From NCBI RefSeq assembly GCF_004519295.1, contig NZ_SOZH01000013.1:38823-102822 (forward strand): a stretch of DNA of 64,000 nt, read 5' to 3'. Of this stretch, positions 1 to 64,000 are shown one piece after another; within the stretch, counting starts at the first letter, position 1, and every line of letters begins with the position of its first letter. Under the pieces are notes generated by a model. That model was not told the DNA's origin and ran no database searches. It was given only the letters and a program-made list of their open reading frames with translations. The DNA comes from Cellulosimicrobium funkei (GTDB taxonomy: Bacteria > Actinomycetota > Actinomycetes > Actinomycetales > Cellulomonadaceae). A program made the translations under genes and the position numbers.

Positions 1-1
1 G

Positions 2-337
2 GGGCTGGTCGTGCTCGCGCTCGGCATCGTCCCGGCGACCGGCACGAGCGTGGTGGCGGTCGTCGTCGGGCTGGGCGGCGTCGGCCTCGGCGTCACGTGG
101 GCGATCGTCGGGTTCGTCACCGAGCGCCAGCTCCGCACGCCGCCCGCGCTCCAGGGCCGGGTGGCCGCGGCGAGCACCATGCTGCTCAACGTGCCCCAGC
201 TCCTGCTCACCGTGGTGGGGGCCGCGCTCGTCGGGGTCGTGGACTACCGGGTGCTGCTCGTCGTGACCGTGGCGGGCATCGCCGTCGCCGCGGCGCTCGC
301 CCTGCGTGGCCGCCGCGCCGTCGCCGGCGCGCGCTAG
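2..337 (+). CDS. MFS transporter, C-terminal fragment (cut by window edge)
   Basis: The reading frame is open at the window's left edge and ends with a TAG at 335-337, leaving about 111 residues. They are strongly hydrophobic with roughly three membrane-spanning stretches. A polar loop in the middle (around ERQLRTPPALQGRVAAA) resembles the cytoplasmic loop of major facilitator superfamily permeases, and the protein ends in a basic RGRRAVAGAR tail. The substrate cannot be read from this fragment. The next gene is convergent, so this gene is not part of the biotin operon. The MFS assignment rests on hydrophobic pattern and loop only. Confidence 0.6.
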   Translation, partial: GLVVLALGIVPATGTSVVAVVVGLGGVGLGVTWAIVGFVTERQLRTPPALQGRVAAASTMLLNVPQLLLTVVGAALVGVVDYRVLLVVTVAGIAVAAALALRGRRAVAGAR

Positions 338-447
338 CGGGACCGACCGGCGGCACAGCGGCGGGGCCGGGACAGCGGGCACGACAGCGGGGGGACGACG
401 GCGGGGCGCAGCACCGGGACCACCGGCGAGACGACGCCGGGGCGGCC

Positions 448-1047
448 TCAGTCGTCGAGGCCGCGGGCGCGCAGCGCGTCGCCGAGCGCGTCCGCCTGGC
501 GCAGGGCGCCCACGACGAGCGGGACGGCGAAGGCCCGGACGTCGTGCTCCCGGCCGCGCGCGCGGCACGCGTCCCGCACGCGCTGCGCGAGCGCCGCGAC
601 CACCGGGACGGAGCGCACGGCGAGCGAGAGGACGAGCGCGACCCGGCCGACGTCGACCCCCGCGCGGCGGAGCGGGCGCAGCCCGCGCTCGATCGCCGCG
701 AGCACCGCGGCCGTGCGGGTCGTGAGCAGCACGAGGCCCGCGAGCGCGACGAGCGCCACGAGGCGGGTCGTGAGGACCACCGCGGCGGCGGGACCGAGCG
801 CGAACCACTGCACCGCGAGGAGCACCGGCACGACGAGCCGCAGCGGTCGGACCTGCTCCCACGCCGCGCGGGCCCCCACCCCCGCGAGCGCGTAGAGCAC
901 CGCGACCACGACGACCACGACCCCCACCGCGACCGGTGACGACACGAGCAGCACCGCGCCCGACGCCGTCGCGAGGCCGACGAGCTTCGCCCCGGCCGGG
1001 AGGCGGTGCAGCACCGAGGTGCCCGGCCGGTAGCCGCCCGGCGTCAT
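448..1047 (-). CDS. bioN: ECF transporter transmembrane subunit (BioN/EcfT)
   Basis: A 199-residue membrane protein with several hydrophobic segments, starting MTPGGYRPGTSVLHRLPAGAKL. The N-terminal stretch with SVLHRLPAGAKL is typical of EcfT/CbiQ-type proteins. The C-terminal half holds the coupling-helix type sequences (RALVLSLAVRSVP region and ACRARGRE) through which EcfT proteins contact the ATPase. The ATG overlaps the stop of the ATPase gene upstream by 4 bp (ATGA), so the two are translationally coupled. In the cell membrane it would link the ATPase to the substrate-binding subunit BioY encoded three genes upstream. The role in biotin uptake is inferred from that neighbour. Confidence 0.85.
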   Translation of the reverse strand: MTPGGYRPGTSVLHRLPAGAKLVGLATASGAVLLVSSPVAVGVVVVVVAVLYALAGVGARAAWEQVRPLRLVVPVLLAVQWFALGPAAAVVLTTRLVALVALAGLVLLTTRTAAVLAAIERGLRPLRRAGVDVGRVALVLSLAVRSVPVVAALAQRVRDACRARGREHDVRAFAVPLVVGALRQADALGDALRARGLDD

Positions 1048-1832
1048 CCCGGCCCCGCGTCGACCAGGCGCCGGTAGTGCGCGACGGCCGGGCCCGGCGC
1101 GTCGTCCGCCACGACCCGCCCGCCGTCGACCACGAGCACGCGGTCCATCGCGTCCATGAGCGCGAGGTCGTGCGAGACGAGCACGACCTGCTGGGGGAGG
1201 GACGCGAGCTCGGCGGCGACGCGGCGCGTGTTGCGCAGGTCGAGGAGCGTGGTCGGCTCGTCGGCCACGACGAGGCGCGGTCCCGCCGCGAGCACGGAGG
1301 TGAGCGCGAGGAGCTGCTTCTGGCCGCCCGAGAGCAGGTGCGCGGGATGGTCAGCGTGCTCGGCGAGGCCGCGCGCGGCGAGCGCGCGCCGCACGACCGC
1401 GGCGCGCTCGTCCGCGGGGACGCCGCGCAGCGAGTACGCGACGTCCTCCGCCACGGTCGGCATGACGATCTGCGCGTCCGGGTCGGTGAACACGAACCCC
1501 ACGCGCCGTCGCACCGCCGCGCCCTGGCGGCGCGTGTCGAGACCGTCGACGAGCACGCGTCCCGCGGTGGGCACGACGAGCCCGTTGAGCAGGCGGGCCA
1601 GGGTGCTCTTGCCCGAGCCGTTCGCCCCGACCACGCCGACCCGGCGCTCGCGCAGCTCGAGGCTCACGCCGCGCAGGACGTCGCGCTCGCCGAGCCGCAC
1701 GTGCACGTCCTCGAGCCGCACCACGCAGCCCGCTGCGCCGTCCTGCGGCGGGAGCTCGGGCGCGGGTGCCGCGACCTCGGGCGGGCGGTCCCGGCGTCGC
1801 CCCCGCAGGGCGCGCGCCGCCCGCGCGATCAC
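1044..1832 (-). CDS. bioM: ECF transporter ATP-binding protein (BioM/EcfA)
   Basis: A 262-residue ABC ATPase. Visible motifs are Walker A (VGANGSGKST), Q-loop region (FVFTDPDAQIV), signature LLSGGQKQLL, Walker B followed by the catalytic glutamate (LVVADEPTT) and the switch histidine (VLVSHDLALMD). The FTDPDAQIVMPTV segment is characteristic of energy-coupling-factor ATPases. The start is the GTG at 1830-1832, overlapping the thiolase TGA in a GTGA junction; there is no SD of its own, so translation probably depends on coupling. It powers biotin uptake together with the transmembrane subunit downstream and BioY. A single ATPase suggests a homodimer, as in BioMNY systems. Confidence 0.9.
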   Translation of the reverse strand: MIARAARALRGRRRDRPPEVAAPAPELPPQDGAAGCVVRLEDVHVRLGERDVLRGVSLELRERRVGVVGANGSGKSTLARLLNGLVVPTAGRVLVDGLDTRRQGAAVRRRVGFVFTDPDAQIVMPTVAEDVAYSLRGVPADERAAVVRRALAARGLAEHADHPAHLLSGGQKQLLALTSVLAAGPRLVVADEPTTLLDLRNTRRVAAELASLPQQVVLVSHDLALMDAMDRVLVVDGGRVVADDAPGPAVAHYRRLVDAGPG

Positions 1833-3040
1833 CGCGCCACCTCCACGAGCACCGCGACGCCCTGGCCGCCGCCGACCGCCGCCGTCGCGAGCCCGAGCGT
1901 CCCGGCCCGCGCGCCCCCGCGCACGAGCCGGGAGAACAGCCGGACCACGGACACCGCGCCGCTCGCGCCCCACGGGTGGCCCAGCGCGAGCGCGCCGCCG
2001 TCGGCGCACACGCGGGCGTCGTCCGCCGGGTCGCCCAGCGGGTCGAGGCCGAGCGCGTCGGTGACCGCGAGCACCTGGGCCGCGAACGCCTCGACGACCT
2101 CGACCGCGGCCACGTCGTCGAGCCGCGCGCCGGCGCGGTCGAGCACCGCGCGCACCGCGGGCACCGGGCCCCACCCGGGCAGCGCCGGGTCGCAGCCCAC
2201 GGTGGCCGACGCGACGACCCGCAGGCCCGCGAGGCCCAGGTCGCGGCGCACCGCCTCGGGAACCACCGCGACGACCGCGGCGCCGTCGCTCACCGGGCTC
2301 GACGTCGCCGCCGTGACGGTCCCGTCGGGGGTGAACGCGGGGGAGAGCCGCGCGACGACGGCCGGGTCGAGGCGGCGCGCGCGCTCGTCGCGCTCCAGGG
2401 CACGGCCCGGCGGGCCGACGCGCACGGTCTCCGCGGCGAACCGCCCGGCGTCGTGCGCCGCGCGGGCGCGCGCGTGGCTGCGCACCGCGTACGCCTCCTG
2501 GCGCTCGCGGGTCACGCCGCGTCGTCGGGCGAGCTCGTCGGCCGCCGCGCCCATCCCCGGGTCGGCCCACGGCACGGGCGCGAACGCCGCGCGCGCGTAC
2601 GGGACGTCGCCCCAGGGCGTGCGGTGGGCCCGCGCGGGCGAGCGCGTCGCGCTCTCGGTGCCGCCCGCGAGGACGAGCGCCGCCTCGCCCGCGCGGACCT
2701 GCTGCGCCGCGCCGAGCACGGCCGCGAGGCCCGACGCGCACTGCCGGTCGACGGTGAGCCCCGGCACGCCGACGCCCGCTCCGGCGGCGAGCGCCGCGAC
2801 GCGCGCGACGTCCCCGCCGGGGCCCGTGCAGCACCCGAGCACGACGTCCGCAACGTCACCGTCGACGCCGTGCGCCCGCGCGTCGTCGAGGGTCGGGCGC
2901 AGCGCCGCGGCCGCGAGGTCCACCTCGGTGAGCGCCCGGTGCCCGTGGCCCGCGGAGCCGACCCACGTGCGGCGCGCGGCGACCACCACGGGCGTCGCGT
3001 CGGGCGCGCCGTTCGTCGCCCCGAACATCCGCCGGCTCAC
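1829..3040 (-). CDS. thiolase-fold protein with degenerate active site
   Basis: A 403-residue thiolase-family protein. The nucleophile motif is intact (VDRQCASGL), as are GGTESATRSP and the histidine motif LALGHPWGASG. Two other family signatures are altered: the usual NEAF is VEAF (EVVEAFAAQ), and the usual CxGGGQG near the C terminus is AAVGGGQG, so the second catalytic cysteine is Ala. Known thiolases need that cysteine as acid/base, so ordinary thiolysis or acetoacetyl-CoA synthesis is doubtful. The GTG at 3038-3040 overlaps the ligase stop (GTGA); an ATG at 3026-3028 is an alternative start. It sits between an acyl-CoA ligase and a biotin ATPase gene, suggesting a role on biotin-related acyl-CoAs (inference). 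Confidence 0.8.
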   Translation of the reverse strand: MSRRMFGATNGAPDATPVVVAARRTWVGSAGHGHRALTEVDLAAAALRPTLDDARAHGVDGDVADVVLGCCTGPGGDVARVAALAAGAGVGVPGLTVDRQCASGLAAVLGAAQQVRAGEAALVLAGGTESATRSPARAHRTPWGDVPYARAAFAPVPWADPGMGAAADELARRRGVTRERQEAYAVRSHARARAAHDAGRFAAETVRVGPPGRALERDERARRLDPAVVARLSPAFTPDGTVTAATSSPVSDGAAVVAVVPEAVRRDLGLAGLRVVASATVGCDPALPGWGPVPAVRAVLDRAGARLDDVAAVEVVEAFAAQVLAVTDALGLDPLGDPADDARVCADGGALALGHPWGASGAVSVVRLFSRLVRGGARAGTLGLATAAVGGGQGVAVLVEVAR

Positions 3041-4434
3041 CGCAGCGGCTCCAGGCCCGACCGCGCGAGGTCCGTCCCGCCCAGGGCTTCGCTCACCGCG
3101 CCGCGCGCGGACTTGCCCGACGGCGTCCTCGGCAGCGCGCGCGTGCCGTACCAGCGCCGCGGTCGCTGGGCCGGCGCGAGCGCCGCGCGGGCGACCCGCT
3201 CGAGGTGCGCGCGCAGCCCCGACCGGTCGTCGCACTCCACGACGGCCGTCACGACCGCCCCGAGGCGCCGGTGCGCCGTGCCGAGCACGACGACGTCGCG
3301 CACCCCGGGCACGGCCCGCAGCACGACCTCGACGTCCTCGGGCACGACCGTCGACCCGCCCGAGAGGATCGCGCCGTCGCCCCGGCCGCGCAGCACGAGC
3401 GGCTCCGGCCCCGGGTCGGCGAGGTCCCCGACGGTGTGCCACGCGCCGTCGCGCCGCAGCGGTCCCGTGGCGCGCGCGAGGTAGCCGCGCGACACCCACG
3501 GCGAGCGCACCCACACCTCGCCGACGCTCGCCGACGGCAGCGGACGGACCGCCAGGTCCACGCCGGGGAACGCGCGCAGCCCCGACCCGTCGGGGTCGTA
3601 GGCGACGAACGACAGCTCGACGGCGCCGTAGTACGCGAGCAGGTCGACGCCGAGGTCCCGCGCCCGCTCCCGCGCCCCGGGCGCGAGCGACGCCCCGCCG
3701 ACGACCGCGTGCCGCAGCCGCGAGGGCGCGCCCGCGGCGACGGCGTCGAGCACGTCGTCGAGGACCTGCGGCACGAGGTGCACGACGTCGCTCGTCGCGA
3801 GCGCCGCCGTCGTCGCGGCCGGCGTGCGGGTGAGGACGGCGCACGCCCCGACGGCGAGCGTGTGCACGGCGGCGAAGCAGTACAGCGACGACGCGAGCGG
3901 GCCGGGGACGAGGACCGCGTCGGTGGGTCGCAGCCCGAGGAGACGGGTGACCGCGTCGAACGACCCCGCCCACGACGCGCGCGTGCGCACGACCGCGCGC
4001 GGGCGGCCGGTGCTCCCCGACGAGAACCCGGCCCACGCGAGGTCGTCGGGGCCGGGGACGTGCGGCGGCGCGGGCTCTGCGCCGTCAGCGGTGCCGGTCC
4101 CGCGCGGCAGCGGCACCTCGACGAACGTGCGCGGCGCGAGCGTGCGCAGCACCTCGGCGCGGTGGGCGCGCGGCCAGGCGGCGTCGCACACGAGCGGCGT
4201 CGCGCCCAGGTGGTCGACGGCCAGCATCGCCGTGAGCAGGTCGAGCGGGTCCGGCAGCGACACGGCGACGAGGTCGCCCGGTCGCGTACCCGACGCGCGC
4301 AGGTGCGTCGCGCCCGCGCGCACGTCCGCGGCGAGCGCGGCGTAGGTGCGCGACCGCTCGGGCGTGCGCAGGGCGGGACGGTCGCGCGCGGCCGGGTCGG
4401 CGGCGTGCGTCAGGACCTGGTGGGCGACGGGCAC
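3037..4434 (-). CDS. AMP-forming acyl-CoA ligase-like enzyme
   Basis: A 465-residue member of the adenylate-forming (ANL) superfamily. It has the phosphate-binding loop as FSSGSTGRPRAVV, the A5 motif as YYGAVELSFV, the A7 motif GDLAD, the hinge region LRGRGDGAILSGG and the C-terminal catalytic lysine in TPSGKSARG. These enzymes activate a carboxylate to an acyl-adenylate and then usually to a CoA thioester. The substrate is not evident. Placement between bioY and the thiolase suggests pimelate, biotin or a biotin side-chain derivative (inference). The chosen GTG at 4432-4434 has a GCGAGAG stretch 8 nt upstream. The gap to bioY is only about 20 nt, so both are in one operon. Confidence 0.8.
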   Translation of the reverse strand: MPVAHQVLTHAADPAARDRPALRTPERSRTYAALAADVRAGATHLRASGTRPGDLVAVSLPDPLDLLTAMLAVDHLGATPLVCDAAWPRAHRAEVLRTLAPRTFVEVPLPRGTGTADGAEPAPPHVPGPDDLAWAGFSSGSTGRPRAVVRTRASWAGSFDAVTRLLGLRPTDAVLVPGPLASSLYCFAAVHTLAVGACAVLTRTPAATTAALATSDVVHLVPQVLDDVLDAVAAGAPSRLRHAVVGGASLAPGARERARDLGVDLLAYYGAVELSFVAYDPDGSGLRAFPGVDLAVRPLPSASVGEVWVRSPWVSRGYLARATGPLRRDGAWHTVGDLADPGPEPLVLRGRGDGAILSGGSTVVPEDVEVVLRAVPGVRDVVVLGTAHRRLGAVVTAVVECDDRSGLRAHLERVARAALAPAQRPRRWYGTRALPRTPSGKSARGAVSEALGGTDLARSGLEPLR

Positions 4435-4454
4435 GCGGACACTCTCGCAGGTGT

Positions 4455-5159
4455 TCAGGAGGCGGGGCGGCCGTCGGCCGCGGCGCGGCTGGTGCGCCCG
4501 ACCGGACGGGCCGCGGGGTAGGCCCGCACGACGCCCACCGTGATCGCGGCTGCGGCGAGCGCCTTGAGCAGGTCGCCGGGCAGGAACGCGAGCGAGAGCT
4601 GCGCGGTCGTGGGCAACGGCACGCCCGTGCCGAGCGCCTGCACCGGGATGCCGACGGCGTAGACGACCGCGATCCCGCCGACGACGCACGCGAGGAGCAC
4701 GGGCGCGAACGTGACGCGCCGGAGCCGGTCGACGAGCAGGCCGACGACGGCCGCGCCGGCGAGGAACCCGACGAGGTAGCCCGCGGACGGCCCGACGAAC
4801 GCCCCGAGCCCGCCACGCCCGCCCGCGAGGACGGGGAGCCCGGCCGCGGCGAGCGCGAGGAAGGTCGCGACGGCGAGCGAACCGCGCCACGCGCCGAGGA
4901 TCGCCCCCGCGAGCATGACGCCGAGCGTCTGGAGCGTCACGGGCACCGCGTTGCCGAACAGCGCGATCGATCCGGGCAGGCCGAGCGCGGCCAGGAGCGC
5001 GGCGAACGTCGCGACCCGCGCGGCGTCGCCGGCGTCGAGCGCGAACCGGCCGCGGCGACGGTCGGGCACGTCCCGCGGTGCGCCGCGCGGCGCGTCCGGG
5101 GCGGTGGGCGCCGTGGCGGACGGGGTGGCGGCGGGCGTCTCCGTGCGGGCGTCGGTCAT
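4455..5159 (-). CDS. bioY: biotin-specific ECF substrate-binding protein BioY
   Basis: A 234-residue membrane protein, longer than the usual ~190 because of a Thr/Ala/Pro/Arg-rich cytoplasmic N terminus of about 45 residues. The core carries BioY hallmarks: FGNAVPVTLQTLGVMLAG near the first helices, GGRGGLGAFVGPSAGYLVGF in the middle, and LAFLPGDLLKALAAAAI near the end. BioY is the S-component that binds biotin with high affinity and docks on the EcfA/EcfT module, both encoded downstream. The ATG at 5157-5159 has an AGGGAGC ribosome-binding site at the normal distance. It is the first gene of a five-gene minus-strand operon and is divergent from the heat-shock gene on the right. Confidence 0.93.
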   Translation of the reverse strand: MTDARTETPAATPSATAPTAPDAPRGAPRDVPDRRRGRFALDAGDAARVATFAALLAALGLPGSIALFGNAVPVTLQTLGVMLAGAILGAWRGSLAVATFLALAAAGLPVLAGGRGGLGAFVGPSAGYLVGFLAGAAVVGLLVDRLRRVTFAPVLLACVVGGIAVVYAVGIPVQALGTGVPLPTTAQLSLAFLPGDLLKALAAAAITVGVVRAYPAARPVGRTSRAAADGRPAS

Positions 5160-5274
5160 CGCGGGCTCCCTGATGTCGGTGGTCGGGCGTGTCCACTCTG
5201 GCCGGGACGGCGGCCCTCGGGCGACGGCGCTCGCGACCACCTCCGCGGCCCGCCGTGCACGGATCGCACAAGGC

Positions 5275-5293
5275 GTTGGAGGGATCCTCCAAC
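5275..5293. promoter_or_regulatory. perfect palindrome upstream of bioY, possible operator
   Basis: The sequence GTTGGAGG, three spacer bases, CCTCCAAC forms a perfect 8-bp inverted repeat. It lies about 115 nt upstream of the bioY start and 80 nt upstream of the CIRCE element. It does not match the BirA or BioQ operator patterns I know. It could be bound by an uncharacterised regulator of either divergent gene. Confidence 0.4.
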
Positions 5294-5375
5294 CGCGCCG
5301 GGCGCGGGTGCGGGGTCGGTGTGGGAGCCGCACAACGCGGCCTGCCCGGCCGGTCGACACGGCTCGTCGCACCTC

Positions 5376-5402
5376 TTGGCACTCTCGGGGGGAGAGTGCT
5401 AA
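5376..5402 (+). promoter_or_regulatory. CIRCE-type HrcA operator overlapping the hsp20 promoter
   Basis: TTGGCACTC, nine bases, then GAGTGCTAA. The CIRCE consensus is TTAGCACTC-N9-GAGTGCTAA, so only one base differs. The element also contains a plausible -35 (TTGGCA at 5376) and a -10-like CTAAAA starting 17 nt later, so a bound repressor would cover the promoter. In actinobacteria CIRCE is the binding site of HrcA. This makes the downstream small heat-shock gene a probable HrcA target. Confidence 0.85.
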
Positions 5403-5496
5403 AACAGGAGCTGTAGCCGCCCGCGGGGTGCCTGCCTCGCGGGAGCACCGACCGGTCCCGGACCGTCCGGGACCGTGCGACGAGGAGGTGAGAGGT

Positions 5497-5982
5497 GTGG
5501 CTGCGATGACCGACCCCTTCACGAGCACCTTCGACGCGATGGACCGTCTGGTCGGCCAGCTCGCGTCCGGCGCCCGCGCGACCGCCGCCTCGGCGGCCTC
5601 GGGCGGCATGCCGCTCGACCTGTTCCGCGCCGGGGACCACTACGTGCTGACGATGGACCTCCCGGGCGTCGACCCGGGCACGATCGACGTGTCCGTCGAG
5701 GACCGCACGCTGACCATCCGCGCCGAGCGCAGCCCGCAGACCGACCCGGACGTCCAGTGGCTCGCCCGGGAGCGGCCGTCCGGCACGTACGCGCGCCAGC
5801 TCACGGTGGGGCGCGGCCTGGCGCTCGACAAGATCACGGCGTCGTACGAGGACGGCGTGCTGACGCTGACGATCCCGGTGGCCGAGGAGGCCCGGCCCCG
5901 CCGGATCGAGGTCGCGCACCGCGCGGGCGGCGCGGCGACCCAGATCACGGCCGAGGCCGAGCCTCAGACGTCCGAGGGCTGA
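5497..5982 (+). CDS. hsp20: Hsp20-family small heat-shock protein
   Basis: A 161-residue alpha-crystallin-domain chaperone. The alpha-crystallin core runs from about residue 37 to 130 and contains MPLDLFRAGDHYVLTMDLPG, VSVEDRTLTIRAER and the conserved A-x-x-x-x-G-V-L motif as ASYEDGVLTLTIPV. Small heat-shock proteins bind unfolding proteins without ATP and hold them for refolding. The GTG at 5497 is preferred because GGAGG lies 8 nt upstream; the ATG at 5506 is the alternative. The gene is monocistronic and preceded by a CIRCE operator, so heat induction through HrcA is expected. The neighbour on the right is convergent. Confidence 0.93.
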   Translation: MAAMTDPFTSTFDAMDRLVGQLASGARATAASAASGGMPLDLFRAGDHYVLTMDLPGVDPGTIDVSVEDRTLTIRAERSPQTDPDVQWLARERPSGTYARQLTVGRGLALDKITASYEDGVLTLTIPVAEEARPRRIEVAHRAGGAATQITAEAEPQTSEG

Positions 5983-5989
5983 GCCCGGC

Positions 5990-6961
5990 TCACGCCTCGC
6001 CCGGGAGCGCCTTGCGGACGACGAGGCGCGTCCACGCCCCGAGGTACACGCGGTCCCCGTCGGCCAGCTCGCGTCGCTGGCCGGCGGGGATCGGGTCCGT
6101 CGGGAGCGGTTCGCCCGCGGGGCTCACGTAGGTGCCGTTCGAGGACTGCAGGTCCTCGACCCACCAGCGCTGCCCGTCCGTGCTGAGCTGGCAGTGCCGT
6201 CGCGAGACCCCGGTGTCCGCGCCGCAGTCGACCTGCGGGTGGATGCCGCGCGAGACCGACGGGCGCCCCACGAGCACGCTGCGCTCGCGCAGCACGACGA
6301 GCCCCGGCAGGCCCGCCGACGGCATGGGGTCCTCGGGCTGCTGGGCCGCGTACCAGTCCGGGTCGATCCAGATCTCGACGACCCACTGGTCCGGCCCGGG
6401 CACGGGCGGCGTCGGCAGGTGCGCGCCCGACGGCGCGGGGCCGGCCGGGTCCGCAGACGCACCGGCGGGCTGCTCGCCCGTGCCCGTCCCGGTGGCCGGC
6501 GTCGACGCCGGAGCCTCGAGCGGCGCGGAGGCGCCCGGCGGCGGGGTGGCCGCGGACGCCGGGGACGCGGCCGGAGCCGGGAGCGGGGGCGGCGTCACGC
6601 CCGACGCGAGGCTCGCCTCCGGTGCGGCAGGGGGAGCGGCGGGTGCGGCCGGGGTGGCCGGCGTGGGGCGCGACGGCGGGTCGAGCGAGAGCGCCGACGC
6701 AGGCTCCACCGGGTCGGGCAGGGCGCCGGTGGTGAAGTCGTAGCCGCAGTTCTCGCAGAACAGCGCGCCGGCAGGAGCGGGCGAGCCGCAGTTCGGGCAC
6801 TCGAGGGCCCGAGCCGGTGCGGAGGCCCCGCCCGGAGCAGGAGACGCCGCGCCCGCCGCGGGCGCCGCGGGTGCCGACGCCGCGGCGATGGGCTCGCCGC
6901 ACACGTCGCAGTAGTCGGTCGACTCCGAGGGGTGCCCGTTGGGGCAGACGACGGCGCTCAC
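5990..6961 (-). CDS. FHA-domain protein with N-terminal zinc ribbons
   Basis: A 323-residue cytoplasmic protein. Residues 1-60 hold two zinc-ribbon-like modules: CPNGH...YCDVCG and LECPNCG...FCENCG. A long Pro/Ala-rich linker follows to about residue 200. The C-terminal FHA domain has the diagnostic pattern VGRPSVSRGI, SRRHCQL and SSNGTYV, which binds phosphothreonine peptides. It is the last gene of the PknG cluster, and its GTG overlaps the stop of the VWA gene (GTGA). In mycobacteria PknG acts through the FHA protein GarA. This protein is a candidate reader or substrate here, but it is much longer than GarA and has no recognisable GarA-like threonine tail, so it is not called GarA. Confidence 0.85.
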   Translation of the reverse strand: MSAVVCPNGHPSESTDYCDVCGEPIAAASAPAAPAAGAASPAPGGASAPARALECPNCGSPAPAGALFCENCGYDFTTGALPDPVEPASALSLDPPSRPTPATPAAPAAPPAAPEASLASGVTPPPLPAPAASPASAATPPPGASAPLEAPASTPATGTGTGEQPAGASADPAGPAPSGAHLPTPPVPGPDQWVVEIWIDPDWYAAQQPEDPMPSAGLPGLVVLRERSVLVGRPSVSRGIHPQVDCGADTGVSRRHCQLSTDGQRWWVEDLQSSNGTYVSPAGEPLPTDPIPAGQRRELADGDRVYLGAWTRLVVRKALPGEA

Positions 6962-8241
6962 CGACGCACCCGCGTCGTCTTCGTCGAGGCGGTGTCGAGC
7001 GCCATCTCGTCGAGCGTCGAGGTGTTGCGCTTGAGCCGCACGGTGCCGTGCTCCTCGTCGTCGATCTCGACGACCTTGCGCAGGCGCGACGTCGCCTCCT
7101 CGTTCCCCGTCTGCTGCGCGAGCTGGACGGCGCGGCCGAGCTTGACGGTCGCCGTCGCCTCGTCGCCCGACGCCTTGGCCGCGAGGCCCTCCTGGATCGC
7201 CGCGGCGAGCTCGGTCTGGCCGGTGTAGTGCGCGACCTCGGGGTTGATGCGCGTGGTGAGCGACTCGTCGTCGGACCACTTCGCCTTGACCAGGCCCGAG
7301 GACACGACCTCGCCGTTCACGGCGAGCTGGACGCGCGCCGCGAGCTGCTCGGAGCCGACGGGCTTCGAGGCCACGCGCACCGCGACGTGGTAGTCGCGCG
7401 ACTCGTCGCCCCACGACCCGGTCGGGTACGCGCCCGTGAGCGGGTTGACCTCGGCCCGGCGGTGCGTGAGGTCCGCGACGGTCGGGGCGACCTGGCGCAC
7501 GAACAGCACCTGCGAGCCCTGCGGGGCCCACACGCGCAGGTCGGCCGAGGCGACGCCGCGCGCCATGGACGCCTGCATGAGCTTCTCGAAGTCGGCGGCG
7601 ATCTCGTTCGGGTCCGCGATGAGGTCCACCGTGCCGAGCAGCGCGGTGGAGATCTCGCGCAGCTCGTCGACCTGCCAGCGCGAGCCGACGCCGCGCGCGT
7701 CGCACTGGAAGTGGCCCGTGACGTCCCGCACCGCGGCCGAGAGATTGGCGCGGGGCTCGGACTCGTTCTTGCCGTCGGTGAGCAGGATCGCGTGCCGCTG
7801 CGTCGCCTGCGGCACCGTCGCGAAGAGCTGGTCCGCGAGGCGCAGCCACGTGCTCATCGCCGTGCCGCCGCCGGGCGTGAGCATCGAGATCGCGCGCTTC
7901 GCCTCGGCGCGCGCGCCCGGCTCCATCTGCACCATGGCCATGCGGGCGTTCGGGTAGGGGAACGCACGGTTCGCGACGTGGCTGCCGCCGACGATCGCGA
8001 ACCACGTGCCGTCGAGGATCTGGTCGACCGCGACCTGGGCCGCGTGCTTCGCGGCCTCGATGTTGCGCCCCGACATCGACCCCGACGTGTCGACCATGAT
8101 GATCTCGGCCACCCCGCCCGCGCCGCCGGCGCTCCCCGCGCTCCCGGCGCCGCGGCACGTCACGGTGACGATCGCGTGGACGTCCGTCGCGCCCTCGGAC
8201 AGGAACTCGTTCTGGTAGACCTCGGCGGCGAACTCGGCCAT
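6958..8241 (-). CDS. von Willebrand factor A domain protein
   Basis: A 427-residue soluble protein with a VWA domain at about residues 44-230. The metal-ion-dependent adhesion site is complete: D51-T-S-G-S55, T127 in GGGTAMSTW, and the TDG at about 155. A beta-rich region and a C-terminal helical part (around ELAAAIQEGLAAKASGD) follow. There is no signal peptide, so it works in the cytoplasm, probably as a Mg-dependent protein-protein adaptor. The ATG has a GAAGGAGC ribosome site. The 70-nt gap to the phosphatase upstream is one of only two real gaps in the ten-gene run, so an internal promoter is possible. VWA proteins often pair with AAA ATPases, and one is encoded in the same run. Confidence 0.88.
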   Translation of the reverse strand: MAEFAAEVYQNEFLSEGATDVHAIVTVTCRGAGSAGSAGGAGGVAEIIMVDTSGSMSGRNIEAAKHAAQVAVDQILDGTWFAIVGGSHVANRAFPYPNARMAMVQMEPGARAEAKRAISMLTPGGGTAMSTWLRLADQLFATVPQATQRHAILLTDGKNESEPRANLSAAVRDVTGHFQCDARGVGSRWQVDELREISTALLGTVDLIADPNEIAADFEKLMQASMARGVASADLRVWAPQGSQVLFVRQVAPTVADLTHRRAEVNPLTGAYPTGSWGDESRDYHVAVRVASKPVGSEQLAARVQLAVNGEVVSSGLVKAKWSDDESLTTRINPEVAHYTGQTELAAAIQEGLAAKASGDEATATVKLGRAVQLAQQTGNEEATSRLRKVVEIDDEEHGTVRLKRNTSTLDEMALDTASTKTTRVRR

Positions 8242-8311
8242 GGGGGCTCCTTCGGTGGTGCGGGTGTTCGTGCAGGCTATCGGGTCGTCGGGGCCCGACG
8301 CGCGGTGCGCG

Positions 8312-9610
8312 TCAGGCGGTGGCGGGGTCCGCCGGGGGCGGCGGCGGGGTCGCGGACGACGCCCGGGAGAACCGGGCGAGCGTCGCCGTGATGTTGTCCC
8401 GGCCGCCCTGGGCGTTCGCCCAGTCGACGAGCGCGCCCGCGAGCACCTGCGGGTCGTCGCCGACGCGGTCCTGCGTGCTGCGCACGAGGGCTGCCAGGTC
8501 GGCCGCGGGGGAGCAGTAGTTCCACAGGCCGTCCGAGCACACGAGCAGCCAGCCGTCGCGGTCGGGCAGGGTCGCGGCCGTGCGGGCCACCGGGTCGGGG
8601 GCGTCGGGGCCGAGCCAGCGCGTGATGGCGTGCGCCTGCGGCGACGTCTCCGCCTGGGCGCGCGGCACGCCCTGCGCGATCATCTCCTGCGCCCACGAGT
8701 CGTCCACGCTGAGCTGGTGCGCGTCGCCGTCGTCCGGGATCCAGTAGGCGCGCGAGTCGCCCACCCAGCCCGCCACGACGAGCGGCCCGTCGAGGACGGC
8801 CGCGACGAACGTGCACGACGGCGGGTTCTCGCGGTCGGCCATCGTGCCGACGGTCGCGAGGATCGCGTCCTGCGCGGCGCGCGACGCGTCGCCGAGGAGC
8901 GCGGACCACGCGCCCATGCGCGCCGAGGCCTCGCCGGTCACGGGGTCGGGACCGTCGGGGCCGCGCGCCGCGAGCACGTCGCGCGCGGCGCGCGCCGCGG
9001 CGAGGCTCGCGACGTCGGAGTCGGGCGCGGAGGACACGCCGTCGCACACGACGAGCGCCGCGAACGCCCGCTCGGCGGTCGCGGACGGGCTCGCCGCCAG
9101 GGCCATCGCGTCCTCGTTGCGCGAGTGCCGCACACCTCGGTCGCACACGCCGGCGACCCAGCTCGCGGGCCGCTCGGCCCAGTGGTCGCGCTCCGACGCC
9201 GCGGGCTCGCCGCACTCGGTGCAGTACCCGTCCTCGGCGACCCGGCCGCCGCAGCGCACGCAGGGGCGCGCGCCGCTCTCGGTGCCGTCGCCGTCGGTCT
9301 CGGCGGAGGCCTCGCCCGACGGCTCGGTGGTCCCGGCGGCGGTCTGGTCGTCGGACCCGGGCCCGCCGTCCCCGGTCCCGGCTGCTGCGGGGTCCGTCGC
9401 GGCGTCGGTCGCGAGGTCCGCGGCAGCTCCGGTCCCGGCGTCCGAGCCCGTCGCGGTCGGGAGCGGGGCGAGCGGGGTGCCGCACGCCTCGCAGAACCGG
9501 GCGCCCTCGGGCGACGGTTCCCCGCACGCCGGGCAGGCGAGCACGCCGCTAGGCTCCGCGACCGTGCCGCCGGGCACCGGTGCGGGCGCGGGCGCGGGGG
9601 AGTCGCTCAT
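8312..9610 (-). CDS. PP2C-type serine/threonine phosphatase with zinc ribbons
   Basis: A 432-residue protein. The N terminus has two C-x2-C ribbon modules (LACPACG...FCEACG and RPCVRCGG...YCTECG) separated by an acidic Ala/Thr linker. The PP2C domain from about residue 160 shows RHSRNEDAMAL, VVCDGVSSAPDSD (metal-binding Asp; the usual DGMGG is DGVSS), GWVGDSRAYWI, VCSDGLWNYC and GGRDNITATL. All metal-ligand aspartates appear present. It would reverse phosphorylation by the PknG-type kinase whose gene it overlaps by 4 bp (ATGA at 9607-9610). The kinase, phosphatase and FHA protein share the same cysteine-ribbon style, suggesting a common docking or redox feature. Confidence 0.9.
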   Translation of the reverse strand: MSDSPAPAPAPVPGGTVAEPSGVLACPACGEPSPEGARFCEACGTPLAPLPTATGSDAGTGAAADLATDAATDPAAAGTGDGGPGSDDQTAAGTTEPSGEASAETDGDGTESGARPCVRCGGRVAEDGYCTECGEPAASERDHWAERPASWVAGVCDRGVRHSRNEDAMALAASPSATAERAFAALVVCDGVSSAPDSDVASLAAARAARDVLAARGPDGPDPVTGEASARMGAWSALLGDASRAAQDAILATVGTMADRENPPSCTFVAAVLDGPLVVAGWVGDSRAYWIPDDGDAHQLSVDDSWAQEMIAQGVPRAQAETSPQAHAITRWLGPDAPDPVARTAATLPDRDGWLLVCSDGLWNYCSPAADLAALVRSTQDRVGDDPQVLAGALVDWANAQGGRDNITATLARFSRASSATPPPPPADPATA

Positions 9611-11958
9611 CGGATCGTCCACCGGCGCACCTCGTTCGCGCGGTCCACGAGCGTGATGCGCTCGTCCCGCGAGTCGGTGAGCGACGCGAGCTCGCGGTAC
9701 GCGCCCTCGAGCGCGTCGCGCAGCGCGGGCTCGTCGGCGGGCACGCCCGCGATGCGCGTGGTCGGCTCCGGGCCGGAGGTGGTCACGGTGTCGAGCGCGG
9801 AGCGCAGGACGCGCACCGCGAGCTCGGCCCGCTCGCGCGGCGCGATCGCGACGGTCGAGACGCTCGCCATGGCGTCGGCGAGCGCGGGCAGCCCGCGGCC
9901 CGAGGCGGCGAGCAGGTGCGCGCGGAGCGTGCGGGACTCGACGTACGACCCGCGCGTCGGGCCGACGAGGTCGAGCGCGTGCAGCGCGCCGTCGAGGTCG
10001 CCGCGCGCCTCGCGCACGCGCATGAGCCCGAACGCGGCCGGCGCGGTGTAGTTCGCGTCGGTGCGCGCGCAGATCACGTAGAGCGACTCGGCGATGTCGG
10101 GCTCGCCGCTCAGCTCGCAGGCCGCGGCGAGCGCGAGCTTGGGCGCGAGCTCGCCCGGCACCTGCCCGTACACGGCGTTGAACGACGCGCGCGCCGCGAC
10201 CGGGTCGCCCTGCGCGAGCTCGCCGAGGCCCCCGATCCACGCGGCGCGCCACTCCCACGGGTCGTCCGCGAGGATGGTCGCGATCGTGTCGCGCAGCACG
10301 TCGAACCGCTCCGCCTCGATCGCGGCGCGCGCCCGGGCGAGGCGCACCTCGACCGTGTCCTCGGGCGCGTCGGCGAGCGCGGCGAGGCGCGCGTCCGGGT
10401 CCACGACGTTGACCCCGGCGAGCCAGCTCGCCATGGGGTCGTGGTCGTCGCGCCGCAACGTCGGCAGCTCGTCCCAGGCGAGCGGGCGGGACGCGACGTC
10501 CGCGACCGGCGCCTCGAACAGGACCGAGGCCGCCGAGTGCAGCGCCGGGTTGCCCGGGCCGGCGTCCGCCGCCACGACCTCCCGCAGGACGCCGAGGAGC
10601 TGGGTGCGCATCTCGTCGGCGGTCGCGAACCGGTCGGCCGGGTCGAGCGCGCACGCCTTGGCGAGCAGGCGGTAGAACGAGTCGTACTGCTGGAACACCG
10701 GGGTGTCCGCGACGGGCGGGAGCGACGCGACGTACGTCGTCGTGTTCCCGCGGAAGTCGAGGACGAGCGTCGCGAGGGTGCGTCCGATCGTGTAGATGTC
10801 GGAGGCGACCGACGGCCCGACCTCCGCGACCTCGGGCGCTTGATAGCCGACCGTGCCGAAGATGGCGGAGGTGAGGTCGTCGGTGCGGCGCACGCCGCCG
10901 AGGTCGATGAGCTTCACGCCGTCGCCCTGCTGGATGACGTTCTCCGGCTTGAAGTCGCAGAACAGCAGGTTGTGGTCGTGCAGGTACGCGAACGCGGGCA
11001 GGATCGCGAGCACGTAGGCGAGGGCCTGGTCCACGGGCATCGGGTCGATGACCCCGTTGTTGTCCTCCCGGCGCTGCTGGAGGATCTCCTTGAGCGACTC
11101 GCCGCCGACGTACTCCATGACGGTGTAGCCGGCTCCGTCGTGCATCGCGAAGTTGTAGATCTCGACGATGAGCGGGTGCTCGACCTCCGCGAGGAACTGG
11201 CGCTCCGAGATCGCCGCCGCGTACGCGTCGGGGTCGCCGGAGTTGAGCAGGCCCTTGAGCACGACCCACCGGCCGGACACGTTCTGGTCGCGCGCGAGGT
11301 AGATCCAGCCGAGGCCGCCGTGCGCGAGGCAGCCCACGACCTCGTACTGGCCGCCCACGAGGTCGCCCGGCTTCAGCTGCGGGGTGAAGTCGAAGCGGTT
11401 GCCGCAGTGGGGGCAGAACCCGGAGGTGCGGCCGGGCTGGCCGTCGCGCCCGCGGCCGACCTTCTCGCCGCACGCGGGGCAGAAGCGCTTGCGCTCGGCG
11501 ACCTCGGGCACGGCCATGACGGACTGCAGCGGGTCCCGGACGGGCACCGACGGGACCGTCGTGAGGCCCGCGCCGAGGCCACGCCCGCGCAGGCGCGTCG
11601 AGGACGTTCCGACGCGGCGGGTCGCCTTGGAGCCGGTCGCGGCGGTGCGCGCGGAGCCGAGCGCGGTCGACGCGAGGCGGCTCGAGCTCGTGCGGCCGGT
11701 GCGCGTGGAGCGCTCGGCGTCGGGGTCGCCCGCCCCGGCGGTGCCCGGGCGGCCCTGCACGAACCCGGTGCCGAGCATGGCGGACGGCGAGGCGGCGGCC
11801 GCGCTCCCGGGCGCGGGCACGCCGGTGATGCCGCTCGCGGCGGGCGTCGGCGTGGTGCCGGAGCCGCCCGCGGGCGCGCCGCAGACGTTGCAGTAGCCGT
11901 CCTCGATGGTGCCCGGGCAGCCGGGCTCCGAGCACGGGACGGTCGCGGTGGTCGTCAC
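9607..11958 (-). CDS. pknG: PknG-type serine/threonine protein kinase
   Basis: A 783-residue kinase with the PknG layout. It has an N-terminal zinc ribbon (CSEPGCPGTIEDGYCNVCG), a low-complexity linker, a rubredoxin-like pair (FCPACGEKV, GFCPHCGNRF) at about 150-182, a kinase domain at about 190-450 and a C-terminal TPR-like helical region. Kinase motifs are the glycine loop AHGGLGWIYLA, catalytic lysine in VVLKGLL, catalytic loop LFCDFKPENVI (the PknG form of HRDLKPEN), and DLGGVRR in place of DFG. The GTG at 11956-11958 has GGAAGGAG 7 nt upstream. Mycobacterial PknG responds to amino acids through GlnH/GlnX; homologues of both are encoded directly upstream here. Confidence 0.93.
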   Translation of the reverse strand: MTTTATVPCSEPGCPGTIEDGYCNVCGAPAGGSGTTPTPAASGITGVPAPGSAAAASPSAMLGTGFVQGRPGTAGAGDPDAERSTRTGRTSSSRLASTALGSARTAATGSKATRRVGTSSTRLRGRGLGAGLTTVPSVPVRDPLQSVMAVPEVAERKRFCPACGEKVGRGRDGQPGRTSGFCPHCGNRFDFTPQLKPGDLVGGQYEVVGCLAHGGLGWIYLARDQNVSGRWVVLKGLLNSGDPDAYAAAISERQFLAEVEHPLIVEIYNFAMHDGAGYTVMEYVGGESLKEILQQRREDNNGVIDPMPVDQALAYVLAILPAFAYLHDHNLLFCDFKPENVIQQGDGVKLIDLGGVRRTDDLTSAIFGTVGYQAPEVAEVGPSVASDIYTIGRTLATLVLDFRGNTTTYVASLPPVADTPVFQQYDSFYRLLAKACALDPADRFATADEMRTQLLGVLREVVAADAGPGNPALHSAASVLFEAPVADVASRPLAWDELPTLRRDDHDPMASWLAGVNVVDPDARLAALADAPEDTVEVRLARARAAIEAERFDVLRDTIATILADDPWEWRAAWIGGLGELAQGDPVAARASFNAVYGQVPGELAPKLALAAACELSGEPDIAESLYVICARTDANYTAPAAFGLMRVREARGDLDGALHALDLVGPTRGSYVESRTLRAHLLAASGRGLPALADAMASVSTVAIAPRERAELAVRVLRSALDTVTTSGPEPTTRIAGVPADEPALRDALEGAYRELASLTDSRDERITLVDRANEVRRWTIR

Positions 11959-13061
11959 GACGACGCTCCTTCCGGGGTGGGCAGGTCGCGGGTGAGGAAC
12001 TGGTACTGCTCGACGAGGAACCGCGCGAGCGTCACGTCGCACGGCGTCGTCTCGACGGCCTCGCGCGCCTCGGCGAGGCCCGAGCGCACCGTGGGGGACG
12101 CCGAGCGGCCGTTGACGTCGGCCCGCGCGGCGAGCCGCTCCAGGCTGTACCGCAGCTCGGCGCGCGCGCGCAGGGGACGGGTGTAGGCGTCCTCGACGGT
12201 CTCGACGGCGCGGGCCACGGTCGCGAGCCGGGCCGCGTAGGCGTCGAGCTCGAACCGCGAGTCCGGCACGGGGCCGAGGCGCGAGACGTCGGGGACGGCG
12301 AGCCGCGGCGGGTGCGCGATCTCGCGGCGGCAGCGCGCGACGAGCTCGCGCAGGGCGGGCTCGCGCGCCTCGAGCGCGGCGCGCTGCTCCTCGGTGCGGG
12401 CGCGGTCCCGGCGCAGCTCACGACGCTGCGCGGACGCGACGATGAGGTCGCGCTCGGCGCGCGCGACCTCGGTCTCGAGCTCCGCGAGCGGGCCCGACAC
12501 GTCGGCGCCGCGCGCAGCCTGCGCGACGAGGTGGTCGAGGCGCCCGCGGAGGGTCTCGACGCGCCCGCGCGCGTCGGCGTCCGAGCCCGCGAGGTCCTCG
12601 CAGCGCACGAGCTCGGCGCGCACGCCGCGCAGCCGTGCGACCTGGTCGGCCGTGTGCGGGTCGAAGGACAGGCGCGTGCGCAGCTGCACGACGAGCGCGT
12701 CGCACAGCTTGACCGCCTCGACGAGCGAGACGAGCGCGGCGCCCGAGCCCGAGTCGAGCCGGCCCCACAGGAGCTGGGAGATCTTCTCGCGCGCGACGGC
12801 GTCGGCCCGGCCCGAGTCCCAGACGGGCCGGATCTCGTCGGCGCGCGAGCGGATCGCCTGCCACAGCGACAGGGCGAGCACGAGGTCGGCGGTGTAGGCG
12901 TCGGGCGTCGCGGCGGCCTGCGCGGCGGCGTCGAGACGGTCGAGCTCGGTGCGGCGCTCGTCGAGCCAGGTCTCGAGCGCGCCGAGGTACGCCAGGAGGT
13001 CGGCGGCGGGGATCGCCTCGCCGAGCCGTCCCGGCGCCTCGGGTGCGGGGGAGCGCGTCAC
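11955..13061 (-). CDS. coiled-coil protein of unknown function in PknG cluster
   Basis: A 368-residue soluble protein, almost entirely helical by composition, with long charged heptad-like stretches between about residues 150 and 250 (for example AELETEVARAERDLIVASAQ and RTEEQRAALEAREPALREL). There is no signal peptide, membrane segment or enzymatic motif. Its GTG overlaps the GlnH stop, and its own stop overlaps the pknG start, both as 4-bp GTGA junctions. That tight coupling between sensor and kinase genes makes it a candidate adaptor or scaffold. I do not recognise the family. Confidence 0.8.
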   Translation of the reverse strand: MTRSPAPEAPGRLGEAIPAADLLAYLGALETWLDERRTELDRLDAAAQAAATPDAYTADLVLALSLWQAIRSRADEIRPVWDSGRADAVAREKISQLLWGRLDSGSGAALVSLVEAVKLCDALVVQLRTRLSFDPHTADQVARLRGVRAELVRCEDLAGSDADARGRVETLRGRLDHLVAQAARGADVSGPLAELETEVARAERDLIVASAQRRELRRDRARTEEQRAALEAREPALRELVARCRREIAHPPRLAVPDVSRLGPVPDSRFELDAYAARLATVARAVETVEDAYTRPLRARAELRYSLERLAARADVNGRSASPTVRSGLAEAREAVETTPCDVTLARFLVEQYQFLTRDLPTPEGASS

Positions 13062-14098
13062 GGCGTGCGGCCGTACACCGCGGCCGGCGGGGTCGGGGCG
13101 GGGCCCAGGCCGCCGAGCCACTCGCCGTAGATCGCGGCCCAGCGCCCGTCGGCCTTCATCTGTTCCAGGACGCCGTTGACGAACCGCACCATGTCGACGT
13201 TCTGCGCCGGGACGCCGATGCCGTAGGGCTCGTCGCTGATCGCCTCGCCGACGACCTTCGCGTACGGGTCCTGGGCCGCGAAGCCCGCGAGGATCGTGTC
13301 GTCGCCGGTGATCGCGTCGACCTTGCCCTGCTGGAACAGCACGAGGCACTGCGTGTGCGTGGTCGCCGGGACGGGCTCGATGCCGGAGAACTGCTCGAGG
13401 CGCGTGAGCGTCGTCGTGCCCTCGGGCGCGCACACGCGCTGGCCCTCGAGGTCCGCGATCCCGTTCGCGGTCGAGTCGCGCGTGACGAGCACCTTCTGCC
13501 CCGCGTGGTAGTACTCCGCGGAGAACGCGATGGACTCCCAGCGCTCGCAGTTGATGGTGAACGCGCGCGCGACGAGGTCGACCTCGCCGTTCTCGAGCAC
13601 CTCGAGCCGCTGCCCCGACGTGATGACGCGGAACTGCAGCCGGTCGGGGTCGCCGAAGATCGCGCGCGAGACCTCGTGCAGCACGTCGATGTCGAAGCCC
13701 TCGATCTGGCCGGACAGCGGGTTCCGCGCGCCCATGAGCAGCGTGTCCGCGGAGACGCCGACGACGAGCGTGCCGCGGTCGCGGATCGCGGCCATGGTGC
13801 TGCCGCCGGGCAGGGCGTCCGGGCCGGGCAGAGCGCCCTCGGGCGCGTACGAGGCGAGCGGGTCGGCGCACTCGGCCGGTGCGGCGGGCGCCGCGGGGGA
13901 CTCCGTGGCCGACTCGTCCTGCGGGGTGGTCGTCAGGCGCAGGTCCTCCGCGCCGGACGGCCCGGAGCACGCGCCGAGCGTCAGCAGCGCGACGAGCGCC
14001 GAGGCCAGCCCGGTCGTGACGACGCCGGTGCGGCGCGCGCGCGTGCCGGTGCGGCGGGTCCCGGCGGGCCGGGCGTGGGGGGCGGGCGTCGTGGTCAC
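13058..14098 (-). CDS. glnH: GlnH-type substrate-binding lipoprotein (amino-acid sensor)
   Basis: A 346-residue extracytoplasmic solute-binding protein of family 3. The N terminus has a basic twin-arginine-rich stretch, a hydrophobic core and a lipobox LGAC with the lipid-acceptor cysteine at about residue 44. The mature part has RDRGTLVVGVSADT, the family signature GFDIDVLHEVSRAIFG, and ITSGQRLEVLENGEVDLVARAFTI. Such proteins bind glutamate, glutamine or aspartate. No permease or ABC ATPase gene is nearby, so it probably acts as a sensor with the membrane protein GlnX encoded immediately upstream, as in the mycobacterial GlnH-GlnX-PknG pathway. Both gene junctions are 4-bp overlaps. Confidence 0.9.
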   Translation of the reverse strand: MTTTPAPHARPAGTRRTGTRARRTGVVTTGLASALVALLTLGACSGPSGAEDLRLTTTPQDESATESPAAPAAPAECADPLASYAPEGALPGPDALPGGSTMAAIRDRGTLVVGVSADTLLMGARNPLSGQIEGFDIDVLHEVSRAIFGDPDRLQFRVITSGQRLEVLENGEVDLVARAFTINCERWESIAFSAEYYHAGQKVLVTRDSTANGIADLEGQRVCAPEGTTTLTRLEQFSGIEPVPATTHTQCLVLFQQGKVDAITGDDTILAGFAAQDPYAKVVGEAISDEPYGIGVPAQNVDMVRFVNGVLEQMKADGRWAAIYGEWLGGLGPAPTPPAAVYGRTP

Positions 14099-15453
14099 CG
14101 GTACTCCTCCAGTCGTGCCGTCACGCCGCGCCACGCGAGCAGTGCCGCGACGAGCCCTGCCGCGAGCAGCAGCCAGCCCGCGACGGTGGCCGTCGTCGCC
14201 GCGCCGTCGAGGCGGTCGCTCGTCGCGGCGGCGTGGGTCTCGATGTCGTCGCGCGCCGCGGCCGAGAACGCGTCGAACGCGGCGTTGGGGCTCTCGGGGT
14301 CGGTCGCGGTCGCGAGGGCGACCGCGTCGTCCCACTGGCCCGCGTCGTCGAGCGCGCGGATCTCGGCGTGCCGCGCGACCCAGGCGTCGAGCGCCTGCGC
14401 CGTCGTCCCGTCGAGGTTGCCCTCGGACGCCGCGGTGTCGAGGCGTGCCGCCGCGTCGTCCGTCGCGGCGACGAACGACTCCTCGTACGTCTGGCCCGAG
14501 CCGCGCTTGATGAGCGTGAACGCCTCCATGGACTTCGCGTCGTTCGCGAGCGAGTAGGCCTGCGACGCGGCGAGCGTCGCGGCGTACGGGCCGGTCCGCA
14601 CGTCGTGCGCGCGGGCGCTCGCCTGGGAGAGCAGGACCGTCGAGACGACGCCCACGACGAGCAGCACGGCCGTGGCGACGGTGAGCCCCACGTTGAGCAC
14701 GCGGTGCGTGCGCCGCGCGAGCCAGACCTGGCTCGCGAGGAGCACGGCGAGGGCCAGCAGGCCGGCCGCGAGCACCCACAGCGCGTTGCGCACGCCCGAG
14801 AAGTCCGCGGCGACGCGGTCGGCGTCGTCGAGCACGACCTCGTCGAGCGCGGGGAGCATCTGCTCGCGCAGGATCGTCGAGGCCTGGTCGAGGTACGCGG
14901 ACCCGACGGGGAAGCCCTGCCGGTTGGTGGCGCGCGCCTGCTCGACGAGGCCCGTGTAGACCGTGAGGTCGGCGGCCACCTGGCCCAGCAGCGCGGCGTC
15001 CGCCTCGTTGCTGCCCGAGAGCGTGGCGAGGCGGTTCGCGGCCTGGTCGACGAGCTCGTCGTACCGCGCGCGCTGGTCGGCGGGCTCGAGGCCCCCGACG
15101 AGGAACGCCCCGGTCGCGGTCGCGTCCGCGGCGACGAGCGCGTTGCGGACCTCCTGGACCCCGACGAGCTGGGCCGCGTCCTCGCTCGCCGCGGCGAGGG
15201 CGCGCGACTGGAGGCTGCCGGCCTGGAACCCGAGGACGCCGAGCGCGAGCGCGGCGAGCACGCACAGCGCCATGACGAGGCGCAGCTTGCCGGGCGTCCG
15301 TCGCAGCGCGCCGCGCGCACGGGACACGGCGGCGCTCTGCGACCCCTGCGGGACGACGGCGCCCCCGCCCGGGGCGGTCAGGGCACCGCCCGGCGCGGGG
15401 CCGCCGGCCGGGACGATCTGCTGGCCCGCCGGGCGGACCGGGGTGGTCGTCAT
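14095..15453 (-). CDS. glnX: GlnX-like membrane signal transducer
   Basis: A 452-residue membrane protein. A Pro/Gly-rich cytoplasmic N terminus precedes a first membrane helix (about 57-80) and an extracytoplasmic helical domain. Two helices follow near the middle (WVLAAGLLALAVLLASQV and VATAVLLVVGVVSTVLL), then a second extracytoplasmic helical domain and a last helix near the C terminus (VAGWLLLAAGLVAALLAW). The duplicated sensor-domain arrangement resembles four-helix-bundle receptor domains. In mycobacteria GlnX is the membrane partner relaying GlnH binding to PknG. The ATG has GAGGAG 5 nt upstream and overlaps the AAA ATPase stop (ATGA). Confidence 0.8.
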   Translation of the reverse strand: MTTTPVRPAGQQIVPAGGPAPGGALTAPGGGAVVPQGSQSAAVSRARGALRRTPGKLRLVMALCVLAALALGVLGFQAGSLQSRALAAASEDAAQLVGVQEVRNALVAADATATGAFLVGGLEPADQRARYDELVDQAANRLATLSGSNEADAALLGQVAADLTVYTGLVEQARATNRQGFPVGSAYLDQASTILREQMLPALDEVVLDDADRVAADFSGVRNALWVLAAGLLALAVLLASQVWLARRTHRVLNVGLTVATAVLLVVGVVSTVLLSQASARAHDVRTGPYAATLAASQAYSLANDAKSMEAFTLIKRGSGQTYEESFVAATDDAAARLDTAASEGNLDGTTAQALDAWVARHAEIRALDDAGQWDDAVALATATDPESPNAAFDAFSAAARDDIETHAAATSDRLDGAATTATVAGWLLLAAGLVAALLAWRGVTARLEEYR

Positions 15454-17129
15454 GCGTTCTCCTCGGCGCTGGAGGGTGCGGTGTCTGGTGCGTCGTCGGT
15501 GCCGTCGGTGGTCTCGGTGGCAGGCGGGTCGGCCGGCGCGTCCTCGGGTGCGGGCGGCTCGAGCGTCGCGAGGAGCGCGGGAGCGCCCTCGCCGTCCACG
15601 AGGTCGACGGGCAGGAGCAGGCGCAACTCGTCGATCGTCGGGGCGGCGACGTCCTTGAGCCGCCACGCGTGGCGCGCGATCGCGGCGTCGAGCACGTTGC
15701 GGGCCCAGCGGGCGTTGCCGAACCCCTCGGTGCGCGGCTGCGCCGCGGCGAGCCGGGCGAAGACGTCGAGCGCCTCGGGGGTCGGCTCGAAGTCCGCCCG
15801 GGAGGCCATGCTCGCGAAGATGTCGCGCAGCTCGGCGTCGGCGTAGTCCTCGAACGTGATGGTCGTGGAGAACCGCGACTCGAGGCCGGGGTTCGTCGCG
15901 AGGAAGTCGGCCATCGGGCCGGGGTAGCCCGCCACGATGACCACGAGCTCGTCGCGGTGGTCCTCCATGTCCTTGACGAGCGTGTTGATCGCCTCGGCGC
16001 CGTACTGGTCCTCCGCGAGCCCGTACGCCTCGTCGACGAACAGGACGCCGCCGAGCGCGGTCGTGACGACCTCCGACGTCTTCACGGCAGTCTGACCGAG
16101 GTAGCCCGCGACGAGCTCCGAGCGGTCGACCTCGACGAGGTGGCCCTTCTCGAGCAGACCGAGCGCGCGGTAGATGCCCGCGACGAGCCGCGCGACCGTC
16201 GTCTTGCCCGTGCCCGGGTTGCCGAGGAACACGAGGTGACGCGTGAGCGTGGGGCGGGTCAGGCCCGCCTCGGTGCGCAGCTTCTCGACGCGCAGCAGCT
16301 CGGTCTGGCGGTGGATCTCGTCCTTGACGCGCGTGAGGCCCGTGAGCGCGTCGAGCTCGGCGAGCAGCTCCTCGATCGAGCGCGCGGGCTCCTCCTCGAC
16401 CGCCACCTCCGCGGCGGTCTCCGTGGCCGTCTCCGCGCTCCCGGCGGTCGCGCCCGCCGTCGTGCCCGACGCCGGGGCGTGCGTCGTGCCGGACGGCGCG
16501 GCTCCGCCCTCGGTCCCGCGAGCACCGAGCGCGTCGAGGATCGACGCGACGGACGGGAGCTCGGGCGCCGGGCGGCGCAGCGCGTCGAGCGAGCCCTGCG
16601 CGGCGAGCAGGTCGCCGAGGTCGAACGGGTCCGCGCCGCCCGTCGCGCGGCGAGCGGCGAGCGGGCCGCCCGCGGCGGGCGTCGGGCCTGCTGGCGCGTG
16701 GGTCGCAGCAGGGGCGGCCACCGGGCCGGCTCCGGCCTGCTGGACGGCGGCGGTCGCGGCGGCGGCCCCGGCGACGTGCGGGCCGGGGGAGCCGAGGCGC
16801 GCAGCCGCGCGGGCGACGTCGGCGAGCGCCTGCCCGTACGCCGTCGCGTGCTTCGAGCGCGCCGCCCCGAGGGCGGCGAGGACGTCGGTCGGGGACGTGC
16901 GCCAGCGCCGGGCGCTCGACGCCGCGGTGAAGAACGCGCCCGTCGCCGCCGGGTCGTGGCCCAGCGCGGCGAGCCACGCCGCCGGGGCGCCCGGGGAGGA
17001 CTCGGCGACGGCCGCGGCGAGGCGCGCGCCCTCGTCGCGGGCGGCCTCCTCGTCGACGCCCGCGGCACGCGCGGCGGCGTCCAGCGCGTCGAGCGCCGCC
17101 GCGAGGGTCGGGGTGTCCGGGGTGGTCAC
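15450..17129 (-). CDS. CbbX/SpoVK-type AAA+ ATPase
   Basis: A 559-residue protein. The first ~250 residues are Ala-rich, helical and low in complexity. The AAA module follows: SIEELLAELDALTGLTRVKDEI, Walker A GNPGTGKTTVAR, pore-loop region GYLGQTAVKT, Walker B GGVLFVDEAYGLA, and the arginine-finger region NPGLESRFSTTITF. This order is typical of the CbbX/SpoVK subfamily, whose members remodel protein complexes. A short acidic, Thr/Pro-rich tail ends the protein. The GTG is preceded by GGAGG with a 4-nt spacer and overlaps the upstream gene's stop. The VWA protein of the same cluster is a plausible partner, since VWA/AAA pairs often act as chaperone-like units. Confidence 0.88.
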   Translation of the reverse strand: MTTPDTPTLAAALDALDAAARAAGVDEEAARDEGARLAAAVAESSPGAPAAWLAALGHDPAATGAFFTAASSARRWRTSPTDVLAALGAARSKHATAYGQALADVARAAARLGSPGPHVAGAAAATAAVQQAGAGPVAAPAATHAPAGPTPAAGGPLAARRATGGADPFDLGDLLAAQGSLDALRRPAPELPSVASILDALGARGTEGGAAPSGTTHAPASGTTAGATAGSAETATETAAEVAVEEEPARSIEELLAELDALTGLTRVKDEIHRQTELLRVEKLRTEAGLTRPTLTRHLVFLGNPGTGKTTVARLVAGIYRALGLLEKGHLVEVDRSELVAGYLGQTAVKTSEVVTTALGGVLFVDEAYGLAEDQYGAEAINTLVKDMEDHRDELVVIVAGYPGPMADFLATNPGLESRFSTTITFEDYADAELRDIFASMASRADFEPTPEALDVFARLAAAQPRTEGFGNARWARNVLDAAIARHAWRLKDVAAPTIDELRLLLPVDLVDGEGAPALLATLEPPAPEDAPADPPATETTDGTDDAPDTAPSSAEENA

Positions 17130-17692
17130 GGTGCCTCCAGTCGTCCGGGCTCCGACGGCGGACCCGGCTGCGGCGTGCCCCGGCCCGCGCCGGGGTCGAG
17201 CGCGATCGACGAGTCGCGGAACTTCTCCGCGAGGAACGCGCCGTGCGCGACGAGGGCCGCAGCGTCGGCCCGCGACACGGCGTCGGAGATCTTGTCGAGC
17301 GTCACGCCGAGCAGGTCGAGCTGGTCGCACAGCAGCATGAGCGACGTCTTGCCCTGCGCGACGACCCGTCGGTCGGCGAAGTCGCGCGGCAGGCGCAGGT
17401 AGGCGCCGACGGCCTCGGGCAGGTAGCTCGTCGCCGTCGCGACGACCGTGTGCGCCTGCTGCGACCCGCCGCCGAGACGGTCGAGGCGCGGGACCATCTC
17501 CTCGACCGTGCCGGTGATGCGGTGCACGCGCGCCGTCACGGCGGGCGGCACGCGCCCCTCGATCTGCTGCTCGACCCGCTCGACCGACGCGAGGATGTCG
17601 GTCGACGTGGGCGGGGCCGGCAGCTCGTGCTCGGGCTCGGGCGCGGAGGACCGGCCGCCGAGGCGGCCGATCACGTCGGAGAACCAGCCCAT
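17126..17692 (-). CDS. unknown 188-residue protein next to TelA
   Basis: A soluble, mostly helical 188-residue protein starting MGWFSDVIGRLGGRSS. The middle section (STDILASVERVEQQI through PRDFADRRVVAQGKTSLMLL) is amphipathic, and the C terminus is Pro/Gly-rich. There is no membrane helix and no catalytic motif. TelA-family genes are often next to XpaC-like genes, and this position would fit such a partner, but I see no convincing XpaC signature. It lies 53 nt after telA, and its stop overlaps the AAA ATPase start by 4 bp, so it belongs to the same transcript. Confidence 0.75.
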   Translation of the reverse strand: MGWFSDVIGRLGGRSSAPEPEHELPAPPTSTDILASVERVEQQIEGRVPPAVTARVHRITGTVEEMVPRLDRLGGGSQQAHTVVATATSYLPEAVGAYLRLPRDFADRRVVAQGKTSLMLLCDQLDLLGVTLDKISDAVSRADAAALVAHGAFLAEKFRDSSIALDPGAGRGTPQPGPPSEPGRLEAP

Positions 17693-17745
17693 CTAGCTCG
17701 GGGTCCGATCTGTGGTGCGGGGAGGGGTGGTCGAGAGACAGCGCG

Positions 17746-18963
17746 TCACAGCCGGCCGATGTCGAGCGAGCCGCTGCCCGCCTGCGACTGGTCGGAGCGG
17801 CGCGCACGGTCCAGGTACTCGTTCGCCTTCGTCGTCTCCGTCTCCAGGACGCCGATGGTCTGCGCCATGGAGTCGAGCGCCTGCGTCTTGAACGTCGAGA
17901 TCGAGTCGAGCGTCGCGTAGATGTTCGCGAACGCCTGCTGGAGCTGCGGGAGCCCGACGGTCGCGCTCGCGGCCTGCTGCTGGATGCTCGCCGACTGGTC
18001 CGCCAGCATCTTCGAGGTCGACGCGATCATGTTCGACGTCGTCGTGTTGAGCGCCGTGATCTGGTCGAGCACGAGCTTCTGGTTCGCGAGCGCCTGCGCC
18101 ACGATGACGGCGGTCCGCAGCGCCGAGATCGTCGTGGTCGTCGCGCGGTCGACGCCCTTGATGAGCTCGAGGTTGTTCTTCATGATGATGTCCATCGCGA
18201 GGTAGCCCTGGATGGACACCGCGAGCTGCGTGAGCAGGTCCTGGTGCTTCTGGCGCACGTAGAACAGCACGTCCTCGCGCAGCGCCTTGGCCCGCTCCGG
18301 GTCGCTCGCCTCGATCTCCGCGATCTTCGTGGACAGCTCGGTGTCGAGGCGCTCGGCGATGAAGATGTACTGGTTGAGCCGCGCCATCGTGTCCCAGAGG
18401 TTCTGCTTCTCCAGGTTGAGCGCTGCGTTGTCCTTGCGGAGCTCGTCCTGGCCGTTGTACAGCGACTGGACGATCGCGTTGAGCTGCTTCTGCGAGCTCT
18501 CGTAGCGGCGGAAGTAGTCCTGGAGCTTCCCGCCGAACGGGATGAGGCCCAGGAACTTCTTGCCGACGCTCGCCTCGCTCGGGTCGAGGTCCTCCACGGT
18601 GCGGCGCAGCTCGAGCAGCGACTTGCTCACCTTCGAGCTGTCGGACACGCCGCCCTCGCGCAGCTCCTTGACCGGCATCTCCAGCATGCGGTTGGAGACG
18701 TCGGCCGCGGCGCGGATGTCCTTGTCGCCCATCTTGCGGACGTCGTCCGCCTTCGCGCCGAACTCGGGGGAGCGGGTGTCCGTGGTCAGGAGCTGGTCGA
18801 GGTAGGACGACACCTTCGACTCGAGACCCGGGATGGCCGCCTCGTCGACGCGCGGCGCGAGCGCCGGGGCCTGGGTCGCCGCGACGGGCTTGACGGGCTC
18901 CGGGGCGCTGAGCGTGAGCGTCTCCGTCGGGGCGGGGGGCTGGAGCGGTGCTGCCTCGGTCAT
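17746..18963 (-). CDS. telA: TelA family (toxic-anion-resistance-like) protein
   Basis: A 405-residue protein with the TelA domain from about residue 50 to 390. It has long amphipathic helices including KDIRAAADVSNRMLEMP, KKFLGLIPFGGKLQDYFRRY, VRQKHQDLLTQLAVSIQGYL and LRTAVIVAQALANQKLVLDQ. The family was named for tellurite resistance, but members are widespread coiled-coil proteins linked to membrane-stress responses, and the biochemical function is unknown. It is the first gene of the ten-gene cluster. The ATG has a GAAGGA site. The upstream 275 nt are free of genes and hold an AT-rich patch that may be the cluster promoter. Confidence 0.92.
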   Translation of the reverse strand: MTEAAPLQPPAPTETLTLSAPEPVKPVAATQAPALAPRVDEAAIPGLESKVSSYLDQLLTTDTRSPEFGAKADDVRKMGDKDIRAAADVSNRMLEMPVKELREGGVSDSSKVSKSLLELRRTVEDLDPSEASVGKKFLGLIPFGGKLQDYFRRYESSQKQLNAIVQSLYNGQDELRKDNAALNLEKQNLWDTMARLNQYIFIAERLDTELSTKIAEIEASDPERAKALREDVLFYVRQKHQDLLTQLAVSIQGYLAMDIIMKNNLELIKGVDRATTTTISALRTAVIVAQALANQKLVLDQITALNTTTSNMIASTSKMLADQSASIQQQAASATVGLPQLQQAFANIYATLDSISTFKTQALDSMAQTIGVLETETTKANEYLDRARRSDQSQAGSGSLDIGRL

Positions 18964-19238
18964 GTCGGTCCTTCGCTCGTGCGTGCCGTCGGACGCCGTC
19001 GGTGGCGGGTGGAGGACGCCCTCGCGGGCTCCCCCTCGACCCGGGCGAACCGGGTGGAACCGGCCTGCGCCGGTCGGGCGAGTATATCTACGACCGGTGG
19101 CCGGATCTTTACCCTTTCCGGGGATCGGGAGGGTGAGAACTCCCCATGTCAGACCAACGTTCGGGCGGCCGGCGAGTTCCGCCCCTCGGCCTGCGTGGCG
19201 GTGCACCGGGGTGCCCGGCGACAGCGTGCGCACGTCCC
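18964..19238 (-). promoter_or_regulatory. intergenic region upstream of telA, probable cluster promoter
   Basis: No gene is visible in these 275 nt. Most of it is GC-rich, except an AT-rich patch at 19082-19115 whose minus strand reads TAGATATACT. That could serve as a -10 for the leftward telA-to-FHA transcript, giving a leader of roughly 115 nt. A matching -35 is not obvious. The position is inferred from base composition only. Confidence 0.35.
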
Positions 19239-19703
19239 TCAGCGGGGCGACCGGAGGAAGTCCGCGGCGAGCTCTGCGGGGGTGGCGCCGGTGAACCCGG
19301 TGCCGTCCAGCGGTCGCGTGAGCTCCTGGGCGCGGGTGCCGTCGGTGATCGTCACGCGGAGCGTGTCCGCGTGCCAGCGGATCCGCCGGTACGCCAGCGG
19401 CTGCCCGAAGTCCCGGAGCAGGCCCTCCCAGGTGCCCAGGTCGATCAGGTACGCGGCCCACCCGAGCCGCCGGGACCAGGGCGGGAAGCCACTCGCCTCC
19501 ACCCCGGGGACGACCGGGACCAGCCCGGCGACGCCGGCCGCGAGCGCAGCCCAGACGGCCCGCGAGCCCTGCCCTACGAACAGGTCCACGCTCCCGCCCT
19601 GGACGGTCCGGACGCGCACGCCGCCCGGGAACGGCTCGAGCGCGAGCGTCACCGGGTCGGGGCCAGGCTGGCCCGCCTCGATCTGGCCGACCGCAGCGAT
19701 CAA
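19239..19703 (-). CDS. hypothetical protein, 154 residues
   Basis: A TTG-initiated frame of 154 residues with normal protein-like composition (for example VRVRTVQGGSVDLFVGQGSRAVW, RRLGWAAYLIDLGTWEGLL and TDGTRAQELTRPLDG). There is no signal peptide or membrane helix and no motif I recognise. The start is uncertain because no strong ribosome-binding site is visible. The end of the frameshifted secreted gene lies only 15 nt upstream, so the two may be co-transcribed. It could be a partner of that protein. Confidence 0.55.
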   Translation of the reverse strand: MIAAVGQIEAGQPGPDPVTLALEPFPGGVRVRTVQGGSVDLFVGQGSRAVWAALAAGVAGLVPVVPGVEASGFPPWSRRLGWAAYLIDLGTWEGLLRDFGQPLAYRRIRWHADTLRVTITDGTRAQELTRPLDGTGFTGATPAELAADFLRSPR

Positions 19704-19718
19704 GATCCCCGAGCGTGC

Positions 19719-20368
19719 TCACGTCCCTCTCCGTCCTGCGCCTCGCGCCGTCGCCGACCGCGACTCGCGTCCCGTCGTCCGTCCAGGGTCGGTGACCGCA
19801 TTCTCCGCCCCGCGGCCCGTGCGTGAGTCCTGTCGCTGCGAGCTCGTGAAGGCCTCGATCACGAGCTTCGCTGCGCGGACGTTCTCCTCGGGCACGTGCT
19901 CGTCGTAGAACCAGGTGCGCTCCTCGCCGTCGGGGGTGAGCGCGACGGTCACCGCCTCCGCGAACGCCTCCCGCGCGGGACGGAGCGTCGGCCGCTCGCG
20001 GTCGAGCTCGACGACGACCAGGTCCCGGAGGTCGTCCTCCGACAGGCCCAGCAACGCGTCGAGCCCGTGACCGAGCTCCACCACCACCCGACGCCGTCCG
20101 GGACGAACCGCCACCGCACGTCGCACACCGGCAGCCCACGGGCCCCGAGCCGCTCGATCTCCTCCCACGCGATGGCATTGACGACGCCCGCGACGTCGTG
20201 GGGCACGCACGGCGCCCCGGACGTCACGGGGGAGTAGGCGGCGAAGCGCGGGGACGGGACGGTCGCGGGCAGGTCGGCGCTCGCGGTCGAACCGACGAGC
20301 GTGGCCGGGACGGCGAGGAGGAGGGCAGCGCAGAGCGCGCGACGGCGAGCGTGCCCCCAGCGACCCAC
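19719..20368 (-). pseudogene. secreted hypothetical protein, apparently frameshifted
   Basis: The first part, starting at the GTG 20366-20368, has a clear signal peptide (basic RRRALCAALLLAVPATL, cleavage after TASA) and continues to VPDGVG. At about 20088-20101 the frame runs into GTGGTGGTGG on the minus strand. Continuing in that frame gives implausible Ser/Thr-rich sequence, while the next frame resumes a normal protein (VELGHGLDALLGLSEDD, REAFAEAVTVALTPDGEERTW, EENVRAAKLVIEAFTS) to the stop at 19719. This looks like one gene of about 215 residues broken by a one- or two-base slip in the GTG repeat. It could be a true mutation or a sequencing error. I do not recognise the family. Confidence 0.6.
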
Positions 20369-20514
20369 GTACCGGAGAGAGGGACGTGCGCCGTTCCTGA
20401 TACCCGGGTGAGGAAGAGACCTGCCTCGGCCGGCACGAGCATGTGGGGACCGTCGCGCCGCAGGCGCTTCCAGGCTCGCCCGGGCGTGATGTGCGTCGCG
20501 CGAGGGTCGCGCGT

Positions 20515-20553
20515 GGTGCCCCGAGCAGGACTTGAACCTGCAACCTACGGATT
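20515..20553 (-). repeat. left attachment site (orphan 3' half of tRNA-Arg)
   Basis: This 39-bp copy matches the 3' half of tRNA-Arg(TCT) at 23063-23101 with one mismatch, in the T-loop region. No 5' half of a tRNA lies beyond it: the sequence diverges exactly in the anticodon loop. It is therefore an att duplication, not a second tRNA gene. Confidence 0.85.
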
Positions 20554-20569
20554 CCTACGTTCGAAACAT

Positions 20570-20637
20570 ATAGACGCAGGTCTAGAGCAAATAGACAGCC
20601 ATAGACGATTCTCCTGAACTTATGGACGTACGTCTAT
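20570..20637. repeat. TAGACG repeat cluster inside left end of island
   Basis: ATAGACG or a one-base variant occurs at 20570, 20591, 20601 and 20622, and the inverted form CGTCTAT at 20631-20637. The last two form a 16-nt near-palindrome ATGGACGTACGTCTAT. GTAGACG occurs twice more inside the right end (23003, 23016). Short repeats placed this way beside att cores usually are integrase arm-type binding sites (inference). Confidence 0.55.
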
Positions 20638-20850
20638 TTTGGCTGCACGCCCGGAATTCTGCGGCTCCTGGTGGAAGGGCGTTTCCGTGGGGTAAGCGTG
20701 GGCGAGAGTCAGTCTGTGCGGGTCAGCGTCGCTCGACGGCGTCGGCCACAGCCATGCCCATCCCTCGCGTCCCTCGCGCGAGATGTATTCACCGGCTAAT
20801 CGGTCCTCGTCGGGCTTTTGCGTCGGTGCCACGCCCGTGTCCTCAGGCAT
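20620..20850 (-). CDS. possible small protein, 76 residues
   Basis: An ATG at 20848-20850 overlaps the end of the preceding gene by 8 nt and opens a 76-residue frame rich in Pro, Glu and Arg (MPEDTGVAPTQKPDEDRLAGE at the start). No motif, helix pattern or ribosome-binding site supports it strongly. The overlap with the upstream stop is the main argument. It may be non-coding sequence near the end of the island. Confidence 0.3.
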   Translation of the reverse strand: MPEDTGVAPTQKPDEDRLAGEYISREGREGWAWLWPTPSSDADPHRLTLAHAYPTETPFHQEPQNSGRAAKIDVRP

Positions 20851-21538
20851 CAGGTCGGATGTACGAGGTCACTTTGACAAGGCCTGTTGGAAGATCAGAG
20901 ACCGCTCGCGCAAGGTCTGGTGTCACAAGTTTCACCTCGAGGAGGACCTGTGGCTGCGCCTGCTCTGTTGCCGATTCGCCAAAGGCGCTGAGCAGTTCGT
21001 CGGGGACGTGCGCGTACAGGCCTCGGGCCGTCGCCAGCTCGATACGGGTCCACTGGCACCGGACAAACCGGAACTGGGGGACTGATATGCCCTCCGCGCG
21101 CAGCACGCGTTGGGCGGTGGGGGCGTCGAACACACACAAGCTGCCGACGAGGTCGCTCCGTGGCGTGGTGTGCGCTGCGGCGAGCAGGTCTGCGCCCGTG
21201 AGCGCGTCGAGCGCCTTTCGCAGGATGGCGTAGCGCGATGGCTCGATCGGTCTGCGGGCAAGGGCTCTCTGCTGGAGGGGCTTGCGCTCCTCGCGCGTGA
21301 CCGTCACGCGGTAGACGGCGATGCCGGAGCCGTCCCAGATCCCGTGCACCTTCAGCAGCTCGTCAGGTAGAAGGGTGGGCTCAGGTGGATCGGGCCACGT
21401 GGTCCGCACCGTCCATGGCGAGTCGTAGGGGGCAGTTTGCGCATGTTCCGGGTCGAGGGCGAGGCCTGTCTCGCCCTCGACCACAATGGGGAGTCCGGTG
21501 GCCACTACTCGTGACCCCGGCTGCAGCCCTTCGATCAC
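20843..21538 (-). CDS. unknown cytoplasmic protein encoded by the island
   Basis: A frame of about 231 residues from a GTG at 21536-21538, just after the stop of the small secreted protein. It has a protein-like composition with segments such as GSRVVATGLPIVVEGETGLAL, VHGIWDGSGIAVYRVTVTREE, ATARGLYAHVPDELLSAFGE and QVLLEVKLVTPDLARAVSDL. There is no signal peptide, membrane helix or known motif. The frame is open further upstream to 21625, so the true start is uncertain. Translational coupling to the secreted gene 12 nt upstream is likely. Its lower GC fits the rest of the island. Confidence 0.55.
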   Translation of the reverse strand: MIEGLQPGSRVVATGLPIVVEGETGLALDPEHAQTAPYDSPWTVRTTWPDPPEPTLLPDELLKVHGIWDGSGIAVYRVTVTREERKPLQQRALARRPIEPSRYAILRKALDALTGADLLAAAHTTPRSDLVGSLCVFDAPTAQRVLRAEGISVPQFRFVRCQWTRIELATARGLYAHVPDELLSAFGESATEQAQPQVLLEVKLVTPDLARAVSDLPTGLVKVTSYIRPDA

Positions 21539-21549
21539 TGTGATGGCGC

Positions 21550-21969
21550 TCAGTAGTTCGTCCCTACCATGACCATCCAGTAGTAGTACCCGGTCGGGCA
21601 GCCTGGCATGTAGGACCGCTGGCACTTCCAGGACTTGAAGTCCGGTGCCACCTTCTTCAGGTACGCCACGCGAGCCTGGCAGTTCGCCGACGATGTGATG
21701 TGGAAACCGTCGTAGGGCGTACAGGTGATGACCTGCGGCGTAACGATGATCCCGCCGTCATCAGTGTCGACAGCGCCCCGCTCATCGATGCCCTGGAGCT
21801 TGCTGGCGACGTGGAGCTGGGCAACCTCGGCCTTCGCGTTCTCGGCGGCTGCGCACGCCGCTGCTGCGGCTGCCGGGCGAGCGCCGACAAGTAGGGCAAC
21901 CAGGATGGTCGCCAGCGCGGCAAGGGGGATCAACCCCTTGCGTGCACGCAAAGCGATGGATTCGTTCAT
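21550..21969 (-). CDS. small secreted cysteine-containing protein
   Basis: 139 residues. A basic start (MNESIALRARKG), a strongly hydrophobic stretch (LIPLAALATILVALLVG) and ARPAAAAA form a clear signal peptide. The mature ~105 residues contain five or six cysteines (ACAAAENAKAE, ITCTPYDGF, SANCQARV, WKCQRSYMPGC) and end in an aromatic tail YYYWMVMVGTNY, suggesting a small disulfide-stabilised exported protein. The ATG at 21967-21969 is chosen because GGAG lies 7 nt upstream. That site lies inside a perfect hairpin (21973-21998). Its function is unknown. Confidence 0.7.
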   Translation of the reverse strand: MNESIALRARKGLIPLAALATILVALLVGARPAAAAAACAAAENAKAEVAQLHVASKLQGIDERGAVDTDDGGIIVTPQVITCTPYDGFHITSSANCQARVAYLKKVAPDFKSWKCQRSYMPGCPTGYYYWMVMVGTNY

Positions 21970-21972
21970 TTC

Positions 21973-21998
21973 CACGCTCCTCTCTCGTTAGGAGCGTG
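21973..21998 (-). promoter_or_regulatory. hairpin enclosing the ribosome-binding site of the secreted peptide gene
   Basis: CACGCTCCT, eight loop bases, AGGAGCGTG: a perfect 9-bp inverted repeat directly before the start codon. In the mRNA the AGGAG of the right arm is the only ribosome-binding site for the gene, so the stem would hide it. This suggests translational control or a dual-use operator (inference). Confidence 0.55.
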
Positions 21999-22119
21999 CG
22001 CGAACTCCTGCAGCCCCCTGCTGGTGCCTGGGACGGTACGCCCGAACGTGTTCCTTGTCCCGGGATACCCCGGCCCGCCCGGCTCTGCAGCAGTCGCTAC
22101 GGGCGACCCCAGGCTCCAC

Positions 22120-22335
22120 TCAACTGCCTGACCTGCACAAACGGATTCGATAGCCGGTTGACAGGTAGCGCACGTAGACCTGACGGCCCGCCCACGCGAC
22201 GGCCTCGCCGTCGATGCGCGCCCCGCCGCTCTGGCGCTGCGTGACCCACGCCCGCACCGGGATGCCCTCGGCCGGGCGCACGATCCGCTCGCCGCGCCGC
22301 GCGAGCTCGGGCGCTTCCTCGGCGTGGTCGCGCAT
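22120..22335 (-). CDS. small hypothetical protein, 71 residues
   Basis: A 71-residue frame from the ATG at 22333-22335. The second half (PVRAWVTQRQSGGARIDGEAV, then WAGRQVYVRYLSTGYRI) looks like a compact beta-rich domain. I associate this general style with small proteins on actinobacterial phages and conjugative elements, but cannot name the family. There is no strong ribosome-binding site. It may be a remnant of a larger element. Confidence 0.45.
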   Translation of the reverse strand: MRDHAEEAPELARRGERIVRPAEGIPVRAWVTQRQSGGARIDGEAVAWAGRQVYVRYLSTGYRIRLCRSGS

Positions 22336-22428
22336 CGACGGTCTCGACGCTCATCGACGCGAACGCTGACCTTGCCGCAGCGGCGGGTCAGCTTGGCCCC
22401 GCAGGCACCGACGTGACCGCACGCCACC

Positions 22429-22984
22429 ATGTTCAGAGGACCCACGCAGGCCCCGACGTTCGTACCGTGGTTGACACGATGGCTGCCGCGGCTGGTTGAA
22501 CTCGATGGCCTGTCGCACGAGAAGTTTGAGAAGTTCGCGACTGCGGCCATGACGAGTCGAGACAGCGAAGGGGTCGACCCTGCCGAGCTCGTCAAGTTGC
22601 TCATCGGGAAGGGGGGAAGCGCCGAAGGGCATCCTCATGCAGAGATGGATACGACACTTCGAGAGCTCGAGCGCGCAGTCGGTGGAGAAGGTCGAGGAGA
22701 TCGCCGGAGCGCTCGGGGTCAACGATTCGAAGGTGCGACGGCGCATGAGCTCGAAGATCGCCGAGCTGCTCCGCGGTCGTGCCTTCGACGCGCGGAACGA
22801 GATCAGCCACGAGCTCCACCTAACGCATCCTTCTGGGGACCGCCGAGCAGCACTTGAGCGCCGCAAGCGCGTGCGGAAGTACGACGAAGTGCGCGAGATG
22901 GCTCAGGAGTGCCTCGACGTCACCCAACTCATCATCAACGACGCCTCTATCCGCCTCGCCCCTGAGCCCGATTCCGTGGGGTAA
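22429..22984 (+). pseudogene. HEPN-like protein gene, apparently frameshifted
   Basis: The frame from the ATG at 22429 encodes FVPWLTRWLPRLVELDGLSHE and continues to LVKLLIGKG, then meets a run of six G at 22611-22616. Removing one G joins it to the next frame (GEAPKGILMQRWIRHFESS, then EIAGALGVNDSKVRRRMSSK), which ends at TAA 22982-22984. The combined product would be about 185 helical residues. The second half holds R-NEIS-H in ARNEISHEL at 22793-22810, matching the RX4-6H motif of HEPN ribonucleases. HEPN proteins are frequent in toxin-antitoxin and defence systems; no adjacent antitoxin is obvious. The run could be a real mutation or an assembly error. It is the only rightward gene of the island. 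Confidence 0.55.
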
Positions 22985-23002
22985 CCGTGGGTTCCGGCGG
23001 GA

Positions 23003-23053
23003 GTAGACGAAGTGCGTAGACGGCCCGTGCCAGCGTTTGCGCTGGTCACGGCC
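23003..23053 (+). terminator. hairpin and TAGACG repeats at right end of island
   Basis: After the HEPN gene stop come two GTAGACG copies (23003, 23016) and a hairpin whose core is CCAGCG-TTTG-CGCTGG, with a partly extended stem over about 23023-23053. The hairpin could end HEPN transcription before the tRNA, which is on the other strand. It has no T-run, as is common in actinobacteria. Confidence 0.45.
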
Positions 23054-23064
23054 CGTTCCGGCGG

Positions 23065-23137
<73 letters not shown>

Positions 23138-23234
23138 GCGCGCCCATCGTAGTGGGAGCCGGGCGTGCTCGGGAGGTGGGGCCGCGGTGGTGGAGCCGCA
23201 GGTCGGGTGGTCGTGCGTCGTCCGGCGCGTGCGT

Positions 23235-23270
23235 TTGGCGGGGCCCTCGACAGCGGTCACTATGAACCAG
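23235..23270 (+). promoter_or_regulatory. promoter giving a leaderless transcript
   Basis: TTGGCG at 23235-23240, a 17-nt spacer, then CACTAT at 23258-23263. Seven nucleotides after the -10 lies the GTG start codon of the GTPase gene at 23270. No ribosome-binding site precedes that GTG, so the mRNA probably starts at the start codon. Confidence 0.5.
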
Positions 23271-24952
23271 TGAGAACCCCAGACGCCGCCACGAGCGACG
23301 CGAGCGCCACCTCGGCCGGCCGGTCGCCGGGCTCGTGGCGCCCCGCTCAGGCGACCGAGGAGCTCGGTGTCACGGTCTTCGACGTCGCGCGCGACCTGCG
23401 CCGCGACGTGGCGGACGTGCGCCTCCCGCTCGCGATCGACGGTGCGACCGAGGCCGACGCCTCGCGCCGTCGTCTGCTCACCCAGCTCGACGAGCACCTG
23501 CTGCCGCGGCTGCGGGAGCTGTCCTCGCCCGCGATCGTGGTCATCGCGGGGTCGACGGGGGCGGGCAAGTCGACGCTGTACAACTCGCTGCTCGGCGAGG
23601 AGGTGTCGCAGGCAGGCGTGCTGCGGCCCACGACGCGCGAGCCGGTGCTCGCGTTCAACCCGCTCGACGCGGACGTCATCGTCGAGGGCCCGGTGACGCG
23701 CGTGGCGCGCGTGATCGACCACGACGGCGTGCCGCGCGGCACGGGCCTGCTCGACGCCCCGGACCTCGACTCGCTGCTGTCGGAGAACCGCGACACGGCC
23801 AGCCTGCTCCTCGAGGCGGCGGACCTGTGGCTGTTCGTCACGACCGCGTCGCGCTACGGCGACGCGCTGCCGTGGCAGGCGCTGTCGCGCGCGAAGGAGC
23901 GCGGCGCGAGCGTCGCGATGGTCCTCAACCGCGTCCCGCGCGAGACGCTCACGACGATCCGCGGCGACCTGCTCCAGCGGCTGCGCGACCACGGCATGGA
24001 CGGCGTGCCGCTGTTCGTCGTGCCCGACGTCGGCCCGCACGAGGGTCTGCTCGACCGCTCGGTCGTCGCGCCGGTCGCGCGCTGGCTGACGATGCTCGCG
24101 GGCCCGGACCGCTCCCGCGCGGTGATCGTGCGCACGCTCAAGGGGTCGCTCGCGGCCCTGCCCGACTGGGTCACCGGCGTCTCGGACGCGGTGGAGGAGC
24201 AGGTCGAGGCCGCGGCGGACCTGCGCTCCGCCGTCGAGCGGGCGCTGCCGCCGGTGCAGGAGACCGTGCGCCGCACCGCGCTGGACGGCGCCGTCGCGCA
24301 CGGGTCGCTCGAGGCGCGCTGGGCCCAGGTGACGGGTGCCGGGCGCGTCGACCGCGTCAAGGTGCGGGGCGGCGTCGTGCGGTCGTCGCGCCGCCGGGGC
24401 CGCGCGCGCGACCTGGTGCTCGCCCCGCTGCTCGACGAGACCCGCGACGCGGCGCGCCGCACGCTCGCCGCGGACGGCGTCCTCGCGTACGAGGCGCTGC
24501 GGGCGGCGCTCGACGGCGACCGCCCGCTGCCCGGCGGGGCCGCCGTCCTGCCCGCCGAGGATGCCGCCGCCGCGCGCCGGGAGGCGTCCGCGACGACCCA
24601 GGTGCAGCAGTGGGCGACGCGCGCCGAGCACGTGGTGACCGCGCTCGGGGCGCCGTCGGCGTCGGAGGCGGGCCGTGCCGCGGTGAAGGCCTTCGGGGAG
24701 ACGGGCGTCGCGGCGCTGCTCCTCGCCGGCGCGGCAGGAAACGACGACGCCGCCCGGCTCGTGCGCACCGTGCTCGCGGACGAGGGCGACGAGGCGGTCG
24801 CCGCGCTGCGCGACGACCTCGCCGACCGGGCCGCGACCATGGTCGAGCGGGAGGCCGAGCCGGTCCTCACGACGCTCGCCGACCCTGCGCTCGCCGCGGA
24901 CGCCGCCGTCGGCCTGCGCCTACGACTCGCCGAGCTGAGGAGGCTCATGTGA
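23270..24952 (+). CDS. dynamin-like GTPase, first of pair 1
   Basis: A 560-residue GTPase-fold protein. The P-loop is AGSTGAGKST (about 93-102), the conserved threonine is in RPTTREPV, the G3-like motif is DAPDLDS, and the G4 position reads LNRVPRE, which lacks the standard NKxD aspartate. The C-terminal half is helical and Ala-rich. Dynamin-type and YfjP-like proteins of this kind act at membranes, but no strong transmembrane helix is visible. The GTG start follows directly on a promoter, with no ribosome-binding site. Its stop overlaps the next GTPase gene (GTGA), so the two probably form a complex. A paralogous pair lies at 30.4-34.3 kb. Confidence 0.8.
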   Translation: MRTPDAATSDASATSAGRSPGSWRPAQATEELGVTVFDVARDLRRDVADVRLPLAIDGATEADASRRRLLTQLDEHLLPRLRELSSPAIVVIAGSTGAGKSTLYNSLLGEEVSQAGVLRPTTREPVLAFNPLDADVIVEGPVTRVARVIDHDGVPRGTGLLDAPDLDSLLSENRDTASLLLEAADLWLFVTTASRYGDALPWQALSRAKERGASVAMVLNRVPRETLTTIRGDLLQRLRDHGMDGVPLFVVPDVGPHEGLLDRSVVAPVARWLTMLAGPDRSRAVIVRTLKGSLAALPDWVTGVSDAVEEQVEAAADLRSAVERALPPVQETVRRTALDGAVAHGSLEARWAQVTGAGRVDRVKVRGGVVRSSRRRGRARDLVLAPLLDETRDAARRTLAADGVLAYEALRAALDGDRPLPGGAAVLPAEDAAAARREASATTQVQQWATRAEHVVTALGAPSASEAGRAAVKAFGETGVAALLLAGAAGNDDAARLVRTVLADEGDEAVAALRDDLADRAATMVEREAEPVLTTLADPALAADAAVGLRLRLAELRRLM

Positions 24953-26535
24953 CGTCCCACGACGCCCAGCTGCGCGCCCGGGTCGACGACCTCGCGCGCG
25001 CGGTGGACCTCGCGGGCGACCGCCTCGACCCCGCCGTCGCGGCCCAGGTGCGCGACGCGATCGGCGGCGTGCGCGAACGGCTCGCGCTCGGCGTCGACCA
25101 CACCGTCGTCGCGCTCGCGGGCGGCACCGGGTCGGGCAAGTCGAGCCTCTTCAACCGGGTGTCGCGCCTCGATTTCGCCGACGTCGGCGTCAAGCGGCCC
25201 ACGACGGCCCGGGTCACGGCGTGCTCGTGGAGCGACGTCGCGACGGCGCTGCTCGACTGGCTCGACGTCGACCCCGAGCGTCGCATCACGCGCGACGGCG
25301 AGCTCGACGCCGAGGACGAGTCGGCGCTCGGCGGCCTCGTCCTGCTCGACCTCCCGGACCACGACTCGATCGAGCCCGCCCACCGCGCGGTCGTGGACCG
25401 GGTGCTGCCGCTCGTCGACCTGCTCGTGTGGGTCGTCGACCCGCAGAAGTACGCCGACGACGCGCTGCACTCGGGCTACCTGCAGAAGTCGACGGGGCTC
25501 GAGGGCTCCATGGTCGTCGCGCTCAACCAGATCGACACCGTCCCCGAGGCGCGCCGCGCGTCGCTCGTCGAGGACATGGGCCGCCTCCTGCAGGAGGACG
25601 GGCTCGACGGCGTCTACGTCACCACCGTCTCCGCGCGCACCGGCGAGGGCCTGGACGAGCTGCGGTCGCTGCTCGAGCAGGCGGTCGCGCGACGCAGCGT
25701 CGCCGCGAGCCGCGTCGCGGGCGAGCTCGACCGCGCCGGGGCGCTCCTCCTGGAGCAGCTCCCGGGCGACGTCCCGTGGACGATGAGCACGGCCGTCGAG
25801 GAGGAGGTCGACGCGCTCGCCGACGCGACGGGCCTCGCCGCGGTCGCGGGCCAGGTCGGCGCGGCCGTGCGCAACGGGTACGGGCGGCCCGAGTTCTCGC
25901 CGCCGCAGCCCGACGCCGTCGCCCTGTCGCGCTCGCGCTGGCTCGCGCGCGCGGGGCGCTCGCTGCGGTCCGGCTGGCAGAAGGCCCTCGACGAGGCCGT
26001 CGCCCCGTCTCTGCGCGTCGCCGAGGCGACGCGGTCCGCGCTCGCGAAGATCCCCCTCGACACGCGCGGGCCGTCGTCCTCGCGCCCCACACGGCGCGCG
26101 GCCTGGTCGGCGCTCGCGGTCGGGGTCGTGGCGGGCGTCCTGGCGGTGCTCGGGTCGCTGCGCGTGCTCGACCTCGGGCGCACGCTCGTCACGGTGTGCG
26201 CGGTCGTGGCCGCGGTCGCCGTCCTGGGCGCCGTGGTCGCGTTCCTCGTCGCGCTCCAGGTGCGGCGCACGCTCGCCCGACGCCGGGAGCAGCAGGTCCT
26301 CGCCTCGGGGCGCGGCGCGATCGAGCGCGTCGTGCAGGACGCGATGGGCCGGCCCACCCAGGAGCTCCTCGACCTCCACCGGCAGGTGCGCGAGCTGGCG
26401 CAGTCCGCGCGGGACAAGACGCCCGCCGCGCCGCTCACCGGGGCGCTACGGCTACCCCCAGGCATGGACGGCGCAGGCTCGTCCACAGGCGAGGGCCCGA
26501 CGCCGGACGCCCCCGCCGCTCCCACCGCACCCTGA
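24949..26535 (+). CDS. YfjP-like membrane GTPase, second of pair 1
   Basis: A 528-residue protein. The P-loop is AGGTGSGKSS (about 57-66), the switch threonine is in KRPTTARV, G3 reads LLDLPDHDS, and G4 is NQIDTV; the segment WVVDPQKYADDALH is shared with its paralogue at 32.5 kb. Two membrane helices lie near residues 385-425 (ALAVGVVAGVLAVLG, VTVCAVVAAVAVLGAVVAFL). The C-terminal tail is Pro/Ala-rich. The GTG overlaps the stop of the first GTPase gene by 4 bp, with GAGGAGG 5 nt upstream. It is probably an inner-membrane GTPase working with its upstream partner; the function is unknown. Confidence 0.82.
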   Translation: MTSHDAQLRARVDDLARAVDLAGDRLDPAVAAQVRDAIGGVRERLALGVDHTVVALAGGTGSGKSSLFNRVSRLDFADVGVKRPTTARVTACSWSDVATALLDWLDVDPERRITRDGELDAEDESALGGLVLLDLPDHDSIEPAHRAVVDRVLPLVDLLVWVVDPQKYADDALHSGYLQKSTGLEGSMVVALNQIDTVPEARRASLVEDMGRLLQEDGLDGVYVTTVSARTGEGLDELRSLLEQAVARRSVAASRVAGELDRAGALLLEQLPGDVPWTMSTAVEEEVDALADATGLAAVAGQVGAAVRNGYGRPEFSPPQPDAVALSRSRWLARAGRSLRSGWQKALDEAVAPSLRVAEATRSALAKIPLDTRGPSSSRPTRRAAWSALAVGVVAGVLAVLGSLRVLDLGRTLVTVCAVVAAVAVLGAVVAFLVALQVRRTLARRREQQVLASGRGAIERVVQDAMGRPTQELLDLHRQVRELAQSARDKTPAAPLTGALRLPPGMDGAGSSTGEGPTPDAPAAPTAP

Positions 26536-26579
26536 GGCGGTGGCCGGGACCAGCCCGGCCGTCGACCTCAGGAGGAACC

Positions 26580-27260
26580 ATGCCCGGTGACGTCACGGTC
26601 ACGCTGTCCGGCTTCGTCGCGACCACGCCCACGCTGTTCCGCTCGCAGTCGGGCAACGACTTCACGAGCTTCCGGATCGCCCAGACCCGGCGCTACCTCG
26701 ACCGCGAGCGCGGCGAGTGGGTCGACGGCCGCACGCTGTGGTTCACGGTCAAGGCGTGGAAGAACACCGCGCGCAACGTCGCGCTCTCGCTCCACAAGGG
26801 CGACCCGGTCGTCGTCACGGGCCGGCTCTCGCTCGACGAGTGGGACGGCCCGGACGGCCCGCGCACGAGCCTCGTCGTCGAGGCGACGGCGCTCGGCCCG
26901 GACCTCACGCTCGGCGAGGCGCGGTTCACGCGCACGGTGCACCGCCGCGACGACGACGCCACGCGCCGCACCGAGGGCGGCCCCGCCGACGCGGTCGACG
27001 GCGTCCCGCCCGCCCCGGCCGGCACGCTCGACCCGACCGGCGGGCCTGACGCCGCAGGCGGGGGCGACGCGGGAGCGGGCCCGGGCGCCGGCCGCGGTGA
27101 GCCCGTCCCCGGCGAGCCCGCGCTCGACGAGCCTGCCGACGACGACCCGTGGGCGGCGGCGGACGTCGCCGAGGCGCTGGGCGGGGAGCCCGACGCGTCG
27201 GGTGCTCGCGCGCCGCGTGCTCGCACCGCCCGGAAGGGGAGCGCGACGGCGGCCGCCTGA
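26580..27260 (+). CDS. ssb: single-stranded DNA-binding protein (second SSB type)
   Basis: A 226-residue protein. The OB fold spans about residues 4-110: VTLSGFVATTPTLF, FRIAQTRRYLDRERGEWVDG, LWFTVKAWKNTARNVALSLHKG and DPVVVTGRLS. The C-terminal half is a Pro/Gly/Asp-rich linker, and the usual acidic DDDIPF tip of housekeeping SSB is absent (the end is RTARKGSATAAA). That, and its place before ettA, matches the secondary SSB seen next to EttA in mycobacteria (Rv2478c-like). AGGAGG lies 4 nt before the ATG. The promoter could be that of the GTPase pair 44 nt upstream. Confidence 0.88.
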   Translation: MPGDVTVTLSGFVATTPTLFRSQSGNDFTSFRIAQTRRYLDRERGEWVDGRTLWFTVKAWKNTARNVALSLHKGDPVVVTGRLSLDEWDGPDGPRTSLVVEATALGPDLTLGEARFTRTVHRRDDDATRRTEGGPADAVDGVPPAPAGTLDPTGGPDAAGGGDAGAGPGAGRGEPVPGEPALDEPADDDPWAAADVAEALGGEPDASGARAPRARTARKGSATAAA

Positions 27261-27395
27261 GCCGTGGGACGGGGCGGCGTCGTGACCTTCGACCGGTCGC
27301 GGCGCCGTCGGGCGCGTCCCGGCGGCCCGACCGCGTAGGCTGAGTGGTCGACGAATCCCGTACCTCTCCCGACCGAAACGGTGGAACGACAGGCT

Positions 27396-29078
27396 GTGGC
27401 TGAGTTCATCTACTCCATGTACAAGGCGCGCAAGGCGCACGGAGACAAGGTCATCCTCGACGACGTCTCCCTGAACTTCCTGCCCGGCGCCAAGATCGGC
27501 GTCGTGGGCCCCAACGGCGCCGGGAAGTCCACGATCCTCAAGATCATGGCCGGCCTGGACACGCCGTCGAACGGTGAGGCGCGCCTCTCCCCGGGGTACA
27601 GCGTCGGCATCCTGCTGCAGGAGCCGCCGCTCAACGAAGAGAAGACGGTGCTCGGCAACGTCCAGGAGGCCGTGGCCGACATCCTCGCCAAGAAGCAGCG
27701 CTTCGACGAGATCTCCGCGCTCATGGCGGAGCCCGACGCGGACTTCGACGCGCTCCTCGCCGAGATGGGCACGCTCCAGGAGGCGATCGACGCCGCCGAC
27801 GCGTGGGACCTCGACTCGCAGCTCGAGCAGGCGATGGACGCGCTGCGCTGCCCGCCGCCGGACGCCGACGTGTCGGTGCTCTCCGGTGGTGAGCGACGCC
27901 GCGTCGCGCTGTGCAAGCTCCTGCTCGAGAAGCCGGACCTGCTGCTGCTCGACGAGCCCACGAACCACCTGGACGCCGAGTCCGTGCTCTGGCTCGAGCA
28001 GCACCTCGCGACGTACCCGGGCGCGATCCTCGCCGTCACGCACGACCGCTACTTCCTCGACCACGTCGCGGAGTGGATCTGCGAGGTCGACCGTGGGCGC
28101 CTCTACCCGTACGAGGGCAACTACTCGACGTACCTGGAGAAGAAGCAGGAGCGTCTCCAGGTCCAGGGCAAGAAGGACGCGAAGCTCGCCAAGCGCCTGA
28201 AGGACGAGCTCGAGTGGGTCCGCTCGAACGCGAAGGGCCGCCAGACCAAGTCGAAGGCGCGTCTCGCCCGCTACGAGGAGATGGCTGCTGAGGCCGAGCG
28301 CACGAGGAAGCTCGACTTCGAGGAGATCCAGATCCCGCCGGGCCCGCGCCTGGGCAACCTGGTCCTCGAGGCGTCGAACCTCCAGAAGGGCTTCGACGGC
28401 CGCCAGCTCATCGACGGCCTGAGCTTCACGCTGCCGCGCAACGGCATCGTCGGTGTCATCGGCCCGAACGGCGTCGGTAAGACGACGCTGTTCAAGACGA
28501 TCGTCGGGCTCGAGCCGCTGGACGGCGGCGAGCTCAAGGTCGGCGAGACCGTGTCGATCTCCTACGTCGACCAGTCGCGCGGCGGCATCGACCCGAAGAA
28601 GACGCTGTGGGAGGTCGTGTCCGACGGCCTCGACTTCATCAAGGTCGGCAACGTCGAGATCCCGTCGCGCGCGTACGTCGCGTCGTTCGGGTTCAAGGGC
28701 CCGGACCAGCAGAAGCCTGCGGGCGTCCTGTCGGGTGGTGAGCGCAACCGCCTCAACCTCGCGCTGACGCTCAAGCAGGGCGGCAACCTCCTGCTGCTCG
28801 ACGAGCCGACGAACGACCTCGACGTCGAGACCCTGGGCTCGCTCGAGAACGCGCTGCTCGAGTTCCCCGGCTGCGCCGTCGTGGTGTCCCACGACCGGTG
28901 GTTCCTCGACCGCGTGGCGACCCACATCCTCGCGTACGAGGGTACGGAGGAGAACCCGGCGAGCTGGTACTGGTTCGAGGGCAACTTCGCCTCCTACGAG
29001 GAGAACAAGGTGGAGCGTCTCGGCGCGGAGGCGGCCCGCCCGCACCGCGTGACGTACCGCAAGCTCACGCGCGACTGA
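27396..29078 (+). CDS. ettA: ABC-F translation factor EttA
   Basis: 560 residues, the normal EttA length, with two ABC cassettes. Cassette one: GPNGAGKST, VSVLSGGERRR, LLLLDEPTNHLD. Cassette two: GPNGVGKTT, AGVLSGGERNR, LLLLDEPTNDLD. The linker between them holds the basic helices that contact the ribosomal E-site (KKDAKLAKRLKDELEWVRSN). EttA gates entry of ribosomes into elongation according to the ATP/ADP ratio. The GTG at 27396 gives the conserved start VAEFIYSMYKARKAHGDK. A TAGGCT at 27336 could be its -10. A strong hairpin terminator follows at 29104-29138. Confidence 0.96.
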   Translation: MAEFIYSMYKARKAHGDKVILDDVSLNFLPGAKIGVVGPNGAGKSTILKIMAGLDTPSNGEARLSPGYSVGILLQEPPLNEEKTVLGNVQEAVADILAKKQRFDEISALMAEPDADFDALLAEMGTLQEAIDAADAWDLDSQLEQAMDALRCPPPDADVSVLSGGERRRVALCKLLLEKPDLLLLDEPTNHLDAESVLWLEQHLATYPGAILAVTHDRYFLDHVAEWICEVDRGRLYPYEGNYSTYLEKKQERLQVQGKKDAKLAKRLKDELEWVRSNAKGRQTKSKARLARYEEMAAEAERTRKLDFEEIQIPPGPRLGNLVLEASNLQKGFDGRQLIDGLSFTLPRNGIVGVIGPNGVGKTTLFKTIVGLEPLDGGELKVGETVSISYVDQSRGGIDPKKTLWEVVSDGLDFIKVGNVEIPSRAYVASFGFKGPDQQKPAGVLSGGERNRLNLALTLKQGGNLLLLDEPTNDLDVETLGSLENALLEFPGCAVVVSHDRWFLDRVATHILAYEGTEENPASWYWFEGNFASYEENKVERLGAEAARPHRVTYRKLTRD

Positions 29079-29103
29079 CCGACCGACGTCGCACGCCTCG
29101 GCA

Positions 29104-29138
29104 CGACGCCGGGCGGGACCCGTTCCCGCCCGGCGTCG
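29104..29138 (+). terminator. strong hairpin terminator after ettA
   Basis: CGACGCCGGGCGGG, a 7-nt loop and the perfect complement make a 14-bp stem starting 25 nt after the ettA stop. No T-run follows, which is usual for actinobacterial terminators. Confidence 0.8.
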
Positions 29139-29345
29139 GCGCGTCCGGGCCCGTCCTGGCCGGCCGAGCCGGCGGGAAGGGTGTGCCGTCGGGCTCGCGA
29201 GCCGTCGGCCCGTCCAGACCTCCAGGCGCCCCGCCGTCAGGACCTCGGCGTTCCAGCGGGACGGACCGTCCCCACCGTCCGTGGCGGCTGGGCGACGCGG
29301 AAAGGCGTTGACGCCGCCCGTCGGAGGTCGCGAGGATCCCTCGGC

Positions 29346-30299
29346 ATGACCCTCGACCTCGCCCCCTCGCGCGTGCGCCCTTCCTGGCCCGACCTCCCGG
29401 CGGCGGTCCGCGCTGCCGTCGAGACCCGGCTGGGTGCCGGCGTCTCGGGCTGGACGAGCCACGACGGCGGCTACTCGCAGGGGCTCGCGTCGACGCTCCG
29501 GACCGACGCGGGCGACGTGTTCGTCAAGGCGGTCGGGCCCGAGCACCCCTTCACCGCCGACCTGTACCGGCTCGAGGCGCGGACCGCGAGGGCGCTGCCC
29601 GCCGGGACACCGGCGCCTGCGCTCCGCTGGGTGCTCGACGACGACCTCGACGGTGCGGGGACCTGGGTCGCGCTGGCCTTCGACGCCGTGCCCGGCCGGG
29701 CCGTCGCCACGCCGTGGCGCGACGACGAGCTCGCGGCGGTCGCGGACCTCGCCCGCCGGATCGGCGAGGTCGAGGTGCCCGCCGACTCCCTGCTCCCGCC
29801 CTTCGCGGACACGGTGGAGTGGCGCGAGTGGGAGGACCTCGCGGACCGTCGTCCGGCGGGCCTGGGAACGTACGACCCGTGGGTCGCGGCCCGCCTCGAC
29901 GGGCTCGCCGCACTGGCGGGGTCGTGGCCCGAGGCCACGGCGGGGGACCACCTCGTCCACGGCGACCTCCGGGGCGACAACACGGTGCTCGTCGACCGTG
30001 CCGCCGTGGCGGTCGACTGGCCGTGCGCCGCGCGGGGTGCCGCGTTCTGCGACGCGGTCGGCATGCTTCCGGCCGTGCAGGTCGAGGGCGGTCCGCCGCC
30101 CGAGGAGGTGCTGCGGCGTCACCCTCTGCCGCGCGACGTCGAGCCCGACGCCGTGACCTGCTACCTCGCCGCGCTGACCGGCTACTTCCTCAAGTCCTCG
30201 CTCGACACGGCGCCGCCGGGCATCCCGCACCTGCGCGCGTTCCAGCGGGCGCAGGCCGAGGTCGGGGTCGCGTGGCTCCGGCACCGCCTGGGGGAGTGA
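29346..30299 (+). CDS. aminoglycoside-phosphotransferase-fold kinase (APH family)
   Basis: A 317-residue protein of the APH/choline-kinase fold. The catalytic loop is LVHGDLRGDNTVL (HGDxxxxN), followed by the metal-binding VDWPCAARG. The N-terminal lobe has DVFVKAVG as the ATP-lysine strand. Members phosphorylate small molecules such as antibiotics, homoserine or sugars; the substrate here is unknown and resistance cannot be assumed. It is monocistronic, with its own ~200-nt upstream region after the ettA terminator. It interrupts the otherwise GTPase-ssb-ettA-GTPase arrangement. Confidence 0.82.
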   Translation: MTLDLAPSRVRPSWPDLPAAVRAAVETRLGAGVSGWTSHDGGYSQGLASTLRTDAGDVFVKAVGPEHPFTADLYRLEARTARALPAGTPAPALRWVLDDDLDGAGTWVALAFDAVPGRAVATPWRDDELAAVADLARRIGEVEVPADSLLPPFADTVEWREWEDLADRRPAGLGTYDPWVAARLDGLAALAGSWPEATAGDHLVHGDLRGDNTVLVDRAAVAVDWPCAARGAAFCDAVGMLPAVQVEGGPPPEEVLRRHPLPRDVEPDAVTCYLAALTGYFLKSSLDTAPPGIPHLRAFQRAQAEVGVAWLRHRLGE

Positions 30300-30443
30300 C
30301 CCTCCCCGAGACCGGCTCGTGCGGTCGCGGTCGACCCTCGCAGGGGCGGTCTCGACCCGTGCGCCCGATCTCGCGGGGGTGCCGGGGACGGCCCTGCCGT
30401 GTCCCATCGGGCCTGGCCAGCGGCATTCCGGCAGACTGACGGG

Positions 30444-32540
30444 ATGACAGCCAGCGGTGACTTCGGAGACGACGCGGTCCGTCCGGACGCGTCGACCCCC
30501 GACGGTCCGCGCCCCGACGGCCCGCGCCCCGACGGCCCGCGCGCCGGCGGGGTCGCGGCGAGCGCCTCGGCGACCACGGGGCTCGTCGAGGCGCTGGAGA
30601 TCCTGCGGGGGCGGCTCGCCGCCACGCGGCTCCCGCTCGACCTGCCCGGCGCGGCGCTCGCGCGCGAGGACCTCGGCCTCGCGGTCCACCAGCTCGACGA
30701 CTACCTGCTGCCCCGGCTGCGCTCGCACGCGGCTCCGCTGCTCGTCGTCGTCGGCGGGTCGACCGGAGCGGGGAAGTCGACGCTCGTGAACTCGCTCCTC
30801 GGCGAGCACGTCTCGGCGCCCGGCGTGCTGCGCCCGACGACGCGGGCTCCCGTCCTCGTCCACCACCCGCTCGACGAGCGTTGGTTCTCGACCGACCGCG
30901 TGCTGCCCGGGCTCGCGCGCGTGAGCGAGCACGGCACCCGGTCCGCCGCCCCCGGCACCCCGACCGGCACCGCGACCGGTCCCGGTACCGGGGCCAGGCC
31001 CGGCGAGCCCGCCACGCCGCCCGACCCGACGCGCACGCTGCGCCTCGTGGCGAGCGACGCGCTGCCGCAGGGCCTCGCGCTCGTGGACGCGCCCGACGTC
31101 GACTCCGTGGAGACGGCGAACCGCGAGCTCGCCGCGCAGCTCCTCGCCGCGGCCGACTTGTGGCTGTTCGTCACGACGGCCGCCCGCTACGCCGACGCCG
31201 TCCCGTGGGACCTCCTGCACCGAGCCGCCGAGCGCCGCGCGCAGGTCGCGATGGTCCTCGACCGGGTCGACCCGGGCACCGAGGCCGTGGCGGACGACCT
31301 GCGCCGGATGATGGACGAGAACGGCCTCGACGCCGCGACGCTCTTCGCCGTGGGGGAGTCCGAGCTCGTCGACGGCTTCCTCCCCGAGCGGGCGGTCGCC
31401 GCGGTGGCGTCGTGGCTCTCCGCGCTGGGCGCGGACGGCGACGAGCGGGACCGCGTCGCGACCGCCACGCGTGACGGGGTCGTGGACGACCTCGTGCGCC
31501 GGGCGGTCCTCGTGGCGGGTGCGGCCGACGCGCAGGCGGCGTCGGACGCGCGCCTGCGCGCCGTCGTCGAGCGCGCGTACGACGAGGCGGCGACGACCGT
31601 GGACGCCGCGACGAGCGACGGGGCGCTGCTGCGCGGCGAGGTGCTCGCGCGCTGGCAGGACTTCGTGGGCACGAGCGAGCTGTTCCGCTCCGTCGAGCAG
31701 GGCGTCGGTCGGGTCCGCGACGCGCTCGCGGCGTTCTTCCGCGGGCGGCCGGCGCAGGCGCCACAGGTCGAGCAGGCGATCGCGCACGGCCTGGAGGCGG
31801 TGGTCCTGGACGCGACGGACGTCGCGGCCGAGCGCGCCTACGGCGGGTGGCGCGCGGACCCCGCGGGGTCGGCCCTGCTCGACGGGCTCGACCTGGCGCG
31901 GTCGTCCGCGGGCGTGCGGGCGCGCGTCGCGGAGGAGATCCGGGGCTGGCAGTCCGACGTCCTCGACCTCGTGCGCGAGCAGGGAGCGGGCAAGCGCGGC
32001 GCCGCGCGGGCGTTGTCCTTCGGCATCAACGGGCTGGGGCTGAGCCTCATGGTCGTGGTGTTCGCCTCGACCGGCGGTCTGACGGGCGCCGAGGTCGGGA
32101 TCGCGGGCGGGACGGCGATCCTCGCGCAGAAGCTCCTGGAGGCCGTGTTCGGCGACGACGCCGTACGGCGTCTGACGCGGACCGCGCGCGAGCGGCTCGC
32201 GGAGCGGGTGCGCGTGGTGCTCGACGACGAGGCGCTGCGCTACACCGCGCAGCTCGACGCGCTCGGGACGGCCGACGCCGACGAGACCGCCCGCTCGGTC
32301 CTCGAGGCGGCGCGCGCGGTCGAGGCCGCGGCCCGGGTCGAGCGGTCCGCACGCCCCGCCGTCGCGGCCGGTGTAGACGGCCGGACCGCCGTGGGCCGGC
32401 ACGCCGCGCGCCTCCTGCGCGGCGCGGGGTGGACCCCGCCGCCTCCGGACGAGCCCGTGGCCGCGCCGGGGGACGAGGCGGCAGAGCCGGCCCGGCGGCC
32501 GGGGTTCTGGCGCCGCCTGCTGGGGGGTGAGCAGGCATGA
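30444..32540 (+). CDS. dynamin-like GTPase, first of pair 2
   Basis: 698 residues. The N terminus contains three DGPRP repeats. The GTPase core has GGSTGAGKST (about 103-112), RPTTRAPV, DAPDVDS and the G4-like LDRVDPG. A Pro/Gly/Thr-rich insertion of about 45 residues lies between the P-loop and G3, absent from the pair-1 paralogue. A hydrophobic region near 525-575 (GLSLMVVVFASTGGLTG, IAGGTAILAQKLLEAVFG) may insert in the membrane. The C terminus is a basic PGFWRRLLGGEQA tail. The stop overlaps the next GTPase start by 4 bp (ATGA). It clearly shares ancestry with the protein at 23270-24952. Confidence 0.8.
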   Translation: MTASGDFGDDAVRPDASTPDGPRPDGPRPDGPRAGGVAASASATTGLVEALEILRGRLAATRLPLDLPGAALAREDLGLAVHQLDDYLLPRLRSHAAPLLVVVGGSTGAGKSTLVNSLLGEHVSAPGVLRPTTRAPVLVHHPLDERWFSTDRVLPGLARVSEHGTRSAAPGTPTGTATGPGTGARPGEPATPPDPTRTLRLVASDALPQGLALVDAPDVDSVETANRELAAQLLAAADLWLFVTTAARYADAVPWDLLHRAAERRAQVAMVLDRVDPGTEAVADDLRRMMDENGLDAATLFAVGESELVDGFLPERAVAAVASWLSALGADGDERDRVATATRDGVVDDLVRRAVLVAGAADAQAASDARLRAVVERAYDEAATTVDAATSDGALLRGEVLARWQDFVGTSELFRSVEQGVGRVRDALAAFFRGRPAQAPQVEQAIAHGLEAVVLDATDVAAERAYGGWRADPAGSALLDGLDLARSSAGVRARVAEEIRGWQSDVLDLVREQGAGKRGAARALSFGINGLGLSLMVVVFASTGGLTGAEVGIAGGTAILAQKLLEAVFGDDAVRRLTRTARERLAERVRVVLDDEALRYTAQLDALGTADADETARSVLEAARAVEAAARVERSARPAVAAGVDGRTAVGRHAARLLRGAGWTPPPPDEPVAAPGDEAAEPARRPGFWRRLLGGEQA

Positions 32541-34291
32541 CGATCGACCTCGCGGCGCGCACGACCGCGCTGGAGACCGCCGTGCGCGCGGGGGAGGGGC
32601 GCGTCGACGCCGACCTGCTCGCCGACGCGCGGACCGTCGTCGCCCGCGCGCGAGAGCGGGCCGGGCTCTCGGCCGACCACACCGTCGTCGCGCTCGCGGG
32701 CGCGACCGGCTCCGGCAAGTCGTCGGTGTTCAACGCGCTCGCGGGCACCGAGCTCGCGACGGTCGGGGTGCAGCGGCCCACGACGTCCCACCCGCTCGCC
32801 GCGGTGTGGGGCGCGTCGGGACCGGCCGCCGGCCCGGCGGGACCGGCCGCCCTCCTCGACTGGCTCGAGGTGCGGCGACGGCACGAGATGGGCACCCCGC
32901 TCACGTCCGGCGACCCGGGCGACGCGCGCGCGGGCGGGGGCCTGCGCGCGCTCCTGCGCGGTCGCCGCGCGGGCGAGCTGACGAGCGGCCTCGTGCTGCT
33001 CGACCTGCCCGACCACGACTCGGTCGTCGTCGAGCACCGCGTGCGCGCGGAACGCCTCGTCGAGCGTGCCGACCTGCTCGTGTGGGTCGTCGACCCGCAG
33101 AAGTACGCGGACGCCGCGCTGCACGAGCGCTACCTGCGCCCGCTCGCGGGGCACGGGTCGGTCGTCGTCCTCGTGCTCAACCAGGTGGACCGGCTCACGC
33201 CCGCCGACGCCGACGCGTGCCTCGCCGACCTGCGCCGGCTCGCGGCCGAGGACGGGCTCGCCGACGCGCGCGTGCTCGGTGTCTCGGCCCGCACCGGCCA
33301 GGGCCTGGACGAGCTGCGGGGGCTGCTCGCGGACGCCGCGGCCCGGCGGCGCGCGTCGAACGACCGGCTCGCGGCCGACGTGCGCGCGGTCGCGCGCCGC
33401 GTCGCCGCGGCGTGCGGGGAGCCCGTCCCGGAGCGCGCGGCGCGCCGCGCACGCGACGGTCTCGTCGACGCCCTGGAGGCCGCGGCGGGCGTCCCGACGG
33501 TCGTCGCCGCCGTGCGCGGCTCGGCCGTGCGGGACGCGCGCGCCGCGACGGGCTGGCCCGTGACGCGCTGGGTCGGCCGGTTCCGGCCCGACCCGCTGCG
33601 CCGCATCGGGCTGCGCACCGGCCCTGCGCCGGGCTCGGCGCGCGCGCGGGCGGCGAAGGAGCTGGGCACGGCCGAGACCGCGAGCCGGCCCGAGCTCGCA
33701 CGGACCTCGCTCCCGGCGGTCGGCGCCGCGCTGCGGGCCGGCGCCCAGACGGCGGTGCGCGACTACGCGGCCGAGGCCACCGCGGGCGTGCCGGACGACT
33801 GGGCGCTCGCCGTGCGCCGTCGGGCGTCCGAGGGTGCGGCCGACCTCGCCGACGCGCTCGACCAGGCCGTCGCGGGGACGGAGCTCGAGGCGGCCCGCCG
33901 TCCGGTGTGGTGGCGCGTCGTCGGCGCGTTCCAGTGGCTCGTGCTCGCGGCGCTCGTCGTGGGCCTGCTGTGGCTCGCCGCGCTGTGGGGGTTCACCTAC
34001 CTGCGCCTGCCCGAGCCGCCGACGCCGGTCCTCACGCTCGGCGGCCCGGGCGCCCCGGAGCTGCCGTGGCCGACGCTCCTCGCGCTCGGCGGGATCGTCG
34101 TGGGCGTGCTCGTCGCGCTCGTGTCCCGCGTCGCGGCCGCGGTGGGCGGACGACGGCGGGCGGCGCGCGCCCGACGGCGGCTGCGCGACGCCGTCGGCCA
34201 GGTGGCCGACCGGCTCGTGCGGCTCCCCGTGGGCGAGGAGCTCTCCGCGCTCGCGAGCTGCCGCGCCGCGGCCCTCGTCGCCGCGTCCTGA
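32537..34291 (+). CDS. YfjP-like membrane GTPase, second of pair 2
   Basis: 584 residues. The P-loop is AGATGSGKSS (about 54-63), with QRPTTSHPL, LLDLPDHDS, WVVDPQKYAD and the G4 motif NQVDRL. Two membrane helices lie at about 460-485 (WLVLAALVVGLLWLAALW) and 510-530 (LLALGGIVVGVLVALVS), followed by a basic segment. The sequence and layout match the protein at 24949-26535, so the two pairs derive from one duplication. The start ATG overlaps its partner's stop. It is likely a membrane-associated GTPase of unknown role. Confidence 0.82.
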   Translation: MTIDLAARTTALETAVRAGEGRVDADLLADARTVVARARERAGLSADHTVVALAGATGSGKSSVFNALAGTELATVGVQRPTTSHPLAAVWGASGPAAGPAGPAALLDWLEVRRRHEMGTPLTSGDPGDARAGGGLRALLRGRRAGELTSGLVLLDLPDHDSVVVEHRVRAERLVERADLLVWVVDPQKYADAALHERYLRPLAGHGSVVVLVLNQVDRLTPADADACLADLRRLAAEDGLADARVLGVSARTGQGLDELRGLLADAAARRRASNDRLAADVRAVARRVAAACGEPVPERAARRARDGLVDALEAAAGVPTVVAAVRGSAVRDARAATGWPVTRWVGRFRPDPLRRIGLRTGPAPGSARARAAKELGTAETASRPELARTSLPAVGAALRAGAQTAVRDYAAEATAGVPDDWALAVRRRASEGAADLADALDQAVAGTELEAARRPVWWRVVGAFQWLVLAALVVGLLWLAALWGFTYLRLPEPPTPVLTLGGPGAPELPWPTLLALGGIVVGVLVALVSRVAAAVGGRRRAARARRRLRDAVGQVADRLVRLPVGEELSALASCRAAALVAAS

Positions 34292-34424
34292 CCGTCCGAC
34301 CTCCAGGCTCGGCGCGGAGGAGCCTCGTGGTCGGCGGGCCGGTGGAGAATGGACCCGGTCCGGTGACCGGGGCACCTGTCCCGCCGGTCGCGCCGGGCCG
34401 CACCGTCGAGCGAGAGGACCCTCC

Positions 34425-34922
34425 ATGACCCGTCTGCACGTCCCCGTCTCCCTGCGGTGGTCGGACCTCGACGCGTACGCGCACGTCAACAACGTCGAGA
34501 TGTTCCGCCTGCTGGAGGACGCCCGCATCACCGCGTTCTGGACCCACCCGGACGCGGGCGAGGACGCCTGGCCGACGGCCGTCCTGGAGACCGGGCCGCA
34601 CGCGACGAGCCACACGCTCGTCGCGCGCCAGGAGATCGAGTACCTGCGCCCGCTCGGCTTCACGCGCACGCCCGTCCGCGTCGAGCTGTGGATCGGGCAC
34701 CTCGGCGGGGCCAGCCTCGAGGTCTGCTACGAGGTGCACGACGGCGCCGCGCGCTTCGAGCGCACCGGCCCCACCTCGGGCGGCGCCTCGTACGCGAAGG
34801 CCGCGACGACGATCGTCGTGGTCGACGCCGCGACGGGCTCGCCCCGGCGCATCACCGAGGCCGAGCGCGCCGCGTGGGAGCCGTTCGTCGAGGAGCCCCT
34901 GACGTTCCGCCGGCGCCGCTGA
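34425..34922 (+). CDS. acyl-CoA thioesterase, hotdog fold
   Basis: 165 residues with the 4-hydroxybenzoyl-CoA-thioesterase signature WSDLDAYAHVNNVEMFRLLED, containing the catalytic Asp of this family, and a following RQEIEYLRPLGF strand. It hydrolyses an acyl-CoA; the substrate is unknown. The ATG is preceded by GAGAGGACC. A related thioesterase sits near ettA/ssb in mycobacteria too (Rv2475c-like), so the position is conserved. A hairpin terminator at 34929-34954 separates it from the convergent gene. Confidence 0.88.
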   Translation: MTRLHVPVSLRWSDLDAYAHVNNVEMFRLLEDARITAFWTHPDAGEDAWPTAVLETGPHATSHTLVARQEIEYLRPLGFTRTPVRVELWIGHLGGASLEVCYEVHDGAARFERTGPTSGGASYAKAATTIVVVDAATGSPRRITEAERAAWEPFVEEPLTFRRRR

Positions 34923-34928
34923 GCCCTC

Positions 34929-34954
34929 GGAGCGGCGGCGTGCGTCGCCGCTCC
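34929..34954. terminator. bidirectional hairpin terminator
   Basis: GGAGCGGCG and CGCCGCTCC form a 9-bp stem with an 8-nt loop in the 34-nt gap between two convergent stop codons. It can serve both genes. Confidence 0.7.
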
Positions 34955-34956
34955 GG

Positions 34957-36537
34957 TCAGCCCGGCTCTCGGTCGTCGCGCGGCCGGTCCACGGAGGGAC
35001 GACCGCTGCGGGCGGCGCGCTCGGCGGCCTCGGCGACGTTGCGCTGCATCCCGCCGAACACCACGCCGTGGAACGGCTTGACGGCCCACCAGTAGAGCTG
35101 GCCCGCGAGCCCGTGCGGGTGGAACAGCGCGCGCTGCGCGAAGTACGTGCGGCCCGGCCCGCTGGCGTCCTGCGGCGAGGGACCCGGCGCGTCGGGGTCG
35201 GTCGCGTCGGGAAGCTCGGCCGCCGCCTCGTCGACGCGCAGCTCGAGCCACGCGAGGCCCGGGAGCCGCATCTCGGCGCGCAGCAGGAGCCGACGCCCGG
35301 GCTCGATCGCCTCGACGCGCCACCAGTCGAGCTCGTCGTCGACGCGGAGGTAGCGCTCGTCGCGCCGGCCGCGGCGCAGGCCCGGCCCGCCGACGACCCG
35401 GTCCATGAGGCCGCGCACGCGCCACGCGAGCGACCACGAGTACCAGCCGCCCTGCCCGCCGATCTCCTCGATCACGCGCCAGAGCACCTCGCGCGGTGCG
35501 TCCACGACGGTGCGGCGCTCGTCCACGTAGAGCGAGCCGCCCGCCCAGTCGGGGTCGCTCGGCAGCGGGTCCGACGGCGCCCCGGGCACCGACGCGGACG
35601 ACCAGCGCGTCGTGACCTCGCCGTCGTGGATGCGCTCCAGCGCGAGCTCGACGGCCCGGTCGAACCCGATGAGCCCCTCGGGCGGGTCGGGCACGTACTG
35701 CGCGATGTCGTGCTCGTGGCACACGACCTCGTGCTGGAGCGACTCGACGAGGGGTCGGGCGATGCCGCTCGGCACGGGCGTGACGAGCCCGACCCAGTGC
35801 GACGACAGCCGGGGCGTGAGCACCGGCACGCTGACGATGCGCCGCCGGGGGAGGTTCGCCACGCGCGCGTACCGCTGCATCATGTCGCGGTAGGTGAGCA
35901 CGTCGGGGCCGCCGATGTCGAAGCCGCGCGACACGTCGTCGGGCATCGAGGCCGAGCCGACGAGGTAGCGCAGCACGTCGCGGACCGCGATCGGCTGGAT
36001 GCGGTTGTCGACCCACTTCGGGGTCGTCATGGCCGGGAGCCGCTCGGTGAGGTAGCGCATCATCTCGAACGACGCGGAGCCCGAGCCGAGGATCACCGCG
36101 GCGCGCAGGACGGTCGTCGGGACGCCCGACGCGAGCAGGATCTCCCCGACCTCCTTGCGCGACGCGAGGTGCGGCGACAGCTCGCCCTCCGGCACGTCGG
36201 GGAACAGCCCGCCGAGGTAGACGATGCGCCCCACGCCGGCCTCGCGCGCCGCGCGCGCGAACGTCAGCGCGGTGCGCCGGTCGCGGACCTCGAACGTGCG
36301 CCCGGTGCCGAGCGAGTGCACGAGGTAGTACGCCACGTCGGCGCCCTGGAGCGCCGCCCGGATCTGGTCCAGGTCGCTCGCGTCCGCCTCGACGAGCTCG
36401 ACGTCGTCCGCCCACTCGCGGCCCGCGAGCCGCTCGGGGTGCCGGGCGAGCGCACGGACCTCGAAGCCGGCACGGAGCAGCTCGGGCACGAGCCGCCCGC
36501 CGACGTACCCGGTGACCCCGGTGACCGCGGCCCTCAT
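34957..36537 (-). CDS. NAD(P)-binding protein fused to DUF2867-like domain
   Basis: 526 residues in two parts. The N-terminal ~300 residues form an atypical short-chain dehydrogenase/NmrA-like Rossmann domain with GVTGYVGGRL at the start, DLDQIRAALQGADVAYYLVH and IVYLGGLFP. The C-terminal ~180 residues (VDAPREVLWRVIEEIGGQGG, WYSWSLAWRVRG, LRRGRRDERYLRVDD) match the SRPBCC-like DUF2867 domain. Proteins of this architecture are common in actinobacteria, and their substrate is unknown. The ATG overlaps the topoisomerase stop by 4 bp (ATGA), so they are co-transcribed. Confidence 0.85.
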   Translation of the reverse strand: MRAAVTGVTGYVGGRLVPELLRAGFEVRALARHPERLAGREWADDVELVEADASDLDQIRAALQGADVAYYLVHSLGTGRTFEVRDRRTALTFARAAREAGVGRIVYLGGLFPDVPEGELSPHLASRKEVGEILLASGVPTTVLRAAVILGSGSASFEMMRYLTERLPAMTTPKWVDNRIQPIAVRDVLRYLVGSASMPDDVSRGFDIGGPDVLTYRDMMQRYARVANLPRRRIVSVPVLTPRLSSHWVGLVTPVPSGIARPLVESLQHEVVCHEHDIAQYVPDPPEGLIGFDRAVELALERIHDGEVTTRWSSASVPGAPSDPLPSDPDWAGGSLYVDERRTVVDAPREVLWRVIEEIGGQGGWYSWSLAWRVRGLMDRVVGGPGLRRGRRDERYLRVDDELDWWRVEAIEPGRRLLLRAEMRLPGLAWLELRVDEAAAELPDATDPDAPGPSPQDASGPGRTYFAQRALFHPHGLAGQLYWWAVKPFHGVVFGGMQRNVAEAAERAARSGRPSVDRPRDDREPG

Positions 36538-37520
36538 CCGAGGAGCTCCAGGACCTCGCGCTCGGCGCGCGCCTGCGAGCGCGTCGACCCGATGGTCTCG
36601 CCCCGCTCCCACAGGTCGAACAGCCGCGGGTCGATGTACGACGAGCGCGCCACGGCGGGCGTGTTCCCGAGCTCCTCCGCGACGTCCTTGACGATCCCCG
36701 TGACGACCCGGCGCCGGGCGCGCTCGGACGCGGGCGCCGTGCCGGCGTCGGCCAGGGCGCGCGCCGCGAGCACCGTCGCGTGCCACGTGCGGAAGTCCTT
36801 GGGCGTCGCGTCGTCGCCCAGGCGCTCCTTGATGCCGGCCTGGACGTCGGCGCTCGTGACGTCGTGCCACACCGCGCTGCCGGTCGCGTCCACGTCGCGC
36901 CAAGCGAGCAGCTCGACGCCGCCCCGGCGCCGCTTGAGCGTCGTCACGAGCTCGGCGACCACCGGGTCGTCGACGATCACGTCACGCACCTGGCCGGACT
37001 TCGCCGGGTAGTGGAAGTGCACGCTCCCGTCGCGGCGGACGCGCGCGTGCTCCTTGCGGATCGTGGCGAGGCCGTAGCTGTTGTTCTGCTTCGCGTAGAT
37101 CTCGCCGCCCGCCCGGAAGTACGCGAGGTCGAGCAGCCTGAACGCGAGCGCCAGCACCTTGTCGCGCGGCATGCCGGGGAGCTCGAGCTCGCGCGCGACC
37201 CGGCGCCGGGCGGCGGGCAGGCGACGGCCGACGTCGAGCACGTGGTCGTGCTTGCGGCGGGCCCGCCGCACCTGCCACTGCTCGTGGTAGAGGTACTGGC
37301 CGCGCCCGGCGACGTCCCGGCCGAACGCCTGGATGTGCCCGTTGGGGTACCGGCAGATCCAGACGTCGGACCACGCGGGCGGGACGGCGAGGCGCTCGCA
37401 CCGCGCGACCTCCTCCTCGTCGGCCAGGGGCAGGCCCTCGACGTCGAGGAACACCCACGCGTCGCCCTTCGGGCGGCGGGTGTACCCCGGCGAGGTCACG
37501 GTCACGCGGCGCAGTCGCAC
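36534..37520 (-). CDS. DNA topoisomerase IB (poxvirus type)
   Basis: 328 residues. The catalytic tyrosine is Y295 in VARSSYIDPRLFDLW. Other active-site elements are KDFRTWHATVLAA (Arg/His), IRKEHARVRRDGSVHFHYPAKSG and the N-terminal DNA-clamp domain with PPAWSDVWICRYPNGHIQAFG. It relaxes supercoils through a 3'-phosphotyrosine link and is the small bacterial form related to vaccinia topoisomerase. The start is the GTG at 37518-37520; an in-frame continuation upstream is not needed for the conserved part. It lies in a two-gene unit with the DUF2867 protein. Confidence 0.9.
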   Translation of the reverse strand: MRLRRVTVTSPGYTRRPKGDAWVFLDVEGLPLADEEEVARCERLAVPPAWSDVWICRYPNGHIQAFGRDVAGRGQYLYHEQWQVRRARRKHDHVLDVGRRLPAARRRVARELELPGMPRDKVLALAFRLLDLAYFRAGGEIYAKQNNSYGLATIRKEHARVRRDGSVHFHYPAKSGQVRDVIVDDPVVAELVTTLKRRRGGVELLAWRDVDATGSAVWHDVTSADVQAGIKERLGDDATPKDFRTWHATVLAARALADAGTAPASERARRRVVTGIVKDVAEELGNTPAVARSSYIDPRLFDLWERGETIGSTRSQARAEREVLELLG

Positions 37521-37556
37521 CAGGACAGTGTCGGGCCGACGCGCGTCCGTCGCCCG

Positions 37557-38513
37557 TCAGAGCGCGGGGAGGCGGACCATGCCCTCCTGGGCGATCGACG
37601 CGACGAGGGTGCCGTCCTGCGCGAACACCCGCGCGGCGCCGAGCCCGCGTCCGCCCTGGGCGCTCGGGGCGGACTGCACGTAGAGCAGCCACTCGTCCAC
37701 GCGCACGTCGCGGTGCCACCACATCGCGTGGTCGAGGCTCGCGATCGACATGTCGGGCGTGACCCAGCTCGTGCCCGCCTGGCGCAGGATCGGCTCGAGC
37801 ATGACCTGGTCGCACGCGTACGCCATGAGCGCACGGTGCAGCAGCTGGTCTTCGCCGACGTCGCCGCGCGCCCGCATCCACACCATCTGGTGGTCCTTGG
37901 GCTCGTGGTCCGGGTGCAGGTAGAGCGACCCGCCCACGTGCCGCAGCTCGAACGCCGAGTGGTGCGACCAGAACCGCGCGATGGGGTGGTCGATGCCGCC
38001 GAGCACGTCGAGCGCGGACGGCACCTCCTCGGGGGCCGGGGCGGCGGGCATCTCGGACGCGTGCTCGATGCCGCCCTGCTCCTCCTGGAACGAGGAGATC
38101 ATCGACAGGATCGGCTTGCCGTGCTGGATCGCGTGCGTCCGGCGGGCGCTGAAGGAGCGCCCGTCGCGCAGCCGCTCGACCGCGAAGTCGATGGGCACGT
38201 CGAGGCCGCCGGGTCGCAGGAAGTACCCGTGCAGGGAGTGGGGGAGCCGGCCCTCGGGGACCGTGCGGCCCGCGGCGAGGACCGCCTGCGCGAGCACCTG
38301 CCCGCCGTAGACGCGGCCCGTCGGCTGGTGCACGGAGACCCCGCGGAAGTGCTCCGGGTCGGCGGCCGACCCGTCGCCGTCGCCGACCCGCTCGAGGCGC
38401 AGCACGTCGAGGAGGTGGTGCAGCGGGTTCGGGACCTGCTCGCGCGGGGCGGCGTCCGACGTCGGGCCGGGGGAGGCCGAGGAGGTCGACGGCGGGGTGG
38501 GCTCGGGGGTCAC
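37557..38513 (-). CDS. tesB: acyl-CoA thioesterase II (TesB)
   Basis: 318 residues with the double-hotdog TesB layout: RVYGGQVLAQAVLAAGRTV, LPHSLHGYFLRPGG, FSARRTHAIQHGKPI and, in the second half, YACDQVMLEPI, SIASLDHAMWWHR and DEWLLYVQSAPSAQGGRGL. It cleaves medium- and long-chain acyl-CoA. About 35 N-terminal residues are Pro/Ser-rich and probably disordered. The GTG start has GAAGGAG 9 nt upstream. The haemoglobin gene ends only 34 nt upstream, so the two may share a transcript. Confidence 0.92.
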   Translation of the reverse strand: MTPEPTPPSTSSASPGPTSDAAPREQVPNPLHHLLDVLRLERVGDGDGSAADPEHFRGVSVHQPTGRVYGGQVLAQAVLAAGRTVPEGRLPHSLHGYFLRPGGLDVPIDFAVERLRDGRSFSARRTHAIQHGKPILSMISSFQEEQGGIEHASEMPAAPAPEEVPSALDVLGGIDHPIARFWSHHSAFELRHVGGSLYLHPDHEPKDHQMVWMRARGDVGEDQLLHRALMAYACDQVMLEPILRQAGTSWVTPDMSIASLDHAMWWHRDVRVDEWLLYVQSAPSAQGGRGLGAARVFAQDGTLVASIAQEGMVRLPAL

Positions 38514-38547
38514 GGGTGGGGGCTCCTTCGCTCGGGCGGCGGGTCGG

Positions 38548-39024
38548 TCAGTCCTCGAAGGTGTTGAGGAGGGAGTGCGCCGCGCGCTCCAGATAGTCCC
38601 ACAGCGTCGCCTCCTGGATCGGCGGCAGGTCCAGGGTGTCGACGGCGGCGCGCATGTGCGCGAGCCAGCGGTCGCGCGCGTCGGGGTTGACCTTGAAGGG
38701 CGCGTGCCGCATGCGCAGGCGCGGGTGGCCGCGCTGCTCGCTGTACGTCGTCGGGCCGCCCCAGTACTGCTCGAGGAACGCGGTGAGCCGCCAGCGCGCC
38801 GGGCCGAGGTCCTCCTCGGGGTACATGGGCCGCATGACCGGGTCGTCCGCGACGCCCTCGTAGAACGCGTCGACGAGACGCACGAACGTCTCGTGCCCGC
38901 CGACCTCGTCGTAGAACGTGCGGCTCGGGCGGACCGGCGCGGTCGCGCCCGCGGGGCCGGCCGGCGCGCCGTTCGACAGTCCGGCGACGGGCAGCGTCGG
39001 GCGGGGGGTGGGCTCGGTCGTCAC
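38548..39024 (-). CDS. glbO: group II truncated haemoglobin
   Basis: 158 residues. After a Pro/Ala-rich extension of about 33 residues the globin begins with SRTFYDEVGGHETFVRLVDAFY. The proximal histidine is in LRMRHAPFKV, the group-II hallmarks YWGGPTTYSEQRGHPRLR and DRWLAHM (Trp at G8) are present, and distal aromatic residues sit in PMYPEED. It binds oxygen or nitric oxide and is usually linked to oxidative or nitrosative protection. In mycobacteria glbO lies in the same neighbourhood as pepN, rpiB and clpP. The start is the GTG at 39022-39024. Confidence 0.93.
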   Translation of the reverse strand: MTTEPTPRPTLPVAGLSNGAPAGPAGATAPVRPSRTFYDEVGGHETFVRLVDAFYEGVADDPVMRPMYPEEDLGPARWRLTAFLEQYWGGPTTYSEQRGHPRLRMRHAPFKVNPDARDRWLAHMRAAVDTLDLPPIQEATLWDYLERAAHSLLNTFED

Positions 39025-39096
39025 CGGCCCATCATCGCACCGGCGGCGGCGCGCTCCAGAGCCCGGAGCCGCCGCCGGCGGCGGTCCGGGCGCACG

Positions 39097-40800
39097 TCAC
39101 AGCCCGAGCTCGGCGAGCACCGGCAGGTTCTCGCGCACGACGGCGCGCGCCTCGGCCGCGCTCTCCGCCTCGACCGCGAGGCGCGCGAGCCGTCGGCACT
39201 CGTCGACGTCGACCTCGCGCAGGAGCGCCGCGACGTCGGGGATCGCGCGCGCCGTCATGGACAGCGACGACACCCCGAGCCCGACGAGCACGACGGCGAG
39301 CACCGGCTGGGACGCCGCCTCGCCGCACACGCCCACGGGCCGGCCCTGCTGGGCCCCGCCCGCGCACGTCGCCTCGACGAGCCGGAGCACGGCGGGCTGC
39401 CACGGGTCGCTCAGCTCCGCGAGCGACCCGAGGAGCCGGTCCGCGGCCATCGTGTACTGCGTGAGGTCGTTGGTGCCGATCGACGCGAACGCCGCGCGCG
39501 CGAGGATCGGCCCGGAGAGCAGGGCGGCGCTCGGGACCTCGACCATGACGCCCGCCACGTCGAGGCCGTGCGCGCGGCAGCGCTCGACGAACCACTCGGT
39601 CTCCCCGACGGTCGAGACCATGGGCGCCATGACCCACACCTCGGCCTCCTCGGCCGCGGCGGCCTGCGCTATCGCGTCGAGCTGCTGCTCGAGCAGCTCC
39701 GGCCAGCGCGCGGCGGTGCGCAGCCCGCGCACGCCGAGCGCCGGGTTCTCCTCGTCGTCGACGGTGAGGAAGTGCAGCGGCTTGTCCGCGCCGGAGTCGA
39801 GGGTGCGGATCACGACCTTGCGCCCGCCGAACTCGCGGAAGACGGTGCGGTAGGCGGCGACCTGCTCCGCGACGGTCGGCGGCTGCTCGCGGTCGAGGAA
39901 GCAGAACTCGGAGCGGAACAGCCCGACGCCCTCCGCGCCGGACGCGGCCGCCGCCGCAGCGCCCGCCGGGTCGCCGACGTTCGCGAGGAGCTGCACGCGG
40001 TGCCCGTCCCGCGTGCGGCCCGTGCCGTCGAACGTGCGCACCCGCTGCGAGCGGGCCCGCGCCGCGGCCACCTGCTCGGGCGACGGGTGCACGACGACCG
40101 TCCCGGCCGCGCCGTCGACCAGCACGACGTCCTCCGGGGCGAGCGCCGCGCTCGCTCCCGTGGCCGCGACGACCGCGGGGATGCCCTTGGCGTTCGCGAC
40201 GATCGCGGTGTGCGACGTCGGCCCGGCGCCGTCGGTGACGATCGCCAGCACGCGCGCGGGGTCGAGCGCGGCCGTGGCCGACGGCGCGAGGTCGTACGCG
40301 ACGAGGACGAACGGCTCGGTGTGCTCGGGCACGCCGGGCGCGGGGCGGTCGGTGAGGGCCGCGACGAGCCGGTCGCGGACGTCCGCGACGTCGCGGGCGC
40401 GCTCGGCGAAGTACCCACCGAGCTCGGTGAACTGCCGCACGACCTCCTCCGCGGCCTCCCACACCGCGCGCTCGGGCACGAGGTGCTCGTCGAGCACGCG
40501 CCGCCGCGCGTCAGCCGCGAGCGTGGGGTCGGCCGCCATCGCCGCCGTCGCCTCGAGGACGTCGCGCGCGTCCCCGTCGGCGGCGTCGGCGGCGCGCTGG
40601 AGGTCGCCCGCGACCTGCTCCGCCGCGGCGTCGACGCGCCGCGCCTGCGCCTCGTGGTCCTCGCGCGGACCCATGCGCAGCCCGGGCGCCGGCTCGTCGA
40701 TGGCCTCCGGCATGAGCACCACCGGCCCGACGACCGTGCCGGGGCACACGCCGATGCCCGTGATGACCTGCCGTGCCTCGTCCTCGGTTCCGCCCGTCAC
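39097..40800 (-). CDS. ptsI: phosphoenolpyruvate-protein phosphotransferase (PTS enzyme I)
   Basis: 567 residues, the normal enzyme I length. It has an N-terminal swivelling domain with the phosphoryl-acceptor histidine at about 197 (DGAGPTSHTAIVA) and a C-terminal PEP-binding barrel with GVGLFRSEFCFLDREQPP, VIRTLDSGADKP, SIGTNDLTQYTMAADR and the catalytic cysteine in GVCGEAAS. It passes phosphate from PEP to HPr to start sugar uptake. The GTG at 40798-40800 follows GAGGAGCGAGGG. It is divergent from a stand-alone EIIB gene, and the 243 nt between them are the shared regulatory region. Confidence 0.95.
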   Translation of the reverse strand: MTGGTEDEARQVITGIGVCPGTVVGPVVLMPEAIDEPAPGLRMGPREDHEAQARRVDAAAEQVAGDLQRAADAADGDARDVLEATAAMAADPTLAADARRRVLDEHLVPERAVWEAAEEVVRQFTELGGYFAERARDVADVRDRLVAALTDRPAPGVPEHTEPFVLVAYDLAPSATAALDPARVLAIVTDGAGPTSHTAIVANAKGIPAVVAATGASAALAPEDVVLVDGAAGTVVVHPSPEQVAAARARSQRVRTFDGTGRTRDGHRVQLLANVGDPAGAAAAAASGAEGVGLFRSEFCFLDREQPPTVAEQVAAYRTVFREFGGRKVVIRTLDSGADKPLHFLTVDDEENPALGVRGLRTAARWPELLEQQLDAIAQAAAAEEAEVWVMAPMVSTVGETEWFVERCRAHGLDVAGVMVEVPSAALLSGPILARAAFASIGTNDLTQYTMAADRLLGSLAELSDPWQPAVLRLVEATCAGGAQQGRPVGVCGEAASQPVLAVVLVGLGVSSLSMTARAIPDVAALLREVDVDECRRLARLAVEAESAAEARAVVRENLPVLAELGL

Positions 40801-41043
40801 GACCCTCGCTCCTCGTCCGCCTCGGGCGTGCGACCCGGGTGCCCGGGCCGGTGCGCACGCGTGCCCGTCACGGTCCGACCGCCAGGCGCCGCGCACGTCC
40901 CTGTTGCGGGGGCGTTGCGGGGCCGCGTCGATCCGGTGACAACCTCGCCAGGAGACTAGGCTGTTCCCAGGTGCTCGGCACCCCGACACCCCGGATCCCC
41001 CGCGCGGATCCCCACCCGCGACTCGCCTCAGGAGACACTTTCG
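40801..41043. promoter_or_regulatory. ptsI / ptsB divergent promoter region
   Basis: A gene-free 243 nt between the divergent PTS genes. For the rightward gene GGTGAC at 40935 and TAGGCT at 40957 are 16 nt apart and could be its promoter. I see no clear operator. Confidence 0.4.
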
Positions 41044-41289
41044 ATGAGCACCCCCTCGGACCAGAAGGCACAGAACATCCTCGACGCCCTCGGGGGTCAG
41101 GGCAACGTGGTCGACCTCGAGCCGTGCATCACGCGCCTGCGCGTCGAGGTCACGGACCCGCAGCTCGTCGACGAGGCGCGCCTCAAGGCGACGGGCGCGT
41201 TCGGCGTCGTGCGCTCGGGCCGCGTCGTCCAGGTCATCGTCGGCCCGGAGGCCGACAACCTCGCCGCGGAGCTCGACGGCCTGCGCTGA
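41044..41289 (+). CDS. ptsB: stand-alone PTS glucose-family EIIB domain
   Basis: 81 residues forming only an EIIB domain of the glucose/N-acetylglucosamine family. The phosphorylatable cysteine is C28 in DLEPCITRLRVEV, followed by LKATGAFGVVRSGRVVQVIVG. No EIIA or EIIC is fused or adjacent, so it must work with a separately encoded permease. The divergent ptsI suggests co-regulation. The ATG has AGGAG about 12 nt upstream. Confidence 0.93.
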   Translation: MSTPSDQKAQNILDALGGQGNVVDLEPCITRLRVEVTDPQLVDEARLKATGAFGVVRSGRVVQVIVGPEADNLAAELDGLR

Positions 41290-41299
41290 GTCCCCACCG

Positions 41300-41351
41300 G
41301 GTCCCTCCGCGCGGAGGGACCGGCGCCGTCGTGGTCGTGCCCGACGGCGCC
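41300..41351. terminator. double hairpin terminator between ptsB and mscS
   Basis: A perfect 22-nt palindrome (11-bp arms, 41300-41321) is followed at once by an 11-bp stem with a 10-nt loop (CGGCGCCGTCG and its complement, 41321-41352). Both lie in the gap between convergent stops. Confidence 0.7.
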
Positions 41352-41358
41352 GCGCGGC

Positions 41359-42511
41359 TCAGGACGCCGGGCCGCCCGCCGCGTCCTGCACCACGGTCGC
41401 CGCGGCGGCGCCGCGCCGCTCGCGGGCCGCCTGCGCGGACCGGTCGCCCGTGTCGTCGGGCCGGTCGTCGGGCCGGTCGTCGGGCCGCGCGTCGGTTCGG
41501 TTGTCGGCCCGGTCGTCGGGCAGCGACGGCGAGTGGTCGAGGACGACCACCTGCTGCGCCCCGGCCAGCGGGACGCGGGCGTCGGAGAGCGCCTGCCGGA
41601 CGCGCGAGCGCAGCGCGCGCCACCTCCCACTGCATCGCGGCCTGCGTCTTGACCTGCACCCTGAGCTGCAGCGCCTCGGCCGTCATGGCCTCGATGCCCG
41701 TGACCTCGGGCGGCTCGAGGAAGTACGTGCCGAGCACCGGGTCGCTCCCGACCTCCTCCGCGGCCGCGAGCAGCGCCGCGCGCACGGCCTCGACGTCGGC
41801 CCAGTACGCGACGCGCACGTCCACCACCGCGCGACCCCACTCCTGGGTCTTGTTGCCCGTCCGCAGGATCTCGCCGTTGCGGACGAACCACAGCGTGCCG
41901 TTGCCGTCGCGGACCTTCGTCACGCGCAGCGCGACCTCCTCGACGGTGCCCGTGACCTCGCCGAAGTCGACCGTGTCCCCGACGCCGTACTGGTCCTCGA
42001 GAAGCATGAACGTGCCCGAGAGGAAGTCCTTCACGAGGCTCTGCGCGCCGAAGCCCAGCGCGACGCCCGCGATGCCGGCCGACGCGAGGAACGGCGCGAT
42101 GTTCACGCCGAGCTCGGTGAGCACCATGAGCACGATCGTCGCGCCGATGACGATGTTCGCGGTCGAGCGCAGCACCGAGCCCACGGTCCGCGCCCGCTGG
42201 GCCCGGCGAGCGCTCGCGAGCGGGTTCGCGCGCAGCAGCACGCTGCCGACCTCGGATCCGCCGAGGCCCTTGAGCCGCTTGCCGCGGAGCGTGGGCGTGC
42301 CCTCGGCGATGTGCTCGGAGACGCGACGGATGAGCCGGCGCACGACCGCGAGGACGAGCGCCCCGATCACGACGATGAGCAGCACGCGCAGCGGGAGGCC
42401 GACGAACCACTCGAACCAGTCGTCGGGGTTGCTCGGGTCGAAGCCGTTGCTCAGCTCTTCCGGGACCTCCGCGGGCACGCGCACGGCAGGAGCGAGAAGG
42501 GGGAGGGACAT
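41359..42511 (-). pseudogene. mscS: MscS-family mechanosensitive channel, apparently frameshifted
   Basis: From the ATG at 42509-42511 the frame encodes a typical small MscS: membrane helices (LRVLLIVVIGALVLAVV, IVIGATIVLMVLTELG), the pore helix GIAGVALGFGAQSLVKDFLSG, then the beta domain (FMLLEDQYGVGDTVDFGE, VRDGNGTLWFVRNGEI). At about 41611-41621 the frame derails in a GCGCGC run after QWEVAR. Adding two bases there joins the family-typical LRSRVRQALSDARVPLAGAQ and a tail that includes DDR-P repeats, ending at 41359. Without repair the frame becomes an Arg/Pro-rich shadow that overruns into the ptsB region. It may be a true inactivating mutation or a sequencing error. Confidence 0.75.
41458..41520. 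repeat. tandem GGCCGGTCGTC-type repeats in mscS 3' end
   Basis: About five copies of a 12-bp unit (GGCCGGTCGTCG with variants) encode the DDRPDD repeats in the predicted C-terminal tail of the mechanosensitive channel. Confidence 0.65.
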
Positions 42512-42601
42512 GCCGGCAGGGTACCCGGGGCACATGAGAGCGCCACGGGCACGCCGGGCGATCGTCCTGCTCGCAAGGCCCTGGTCTGGCAGGATGCAGG
42601 C

Positions 42602-44779
42602 GTGAGCGAACCCCCGCAGACGGACCTGCCCGAGCCGTTGGTGCAGCTGGCCGACGCCCACGGCGTCGCGTCCGACTTCTGGGACTTCGACGGGACGCGC
42701 CGCCAGGTCCGGGCCTCGACCCTCGTCGCCGTGCTGGAGGCCCTCGGCGTCCCCGCGTCGTCCCCGGAGAAGGTCGCCGTCAGCCTCGAGCACTCGCGCG
42801 ACGACGCGTGGCGGCAGATGCTGCCCCCGACCGTCGTCGTGCGGGAGGGTGACGCCGTGCCGGTCCCCGTGCACGTGCAGGACGGCGCTGCCGTCGACGT
42901 GTGGGTCGAGCTCGAGGCGGAGCAGGGCCGCTCCGGCGTCGCCGGGCACCACGCCGCGCGCGCCCCCCGGGAGCGCCGCGACCTCGGCCAGCTCGACGTG
43001 TTCGTCGAGCCGCGCACCGTCGACGGCCGGCGCGTCGGCCGCGCGACGTTCGAGATCCCGGCCGACCTGCCCCTCGGGTGGCACGACCTGCACGCCGAGA
43101 GCGACGGCGCCCACGCGCGCGCGACGCTCGTCGTGACGCCGCAGCGGCTCGAGCTGCCCGCCGCCGTCGCGGAACGGCGCGCGTGGGGCTTCATGGCCCA
43201 GCTGTACTCGGTGCGCTCGCGCGCGTCGTGGGGCGTCGGCGACCTGGCCGACCTCGCCGACCTCGCCTGGCTCGCCGCGCACGAGGCCGGCGCGGACTTC
43301 GTCCTCGTCAACCCGCTGCACGCCGCCGAGCCGCGCACGCCGATGACGCCCTCGCCCTACCTCCCGACGAGCCGCCGCTTCGTCAACCCGCTGTACATCA
43401 GGGTCGAGGACATCCGCGAGACGGGGTACCTGTCCGCGGCCGACCGCTCGCTCGTCGAGTGGGCGTTCGACCCGGTGCGCGACCTCGACACCGACCCCGG
43501 TCCCATCGACCGCGACGCCGCGTGGGAGGCCAAGAAGGCGGCGCTGGAGGTCGTGTTCACCGCGCCCCGGTCCACCGCCCGCCAGGCGTCGCTCGACGCG
43601 TTCCGCGCCGAGCAGGGCAAGGGGCTCGAGGACTTCGCCACCTGGTGCGCGCTCGCCGACCACTACGGCGACCGGGACTGGCCGCCCGGCGCGTCCGACC
43701 CGAACGGCCCGACCGTCGCGGCGCTGCGCGAGCAGCTCGCCGACCGCGTGGAGTTCTACTGCTGGCTCCAGTGGGTCGCCGACGAGCAGCTCCGCGTCGC
43801 GCAGCGCACCGCGCGCGAGGCGGGGATGTCGGTGGGGATCATGCACGACCTCGCGGTCGGCGTGCACCCCGAGGGCGCCGACGTCTGGTCGCACCGTGGC
43901 GTGCTCGCCACCGGGGTGTCCGTCGGGGCGCCGCCGGACATGTACAACCAGCAGGGGCAGAACTGGTCCCAGCCGCCGTGGCACCCGCGGGCGCTCGCGC
44001 GGGCCGGGTACGCCCCGTACCGCGACATGCTGCGCACCGTCCTGCGGCACGCGGGCGCGATCCGGATCGACCACGTCATCGGCCTGTTCCGGCTGTGGTG
44101 GATCCCGGGCGGCGCGCGCGCCGACGCGGGCGCGTACGTCCGCTACGACCACGAGGCCCTCGTCGGCATCCTGTGCCTCGAGGCGCACCGTGCGGGCGCG
44201 ATGGTCATCGGCGAGGACCTCGGCGTGTTCGAGCCCTGGGTCCGTGACTACCTCGCGGACCGCGGCGTCCTCGGCACGTCCGTCCTGTGGTTCGAGAAGA
44301 CCGACGACGGCCGCCCGCTGCCCCCGGAGGACTACCGGCGCCTCGCGCTCGCGACCGTCACGACGCACGACCTGCCGCCCACGGCCGGGTACCTCGCGGG
44401 CGAGCACGTCGAGCTGCGGGACCGTCTGGGCGTGCTCACGGAGGACGTCGCCGACGTGCGGCGGGCCGCGCGCGCCGAGCGGGACGCGATGATCGCGTTC
44501 CTGCGCGAGCGCTCGCTCGTGGGCGAGGACCCGTCCGAGCGCGAGCTCGTCGAGGCCCTGCACCGCCTCGTCCGCAGCACCCCGGCCGTGCTGCTCGGCG
44601 TCTCGCTGGCCGACGCGGTGGGGGAGCGCCGCTCGCAGAACCAGCCAGGCACGGACCAGGAGTACCCGAACTGGAGGGTGCCGCTCGGCGACTCGTCGGG
44701 CAACCTCGTCCTGCTCGAGGACCTGTTCGACTCCGCCCGCCTGCGCTCGCTCGCCAAGGCGATGAACGACTCCCTCTGA
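42602..44779 (+). CDS. malQ: 4-alpha-glucanotransferase (amylomaltase, GH77)
   Basis: 725 residues, the long actinobacterial form with ~190 extra N-terminal residues before the GH77 barrel. Barrel landmarks are WGVGDLADLADLAW, FVLVNPLHAAEP, the nucleophile Asp in AIRIDHVIGLFRLWWIP, the acid Glu in VIGEDLGVFEPWV, the third carboxylate in TTHDLPPTAGY, and the 250s-loop region SPYLPTSRRFVNPLY. It transfers maltodextrin segments between glucans in maltose or glycogen metabolism. The GTG start has no ribosome site. CAGGAT lies 7 nt upstream, so a leaderless message is possible. Confidence 0.93.
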   Translation: MSEPPQTDLPEPLVQLADAHGVASDFWDFDGTRRQVRASTLVAVLEALGVPASSPEKVAVSLEHSRDDAWRQMLPPTVVVREGDAVPVPVHVQDGAAVDVWVELEAEQGRSGVAGHHAARAPRERRDLGQLDVFVEPRTVDGRRVGRATFEIPADLPLGWHDLHAESDGAHARATLVVTPQRLELPAAVAERRAWGFMAQLYSVRSRASWGVGDLADLADLAWLAAHEAGADFVLVNPLHAAEPRTPMTPSPYLPTSRRFVNPLYIRVEDIRETGYLSAADRSLVEWAFDPVRDLDTDPGPIDRDAAWEAKKAALEVVFTAPRSTARQASLDAFRAEQGKGLEDFATWCALADHYGDRDWPPGASDPNGPTVAALREQLADRVEFYCWLQWVADEQLRVAQRTAREAGMSVGIMHDLAVGVHPEGADVWSHRGVLATGVSVGAPPDMYNQQGQNWSQPPWHPRALARAGYAPYRDMLRTVLRHAGAIRIDHVIGLFRLWWIPGGARADAGAYVRYDHEALVGILCLEAHRAGAMVIGEDLGVFEPWVRDYLADRGVLGTSVLWFEKTDDGRPLPPEDYRRLALATVTTHDLPPTAGYLAGEHVELRDRLGVLTEDVADVRRAARAERDAMIAFLRERSLVGEDPSERELVEALHRLVRSTPAVLLGVSLADAVGERRSQNQPGTDQEYPNWRVPLGDSSGNLVLLEDLFDSARLRSLAKAMNDSL

Positions 44780-44892
44780 CCGGCCGAGCCGGCCGAGCAG
44801 GCCGTCCTGGTCCGTCCTGCTCGCCGCACGCGCCGGGATCGCCTGCTCGCCGCGCCGGTACCGCCTGGTCGCGGACCCGCGCGGGACGACGA

Positions 44893-44939
44893 GCGCCGGG
44901 CCGCCCCGTCGTGCGGAGCGACCCGGCGCGCGGTCGTGA
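44893..44939. terminator. probable terminator between convergent malQ and pepN
   Basis: GCGCCGGG at 44893-44900 pairs with CCCGGCGC at 44932-44939, enclosing a 31-nt GC-rich loop. It is weaker than other terminators in the window, but the position between convergent stops fits. Confidence 0.4.
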
Positions 44940-44958
44940 GGGGTGCTGACCCGAGGGG

Positions 44959-47538
44959 TCAGGCGTCGGCGGCCTGGGCCGCGAGGGCGCGCTCGACGCC
45001 GGCGAGGTTCTCCACCACGAGCCGGCGCAGCGCCGGGGCGGCGTCGGCGTTGGCGTCGAGCCACTCCTGCGTCGCGTCGCGCAGCACCGTGCTCGCGAGC
45101 GGGGCCGGGTAGAGGCCCGTGACGAGCGCCTCGGCGATGTGGTACGACCGCTGGTCCCACAGGGGGAGCAGCGCGTCGAAGTACGCGCCGACGAGCGGGG
45201 CGAGCGACTCGGGGTCGTTGACGTGCTGGAACCCGAGCGTGGTGGCGCGGACGATCGCGTTGGGGGCGTCGTCCGAGCCGACGAGGCGGTCGAACGCGGC
45301 GCGCTTCGCCGCGGCGGTGGGCACCGTCGCGCGGGCCCGTGCGGCGGACTGCTGACCCGTCGCGGTCGAGTCGGCGTCGAGCGTCGCCTCGATCTCGGCG
45401 TCGTCCGCGAGGTCGAGCAGGACGAGCCCCTCGAGGATCTCCCAGCGCAGGTCGGTGTCGATCTCGAGCCCGTCGAGGGCAGCGGAGCCGTCGAGCAGCG
45501 ACCGCAGCGCCTCGCCGTGCGCGGGCGTCGACGCGAGGTGCGCGAAGAACTTCACGAGCTGGAACTGCAGGTCCGAGCCGGGGGCCGCGTCCTGCGCGAG
45601 CGACCAGAGCACGTCGCCGACGTGCGCGAGCGTCTCGTCGCGGCGCTCCGGGGCCACGTACGTCTTCGCGGCGAGCGCGAGCTGGTTGAGCGTCGTGCGG
45701 ATCGTCGTCGACTCGGTCTCGCGGGCGATGTTGCCCAGCACGAGGCGCACGTAGTCGCGGGCCGGCGTCTCGCCGTCGCGCGTCGCGTCCCACGCGGAGC
45801 CCCAGACGAGCGAGCGGGCCAGCGGGTCGGCGAGGTCCGCGAGGTGCTCGGTCGCGACCTGGAGCGACGCGGGGTCGAGGCGGATCTTCGCGTACGCGAG
45901 GTCGTCGTCGTTGAGCAGGACGAGCTGCGGGCGGTCGAGGCCGAGCAGCTCGGGGATCTCGGTCCGCGGGCCGGCGACGTCGACCTCCGTGCGGTGCACG
46001 CGGGTCAGCACGCCGTCGACGAGGTCGTAGAAGCCGATCCCGAGCCGGTGCGGGCGCAGCGTCGGGTGGTCGGCCGCCGCCGTCTGCACCACGGAGAACG
46101 TGGTGAAGCGGCCGTGGGCGTCGAGCTCGAACTCGGGCCGCAGGGTGTTCACGCCCGCGGTCTCGAGCCACAGCGCGGACCACTCGGTGAGGTCGCGGCC
46201 GCTCGTGGCCTCGAGCTCGACGAGCAGGTCGCGCAGCTCGGTGTTGCCCCACGCGTGCTTGCGGAAGTACGCCGCGACGCCGGCGAGGAACTGCTCCTTG
46301 CCGACCCACGCGACGAGCTGCTTGAGCACCGACGCGCCCTTGGCGTAGGTGATGCCGTCGAAGTTGACGAACACGTCCTCGAGGTCGTTGATCGTCGCGA
46401 CGATGGGGTGCGTCGAGGGCAGCTGGTCCTGGCGGTAGGCCCAGGACTTCTCCATCGCGGCGAACGTCGTCCACGCCTCGCGCCACTCGGTCGCCTCGGC
46501 GGTCGCGAGCGTCGACGCGTACTCCGCGAACGACTCGTTGAGCCACAGGTCGTTCCACCACTTCATGGTCACGAGGTCGCCGAACCACATGTGCGCGAGC
46601 TCGTGGAGGATCGTCACGACGCGACGCTCCTTGACGGCGTCGGTGACCTTGGACCGGAAGACGTACGTCTCGGTGAACGTCACGCACCCGGCGTTCTCCA
46701 TCGCGCCCATGTTGTACTCGGGCACGAAGAGCTGGTCGTACTTGTCGAACGGGTACGGGTGCTCGAACGCGGACTCGAAGAACGCGAAGCCCTCGCGCGT
46801 CTTGTCGAACACGTAGTCGGCGTCCATGTGGTCGGCGAGCGACGCGCGGCAGAAGACCCCGAGCGGGATCGTGCGGCCGTCGGACGACGTGAGCTCGCTG
46901 CGCTCCACGACGTACGGCCCCGCGACGAGCGCGGTGATGTACGACGAGATGCGCGGCGTCGGCTCGAACGCCCAGCGCGCGACCTCGACGTCGCCGGCGC
47001 CGGTGCCGGTCGGGTCGGCCTTCGTGCCGAGCGCCTCGGGCGCGGGCGTCGGCTGGTTGCTCACGACCTCCCACGCCGCGGGCGCGGTGACCGTGAACGC
47101 GAACGTCGCCTTGAGGTCGGGCTGCTCGAAGACGGCGAACACGCGCCGCGAGTCCGGGACCTCGAACTGCGTGTAGAGGTAGACCTCGCCGTCGACCGGG
47201 TCGACGAACCGGTGCAGGCCCTCGCCCGTGTTGGTGTACGCGCAGTCGGCGACGACGCGCAGCTCGTTGTCGGCCGCGAGGCCGTCGAGCGCGATGCGCG
47301 AGTCGGCGAACACCTGCGCCGGGTCGAGCGCACGGCCGTTGAGCACGACCTCGCGCACGGTCGGCGCGACGAGGTCGACGAACGTGCTCGCGCCCTCGGT
47401 CGCGGTGAACCGCACCACGGTCGTCGACGCGAACGTCGTCGCCCCCGTCGTGAGGTCGAGGTCGACCTCGTAGGACTGGACGTCGACGATCGCCGCGCGC
47501 TCGCTCGCCTCGGCGCGGGTGAGGTTCTCTCCGGGCAC
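44959..47538 (-). CDS. pepN: aminopeptidase N (M1 metallopeptidase)
   Basis: 859 residues. M1 hallmarks are the exopeptidase motif GAMEN at about 278-282, the zinc site HELAH at 312-316 with the third ligand Glu at about 335 (WLNESFAEY), and the transition-state tyrosine region. The C-terminal ERAP1-like helical domain runs from about 520 on. It removes N-terminal residues from peptides in the cytoplasm, downstream of proteases such as Clp. The GTG at 47536-47538 follows GGAGATGCA. The gene is convergent with malQ and divergent from the DsbA-like gene. Confidence 0.95.
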   Translation of the reverse strand: MPGENLTRAEASERAAIVDVQSYEVDLDLTTGATTFASTTVVRFTATEGASTFVDLVAPTVREVVLNGRALDPAQVFADSRIALDGLAADNELRVVADCAYTNTGEGLHRFVDPVDGEVYLYTQFEVPDSRRVFAVFEQPDLKATFAFTVTAPAAWEVVSNQPTPAPEALGTKADPTGTGAGDVEVARWAFEPTPRISSYITALVAGPYVVERSELTSSDGRTIPLGVFCRASLADHMDADYVFDKTREGFAFFESAFEHPYPFDKYDQLFVPEYNMGAMENAGCVTFTETYVFRSKVTDAVKERRVVTILHELAHMWFGDLVTMKWWNDLWLNESFAEYASTLATAEATEWREAWTTFAAMEKSWAYRQDQLPSTHPIVATINDLEDVFVNFDGITYAKGASVLKQLVAWVGKEQFLAGVAAYFRKHAWGNTELRDLLVELEATSGRDLTEWSALWLETAGVNTLRPEFELDAHGRFTTFSVVQTAAADHPTLRPHRLGIGFYDLVDGVLTRVHRTEVDVAGPRTEIPELLGLDRPQLVLLNDDDLAYAKIRLDPASLQVATEHLADLADPLARSLVWGSAWDATRDGETPARDYVRLVLGNIARETESTTIRTTLNQLALAAKTYVAPERRDETLAHVGDVLWSLAQDAAPGSDLQFQLVKFFAHLASTPAHGEALRSLLDGSAALDGLEIDTDLRWEILEGLVLLDLADDAEIEATLDADSTATGQQSAARARATVPTAAAKRAAFDRLVGSDDAPNAIVRATTLGFQHVNDPESLAPLVGAYFDALLPLWDQRSYHIAEALVTGLYPAPLASTVLRDATQEWLDANADAAPALRRLVVENLAGVERALAAQAADA

Positions 47539-47745
47539 TGCATCTCCTCGGTCTCGTGGTCGGGCCGGTCGGCCTCGACGGCGGCCTGTGGGCCACGGAC
47601 GATCATCCCACGCGTGCCCGCGCCCGCTCCCGGGAATACGCTGCCCTCGCGCGGTGTCGGAACGGGGTGGGGACGCCGTCGGCCCGGCCGCCGCGCCCCG
47701 GCGACCCGGACCCCGGGCGCGCCCGACGACGAAGGAGACCGCCCC

Positions 47746-48390
47746 GTGACGCTCACCGCGACGACCGACCCCACCGCGACCGAGGACGACCTGCGCGTCG
47801 CCGACTTCTGGTTCGACCCCGTGTGCCCGTGGGCGTGGATGACGAGCCGCTGGATGGGCGAGGTCGAGCAGGTGCGCGACGTCACCGTCCGCTGGCACGT
47901 GATGAGCCTCGCGGTGCTCAACGAGGGCCGCGACCTGCCGGAGGAGTACCGCGAGCTCATGGCGAAGGCGTGGGGCCCGGTGCGCGTGGTCACCGCCGCG
48001 CGCGTCGAGCACGGCGAGGACGTCGTCAAGCCCCTCTACGACGCGATCGGGACGCGCCTGCACCCGGGCGGCCGCACCGACTACGACGCCGTGCTGCTCG
48101 AGGCGCTCGCGGAGGTGGGCCTGCCCGCGTCGCTCGCCGAGGCCGCGGGCTCCGACGCCTACGACGAGCAGCTGCGCGCGTCGCACGCCGAGGGCATCGG
48201 TCGCGTGGGCGAGGACGTCGGGACGCCCGTCGTCGCGTTCGGCGGGACGGCGTTCTTCGGCCCCGTGGTGACGCCCGCGCCGAAGGGCGAGGCCGCTGGC
48301 CGGCTGTGGGACGGGTGCGTCCTGGTCGCGAGCACGCCGGGCTTCTTCGAGCTCAAGCGCACGCGCACGCAGGGCCCCGTCTTCGACTGA
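47746..48390 (+). CDS. DsbA/FrnE-like thioredoxin-fold protein with CPWA motif
   Basis: 214 residues matching the DsbA-family proteins of actinobacteria (mycobacterial Rv2466c-like): FWFDPVCPWAWMTSRWMGEVE, the long helical insertion, and the cis-Pro region DVGTPVVAFGGTAFFGPV. The active site is C27-P-W-A30, so the second cysteine present in Rv2466c (CPWC) is Ala here. A monothiol mechanism with mycothiol is therefore likely (inference). There is no signal peptide, so the protein is cytoplasmic. GAAGGAG precedes the GTG start. The neighbour order with pepN matches mycobacteria. Confidence 0.85.
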   Translation: MTLTATTDPTATEDDLRVADFWFDPVCPWAWMTSRWMGEVEQVRDVTVRWHVMSLAVLNEGRDLPEEYRELMAKAWGPVRVVTAARVEHGEDVVKPLYDAIGTRLHPGGRTDYDAVLLEALAEVGLPASLAEAAGSDAYDEQLRASHAEGIGRVGEDVGTPVVAFGGTAFFGPVVTPAPKGEAAGRLWDGCVLVASTPGFFELKRTRTQGPVFD

Positions 48391-48591
48391 CGTCGGGCAC
48401 GGCGCTGCCGTCGTGCGGACGCCGTGCGGACGTCGTGCAGACCCCGGGGGCGAGGGCGTCGCGGGGCTCCCGGGGTTCGACCGGTGCGGGTGGCTCGTGC
48501 CATGCTTCGTCAGTTCGCGGGCGGTTCCAGGAGCGCCCGCCGCCCGGTCGCGCCGGGCGAGTCCGCCGAGGAAGCCCGCGAGGAGCCGAGC

Positions 48592-49776
48592 ATGTCCCCG
48601 AACGCACCCGTGCCACCGCCGCCGCCGCCCCCCGGCGGCGTCCCGGGGGCCGCGGTCGGTCGTGACGACGCCCAGCCGACCACGGCGTTCGCCCCCGTGC
48701 CCGCGCACGGGACCTCGGGGCCGCCCTCGTTCGCCCCGACGAGCGGCCCGACGGCCCAGGCGCCGCGCGCGACGCCCGCGGACGGCCAGCCGACCGTCGT
48801 CGCGTCGGCGTCGTCCTTCCAGGCGACGACGGTCCAGCACGTGACGCCGATCACCCAGCTCCCGACGGCCGCGCAGCCCGCGGTCCCGGCGCCCTCGCCG
48901 TCGCCGGTGCCGCCGCAGCGCGTGCGCTACGCGACCGAGCAGAACGGGTTCGGCGTCGCGGCCCCGGTCGGGACGGCCGCGGGCCGTCCCGGCTACGCTC
49001 CGGGTGACACGGCGGCCGGTCACGCTGCGGCCGGTCCGTACGGGGGCGCGACCGCGGCGTACGAGCCGACCGCCCAGCCCGCCTACGCGGCCGCCACGCC
49101 GCCCGCGCAGCAGCCCGCCTACCACCCGCCGGCCTCGGCGGCCCCGGCCGCCGCCGCCCCGCGCGCTTCGTCGGGGGGCACGGGCGCCCCGTCCGGCCCG
49201 TCGACCGGCCGGCGCGGCGGGGACGGCGGCGGTCGCGGCTCGGACCGGCTGGGCGCGGGGTGGATCGCGTTCATCGTCGTCGACGCGCTGCTCGTCCTCG
49301 GGGCGATCGTCTTCGCGATCTCGCTGCTCGGCGGCGGCGACGAGGAACCGCTCGGCGGGGCGTCGACGTCCCCGGCGGCGACCGCCACGGACGGCGCCGA
49401 GGAGACGGCACCGGCCGAGCCCACGGTGTCCGAGACGTTCGCGTCGGAGTCGCGGAACATCACGTGCGAGGTGACCGACGTCAGCGCGACGTGCGTGATC
49501 GCCCAGCTCGGCACGCAGCCCGCCCCGGTCGACGGGTGCGACGGCACGGTCGGCTACAAGGTCGTCCTGGACGCCGACGGCAGCGTCGACCAGCCGTGCG
49601 TGCCCGCGGCGGAGCAGCCGCAGCCCGCGCCGGGGGACACCGCGATCCTCGACTACGGCACGTCCACGACGGTCGGCCCCTTCACGTGCGACAGCGCCGA
49701 GACCGGCATGACGTGCCGCGACGACGCCACGGGCAAGGGCTTCACCATCGCGCGCGCGGGCATCCGGACGCTCTGA
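48592..49776 (+). CDS. membrane-anchored hypothetical protein with Pro-rich cytoplasmic region
   Basis: 394 residues. The first ~220 are low-complexity Pro/Ala/Thr/Gln-rich sequence, starting MSPNAPVPPPPPPPGG, and cytoplasmic by topology. A single membrane helix (GWIAFIVVDALLVLGAIVFAI) follows at about 225-247. The outer ~140 residues contain six cysteines in pairs (NITCEVTDVSATCVIAQLG, VDGCDGTVGY, DQPCVPAAEQ, FTCDSAETGMTCRDD), suggesting a disulfide-stabilised domain. I do not recognise a function. The ATG follows GAGGAGCCGAGC. A strong bidirectional terminator ends the gene. Confidence 0.75.
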   Translation: MSPNAPVPPPPPPPGGVPGAAVGRDDAQPTTAFAPVPAHGTSGPPSFAPTSGPTAQAPRATPADGQPTVVASASSFQATTVQHVTPITQLPTAAQPAVPAPSPSPVPPQRVRYATEQNGFGVAAPVGTAAGRPGYAPGDTAAGHAAAGPYGGATAAYEPTAQPAYAAATPPAQQPAYHPPASAAPAAAAPRASSGGTGAPSGPSTGRRGGDGGGRGSDRLGAGWIAFIVVDALLVLGAIVFAISLLGGGDEEPLGGASTSPAATATDGAEETAPAEPTVSETFASESRNITCEVTDVSATCVIAQLGTQPAPVDGCDGTVGYKVVLDADGSVDQPCVPAAEQPQPAPGDTAILDYGTSTTVGPFTCDSAETGMTCRDDATGKGFTIARAGIRTL

Positions 49777-49798
49777 CCGGCCCGACCACCACGCAGGA

Positions 49799-49830
49799 GG
49801 GCCCGCGGCGGGACGACCCGCCGCGGGCCC
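49799..49830. terminator. strong bidirectional terminator
   Basis: GGGCCCGCGGCGGG, a 4-nt loop ACGA and the perfect complement give a 14-bp stem between two convergent stop codons. Confidence 0.85.
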
Positions 49831-49845
49831 TTCGCGCGTCCGGGG

Positions 49846-51900
49846 TCACCAGATGCGCACGCGCTCCTCGGGGGCGAGGTAGAGCGCGTCGCCCGGCTGC
49901 ACGTCGTAGGCGTCGTAGAACTCGTCCACGTTGCGCACGACCCCGTTGCAGCGGAACTCGTTGGGCGAGTGCGGGTCCGTCGCGATGCGGCGCACGACCT
50001 CCTCGTCCCGGCCCTTCGACTGCCACACCTGGGCCCAGCCGAGGAACACGCGCTCGATGCCCGTGAGCCCGTCGACGACGGGCGCCTCCTCCAGCGGACG
50101 GCCGAGCGCGATGCGGTACGCCTTGAGCGCGATCGACAGGCCGCCGAGGTCGCCGATGTTCTCGCCGATGGTCAGCGCGCCGTTGACGTGCGGGCCGTCC
50201 TCGCCGAGCTGCGCAGGTCGGTACGCGTCGTACTGGGCGACGAGCGCCGTCGTGCGCTTCTCGAACTCCTCGCGGTCGCGCGCCGTCCACCAGTCCTCGA
50301 GGCGGCCCGCGCCGTCGTACTTGGAGCCCTGGTCGTCGAAGCCGTGACCGATCTCGTGGCCGATCACCGCGCCGATGCCGCCGTAGTTCACGGCGTCGTC
50401 GGCCTCGGGGTCGAAGAACGGGGGCTGCAGGATCGCGGCGGGGAAGACGATCTCGTTCATGCCCGGGTTGTAGTAGGCGTTGACCGTCTGCGGCGTCATG
50501 AACCACTCCTCGCGGTCGAGCGGGCGCCCGATCTTGCCGAGCTCGCGGTCCTGCTCGAACGCGTGGGCGCGGCGCACGTTGCCCACGAGGTCGTGCGCGT
50601 CGACGACGAGCGCCGAGTAGTCGCGCCACCGCACGGGGTAGCCGATCTTCGGCGTGAAGGCCTCGAGCTTGGCGAGCGCCTTCTCCTTCGTCTCGTCCGT
50701 CATCCAGTCGAGCGTCGTGATCGACTCGCGGTAGGCGGCCACGAGGGAGGCGACGAGCTCCTCCATGCGCGCCTTGTGCGCGGGCGGGAAGTGCCGCGCG
50801 ACGTACTGCGCGCCGACGGCCTCGCCGAGCGCGCCCTCGACGACGGAGACGGCGCGCTTCCAGCGCTCGCGCACCTCCTGCGCGCCCGACAGCGTGCGCC
50901 CGTAGAAGTCGAAGTTCGCCTCGACGAGGTCCTCGGAGAGGTAGGGCGCCCGGGCGGTGACGAGGTGGTACACCATCCACAGCTTCCAGTCCTCGAGCGG
51001 CTCGCTCGCCCAGAGCTCGGCGAACCCGGCCGCGAAGTCCGGCTCGCGGACCACGACGTCGTCGAGCGAGCCCTGCGGCGCGCCGAGCGCGAGGACCCAC
51101 GCGCGCCAGTCGAACCCGGGGGCCTCCTGGACGAGCGCGGCGAGCGTCCGCGGGTTGTAGGTGAGGTCGGCGTCGCGGTCGCGCACGACGTCCCAGTGCT
51201 TCGCGGCGAGCCTCGTCTCGAGCGCCATGATCCGCTCGGCGGCGTCCTCGGGCGTCGCGCCCCACGTCTCGGCCGTGACGCCCGCGAGCGCGAGCATGCG
51301 CGCGACGTGCGGCACGTACTTCGCGCGGACGGGGGCGTACTGGTCCTCGCGGTAGTACGCCTCGTCCGGCAGGCCGAGCCCGGACTGGTAGAGGTAGGCG
51401 ACGTACCGCTCGGGGTCCTTCGCGTCGTTGTCGACCCAGAAGCCGACGGCGCCCGCGCCGCCCGTGCGCTGGAGGGCGCCGAGCGCCCCGGTGAGCTCGG
51501 CCTGCGTCGTGGCGGACGCGATGAGCGCGAGGTCGGGCTGCAGGGGCGTGGTGCCGAGCGCCTCGATCCGCTCGGTGTCCATGAAGCTCGCGTAGAGGGC
51601 CCCGACCTTCGCCGCGTCCGGCCCGACGTCTGCGCCGCCCGCCGCGACCTGCTCCCCGAGGTCCGTGATGATCTCGCGGACGTGCACCTCGGCCTGGTCG
51701 TGGAGCGCCCGGAACGCGCCGTCCATCGCGCGGTCGGCGGGGATCTCGTGCGTCGCGAGCCAGCGGCCGTTGACGTGGCGGTACAGGTCGTCCTGCGGGC
51801 GGACGGCGGGGTCCAGCGCGTCGAGGTCGATGCCGGAGCGCGTCGCGTCGGGGGTGCCGGACGAGGCCGGAGGCGTGGACGTCGGGGAGGTCTGTGTCAT
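49846..51900 (-). CDS. pepO: M13 family zinc metallopeptidase (PepO/neprilysin type)
   Basis: 684 residues. The zinc site is HEIGH at about 515-519 in AVIGHEIGHGFDDQG, with the third ligand Glu at about 580 in TIGENIGDLGGLSIA. The N-terminal part (DLYRHVNGRWLATHEIPADR) and the closing motifs NGVVRNVDEFYDAYDVQPGD are typical of M13 endopeptidases. No signal peptide is visible, so this member should be cytoplasmic, unlike the mammalian enzymes. It cleaves short peptides. The ATG is at 51898-51900. It is divergent from rpiB, with a gap of 60 nt. Confidence 0.94.
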   Translation of the reverse strand: MTQTSPTSTPPASSGTPDATRSGIDLDALDPAVRPQDDLYRHVNGRWLATHEIPADRAMDGAFRALHDQAEVHVREIITDLGEQVAAGGADVGPDAAKVGALYASFMDTERIEALGTTPLQPDLALIASATTQAELTGALGALQRTGGAGAVGFWVDNDAKDPERYVAYLYQSGLGLPDEAYYREDQYAPVRAKYVPHVARMLALAGVTAETWGATPEDAAERIMALETRLAAKHWDVVRDRDADLTYNPRTLAALVQEAPGFDWRAWVLALGAPQGSLDDVVVREPDFAAGFAELWASEPLEDWKLWMVYHLVTARAPYLSEDLVEANFDFYGRTLSGAQEVRERWKRAVSVVEGALGEAVGAQYVARHFPPAHKARMEELVASLVAAYRESITTLDWMTDETKEKALAKLEAFTPKIGYPVRWRDYSALVVDAHDLVGNVRRAHAFEQDRELGKIGRPLDREEWFMTPQTVNAYYNPGMNEIVFPAAILQPPFFDPEADDAVNYGGIGAVIGHEIGHGFDDQGSKYDGAGRLEDWWTARDREEFEKRTTALVAQYDAYRPAQLGEDGPHVNGALTIGENIGDLGGLSIALKAYRIALGRPLEEAPVVDGLTGIERVFLGWAQVWQSKGRDEEVVRRIATDPHSPNEFRCNGVVRNVDEFYDAYDVQPGDALYLAPEERVRIW

Positions 51901-51960
51901 GCGTCTCAGGCTACGGCCTCACCTCGGCGGCGAGGGGGCCCGCTGGGGCATGATGAGCCC

Positions 51961-52422
51961 ATGCGCGTTCACATCGCCGCGGACCACGCCGGCTACGAGC
52001 TCAAGACCCATCTCGTCGAGCACCTGGGGGCGGCGGGTCACGACGTCGTCGACCACGGTGCCCACACGTACGACGCGCAGGACGACTACCCGTCGTTCTG
52101 CTTCGCGGCGGGCGAGGCGGTGGCGGCGGAGCCCGGTTCGCTGGGCGTCGTCATCGGCGGCTCCGGCAACGGCGAGCAGATCGCGGCGAACAAGGTCGTC
52201 GGCGTGCGCGCCGCGCTCGCCTGGAACCTGGAGACCGCGCGCCTCGGGCGGCAGCACAACGACGCGAACGTCGTCGCGGTGGGCGCGCGCCAGCACTCGG
52301 TGGACGAGGCGGTCGCGCTCGTCGACGCGTTCCTCGCGGAGCCGTTCAGCGGCGACCCGCGCCACCAGCGCCGCATCGACCAGCTCGCGGCGTACGAGGC
52401 GGCGCGCGGCACCTCGGCCTGA
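51961..52422 (+). CDS. rpiB: ribose-5-phosphate isomerase B
   Basis: 153 residues, the standard RpiB size. Signatures are AADHAGYELKTHLVEHL, DHGAHTYDAQDDYPSF, IGGSGNGEQIAANKVVGVRA and LGRQHNDANVVAVGARQ. The proton-shuttling cysteine position of E. coli RpiB reads SGNG here, as in actinobacterial enzymes that use a glutamate. It interconverts ribose-5-P and ribulose-5-P. There is no clear ribosome-binding site before the ATG. The DNA glycosylase starts directly after it, as in mycobacteria. Confidence 0.94.
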   Translation: MRVHIAADHAGYELKTHLVEHLGAAGHDVVDHGAHTYDAQDDYPSFCFAAGEAVAAEPGSLGVVIGGSGNGEQIAANKVVGVRAALAWNLETARLGRQHNDANVVAVGARQHSVDEAVALVDAFLAEPFSGDPRHQRRIDQLAAYEAARGTSA

Positions 52423-52423
52423 C

Positions 52424-53431
52424 GTGCCCGAGGGTCACACCGTCCACCGCCTCGCGCGCGCCTTCGGCGAGCTCTTCACGGGCGAGCCGCTCACGGTGAG
52501 CAGCCCGCAGGGCCGGTTCGCCCCCGGCGCGGCCCTGCTCGACGGGCGCGTGCTCGTCGCGAGCGAGGCGTGGGGCAAGCAGATGTTCCTCGGCTTCGCC
52601 GCGCCGGGTGCCGCGTCCGACGACGTCCGCTGGCTCCGCGTGCACCTCGGCCTCTACGGGGCGTGGACGTTCGCGGGCGACGGCAGCACCGCCGTCGTGC
52701 ACGCGATCGGCGCGCCCCGGCGCCGGATCGGTGAGCGTGAGACCGTCCCGGCGGGCCCGGGGGAGGTGCCCGGCGCGCCCGACGGCGCCTGGTCGCCCCC
52801 GCCGCCGCGCGGCGCCGTGCGCGTCCGGCTCGTCGGCGCGCACGCGGTCGCGGACCTCACGGGCCCGACGGCGTGCGAGGTCGTCACGGCCGACGAGAAG
52901 CGTGCGGTCGAGGACCGGCTCGGGCCGGACCCGATCCGCGACCCGGGCCCCGGCGAGCCCGACCCGCGCGACGCGTTCGTCGCCGCGGTGCGGCGCTCGC
53001 GCAGCCCCGTCGGGCTGCTCCTCATGAACCAGGACGTCGTCGCGGGCGTGGGGAACATCTACCGCGCGGAGGCGCTGTTCCGGGCCGGGCTCGACCCGAT
53101 GCGCCCCGGTCGCGACGTGCCCGCGGAGGACCTGCGGACCCTGTGGGACGACCTCGTCGTGCTCATGCACGACGGCGCGCGCACGGGCGCGATCGTCACG
53201 ACGCGCCCCGAGCACCGCGACGACGGCGCGGGCGAGGCTCCCGACGAGCCGGCGACCGGGAGACGGCGCGTGCGGCAGAACACGGACGTCGCTCCCGACG
53301 CCGTGCCCGCGGACGAGGCGTTCTACGTGTACCACCGCGACGGGCTGCCGTGCCGGGTGTGCGGCACGCCGGTGCTCCTCGAGGAGCTCGCGGGGCGCAA
53401 CCTCTTCTGGTGCGGCGTCTGCCAGACGTGA
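52424..53431 (+). CDS. nei: Fpg/Nei-family DNA glycosylase (Nei type)
   Basis: 335 residues. The start VPEGHTVHRLARAF supplies the catalytic Pro2 and Glu3 with the PEGH form seen in endonuclease VIII. The helix-two-turn-helix is LLMNQDVVAGVGNIYRAEALF. The C-terminal zinc finger is complete, with cysteines at 310, 313, 330 and 333 (CRVCG...CGVC). An Ala/Pro-rich loop of about 40 residues is inserted in the N-terminal domain. It excises oxidised pyrimidines. The GTG start lies 1 nt after the rpiB stop, so translation is coupled. Confidence 0.92.
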   Translation: MPEGHTVHRLARAFGELFTGEPLTVSSPQGRFAPGAALLDGRVLVASEAWGKQMFLGFAAPGAASDDVRWLRVHLGLYGAWTFAGDGSTAVVHAIGAPRRRIGERETVPAGPGEVPGAPDGAWSPPPPRGAVRVRLVGAHAVADLTGPTACEVVTADEKRAVEDRLGPDPIRDPGPGEPDPRDAFVAAVRRSRSPVGLLLMNQDVVAGVGNIYRAEALFRAGLDPMRPGRDVPAEDLRTLWDDLVVLMHDGARTGAIVTTRPEHRDDGAGEAPDEPATGRRRVRQNTDVAPDAVPADEAFYVYHRDGLPCRVCGTPVLLEELAGRNLFWCGVCQT

Positions 53432-53434
53432 CGG

Positions 53435-53463
53435 CGGGCGCGCCCGGGACCCGGGTGCGCCCG
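53435..53463. terminator. hairpin between convergent nei and eis-like genes
   Basis: CGGGCGCGCCCGGG and CCCGGGTGCGCCCG are complementary with one wobble and only one base between them, giving a strong stem in a 37-nt convergent gap. Confidence 0.6.
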
Positions 53464-53468
53464 CCCGG

Positions 53469-54809
53469 TCAGAACACCCAGCTGCACACCGGGGCGACGG
53501 GCCAGCCGAGGGCCGCGCTCGTGCGCGCGAGCGCGCCGGGGGAGTGCTCGGTGACCAGACCTGCCGCGCCGAGGGCCGCGAGCGACGTCCCGCCCAGGTA
53601 GGTCGCGCCGAGCTCGCGCACGTCGAGGGAGAGGTCCGCCGCGTCATCGGTCCGCTCGGCCGTCGCCGGGCCGAAGGCCTCCGCCCGCAGCCGCCAGCGC
53701 CCTGCGTTGTCGGGCAGGCGCTCGTCGGTCACGTGCAGCACGACGTCGACGTCCGCCGCGTACCGGCGCGCGGCGAGCGCGCCGGGCACGTCCACGACCC
53801 GCACCCAGAGGTTGTCCGCGAGGCGAGGCGACGCGGAGCGCGGGTCCACGAGCAGGCTCGTGACGACGTCGTCCACGGGCAGCATGAAGGGCGTCACCTC
53901 GTGCGTGAGGTCGAGGTCGGTGAGCATGCCCCACAGCGCGCGGGCGGCCGCGGCGTCGAGCGCGACGACCTCGCCCGTGCTCACCGGGCCGCGCGGGCCC
54001 GTGGCCTCCCACGAGAGCTTGCGGTGGAAGCGCGCGTACCCGCGCGGCTCGCCGTCGAGCTCGACGATCGCGATGCGCGTGGGCTCGCGGTCCTTGCGCC
54101 AGACCTTGGCGTCGTCCCAGAACGTCGCCTGGAGCTCGGGGGTCTCGCGTGTCGCCCACCCCGGACGGTTGATGCCCGCGCCCTGGCCCGTCGGGTCGGC
54201 GCCCGCGCGCTCGTGGATCGTCGCGACGAGCTCGCCGTGCCGCGCGCGGTCCGCGCGCTCGATGCGGACGGTGTGCCGCTCCGCGCCCGGGACGTCGCGC
54301 AGCGCGACGCCGCGCGGGACGGTGAGGCGCACGTCGTCGGCCGCCTTGCCGTACCCGAACCGGCCGTAGATCGCGGCCTCCGCCGCGAAGAGCGCCGAGA
54401 CCGGCTCGCCCCGCTCGCGGCACCGGGCGAGGTGCGTGTCGATCATCGCGCTGAGGATGCCGCGCCGCCGGTGCGCGGGGTGGACGCCCACCCAGGTGAG
54501 GCCCGCGACCGGAGCGGTCGCGCCGGGGACCGGGAAGCGCGCGAACGGGTACGACGCGTGCATCCCCACGAGCTCGCGCCGCACGGGACGCGCGCCGTCG
54601 ACGGGCGGCGCGTCCGCGTCCTCGTGCTCGACCGTCACGCCGAGCGCGCGCTCCCAGGTGAGCGGGAACGGGAGGTCGACGAGCTCGTCGACCTCCACCG
54701 GCGAGGGGAACGTCGTGGTGTCGAGGTCGAGCACGTCGCGCAGGTCGGCGGACGTGAGGGGGACGAGCTCGTAGCCGTCCGGGAGGCGTGCGGGTCGGTG
54801 GTCGCTCAT
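53469..54809 (-). CDS. eis: Eis-like GNAT N-acetyltransferase
   Basis: 446 residues with the Eis layout of two GNAT domains and an SCP-like C-terminal domain. Motifs are VAGLTWVGVHPAHRRRGILSAM (acetyl-CoA loop R-R-G-I), FAAEAAIYGRFGYG, the second domain with LDLTHEVTPFMLPVDD, and a terminal VCSWVF whose C-terminal carboxylate serves as general base in Eis. Mycobacterial Eis acetylates aminoglycosides and host proteins; the substrate here is unknown and no resistance role is implied. The ATG is at 54807-54809. It is divergent from the ATL gene. Confidence 0.9.
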   Translation of the reverse strand: MSDHRPARLPDGYELVPLTSADLRDVLDLDTTTFPSPVEVDELVDLPFPLTWERALGVTVEHEDADAPPVDGARPVRRELVGMHASYPFARFPVPGATAPVAGLTWVGVHPAHRRRGILSAMIDTHLARCRERGEPVSALFAAEAAIYGRFGYGKAADDVRLTVPRGVALRDVPGAERHTVRIERADRARHGELVATIHERAGADPTGQGAGINRPGWATRETPELQATFWDDAKVWRKDREPTRIAIVELDGEPRGYARFHRKLSWEATGPRGPVSTGEVVALDAAAARALWGMLTDLDLTHEVTPFMLPVDDVVTSLLVDPRSASPRLADNLWVRVVDVPGALAARRYAADVDVVLHVTDERLPDNAGRWRLRAEAFGPATAERTDDAADLSLDVRELGATYLGGTSLAALGAAGLVTEHSPGALARTSAALGWPVAPVCSWVF

Positions 54810-54876
54810 GCCCCCGATCCTCCTGTCCCGGGCCGTGCTCGCGCCAGGACATTCGCGACGGCTAGGGTCGGGCGCC

Positions 54877-55266
54877 ATGGCACGACGCACCCCCGGACGC
54901 GGCGGCGACGACCGCGCCGACCCTCGCGCCCTCGCCCAGGAGTACGCGACCGCGGTGCTCGACCTCGTGCGGCGCGTCCCGCCCGCGCGGGCCATGACCT
55001 ACGGGCTCGTCGCGGAGATCGTCGCGGAGTCGCTGGGGCGGGGCGGCCCGCGCCAGGTCGGGCAGGTGCTCGCCGGGTCGTCCGGGGTGGACGACGACGG
55101 CGCCCCGGTGCCGTGGTGGCGGATCGTCAACGCGGCGGGGTCGCCGCCCGCGCACCACCTCGACGCGGCGCTCGCGGAGCTCCGCGCCGAGGGCTGCCCG
55201 CTGTCGCGCGACGGGCGTCGCGTGGACCTGCGCCGGGCGGTGTGGTTCCCCGGCGCCGACGGCTGA
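54877..55266 (+). CDS. alkyltransferase-like protein (ATL) related to MGMT
   Basis: 129 residues of the MGMT DNA-binding domain: YATAVLDLVRRVPPARAMTYG, VAEIVAESLGRGGPRQVGQVL and VPWWRIVNAAGSPPAHHLD. The PCHRV active site is PWWRI, so the acceptor cysteine is Trp (position ~80). Such ATL proteins bind O6-alkylguanine without transferring the group and hand lesions to nucleotide excision repair. TAGGGT at 54863 is a good -10, placing the transcription start within a few bases of the ATG. Confidence 0.9.
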   Translation: MARRTPGRGGDDRADPRALAQEYATAVLDLVRRVPPARAMTYGLVAEIVAESLGRGGPRQVGQVLAGSSGVDDDGAPVPWWRIVNAAGSPPAHHLDAALAELRAEGCPLSRDGRRVDLRRAVWFPGADG

Positions 55267-55285
55267 CCGCGCGGCGCCGGGCCGG

Positions 55286-56335
55286 TCAGCCCGGGGTCGG
55301 GGCCGCGAGGAGCGGGGCGAGCGTCTGCACGGCCGTCGCGTCGCCCTGGACGAGGAGCGTCGTCACCGCCGTCTCGCGCCACGCCGCGAGGTCGCTCGCG
55401 ATCTTCTCGGGCGGGCCGACGAGCGCGACGTCCTCGACCATCGCCGTCGGGACGGCGGCGGCCGCGAGGTCCTTGCGTCCCGCGAGGTAGTGCGCCTGGA
55501 TCTCGTCGCACGCCTCGGCGTACCCGAGGCGGTCGAGCGCGTCGCGGTGGAAGTTCGCCCCCTTGGCGCCCATCCCGCCGACGTACAGCGCGAGGAACGG
55601 GCGCACCTGGTCCGCGGCCTGCTCGACGTGCTCGCGCACGACGACGGGGACGGTCGCGCTCACCTCGAACGCGGACTCGGGCGAGCGCTCGGGCGCGCGG
55701 CGCGCGAAGCCGTCCGCGAGGAGCTCGCGGAACGTCGCGTCCATGCGCGGCGAGTAGAACAGCGGGAGCCAGCCGTCCGCGATCTCGGCGGCGAGCGCGA
55801 TGTTCTTCGGCCCCTCGGCCGCCAGGTGGATCGGGAGGTCGGCGCGCAGCGGGTGGACGGTCGAGCGCAGGGGCTTGCCCAGCCCGGTCCCGACGCCGTC
55901 GGGCAGGGGGAGGGGGTAGTGCGGGCCGGACGACGTCACGGGCGCCTCCCGGCGCAGGACGTCGCGCACCACCTGCACGTACTCGCGGGTCCGTGCGAGC
56001 GGCTTCGCGTACGGCTGGCCGTACCAGCCCTCGACCACCTGCGGCCCGGAGACGCCGAGGCCGAGGACGAACCGGCCGCCCGAGAGGTGGTCCATCGTCA
56101 GCGCGGCCATCGCCGTCGCGGTCGGGGTGCGTGCGGAGACCTGCGCGACGGCGGTCCCGAGGCGGATGCGGGTCGTGCGCGAGCCCCACCACGCCAGCGG
56201 CGTGAACGCGTCGGAGCCGTAGGCCTCCGCGGTCCAGACCGAGTCGACGCCGAGGCGGTCGGCCGCGACGACCGCGTCCTGGATGCCGTCGGGGGGACCG
56301 GCGGACCAGTAGCCGGTGTGGATGCCGAGGCGCAT
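55286..56335 (-). CDS. F420-dependent luciferase-like oxidoreductase
   Basis: 349 residues of the LLM family: MRLGIHTGYWSAGPPDGIQD, VWTAEAYGSDAFTPLAWWG, LGTAVAQVSARTPTATAMAA, LSGGRFVLGLGVSGPQVVEGWYG and PIHLAAEGPKNIALAAEIADG. The sequence style is that of the F420-binding subgroup typical of actinobacteria. The substrate is unknown. It lies downstream of cysE with a 180-nt gap that includes a possible -10 (TAGTGT on the minus strand near 56485), so it is probably transcribed separately. Confidence 0.88.
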   Translation of the reverse strand: MRLGIHTGYWSAGPPDGIQDAVVAADRLGVDSVWTAEAYGSDAFTPLAWWGSRTTRIRLGTAVAQVSARTPTATAMAALTMDHLSGGRFVLGLGVSGPQVVEGWYGQPYAKPLARTREYVQVVRDVLRREAPVTSSGPHYPLPLPDGVGTGLGKPLRSTVHPLRADLPIHLAAEGPKNIALAAEIADGWLPLFYSPRMDATFRELLADGFARRAPERSPESAFEVSATVPVVVREHVEQAADQVRPFLALYVGGMGAKGANFHRDALDRLGYAEACDEIQAHYLAGRKDLAAAAVPTAMVEDVALVGPPEKIASDLAAWRETAVTTLLVQGDATAVQTLAPLLAAPTPG

Positions 56336-56515
56336 GCGCGCTCCTCCTCGTCGAGGGTCGTGGTGCCGGGACCGGCGGCCACGGACGGGCGGCTGCGGCC
56401 GGCGGTGAGCGGGCGGTACCCGAGGGCGCACCGGGCAGGGGGTATCCGGTACGCGCGGTCTCAGGTACCGCCCACGACCACACTAGCCGATCCGGGGCCG
56501 CCCCCGGCGTCCTCC

Positions 56516-57145
56516 TCAGATGACGTACTCGATGAGGAGCGACGGGTCCTCGACGGCCTCCCGCGCGGCGGGCGTGCCCGCCGGCATCCGGACGGTGGCC
56601 GGCACGCCGACGGCGACCGCGCCCGCGGGCACGTCCTTGACGACGACGGCGTTGGCGCCGACCTGGACGTCGTCGCCGACCCACACCGGCCCGAGGATCT
56701 TCGCCCCGGCGCCGACGACGACCCGGTCGCCGAGCGTGGGGTGCCGCTTGCCCCGCTTCATCGAGCGCCCGCCGAGCGTCGACGTGTGGAACAGCACGAC
56801 GTCGTCGCCGACCACGGCCGTCTCGCCCACGACGACGCCCATCCCGTGGTCGATGAACAGCCGTCGGCCGATGCGCGCGCCGGGGTGGATCTCCACGCCG
56901 GTGAGCGCGCGCGCCGCCTGCGACACGAGCCGCGCCGGCAGGCGCAGCAGGGGCTCGCGCCACATGCGGTGCGCGAGCCGGTAGGCCCACACGGCGTGCA
57001 CGCCGGGGTACGCGAGAGCGACCTCGAGGCGGCTGCGCGCGGCGGGGTCACGCCGTCGGGCCGCCTCGAGGTCCTCGCCGAGCACGCGCACGAACCGGCG
57101 CAGCCGGTGGCCGGCCGTCCGTGCGCGGGGGTGGGGGTCGGTCAC
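56516..57145 (-). CDS. cysE: serine O-acetyltransferase
   Basis: 209 residues. A helical N-terminal domain ([23 protein letters not shown]) precedes the left-handed beta-helix: [64 protein letters not shown] and [19 protein letters not shown]. It makes O-acetylserine from serine and acetyl-CoA, the substrate of CysK encoded just upstream. The GTG start lies 1 nt past the cysK stop. It is the second gene of a cysK-cysE operon probably controlled through the Cys-rich leader peptide ahead of cysK. Confidence 0.95.
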
Positions 57146-57146
57146 G

Positions 57147-58082
57147 TCAGTCCAGCAGGTCGGCGTAGAGGACGGAGGACAGGTAGCGCTCGCCGAACGA
57201 CGGGATGATCGTCACGATGAGCTTGCCCGCGTTCTCGGGACGCGCGGCGAGCTGCAGCGCGGCGGCGATCGCGGCGCCCGAGGAGATCCCGACGAGCAGG
57301 CCCTCCTCCTTGGCAGCGCGGCGCGCGTACTCGACGGCGGTCTCGGCGTTGACGTCGATCACCTCGTCGTAGACCGAGGTGTCGAGGATCTCGGGCACGA
57401 AGTTCGCGCCGATGCCCTGGATCTTGTGCGGGCCGGGCTGGCCGCCGTTGAGGATGGCCGACTCCTCGGGCTCGACCGCGACGATCTGCACGCCGGGCTT
57501 GCGCTCCTTGAGCACCTGGCCGACGCCCGTGATGGTGCCGCCCGTGCCGATGCCCGCGACGACGATGTCGACCGCGCCGTCGGTGTCGGCCCAGATCTCC
57601 TCGGCCGTCGTGCGGCGGTGGATCTCCGGGTTCGCCTCGTTCGCGAACTGGCGGGCGAGGATCGCGCCCTCGCGCTCGGCGACGATCTCGTCCGCGCGGC
57701 TGACCGCGCCCTTCATGCCCTCGGAGCCCGGCGTGAGGATGAGCTCGGCACCGAACGCGCGCAGCAGCGCGCGGCGCTCCTTCGACATCGTCTCCGGCAT
57801 CGTGAGCACGACGTCGTACCCGCGCGCCGCACCCACCATCGCGAGCGCGATGCCGGTGTTGCCGGACGTCGCCTCGACGATCGTCCCGCCCGGCTTCAGC
57901 TCGCCGGACGCCTCGGCGGCGTCGATGATCGCGACGCCGATGCGGTCCTTGACCGAGTTGGCGGGGTTGTAGAACTCGAGCTTGCCCACCACGGTGGCGC
58001 CGAGCCCCTCGGTGAGCTTGTTGAGCCGGACCAGCGGGGTGTTGCCGACGAGCTGCGTGACGTCGTCGTAGATGCGTGCCAT
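57147..58082 (-). CDS. cysK: cysteine synthase (O-acetylserine sulfhydrylase)
   Basis: 311 residues. The PLP lysine is K45 in [14 protein letters not shown], the substrate loop is [13 protein letters not shown], and the phosphate-binding loop is [14 protein letters not shown]. It makes cysteine from O-acetylserine and sulfide. The ATG at 58080-58082 follows AGAGGAAGAC. cysE follows at 1 nt and makes the substrate, and the two enzymes usually form a complex. The 185 nt upstream separate it from a 27-codon leader peptide with clustered Cys codons. Confidence 0.97.
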
Positions 58083-58535
58083 GTCTTCCTCTTCTGTCGA
58101 CGGCTCGGGGTGAGCCGGGTGGGGGTACCGATGGGGAGCGGGGCGCGCCCGGTGGCCGGGGTCCAGCGTCTCGCGGGGGCGGCGCGGGCGCGCGCGGGCG
58201 ACGGGACGGGCTCGGGCGGGACGAGGGGCGTGCGCGGGCGTGCCGGGGCACGCGGGGACGGCCGTCGTCAGCGGCAGCCGAGACAGCGACAACAGGAGGT
58301 GCGCGGCGCGGCGCGGTGCAGCGATGCAGGACGCGCGGTCGTCGCGGTCATTCCTCGCTCCTCCTGGTCGGTCGCGCCGGGGGAGTCGCCCGGAGCTCCG
58401 GGCGGGCCGACGGCGCGCGTGCCCCGAGGCTATCGGTCCGTGGCGCGGCCCTGCAACGCCGTCCGCGGGGCCCAGGAACGACGACGGGCGCCTCGCCGGG
58501 GAGGCGGGGCGCCCGTGGGGTCGTGGGACGAACGG
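58083..58535 (-). promoter_or_regulatory. cysK leader region
   Basis: This 453-nt space between cysK and tRNA-Gly holds the 27-codon Cys-rich leader frame (58268-58351) and otherwise no gene. The stretch from the leader stop to cysK is able to form several GC hairpins. The promoter should lie between about 58360 and 58440; a clear -10/-35 pair was not found. Confidence 0.5.
58268..58351 (-). CDS. cysteine-rich leader peptide upstream of cysK
   Basis: A 27-residue open frame with an excellent ribosome site (AGGAGGAGCGAGGA directly before the ATG at 58349-58351). It begins [18 protein letters not shown] and ends [13 protein letters not shown], so four of its last eight codons are Cys (TGT, TGT, TGT, TGC). 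The arrangement, a short well-translated frame with Cys codons close to its stop ahead of cysteine-biosynthesis genes, is that of a cysteine-responsive attenuator. Polycysteine leader frames with this role are known in mycobacteria. The 185 nt between it and cysK are GC-rich and include CGTGCC-CC-GGCACG, but I could not resolve the alternative folds. Confidence 0.75.
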
Positions 58536-58606
58536 AGCGGGCGACGGGAATCGAACCCGCGTAGCCAGTTTGGAAGACTGGGGCTCTACCATTGAGCTAC
58601 GCCCGC
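58536..58606 (-). tRNA. tRNA-Gly (anticodon TCC)
   Basis: A 71-nt cloverleaf on the minus strand. The acceptor GCGGGCG pairs with CGCCCGC, the D-arm is short as in glycine tRNAs, the anticodon loop CTTCCAA gives TCC, and the T-arm is GCGGG-TTCGATT-CCCGT. CCA is not encoded. It reads GGA/GGG. Confidence 0.96.
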
Positions 58607-58794
58607 GCGGGCCTCGGCTCGCCCGGTGGTCGGCCTGTGCGGCCGCCCGGGACGGCGTGCCACCGACCTGCGGCCGCCACCCTAGCAAACGTCGGCGGGC
58701 CGCCCGTGCCGCGGCGTTCCCCACGCGGCGGCCCGTCGGTCGCGCCCCGTCCCGCCAGTACACTTGCCCCTGGTCCGCCCGCCGTGGCGGACGA

Positions 58795-58870
<76 letters not shown>

Positions 58871-58951
58871 TTCGCGCGGCGCCCTGCGGGGCGTCGCGGG
58901 ACGTCGTCGACGTCCGGGCCGCCGTGGCGGTCCCGTCCCGGGAGGTGCCCG

Positions 58952-59968
58952 TTGACCCCGTCCTCCGCGACCGCCGGTCCGGCAGCCCGCGTGACCCTCG
59001 CCGCGCTCGTCGCCGCGGGCAGCGGTGCGGTCCTCTCGCTCCAGGGACGCCTCAACGGCGACCTCGGGGCAGCGGGCACGGGGCCCGTCCTCGCCGCGTG
59101 GCTCTCCTACGTGGGCACCCTCCTCGCGACCGTGCTCGTGGTGGTCGCCCGCCGCCGCGTCCGGTCCACGCTCGCCGTCGTGCGCTCGTCCGCCTCGTGG
59201 TGGTGGTTCGCCGTCGGGCTGTGCAGCGTGCCGATCGTCGTCGCGATGGCCGCCGGGATCCCCCTCGTCGGGGTCGCGGTCGCGTCCGTCTGCTCCGTGG
59301 CCGGCCAGACCGTCGCCGGGCTCGCGCTCGACGCGCGGGGCGTCGGGCTGCCCGCGCCGCTGCGGCTCACACCGCGTCGTGCGGGCGCCGGCCTCGCGGC
59401 GCTCGCGGGTCTGGGCATCGCGGTGCTCGGGAGCAGCGCGGGCGGTCCCGGGTGGGCGGTCGTCGCGGCCGGTGCGGCGCTCTTCGTGGGCGGCGCGGTG
59501 CTGTGCGGGCAGCAGGCGGGCAACGGCCGCGTCACCGAGCTCACGGGCGACCCGGTCGTGGCGACCCTCACCTCGGTCACGGGCGGGCTCGCGGGGATCA
59601 CGCTCGTGTGCGCGCTCGGCGTCCCGTTCGGCGTGCTCGACGGCGTCGTGCTGCCCCCGCAGTGGTGGCTCTACCTGGGCGGGCCGCTCGGGACGGTCGT
59701 CACCGTCGCGGCCGCGTTCGCCGTGCGCCACCTCGGCACGCTCGTCCTCACGCTGACCGTCGTCGGGGGCCAGATGGTCATGGCGGTCCTGCTCGACGTG
59801 CTCGGCGTGGTGGGGCTGCGCTGGCCGACCGTCGTCGCGACCGCGGTCGTCGCGCTCGCGGTGCTGCTCGTCGTGCCCCGGCCGGGACCACGGCCCGGAT
59901 CGGGGTCAGGTTCGAGGTCAGGCTCGAGGTCAGGATCGAGGTCGGGTCCGCGCGTCGGGCGCGCTTGA
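58952..59968 (+). CDS. DMT-family transporter (DUF606/YdcZ type)
   Basis: 338 residues with about ten membrane helices in two repeats of five. Each repeat begins with a related stretch (ALVAAGSGAVLSLQGRLNGDLG and ALFVGGAVLCGQQAGNGRVTE), with PVLAAWLSYVGTLLATVL and PVVATLTSVTGGLAGITL as matching helices. This is the inverted-repeat YdcZ family of drug/metabolite transporters with unknown substrate. The TTG at 58952 is chosen because GGAGG lies 6 nt upstream. The C-terminal ~22 residues are a Gly/Ser/Arg repeat (GSRSGSRSGSRSG) encoded by a 12-bp tandem repeat. It follows tRNA-Pro by 83 nt. Confidence 0.85.
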   Translation: MTPSSATAGPAARVTLAALVAAGSGAVLSLQGRLNGDLGAAGTGPVLAAWLSYVGTLLATVLVVVARRRVRSTLAVVRSSASWWWFAVGLCSVPIVVAMAAGIPLVGVAVASVCSVAGQTVAGLALDARGVGLPAPLRLTPRRAGAGLAALAGLGIAVLGSSAGGPGWAVVAAGAALFVGGAVLCGQQAGNGRVTELTGDPVVATLTSVTGGLAGITLVCALGVPFGVLDGVVLPPQWWLYLGGPLGTVVTVAAAFAVRHLGTLVLTLTVVGGQMVMAVLLDVLGVVGLRWPTVVATAVVALAVLLVVPRPGPRPGSGSGSRSGSRSGSRSGPRVGRA

Positions 59969-60063
59969 CCGCTCGCGTACGATGGGACGGTTGCCCGTAC
60001 GCCCGCGTGCGGTGCCGTCCCCGGCCGCCCGCGGCCCGCCCCGATCAGTTGGAGATCATCGAA

Positions 60064-61473
60064 GTGAAGAGCGCCGTCGAGACCCTGGACCCCACCAAGG
60101 TCAAGCTGACCGTCGAGGTGGAGTACGACGAGCTCAAGCCGAGCATCGACCACGCCTACAAGCACATCGCGGAGCAGGTGAACATCCCCGGCTTCCGCAA
60201 GGGCAAGGTCCCGCCCCGCGTCATCGACCAGCGCGTCGGCTGGGGCGCCGTGATCGAGCACGCCGTCAACGACGCGCTCTCCGGCTTCTACCGCCAGGCC
60301 GCGAGCGAGGAGAACCTGCGCCCCCTCGGCCAGCCCGAGGTCGAGGTCACCGAGATCCCGGCGAAGGCCGGCGAGGGCCAGCTGGTCTTCACCGCCGAGG
60401 TCGAGGTCCGCCCCGAGATCACGCTGCCCGCGCTCGACTCGCTCGCCATCACCGTCGAGCCCGCCGAGGTCACGGACGAGGACGTCACCGAGCGCCTCGA
60501 CGCGCTGCGCGAGCGCTTCGGCACCCTCGTCGGCGTCGACCGCCCCGCGGCCGAGGGCGACTTCGTCGTGCTCGACCTGAAGGCCGAGATCGACGGCGAG
60601 GAGGTCGACTCCGTCTCCGGCGTGAGCTACCAGATCGGCTCGGGCAACATGCTCGAGGGCCTCGACGAGGCGCTCACCGGTCTCTCGGCCGAGGAGACGA
60701 CCACGTTCAACGCGCCGCTGGCAGGCGGCGAGCACGAGGGCAAGGAGGCCGCGGTCACCGTGACCGCCACGTCCGTGAAGCAGCGCGACCTCCCCGAGGC
60801 CGACGACGACTTCGCCCAGCTCGCCTCCGAGTTCGACACGCTCGAGGAGCTCACGGCGGACCTGCGCGAGCAGGTCGCGAGCATCAAGACGTCGAACCAG
60901 GCCGTCGCCGCGCGCGACGAGCTGCTCAAGGCGCTCAACGACGCCGTCGAGATCCCCGTCCCCGCGGGCGCCGTCGAGGCCGAGGTGCACCGCCACCTCG
61001 AGTCCGAGGGCCGCCTGGAGGACGACACGCACCGCGCCGAGGTCACGGTCGAGGCGACCGACGCCCTGCGCAATCAGATCCTGCTCGACACCCTCGCCGA
61101 GCAGCTCGAGATCAAGGTCGCGCAGAACGAGCTCCTCGAGTACCTCGTGAGCGCCTCGCGCCAGTACGGGATGGACCCGAACCAGTTCATCCAGTCGCTC
61201 GACCAGGGCGGGCAGATCCCCGCGATGGTCGGCGAGGTCGCGCGCTCCAAGTCGCTCGCCGTCGCGCTGCGCCAGATCGAGGTCAAGGACACCGCCGGCA
61301 ACGTCGTCGACCTGACCGAGTTTATCGGCTCTGACGACGAGGACGCCGCCGCGGACGAGTCCGTCGAGGACGTCGCGGGCGAGCCGGTCGAGGAGGCGCT
61401 CGTGGACGACTCGGCCGCCCCCGCCGCCGACGCCCCGGTCGAGGACGACGAGAAGGACGCGACGAAGGCCTGA
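60064..61473 (+). CDS. tig: trigger factor (ribosome-associated chaperone and prolyl isomerase)
   Basis: 469 residues. The ribosome-binding signature is NIPGFRKGKVPPRVIDQRVG near residue 45. The FKBP-type isomerase domain follows (EGDFVVLDLKAEIDGEEVD, YQIGSGNMLEGLDEALTGLS), then the helical chaperone arms (LLDTLAEQLEIKVAQNELLEYL). A ~45-residue acidic tail rich in Asp/Glu/Ala ends the protein. The GTG at 60064 starts at the conserved position; GGAG lies ~10 nt upstream. Codon use is strongly biased toward C- and G-ending codons, as for highly expressed genes. It precedes clpP1-clpP2-clpX, the usual order. Confidence 0.96.
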   Translation: MKSAVETLDPTKVKLTVEVEYDELKPSIDHAYKHIAEQVNIPGFRKGKVPPRVIDQRVGWGAVIEHAVNDALSGFYRQAASEENLRPLGQPEVEVTEIPAKAGEGQLVFTAEVEVRPEITLPALDSLAITVEPAEVTDEDVTERLDALRERFGTLVGVDRPAAEGDFVVLDLKAEIDGEEVDSVSGVSYQIGSGNMLEGLDEALTGLSAEETTTFNAPLAGGEHEGKEAAVTVTATSVKQRDLPEADDDFAQLASEFDTLEELTADLREQVASIKTSNQAVAARDELLKALNDAVEIPVPAGAVEAEVHRHLESEGRLEDDTHRAEVTVEATDALRNQILLDTLAEQLEIKVAQNELLEYLVSASRQYGMDPNQFIQSLDQGGQIPAMVGEVARSKSLAVALRQIEVKDTAGNVVDLTEFIGSDDEDAAADESVEDVAGEPVEEALVDDSAAPAADAPVEDDEKDATKA

Positions 61474-61505
61474 CGCGTCGCCGGCCCCCGGCCGGACGGT
61501 CCCCA

Positions 61506-61544
61506 CGACGGCCCGCACCCTCCGCGCGAGGGTGCGGGCCGTCG
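61506..61544 (+). terminator. strong hairpin terminator after tig
   Basis: CGACGGCCCGCACCCT, a 7-nt loop and its perfect complement form a 16-bp stem starting 33 nt after the tig stop. It separates tig from the clpP operon. Confidence 0.85.
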
Positions 61545-61571
61545 TCGTCGGCGAGGGGGCGTGGTGCCTGG

Positions 61572-61589
61572 TGCGCCGTCAGCGAAAAC
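61572..61589 (+). promoter_or_regulatory. candidate ClgR box upstream of clpP1
   Basis: TGCGCCGTCAGCGAAAAC resembles the actinobacterial ClgR site (CGC, five bases, GCG, then A/T-rich). It lies ~60 nt upstream of the expected transcription start set by TAGGGT at 61627-61632. ClgR is the known activator of clpP1P2 in several actinobacteria. One position of the spacer differs from the consensus. Confidence 0.45.
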
Positions 61590-61722
61590 GCGGCCCGCCG
61601 GGACGAACGGCGGGCACGGACCGCGTTAGGGTCACTGCAGCACGGCTGGACCGGGACGCCGTCCCGGCCGGCCAGGGCAGCGCAGGCGGGGGCGACCCGC
61701 GGGAGCGACGAAGGAGATGGAT

Positions 61723-62364
61723 GTGAACGAGCTGTACCTGCCGTCCGACGCGACGGCCCCGGTGAACCGCGCCGAGGGTCCGGGCCTCGGACTCAACGAC
61801 TCCATCTACAACCGGCTCCTCAAGGAGCGCATCATCTGGCTCGGCTCGGAGGTGCGCGACGAGAACGCGAACGCCATCTGCGCCCAGATGATGCTGCTCG
61901 CCGCGGAGGACCCGGACAAGGACATCTGGCTCTACATCAACTCGCCCGGCGGCTCGATCACGGCCGGCATGGCGATCTACGACACGATGCAGTACATCCA
62001 GCCCGACGTCGCGACGATCGCCATGGGCATGGCGGCGTCGATGGGGCAGTTCCTGCTCTCGTCCGGCACCAAGGGCAAGCGGTACGCGACGCCGCACGCG
62101 CGCGTCATGATGCACCAGCCGTCCGGCGGCATCGGCGGCACGGCGACCGACGTGCGGATCAACGCGCAGCTCATCATGCACATGAAGCAGGTGCTCTCCG
62201 AGCTGACGGCCGAGCAGACCGGCAAGCCGCTCGAGCAGATCCTCAAGGACAACGACCGGGACAGCTGGTTCACCGCGCAGGAGGCGCTGGAGTACGGCTT
62301 CATCGACCACGTCGTCACCAACGCGTCGTCCGTGACCGGCGGCGGCGGCACCACGGGTTCCTGA
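61723..62364 (+). CDS. clpP1: ATP-dependent Clp protease proteolytic subunit 1
   Basis: 213 residues. The catalytic triad is S106 ([10 protein letters not shown]), H131 (VMMHQPSGG) and D180 (DNDRDSWF). The GTG at 61723 is preferred because AGGAG lies 6 nt upstream; an in-frame ATG two codons earlier touches the AGGAG and is unlikely. In actinobacteria ClpP1 and ClpP2 form a mixed double-heptamer fed by ClpX or ClpC. clpP2 follows after 37 nt in the same operon. The C-terminal tail is Gly/Thr-rich. Confidence 0.95.
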
Positions 62365-62401
62365 CCCCGCACCGGACACCAGACTTCACCGAGGAGAACC
62401 C

Positions 62402-63118
62402 GTGAGCTTCAGCGCCGAGTCCCAGTACCTGTCCACCGCCCAGCGCCTCGCCGGCCCCGCGGCCCGCCCCGGCGGCATCGCCCTGCCGGGCGGTGCGCCG
62501 TCCGCCCGCTACGTGCTCCCGCAGTTCGAGGAGCGCACCGCCTACGGCTTCAAGCGACAGGACCCCTACACCAAGCTGTTCGAGGACCGCATCATCTTCC
62601 TGGGCGTCCAGGTCGACGACGCGTCCGCGGACGACGTCATGGCCCAGCTCCTCGTGCTCGAGAGCCAGGACCCGGACCGCGACGTCATCCTCTACATCAA
62701 CTCGCCGGGCGGGTCGTTCACCGCGATGACCGCGCTCTACGACACGATGCAGTACATCAAGCCCCAGATCCAGACGGTCTGCCTCGGCCAGGCGGCCTCG
62801 GCCGCGGCCGTGCTGCTCGCCGCGGGCCAGCCGGGCAAGCGTCTCGCGCTCCCCAACGCGCGCGTGCTCATCCACCAGCCCGCGATGGAGGGTGGCGGCT
62901 ACGCGCAGGCGTCCGACATCGAGATCCACGCGAACGAGCTCATCCGCATGCGCGAGTGGCTCGAGGACACCCTCGCGCTGCACTCGGGCAAGTCGGTCGA
63001 GCAGGTCCGCCAGGACATCGAGCGCGACAAGATCCTCACCGCCGAGCAGGCGAAGGAGTACGGCCTCGTGGACCAGGTCCTCGAGAGCCGCAAGGCCGTC
63101 GCGGTCAACAAGCCGTGA
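62402..63118 (+). CDS. clpP2: ATP-dependent Clp protease proteolytic subunit 2
   Basis: 238 residues with a ~55-residue N-terminal extension ([18 protein letters not shown]..., propeptide-like) before the core. The triad is S133 ([11 protein letters not shown]), H158 ([10 protein letters not shown]) and D209 ([10 protein letters not shown]). The helix-handle region [24 protein letters not shown] sequence is conserved. GAGGAGAACCC precedes the GTG start. Together with ClpP1 it makes the proteolytic barrel. A hairpin at 63141-63173 ends the operon. Confidence 0.95.
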
Positions 63119-63140
63119 CCCGGTCCGCCTGACCACGCGC

Positions 63141-63173
63141 CGCGCCGCCGTCCCCGCCGGGGTCGGCGGCGCG
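63141..63173 (+). terminator. hairpin terminator after clpP2
   Basis: CGCGCCGCCG and CGGCGGCGCG form a 10-bp stem with a 13-nt loop, itself able to pair CCCCG/CGGGG. It separates clpP2 from clpX, which has its own promoter. Confidence 0.7.
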
Positions 63174-63202
63174 ACACGTTGCGCCCCGTGCGGAGAGCCC
63201 AC

Positions 63203-63231
63203 CTGACAACGGGGGCCCCGTGGTGTGGAAT
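63203..63231 (+). promoter_or_regulatory. candidate clpX promoter
   Basis: CTGACA at 63203-63208, a 17-nt spacer and TGGAAT at 63226-63231. It lies after the clpP2 terminator and about 90 nt ahead of the clpX start, so clpX can be transcribed alone. Confidence 0.45.
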
Positions 63232-63320
63232 GGGGAGCAGGACCCGCTCGGCCGTGCCCGGGCCCCGCGCCGTCGAACCCGACGGGCGGAGGACCGGTCA
63301 CCGGGACAAGGAGACGCGTA

Positions 63321-64000
63321 GTGGCTCGTATCTCAGACGGTGCCGACCTGCTGAAGTGCTCGTTCTGCGGCAAGTCGCAGAAGCAGGTCAAGAAGCTCAT
63401 CGCGGGCCCCGGCGTGTACATCTGCGACGAGTGCATCGACCTCTGCAACGAGATCATCGAGGAGGAGCTCGCCGAGGCGACGGAGCTCGGTCTCACGGAG
63501 CTGCCCAAGCCCAAGGAGATCTTCGAGTTCCTCGAGCAGTACGTCATCGGCCAGGACGCCGCGAAGCGGGCCCTGGCCGTCGCCGTCTACAACCACTACA
63601 AGCGCGTGCAGGCGGGCGAGCAGGCCAAGCCCTCGAACCCGGACGACGCGGACTACGTGGAGCTGGCGAAGTCGAACATCTTGTTGATCGGTCCGACGGG
63701 GACGGGCAAGACGTATCTGGCGCAGACGTTGGCGCGGATGTTGAACGTGCCTTTTGCGATCGCGGACGCGACGGCGCTCACCGAGGCGGGGTATGTCGGT
63801 GAGGACGTGGAGAACATTCTGTTGAAGCTGGTGCAGGCGGCGGACTTCGATGTGAAGAAGGCTGAGACGGGCATCATCTACATCGATGAGATCGACAAGG
63901 TGGCGCGTAAGGCGGAGAACCCTTCGATCACGCGGGACGTGTCGGGTGAGGGTGTGCAGCAGGCGTTGTTGAAGATCATCGAGGGCACGTCGGCGTCGGT
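63321..64000 (+). CDS. clpX: ClpX unfoldase, N-terminal part (cut by window edge)
   Basis: 226 codons are visible. The zinc-binding domain has C13, C16, C35 and C38 (CSFCG...CDEC). AAA motifs follow: [20 protein letters not shown], Walker A GPTGTGKT at about 124-131, GYVGEDVEN pore loop and Walker [11 protein letters not shown]. It unfolds substrates for the ClpP1P2 protease. AAGGAG lies 7 nt before the GTG. From about 63680 the codon usage shifts abruptly: TTG for Leu, GCG for all Ala, and several T-ending codons, unlike the first 120 codons and the neighbouring genes. Confidence 0.96.

Follow-up and report, generated by a model that had tools for sequence, protein, structure and literature searches.

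Gene content of the run around pknG

The 64,000-nucleotide stretch of Cellulosimicrobium funkei DNA analysed here (the window) carries on its minus strand, from 18963 down to 5990, a run of ten genes, all of whose reading frames are present (Table 1). The preliminary description had given this run seven 4-bp overlaps and gaps of 53 and 70 nt, and the reading frames bear out each point. The overlaps occupy seven of the nine junctions (start base/low end of the upstream stop: 17129/17126, 15453/15450, 14098/14095, 13061/13058, 11958/11955, 9610/9607 and 6961/6958), and the other two junctions are the 53 nt between TelA and orf188 and the 70 nt between PP2C and VWA. Assignment of the ten genes to one operon-like unit is supported. 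In a scan of the run for promoters and terminators, internal sigma-70-like promoters gave 0 matches against 0.1 expected by chance, an expectation so small that the scan says little. Over positions 4500-21000 no Rfam match reached the gathering score.

The encoded proteins have intact motifs, which we take to be the typical functional motifs of their families: DTSGS, GGTA and TDG in the VWA protein, GNPGTGKT and VLFVDE in the AAA+ ATPase, VGR, SRRH and NGT in the FHA protein, CDG, SDG and GGRDNIT in the PP2C phosphatase, and VVLK, CDFKPEN and DLG in PknG. Kinase, FHA protein and phosphatase are indeed encoded together, as had been proposed, and zinc ribbons are found on all three alike. The AAA+ ATPase contains AAA_lid_6, and its best NCBIfam matches (SpoVK, EccA and CbbX) are all below their cut-offs.

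Two proteins had been described as unknown, and neither orf188 nor gene 6 has a family in Pfam or NCBIfam. Orf188 is conserved in Micrococcales and has a model pLDDT of 77; a PDB fold search with it gave nothing better than E 0.19. Weaker relatives of orf188 adjoin stand-alone TelA genes in 15 of 19 such loci. XpaC is the TelA partner in Firmicutes, but the 10 families listed for orf188 (32 members, E up to 10, HMMER filters) do not include the Pfam XpaC family. Gene 6, which sits between GlnH and PknG, is predicted to be all-helical. A PDB fold search with it yielded nothing below E 1, and its Pfam matches were only weak ones of coiled-coil type, the best being Myosin_tail_1 at E 0.00032 (4 of 32 members).

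Table 1. Genes and features of the ten-gene run, with positions in the window
Feature	Position	Strand	Support
Gene 1, TelA, 405 aa, first gene of the operon	17746..18963	-	PF05816 E 4.8e-94
Gene 2, orf188, predicted helical TelA partner	17126..17692	-	no Pfam/NCBIfam family
Gene 3, AAA+ ATPase, SpoVK/CbbX/EccA type, 559 aa	15450..17129	-	PF00004, PF17866
Gene 4, GlnX, membrane signal transducer, 452 aa	14095..15453	-	NF058618 E 8.1e-93, above cut-off
GlnX last eight residues (ARLEEYR end), predicted PknG dock	14098..14121	-	conserved end
Gene 5, GlnH-like solute-binding lipoprotein, 346 aa	13058..14098	-	PF00497 (SBP_bac_3) E 6.1e-24; solved GlnH 6h1u E 3.2e-69
Gene 6, all-helical protein, possible scaffold, 368 aa	11955..13061	-	no family; model pLDDT 91.6
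Gene 7, PknG, 783 aa: N-terminal ribbon, rubredoxin, kinase, TPR	9607..11958	-	PF16919, PF00069, PF16918; solved PknG 2pzi E 9.2e-137
PknG N-terminal zinc ribbon, residues 9-26	11881..11934	-	
Gene 8, PP2C phosphatase, 432 aa	8312..9610	-	PF13672 E 2.1e-13 and zinc-ribbon families
PP2C zinc ribbon type B, residues 26-43	9482..9535	-	
PP2C zinc ribbon type A, residues 117-133	9212..9262	-	
Gene 9, VWA protein with MIDAS motif, 427 aa	6958..8241	-	PF13768 (VWA_3) and PF18571 (VWA_3_C)
VWA tail DEMALDTASTKTTRV, residues 411-425, predicted phosphosite	6967..7011	-	conserved Ser/Thr
Gene 10, zinc-ribbon FHA protein, 323 aa, last gene of the operon	5990..6961	-	PF00498 E 5.8e-12 and zinc-ribbon families
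FHA protein ribbon type B, residues 55-72	6746..6799	-	
FHA protein ribbon type A, residues 6-21	6899..6946	-	

Recurrence of the gene set

Among 40 GlnX loci retrieved from the same order, 26 have all ten families together, as do 42 of 56 named loci that are well flanked, these 42 including Nocardioides, Kribbella, Cellulomonas, Kineosporia and Janibacter. Five loci are common to the two sets; counts given below as distinct omit repeats, while 26/40, 42/56 and 8/56 retain them. Since the same ten families recur at these frequencies, the grouping is more than chance. Co-occurrence beyond close relatives, which the preliminary description had put forward as a check, was thus found, and its proposal, which was to fall if TelA, AAA and VWA were not conserved with pknG outside close relatives, is not refuted on this point, the set recurring well outside them.

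A seven-gene core without TelA, orf188 and AAA is seen in five loci of another family (f10) and in a locus of another class (L016), where it is split into two convergent blocks. These three genes would therefore not be needed by the switch proposed below. Four of the 56 named loci (L147, L188, L190 and L192) are without most of the upstream block, and their DNA holds no N. In L147 the PP2C gene lies about 10 kb away from the VWA gene. Gene absences in L176 and L160 mean little, as these loci start within, or immediately ahead of, the genes scored as missing, and some apparent gene swaps among loci stem from plotting the starts of open frames or of matches. In the PknG tree the proteins from ten-gene loci form one clade; this tree was rooted at its midpoint, two long branches of paralogues come together in it, and it places L016 inside the extended set.

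Conserved tails, zinc ribbons and the GlnH pocket

The VWA protein ends in DEMALDTASTKTTRV, in which S419, T420, T422 and R424 are present in 114 of 114 distinct VWA sequences and T417 in 113. Among the 12-residue windows of the VWA protein, this tail ranks at the 99th percentile of conservation. The C-termini of eight other families, tested likewise, ranked at percentiles from 7 to 68, except for GlnX at 97 and FHA at 94, whose folded domain is C-terminal. The VWA tail with these residues is the predicted PknG substrate.

At the C-terminus of GlnX, E-[Y/F]-x is the end in 110 of 112 distinct sequences, three-gene loci included, and E428 and Y429 are among the three best-conserved of 430 alignment columns (repeats of loci retained). 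In C. glutamicum the GlnX end is about eight residues long and cytoplasmic, according to the available text of PMC9769921, which calls the mode of GlnX-PknG contact still elusive. We predict this cytoplasmic tail to be a dock for PknG. In eight loci second GlnX copies keep the tail although they have no PknG nearby.

Of 95 distinct loci with PP2C, VWA and FHA, 93 encode the N-terminal ribbon of PknG, as do one of six with some of these partners and one of nine with none, the last nine being mostly one family and hence not nine independent cases. The likeness among type A ribbons is modest: the PP2C type A model gives a score of 18.1 with PknG and of 10.9 with FHA type A, compared with 13.3 for rubredoxin.

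GlnX and GlnH are both present, as expected of the extracytoplasmic amino-acid sensor that had been described, but its ligand specificity and its constancy are less secure. In comparison to mycobacterial GlnH, two of the three residues making side-chain contacts differ here (Thr162 to Ala and Trp232 to His), while Arg147 and the backbone contacts of the Asp/Glu pocket are kept. The tryptophan is kept in none of 82 distinct GlnH sequences (three-gene, f10 and L016 loci left out). With the pocket altered, Asp/Glu sensing carried over unchanged is not supported. Furthermore, GlnH is missing, alone or with one other gene, in 8 of the 56 named loci, and therefore amino-acid sensing is not a fixed part of the system.

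Away from the operon, the genome also encodes a GarA/OdhI relative, which scores 154 bits against a family cut-off of 200 bits and keeps the N-terminal Thr-Thr pair (DTTVSFG). The operon FHA protein hence need not replace GarA, and a role as its plain replacement is not favoured, as GarA relatives remain. GarA/OdhI may be the main PknG substrate. In an alternative explanation, GlnX, GlnH and PknG act solely on GarA/OdhI, and through it on 2-oxoglutarate dehydrogenase, as they do in mycobacteria and C. glutamicum; the seven remaining genes would be co-transcribed passengers doing unrelated work. Relatives of GarA/OdhI in 29 of 29 genomes tested, as well as in this one, where the Thr-Thr pair is kept, are consistent with such an arrangement, as is the three-gene form, which functions alone according to the accessible parts of PMC6069109 and PMC9769921. 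Recurrence of the same gene set across loci argues against it, as do the PknG ribbons that accompany the partner genes and the loci that have lost GlnH but kept the others. We regard this explanation as unlikely.

A candidate phospho-switch and its known counterparts

Collectively we favour, with slightly less than even confidence, a model in which the conserved ten-gene operon encodes a single phospho-switch, whose interactions, phosphosite and output we infer. The GlnH-GlnX receptor would turn on PknG via the C-terminal tail of GlnX, and PknG would then place phosphate on the VWA protein at its invariant Ser/Thr tail. This mark would be read by the zinc-ribbon FHA protein and erased by the PP2C phosphatase. 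Once marked, the VWA protein would control both the AAA+ ATPase and the pair of TelA and orf188, with the membrane as the probable site; we infer that TelA and AAA are the output, which may be a membrane-stress or complex-remodelling machine. Through their ribbons, kinase, phosphatase and reader would be brought together on one shared partner; the candidate for this role is the helical product of gene 6. PknG may still act on GarA/OdhI as well.

A more detailed version, which we consider rather doubtful as a whole, makes the full PknG partner set a receptor-driven VWA phospho-switch in which the RxxEYR carboxylate tail of GlnX would sit in the TPR groove of PknG, PknG would write on the STKTTRV tail of VWA, and a shared zinc-ribbon code would hold writer, eraser and reader on one scaffold. 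TelA, orf188 and AAA would be a membrane machine run by the switch, and the three-gene mycobacterial pathway a pared-down exception.

Combinations of kinase, PP2C and VWA are known as a signalling unit elsewhere (available text of PMC11090510 and PMC7159879). The TerY-P triad comprises VWA, PP2C and a Ser/Thr kinase with a zinc ribbon (Anantharaman 2012, as given in the accessible text of PMC11090510), and the ten genes might accordingly be a stress or defence module of that kind, in which kinase, PP2C and VWA would form a phosphorylation switch that responds to stress from metals, phage or envelope damage and acts through TelA and the AAA+ ATPase, while GlnX would be no more than a borrowed sensor. 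The same three families are encoded together here, the kinase having a zinc ribbon, and a SpoVK-type AAA can be near, as reported between VWA genes of related operons in the parts of PMC11090510 that could be consulted; those of PMC7824862 place TelA in submembrane structures of Ter systems. In contrast, the kinase here is PknG, with a TPR C-terminus and its ribbon N-terminal (residues 9-26), so that the C-terminal kinase ribbon of the triad is lacking; the set also includes an FHA reader and the GlnX-GlnH receptor. The single clade of ten-gene PknGs, and the ten genes themselves, which include no restriction enzyme, nuclease, TerC or TerD, also argue against this module. PADLOC, in a search for known defence systems, matched only a generic kinase and ATPase. 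Such a module appears distinctly improbable.

The actinobacterial GAP1-N2 GTPase neighbourhoods of PMC7159879 likewise have kinase-ribbon, PP2C and stand-alone VWA genes side by side, whereas the ten genes here have no GTPase system and PknG goes unmentioned in the available text of that paper. MoxR AAA-VWA chaperone pairs (PMC7824862, accessible text) resemble the operon in combining an AAA+ ATPase with a MIDAS VWA protein. They differ in that the AAA here is SpoVK/CbbX/EccA-like and five genes from VWA, and the seven-gene core keeps VWA without AAA; no MoxR family was listed for the AAA at E 0.001.

The closest known arrangement would be the GlnH-GlnX-PknG-GarA/OdhI pathway of Mycobacterium and Corynebacterium combined with a triad like TerY-P. 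Shared with the pathway are GlnX, GlnH and PknG together in the same order, the kinase, rubredoxin and TPR domains of PknG (PF00069 and PF16918 above cut-offs), the GlnX tail and a GarA/OdhI relative elsewhere in the genome. The operon here differs by seven more genes, the extra N-terminal ribbon of PknG and the altered side-chain pocket of GlnH. In the published pathway only three of the ten genes lie side by side (PMC6069109 and PMC9769921, as far as their text is available), and hence part of the PknG pathway may have gone unseen. Some of the ten genes may appear in Fig. 2B of PMC6069109, a drawing of PknG neighbourhoods. A text search for PknG and TelA as whole words had its sole match on EssB, and the literature, as far as it is searchable, does not join the partner genes to PknG. 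Judged on sequence, the VWA tail, the GlnX tail and the zinc ribbons on kinase, phosphatase and FHA reader are new anatomy. PknG has been studied intensively, with a pathway of three genes, and a candidate dock (the GlnX tail) and a candidate substrate (the VWA tail) can now be named for it; if the phospho-switch model is true, the mycobacterial and corynebacterial results cover only part of the PknG pathway.

Operon layout and surroundings

The ten genes lie in one run, and the junctions are as the preliminary description gave them: seven of the nine are 4-bp overlaps and the other two are gaps of 53 and 70 nt. Its domain assignments for the ten genes were likewise confirmed by family searches. 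The top named homologues of genes 2 (orf188) and 6, the window's own entry aside, come from Cellulosimicrobium, with 95% and 92% identity respectively. The host assembly (4.38 Mb, 19 contigs) contains a single PknG-rubredoxin match. The CIRCE-like repeat near the operon end has one mismatch to the consensus, with a chance expectation of none. ARAGORN called no tRNA at the site of the tRNA-like 3' end.

Coordinates of the operon and neighbouring features
Feature	Position	Strand	Remarks
Ten-gene operon	18963..5990	-	TelA, orf188, AAA+ ATPase, GlnX, GlnH, 368-aa gene 6, PknG, PP2C, VWA, zinc-ribbon FHA
CIRCE-like inverted repeat	5376-5402		upstream of the Hsp20 gene
Hsp20 gene	5497-5982	+	convergent with the operon end
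tRNA-like 3' end	~20520-20660	-	seen by eye; adjoins repeated TAGAC words

Distribution of the gene set

Of 396 phylum genomes, 64 gave a PknG_TPR match (47 of them over the cut-off), and GlnX at E < 1e-50 turned up in 32 of 297 same-order genomes, the window's among them (by row count). Iterated HMMs that took the window's own proteins as seeds served to map the ten families in 64 loci, namely 40 around other same-order GlnX matches, 20 around chosen phylum PknG matches and four from the same genus. The set was complete in 31 loci (26, one and four, respectively), the 26 same-order loci bearing out the co-occurrence beyond close relatives on which the preliminary description had made its reading depend. 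The remaining 14 same-order loci comprise two cut at contig ends (L030, L042), four reduced loci (L037, L040, L049, L054) and eight GlnX copies with no PknG nearby (L055, L057-L063). These eight are second GlnX copies in eight genomes of family f91, and all keep the C-terminal tail.

Five loci of f10, a large-genome family, hold GlnX, GlnH, gene 6, PknG, PP2C, VWA and FHA without TelA, orf188 and AAA, and L016, from another class, has the same seven genes as two convergent blocks. Among seven f11 loci, five have GlnX, GlnH and PknG of the ten, and two have PknG alone. By our own reading f10 is Streptomycetaceae and f11 Mycobacteriaceae. At L012 and L014 distant PknG relatives adjoin a VWA gene; its product carries a zinc ribbon motif at the C-terminus, preceded by a recognisable Ser-Thr tail motif.

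A single scan of named genomes with the VWA alignment gave 587 confirmed relatives, of which the best 80 included 56 well-flanked loci (at least 9.9 kb upstream and 2.4 kb downstream, <200 N). All ten families were present in 42 of these 56, including loci from Nocardioides, Kribbella, Nostocoides, Phycicoccus, Janibacter, Luteipulveratus, Cellulomonas, Antribacter, Oerskovia, Sediminihabitans and Kineosporia. GlnH was the sole missing family in six; L154 lacked GlnH and orf188, L200 GlnH and AAA, L160 TelA, and L176 TelA, orf188 and AAA, the last two stretches starting at that spot. In L147, L188, L190 and L192 most upstream genes were missing. L158, from a record titled Streptomyces sp. SID13031, has a VWA match of 71% identity and a ten-gene set resembling the Kribbella loci and not f10; its Streptomyces label may be wrong.

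When 49 PknG rows were placed in a tree, those of ten-gene loci formed one group (support 100/100) with the four reduced loci nested inside, which points to a single recruitment of TelA-orf188-AAA and later losses. With a query alignment that includes many of these very loci, orf188 exceeded 200 bits in 30 of 297 same-order genomes. Twenty-nine of them belong to the 32 strong-GlnX genomes, and the thirtieth (G636, locus L114) clusters TelA, orf188, AAA, a divergent GlnX, gene 6, PknG, PP2C and VWA. TelA occurs in 91 of the 297, and weaker orf188 relatives in other genomes adjoin it in 15 of 19 such loci sampled; TelA and an orf188-like gene are thus also a stand-alone two-gene unit. Two to three weak orf188-like matches lie in tandem beside TelA at L103, L104, L118 and L119.

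Sensory input and conserved tails

The window's GlnH matches the solved GlnH. In its pocket (numbering of PMC6069109) Arg147, Arg169 and Asp250 are kept, Ser164 becoming Thr, but Ala replaces Thr162 and His replaces Trp232. Among 82 distinct sequences (three-gene, f10 and L016 loci left out) Arg147 is kept in all and Trp232 in none, His standing there in 62. The probable ligand is an amino acid, perhaps an acidic one, and is not safely named as Asp or Glu. GlnH is gone from several Propionibacteriaceae and Mobilicoccus, where a strongly diverged GlnX precedes gene 6; L151, L154-L156, L166, L174, L177, L178 and L200 lack GlnH and have a strongly diverged GlnX (40-162 bits) next to gene 6. With the receptor altered and the cytoplasmic genes kept, the cytoplasmic set is the constant part.

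GlnX is poorly conserved elsewhere (mean column score 0.33, n=118), and E428 and Y429, third and second from its end, are among the three best of 430 columns. Of 112 distinct sequences 110 end in E-[Y/F]-x; L200 and L172 deviate, the latter with D in place of E. This terminus is kept in three-gene loci, f10 loci, the second copies of GlnX and most loci that lack GlnH. PMC6069109 and PMC8546545 propose the PknG TPR groove as the GlnX site. Because short C-terminal peptides are usual TPR ligands, we predict that this tail is the PknG dock. According to PMC9769921 the C. glutamicum GlnX end is cytoplasmic and about eight residues long and the GlnX-PknG contact is elusive; the string 'EYR' is absent from that text.

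In the VWA protein M413, L415, S419, T420, T422 and R424 are invariant in 114 distinct sequences and T417 is kept in 113. Compared by conservation with the other 12-residue windows of the protein, the tail ranks at the 99th percentile. Position +3 from T422 is V or I in 112 of 114, and V/I at +3 of phospho-Thr suits one class of FHA targets. We regard the tail as the likeliest candidate for the PknG substrate and FHA ligand. A looser Ser-Thr pattern occurs in 106 of the 120 homologues listed for the other-class VWA, some of which are named Solirubrobacteraceae or Acidimicrobiales.

Zinc ribbons and comparison with known systems

PknG carries one N-terminal zinc ribbon besides its rubredoxin domain, and PP2C and FHA carry two each. 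With duplicates removed, 93 of 95 loci that have PP2C, VWA and FHA also had the PknG ribbon, against one of six having one or two of these and one of nine having none, those nine being mostly one family. PP2C and FHA alike bear ribbons in 99 of 100 loci. The classes were chosen by motif, which biases toward likeness. Type B is clearly common to PP2C and FHA, with medians of 33 to 41 bits depending on the model. For type A the PknG model gave 16.2 for FHA type A, 14.6 for PP2C type A and 4.5 for rubredoxin, and the PP2C model 18.1 for PknG, 13.3 for rubredoxin and 10.9 for FHA type A; these scores suggest a type A only modestly common to the three proteins. Relatives of GarA/OdhI, the classical PknG substrate, have an N-terminal CxxC pair in three f10 genomes, G185 and G382 (L072-L074, L083, L084); it is absent from the window genome's relative.

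The ten genes could be a string of passengers, or one phospho-switch in which GlnX-PknG input would mark the VWA tail for FHA to read and PP2C to erase. The single circuit is the likelier of the two, on the strength of conservation, the zinc ribbons and the pair of tails. TelA would form the membrane end of this switch because PMC7824862 assigns it to submembrane structures of Ter systems.

Our literature search, mostly of papers outside subscription and of text rather than figures, found none that links PknG with TelA, with VWA or with a PP2C dedicated to it. The locus does not have the C-terminal kinase ribbon that defines the TerY-P triad of VWA, PP2C and Ser/Thr kinase, although its mode of working may be similar. 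The GlnX-GlnH-PknG pathway is contained within it.
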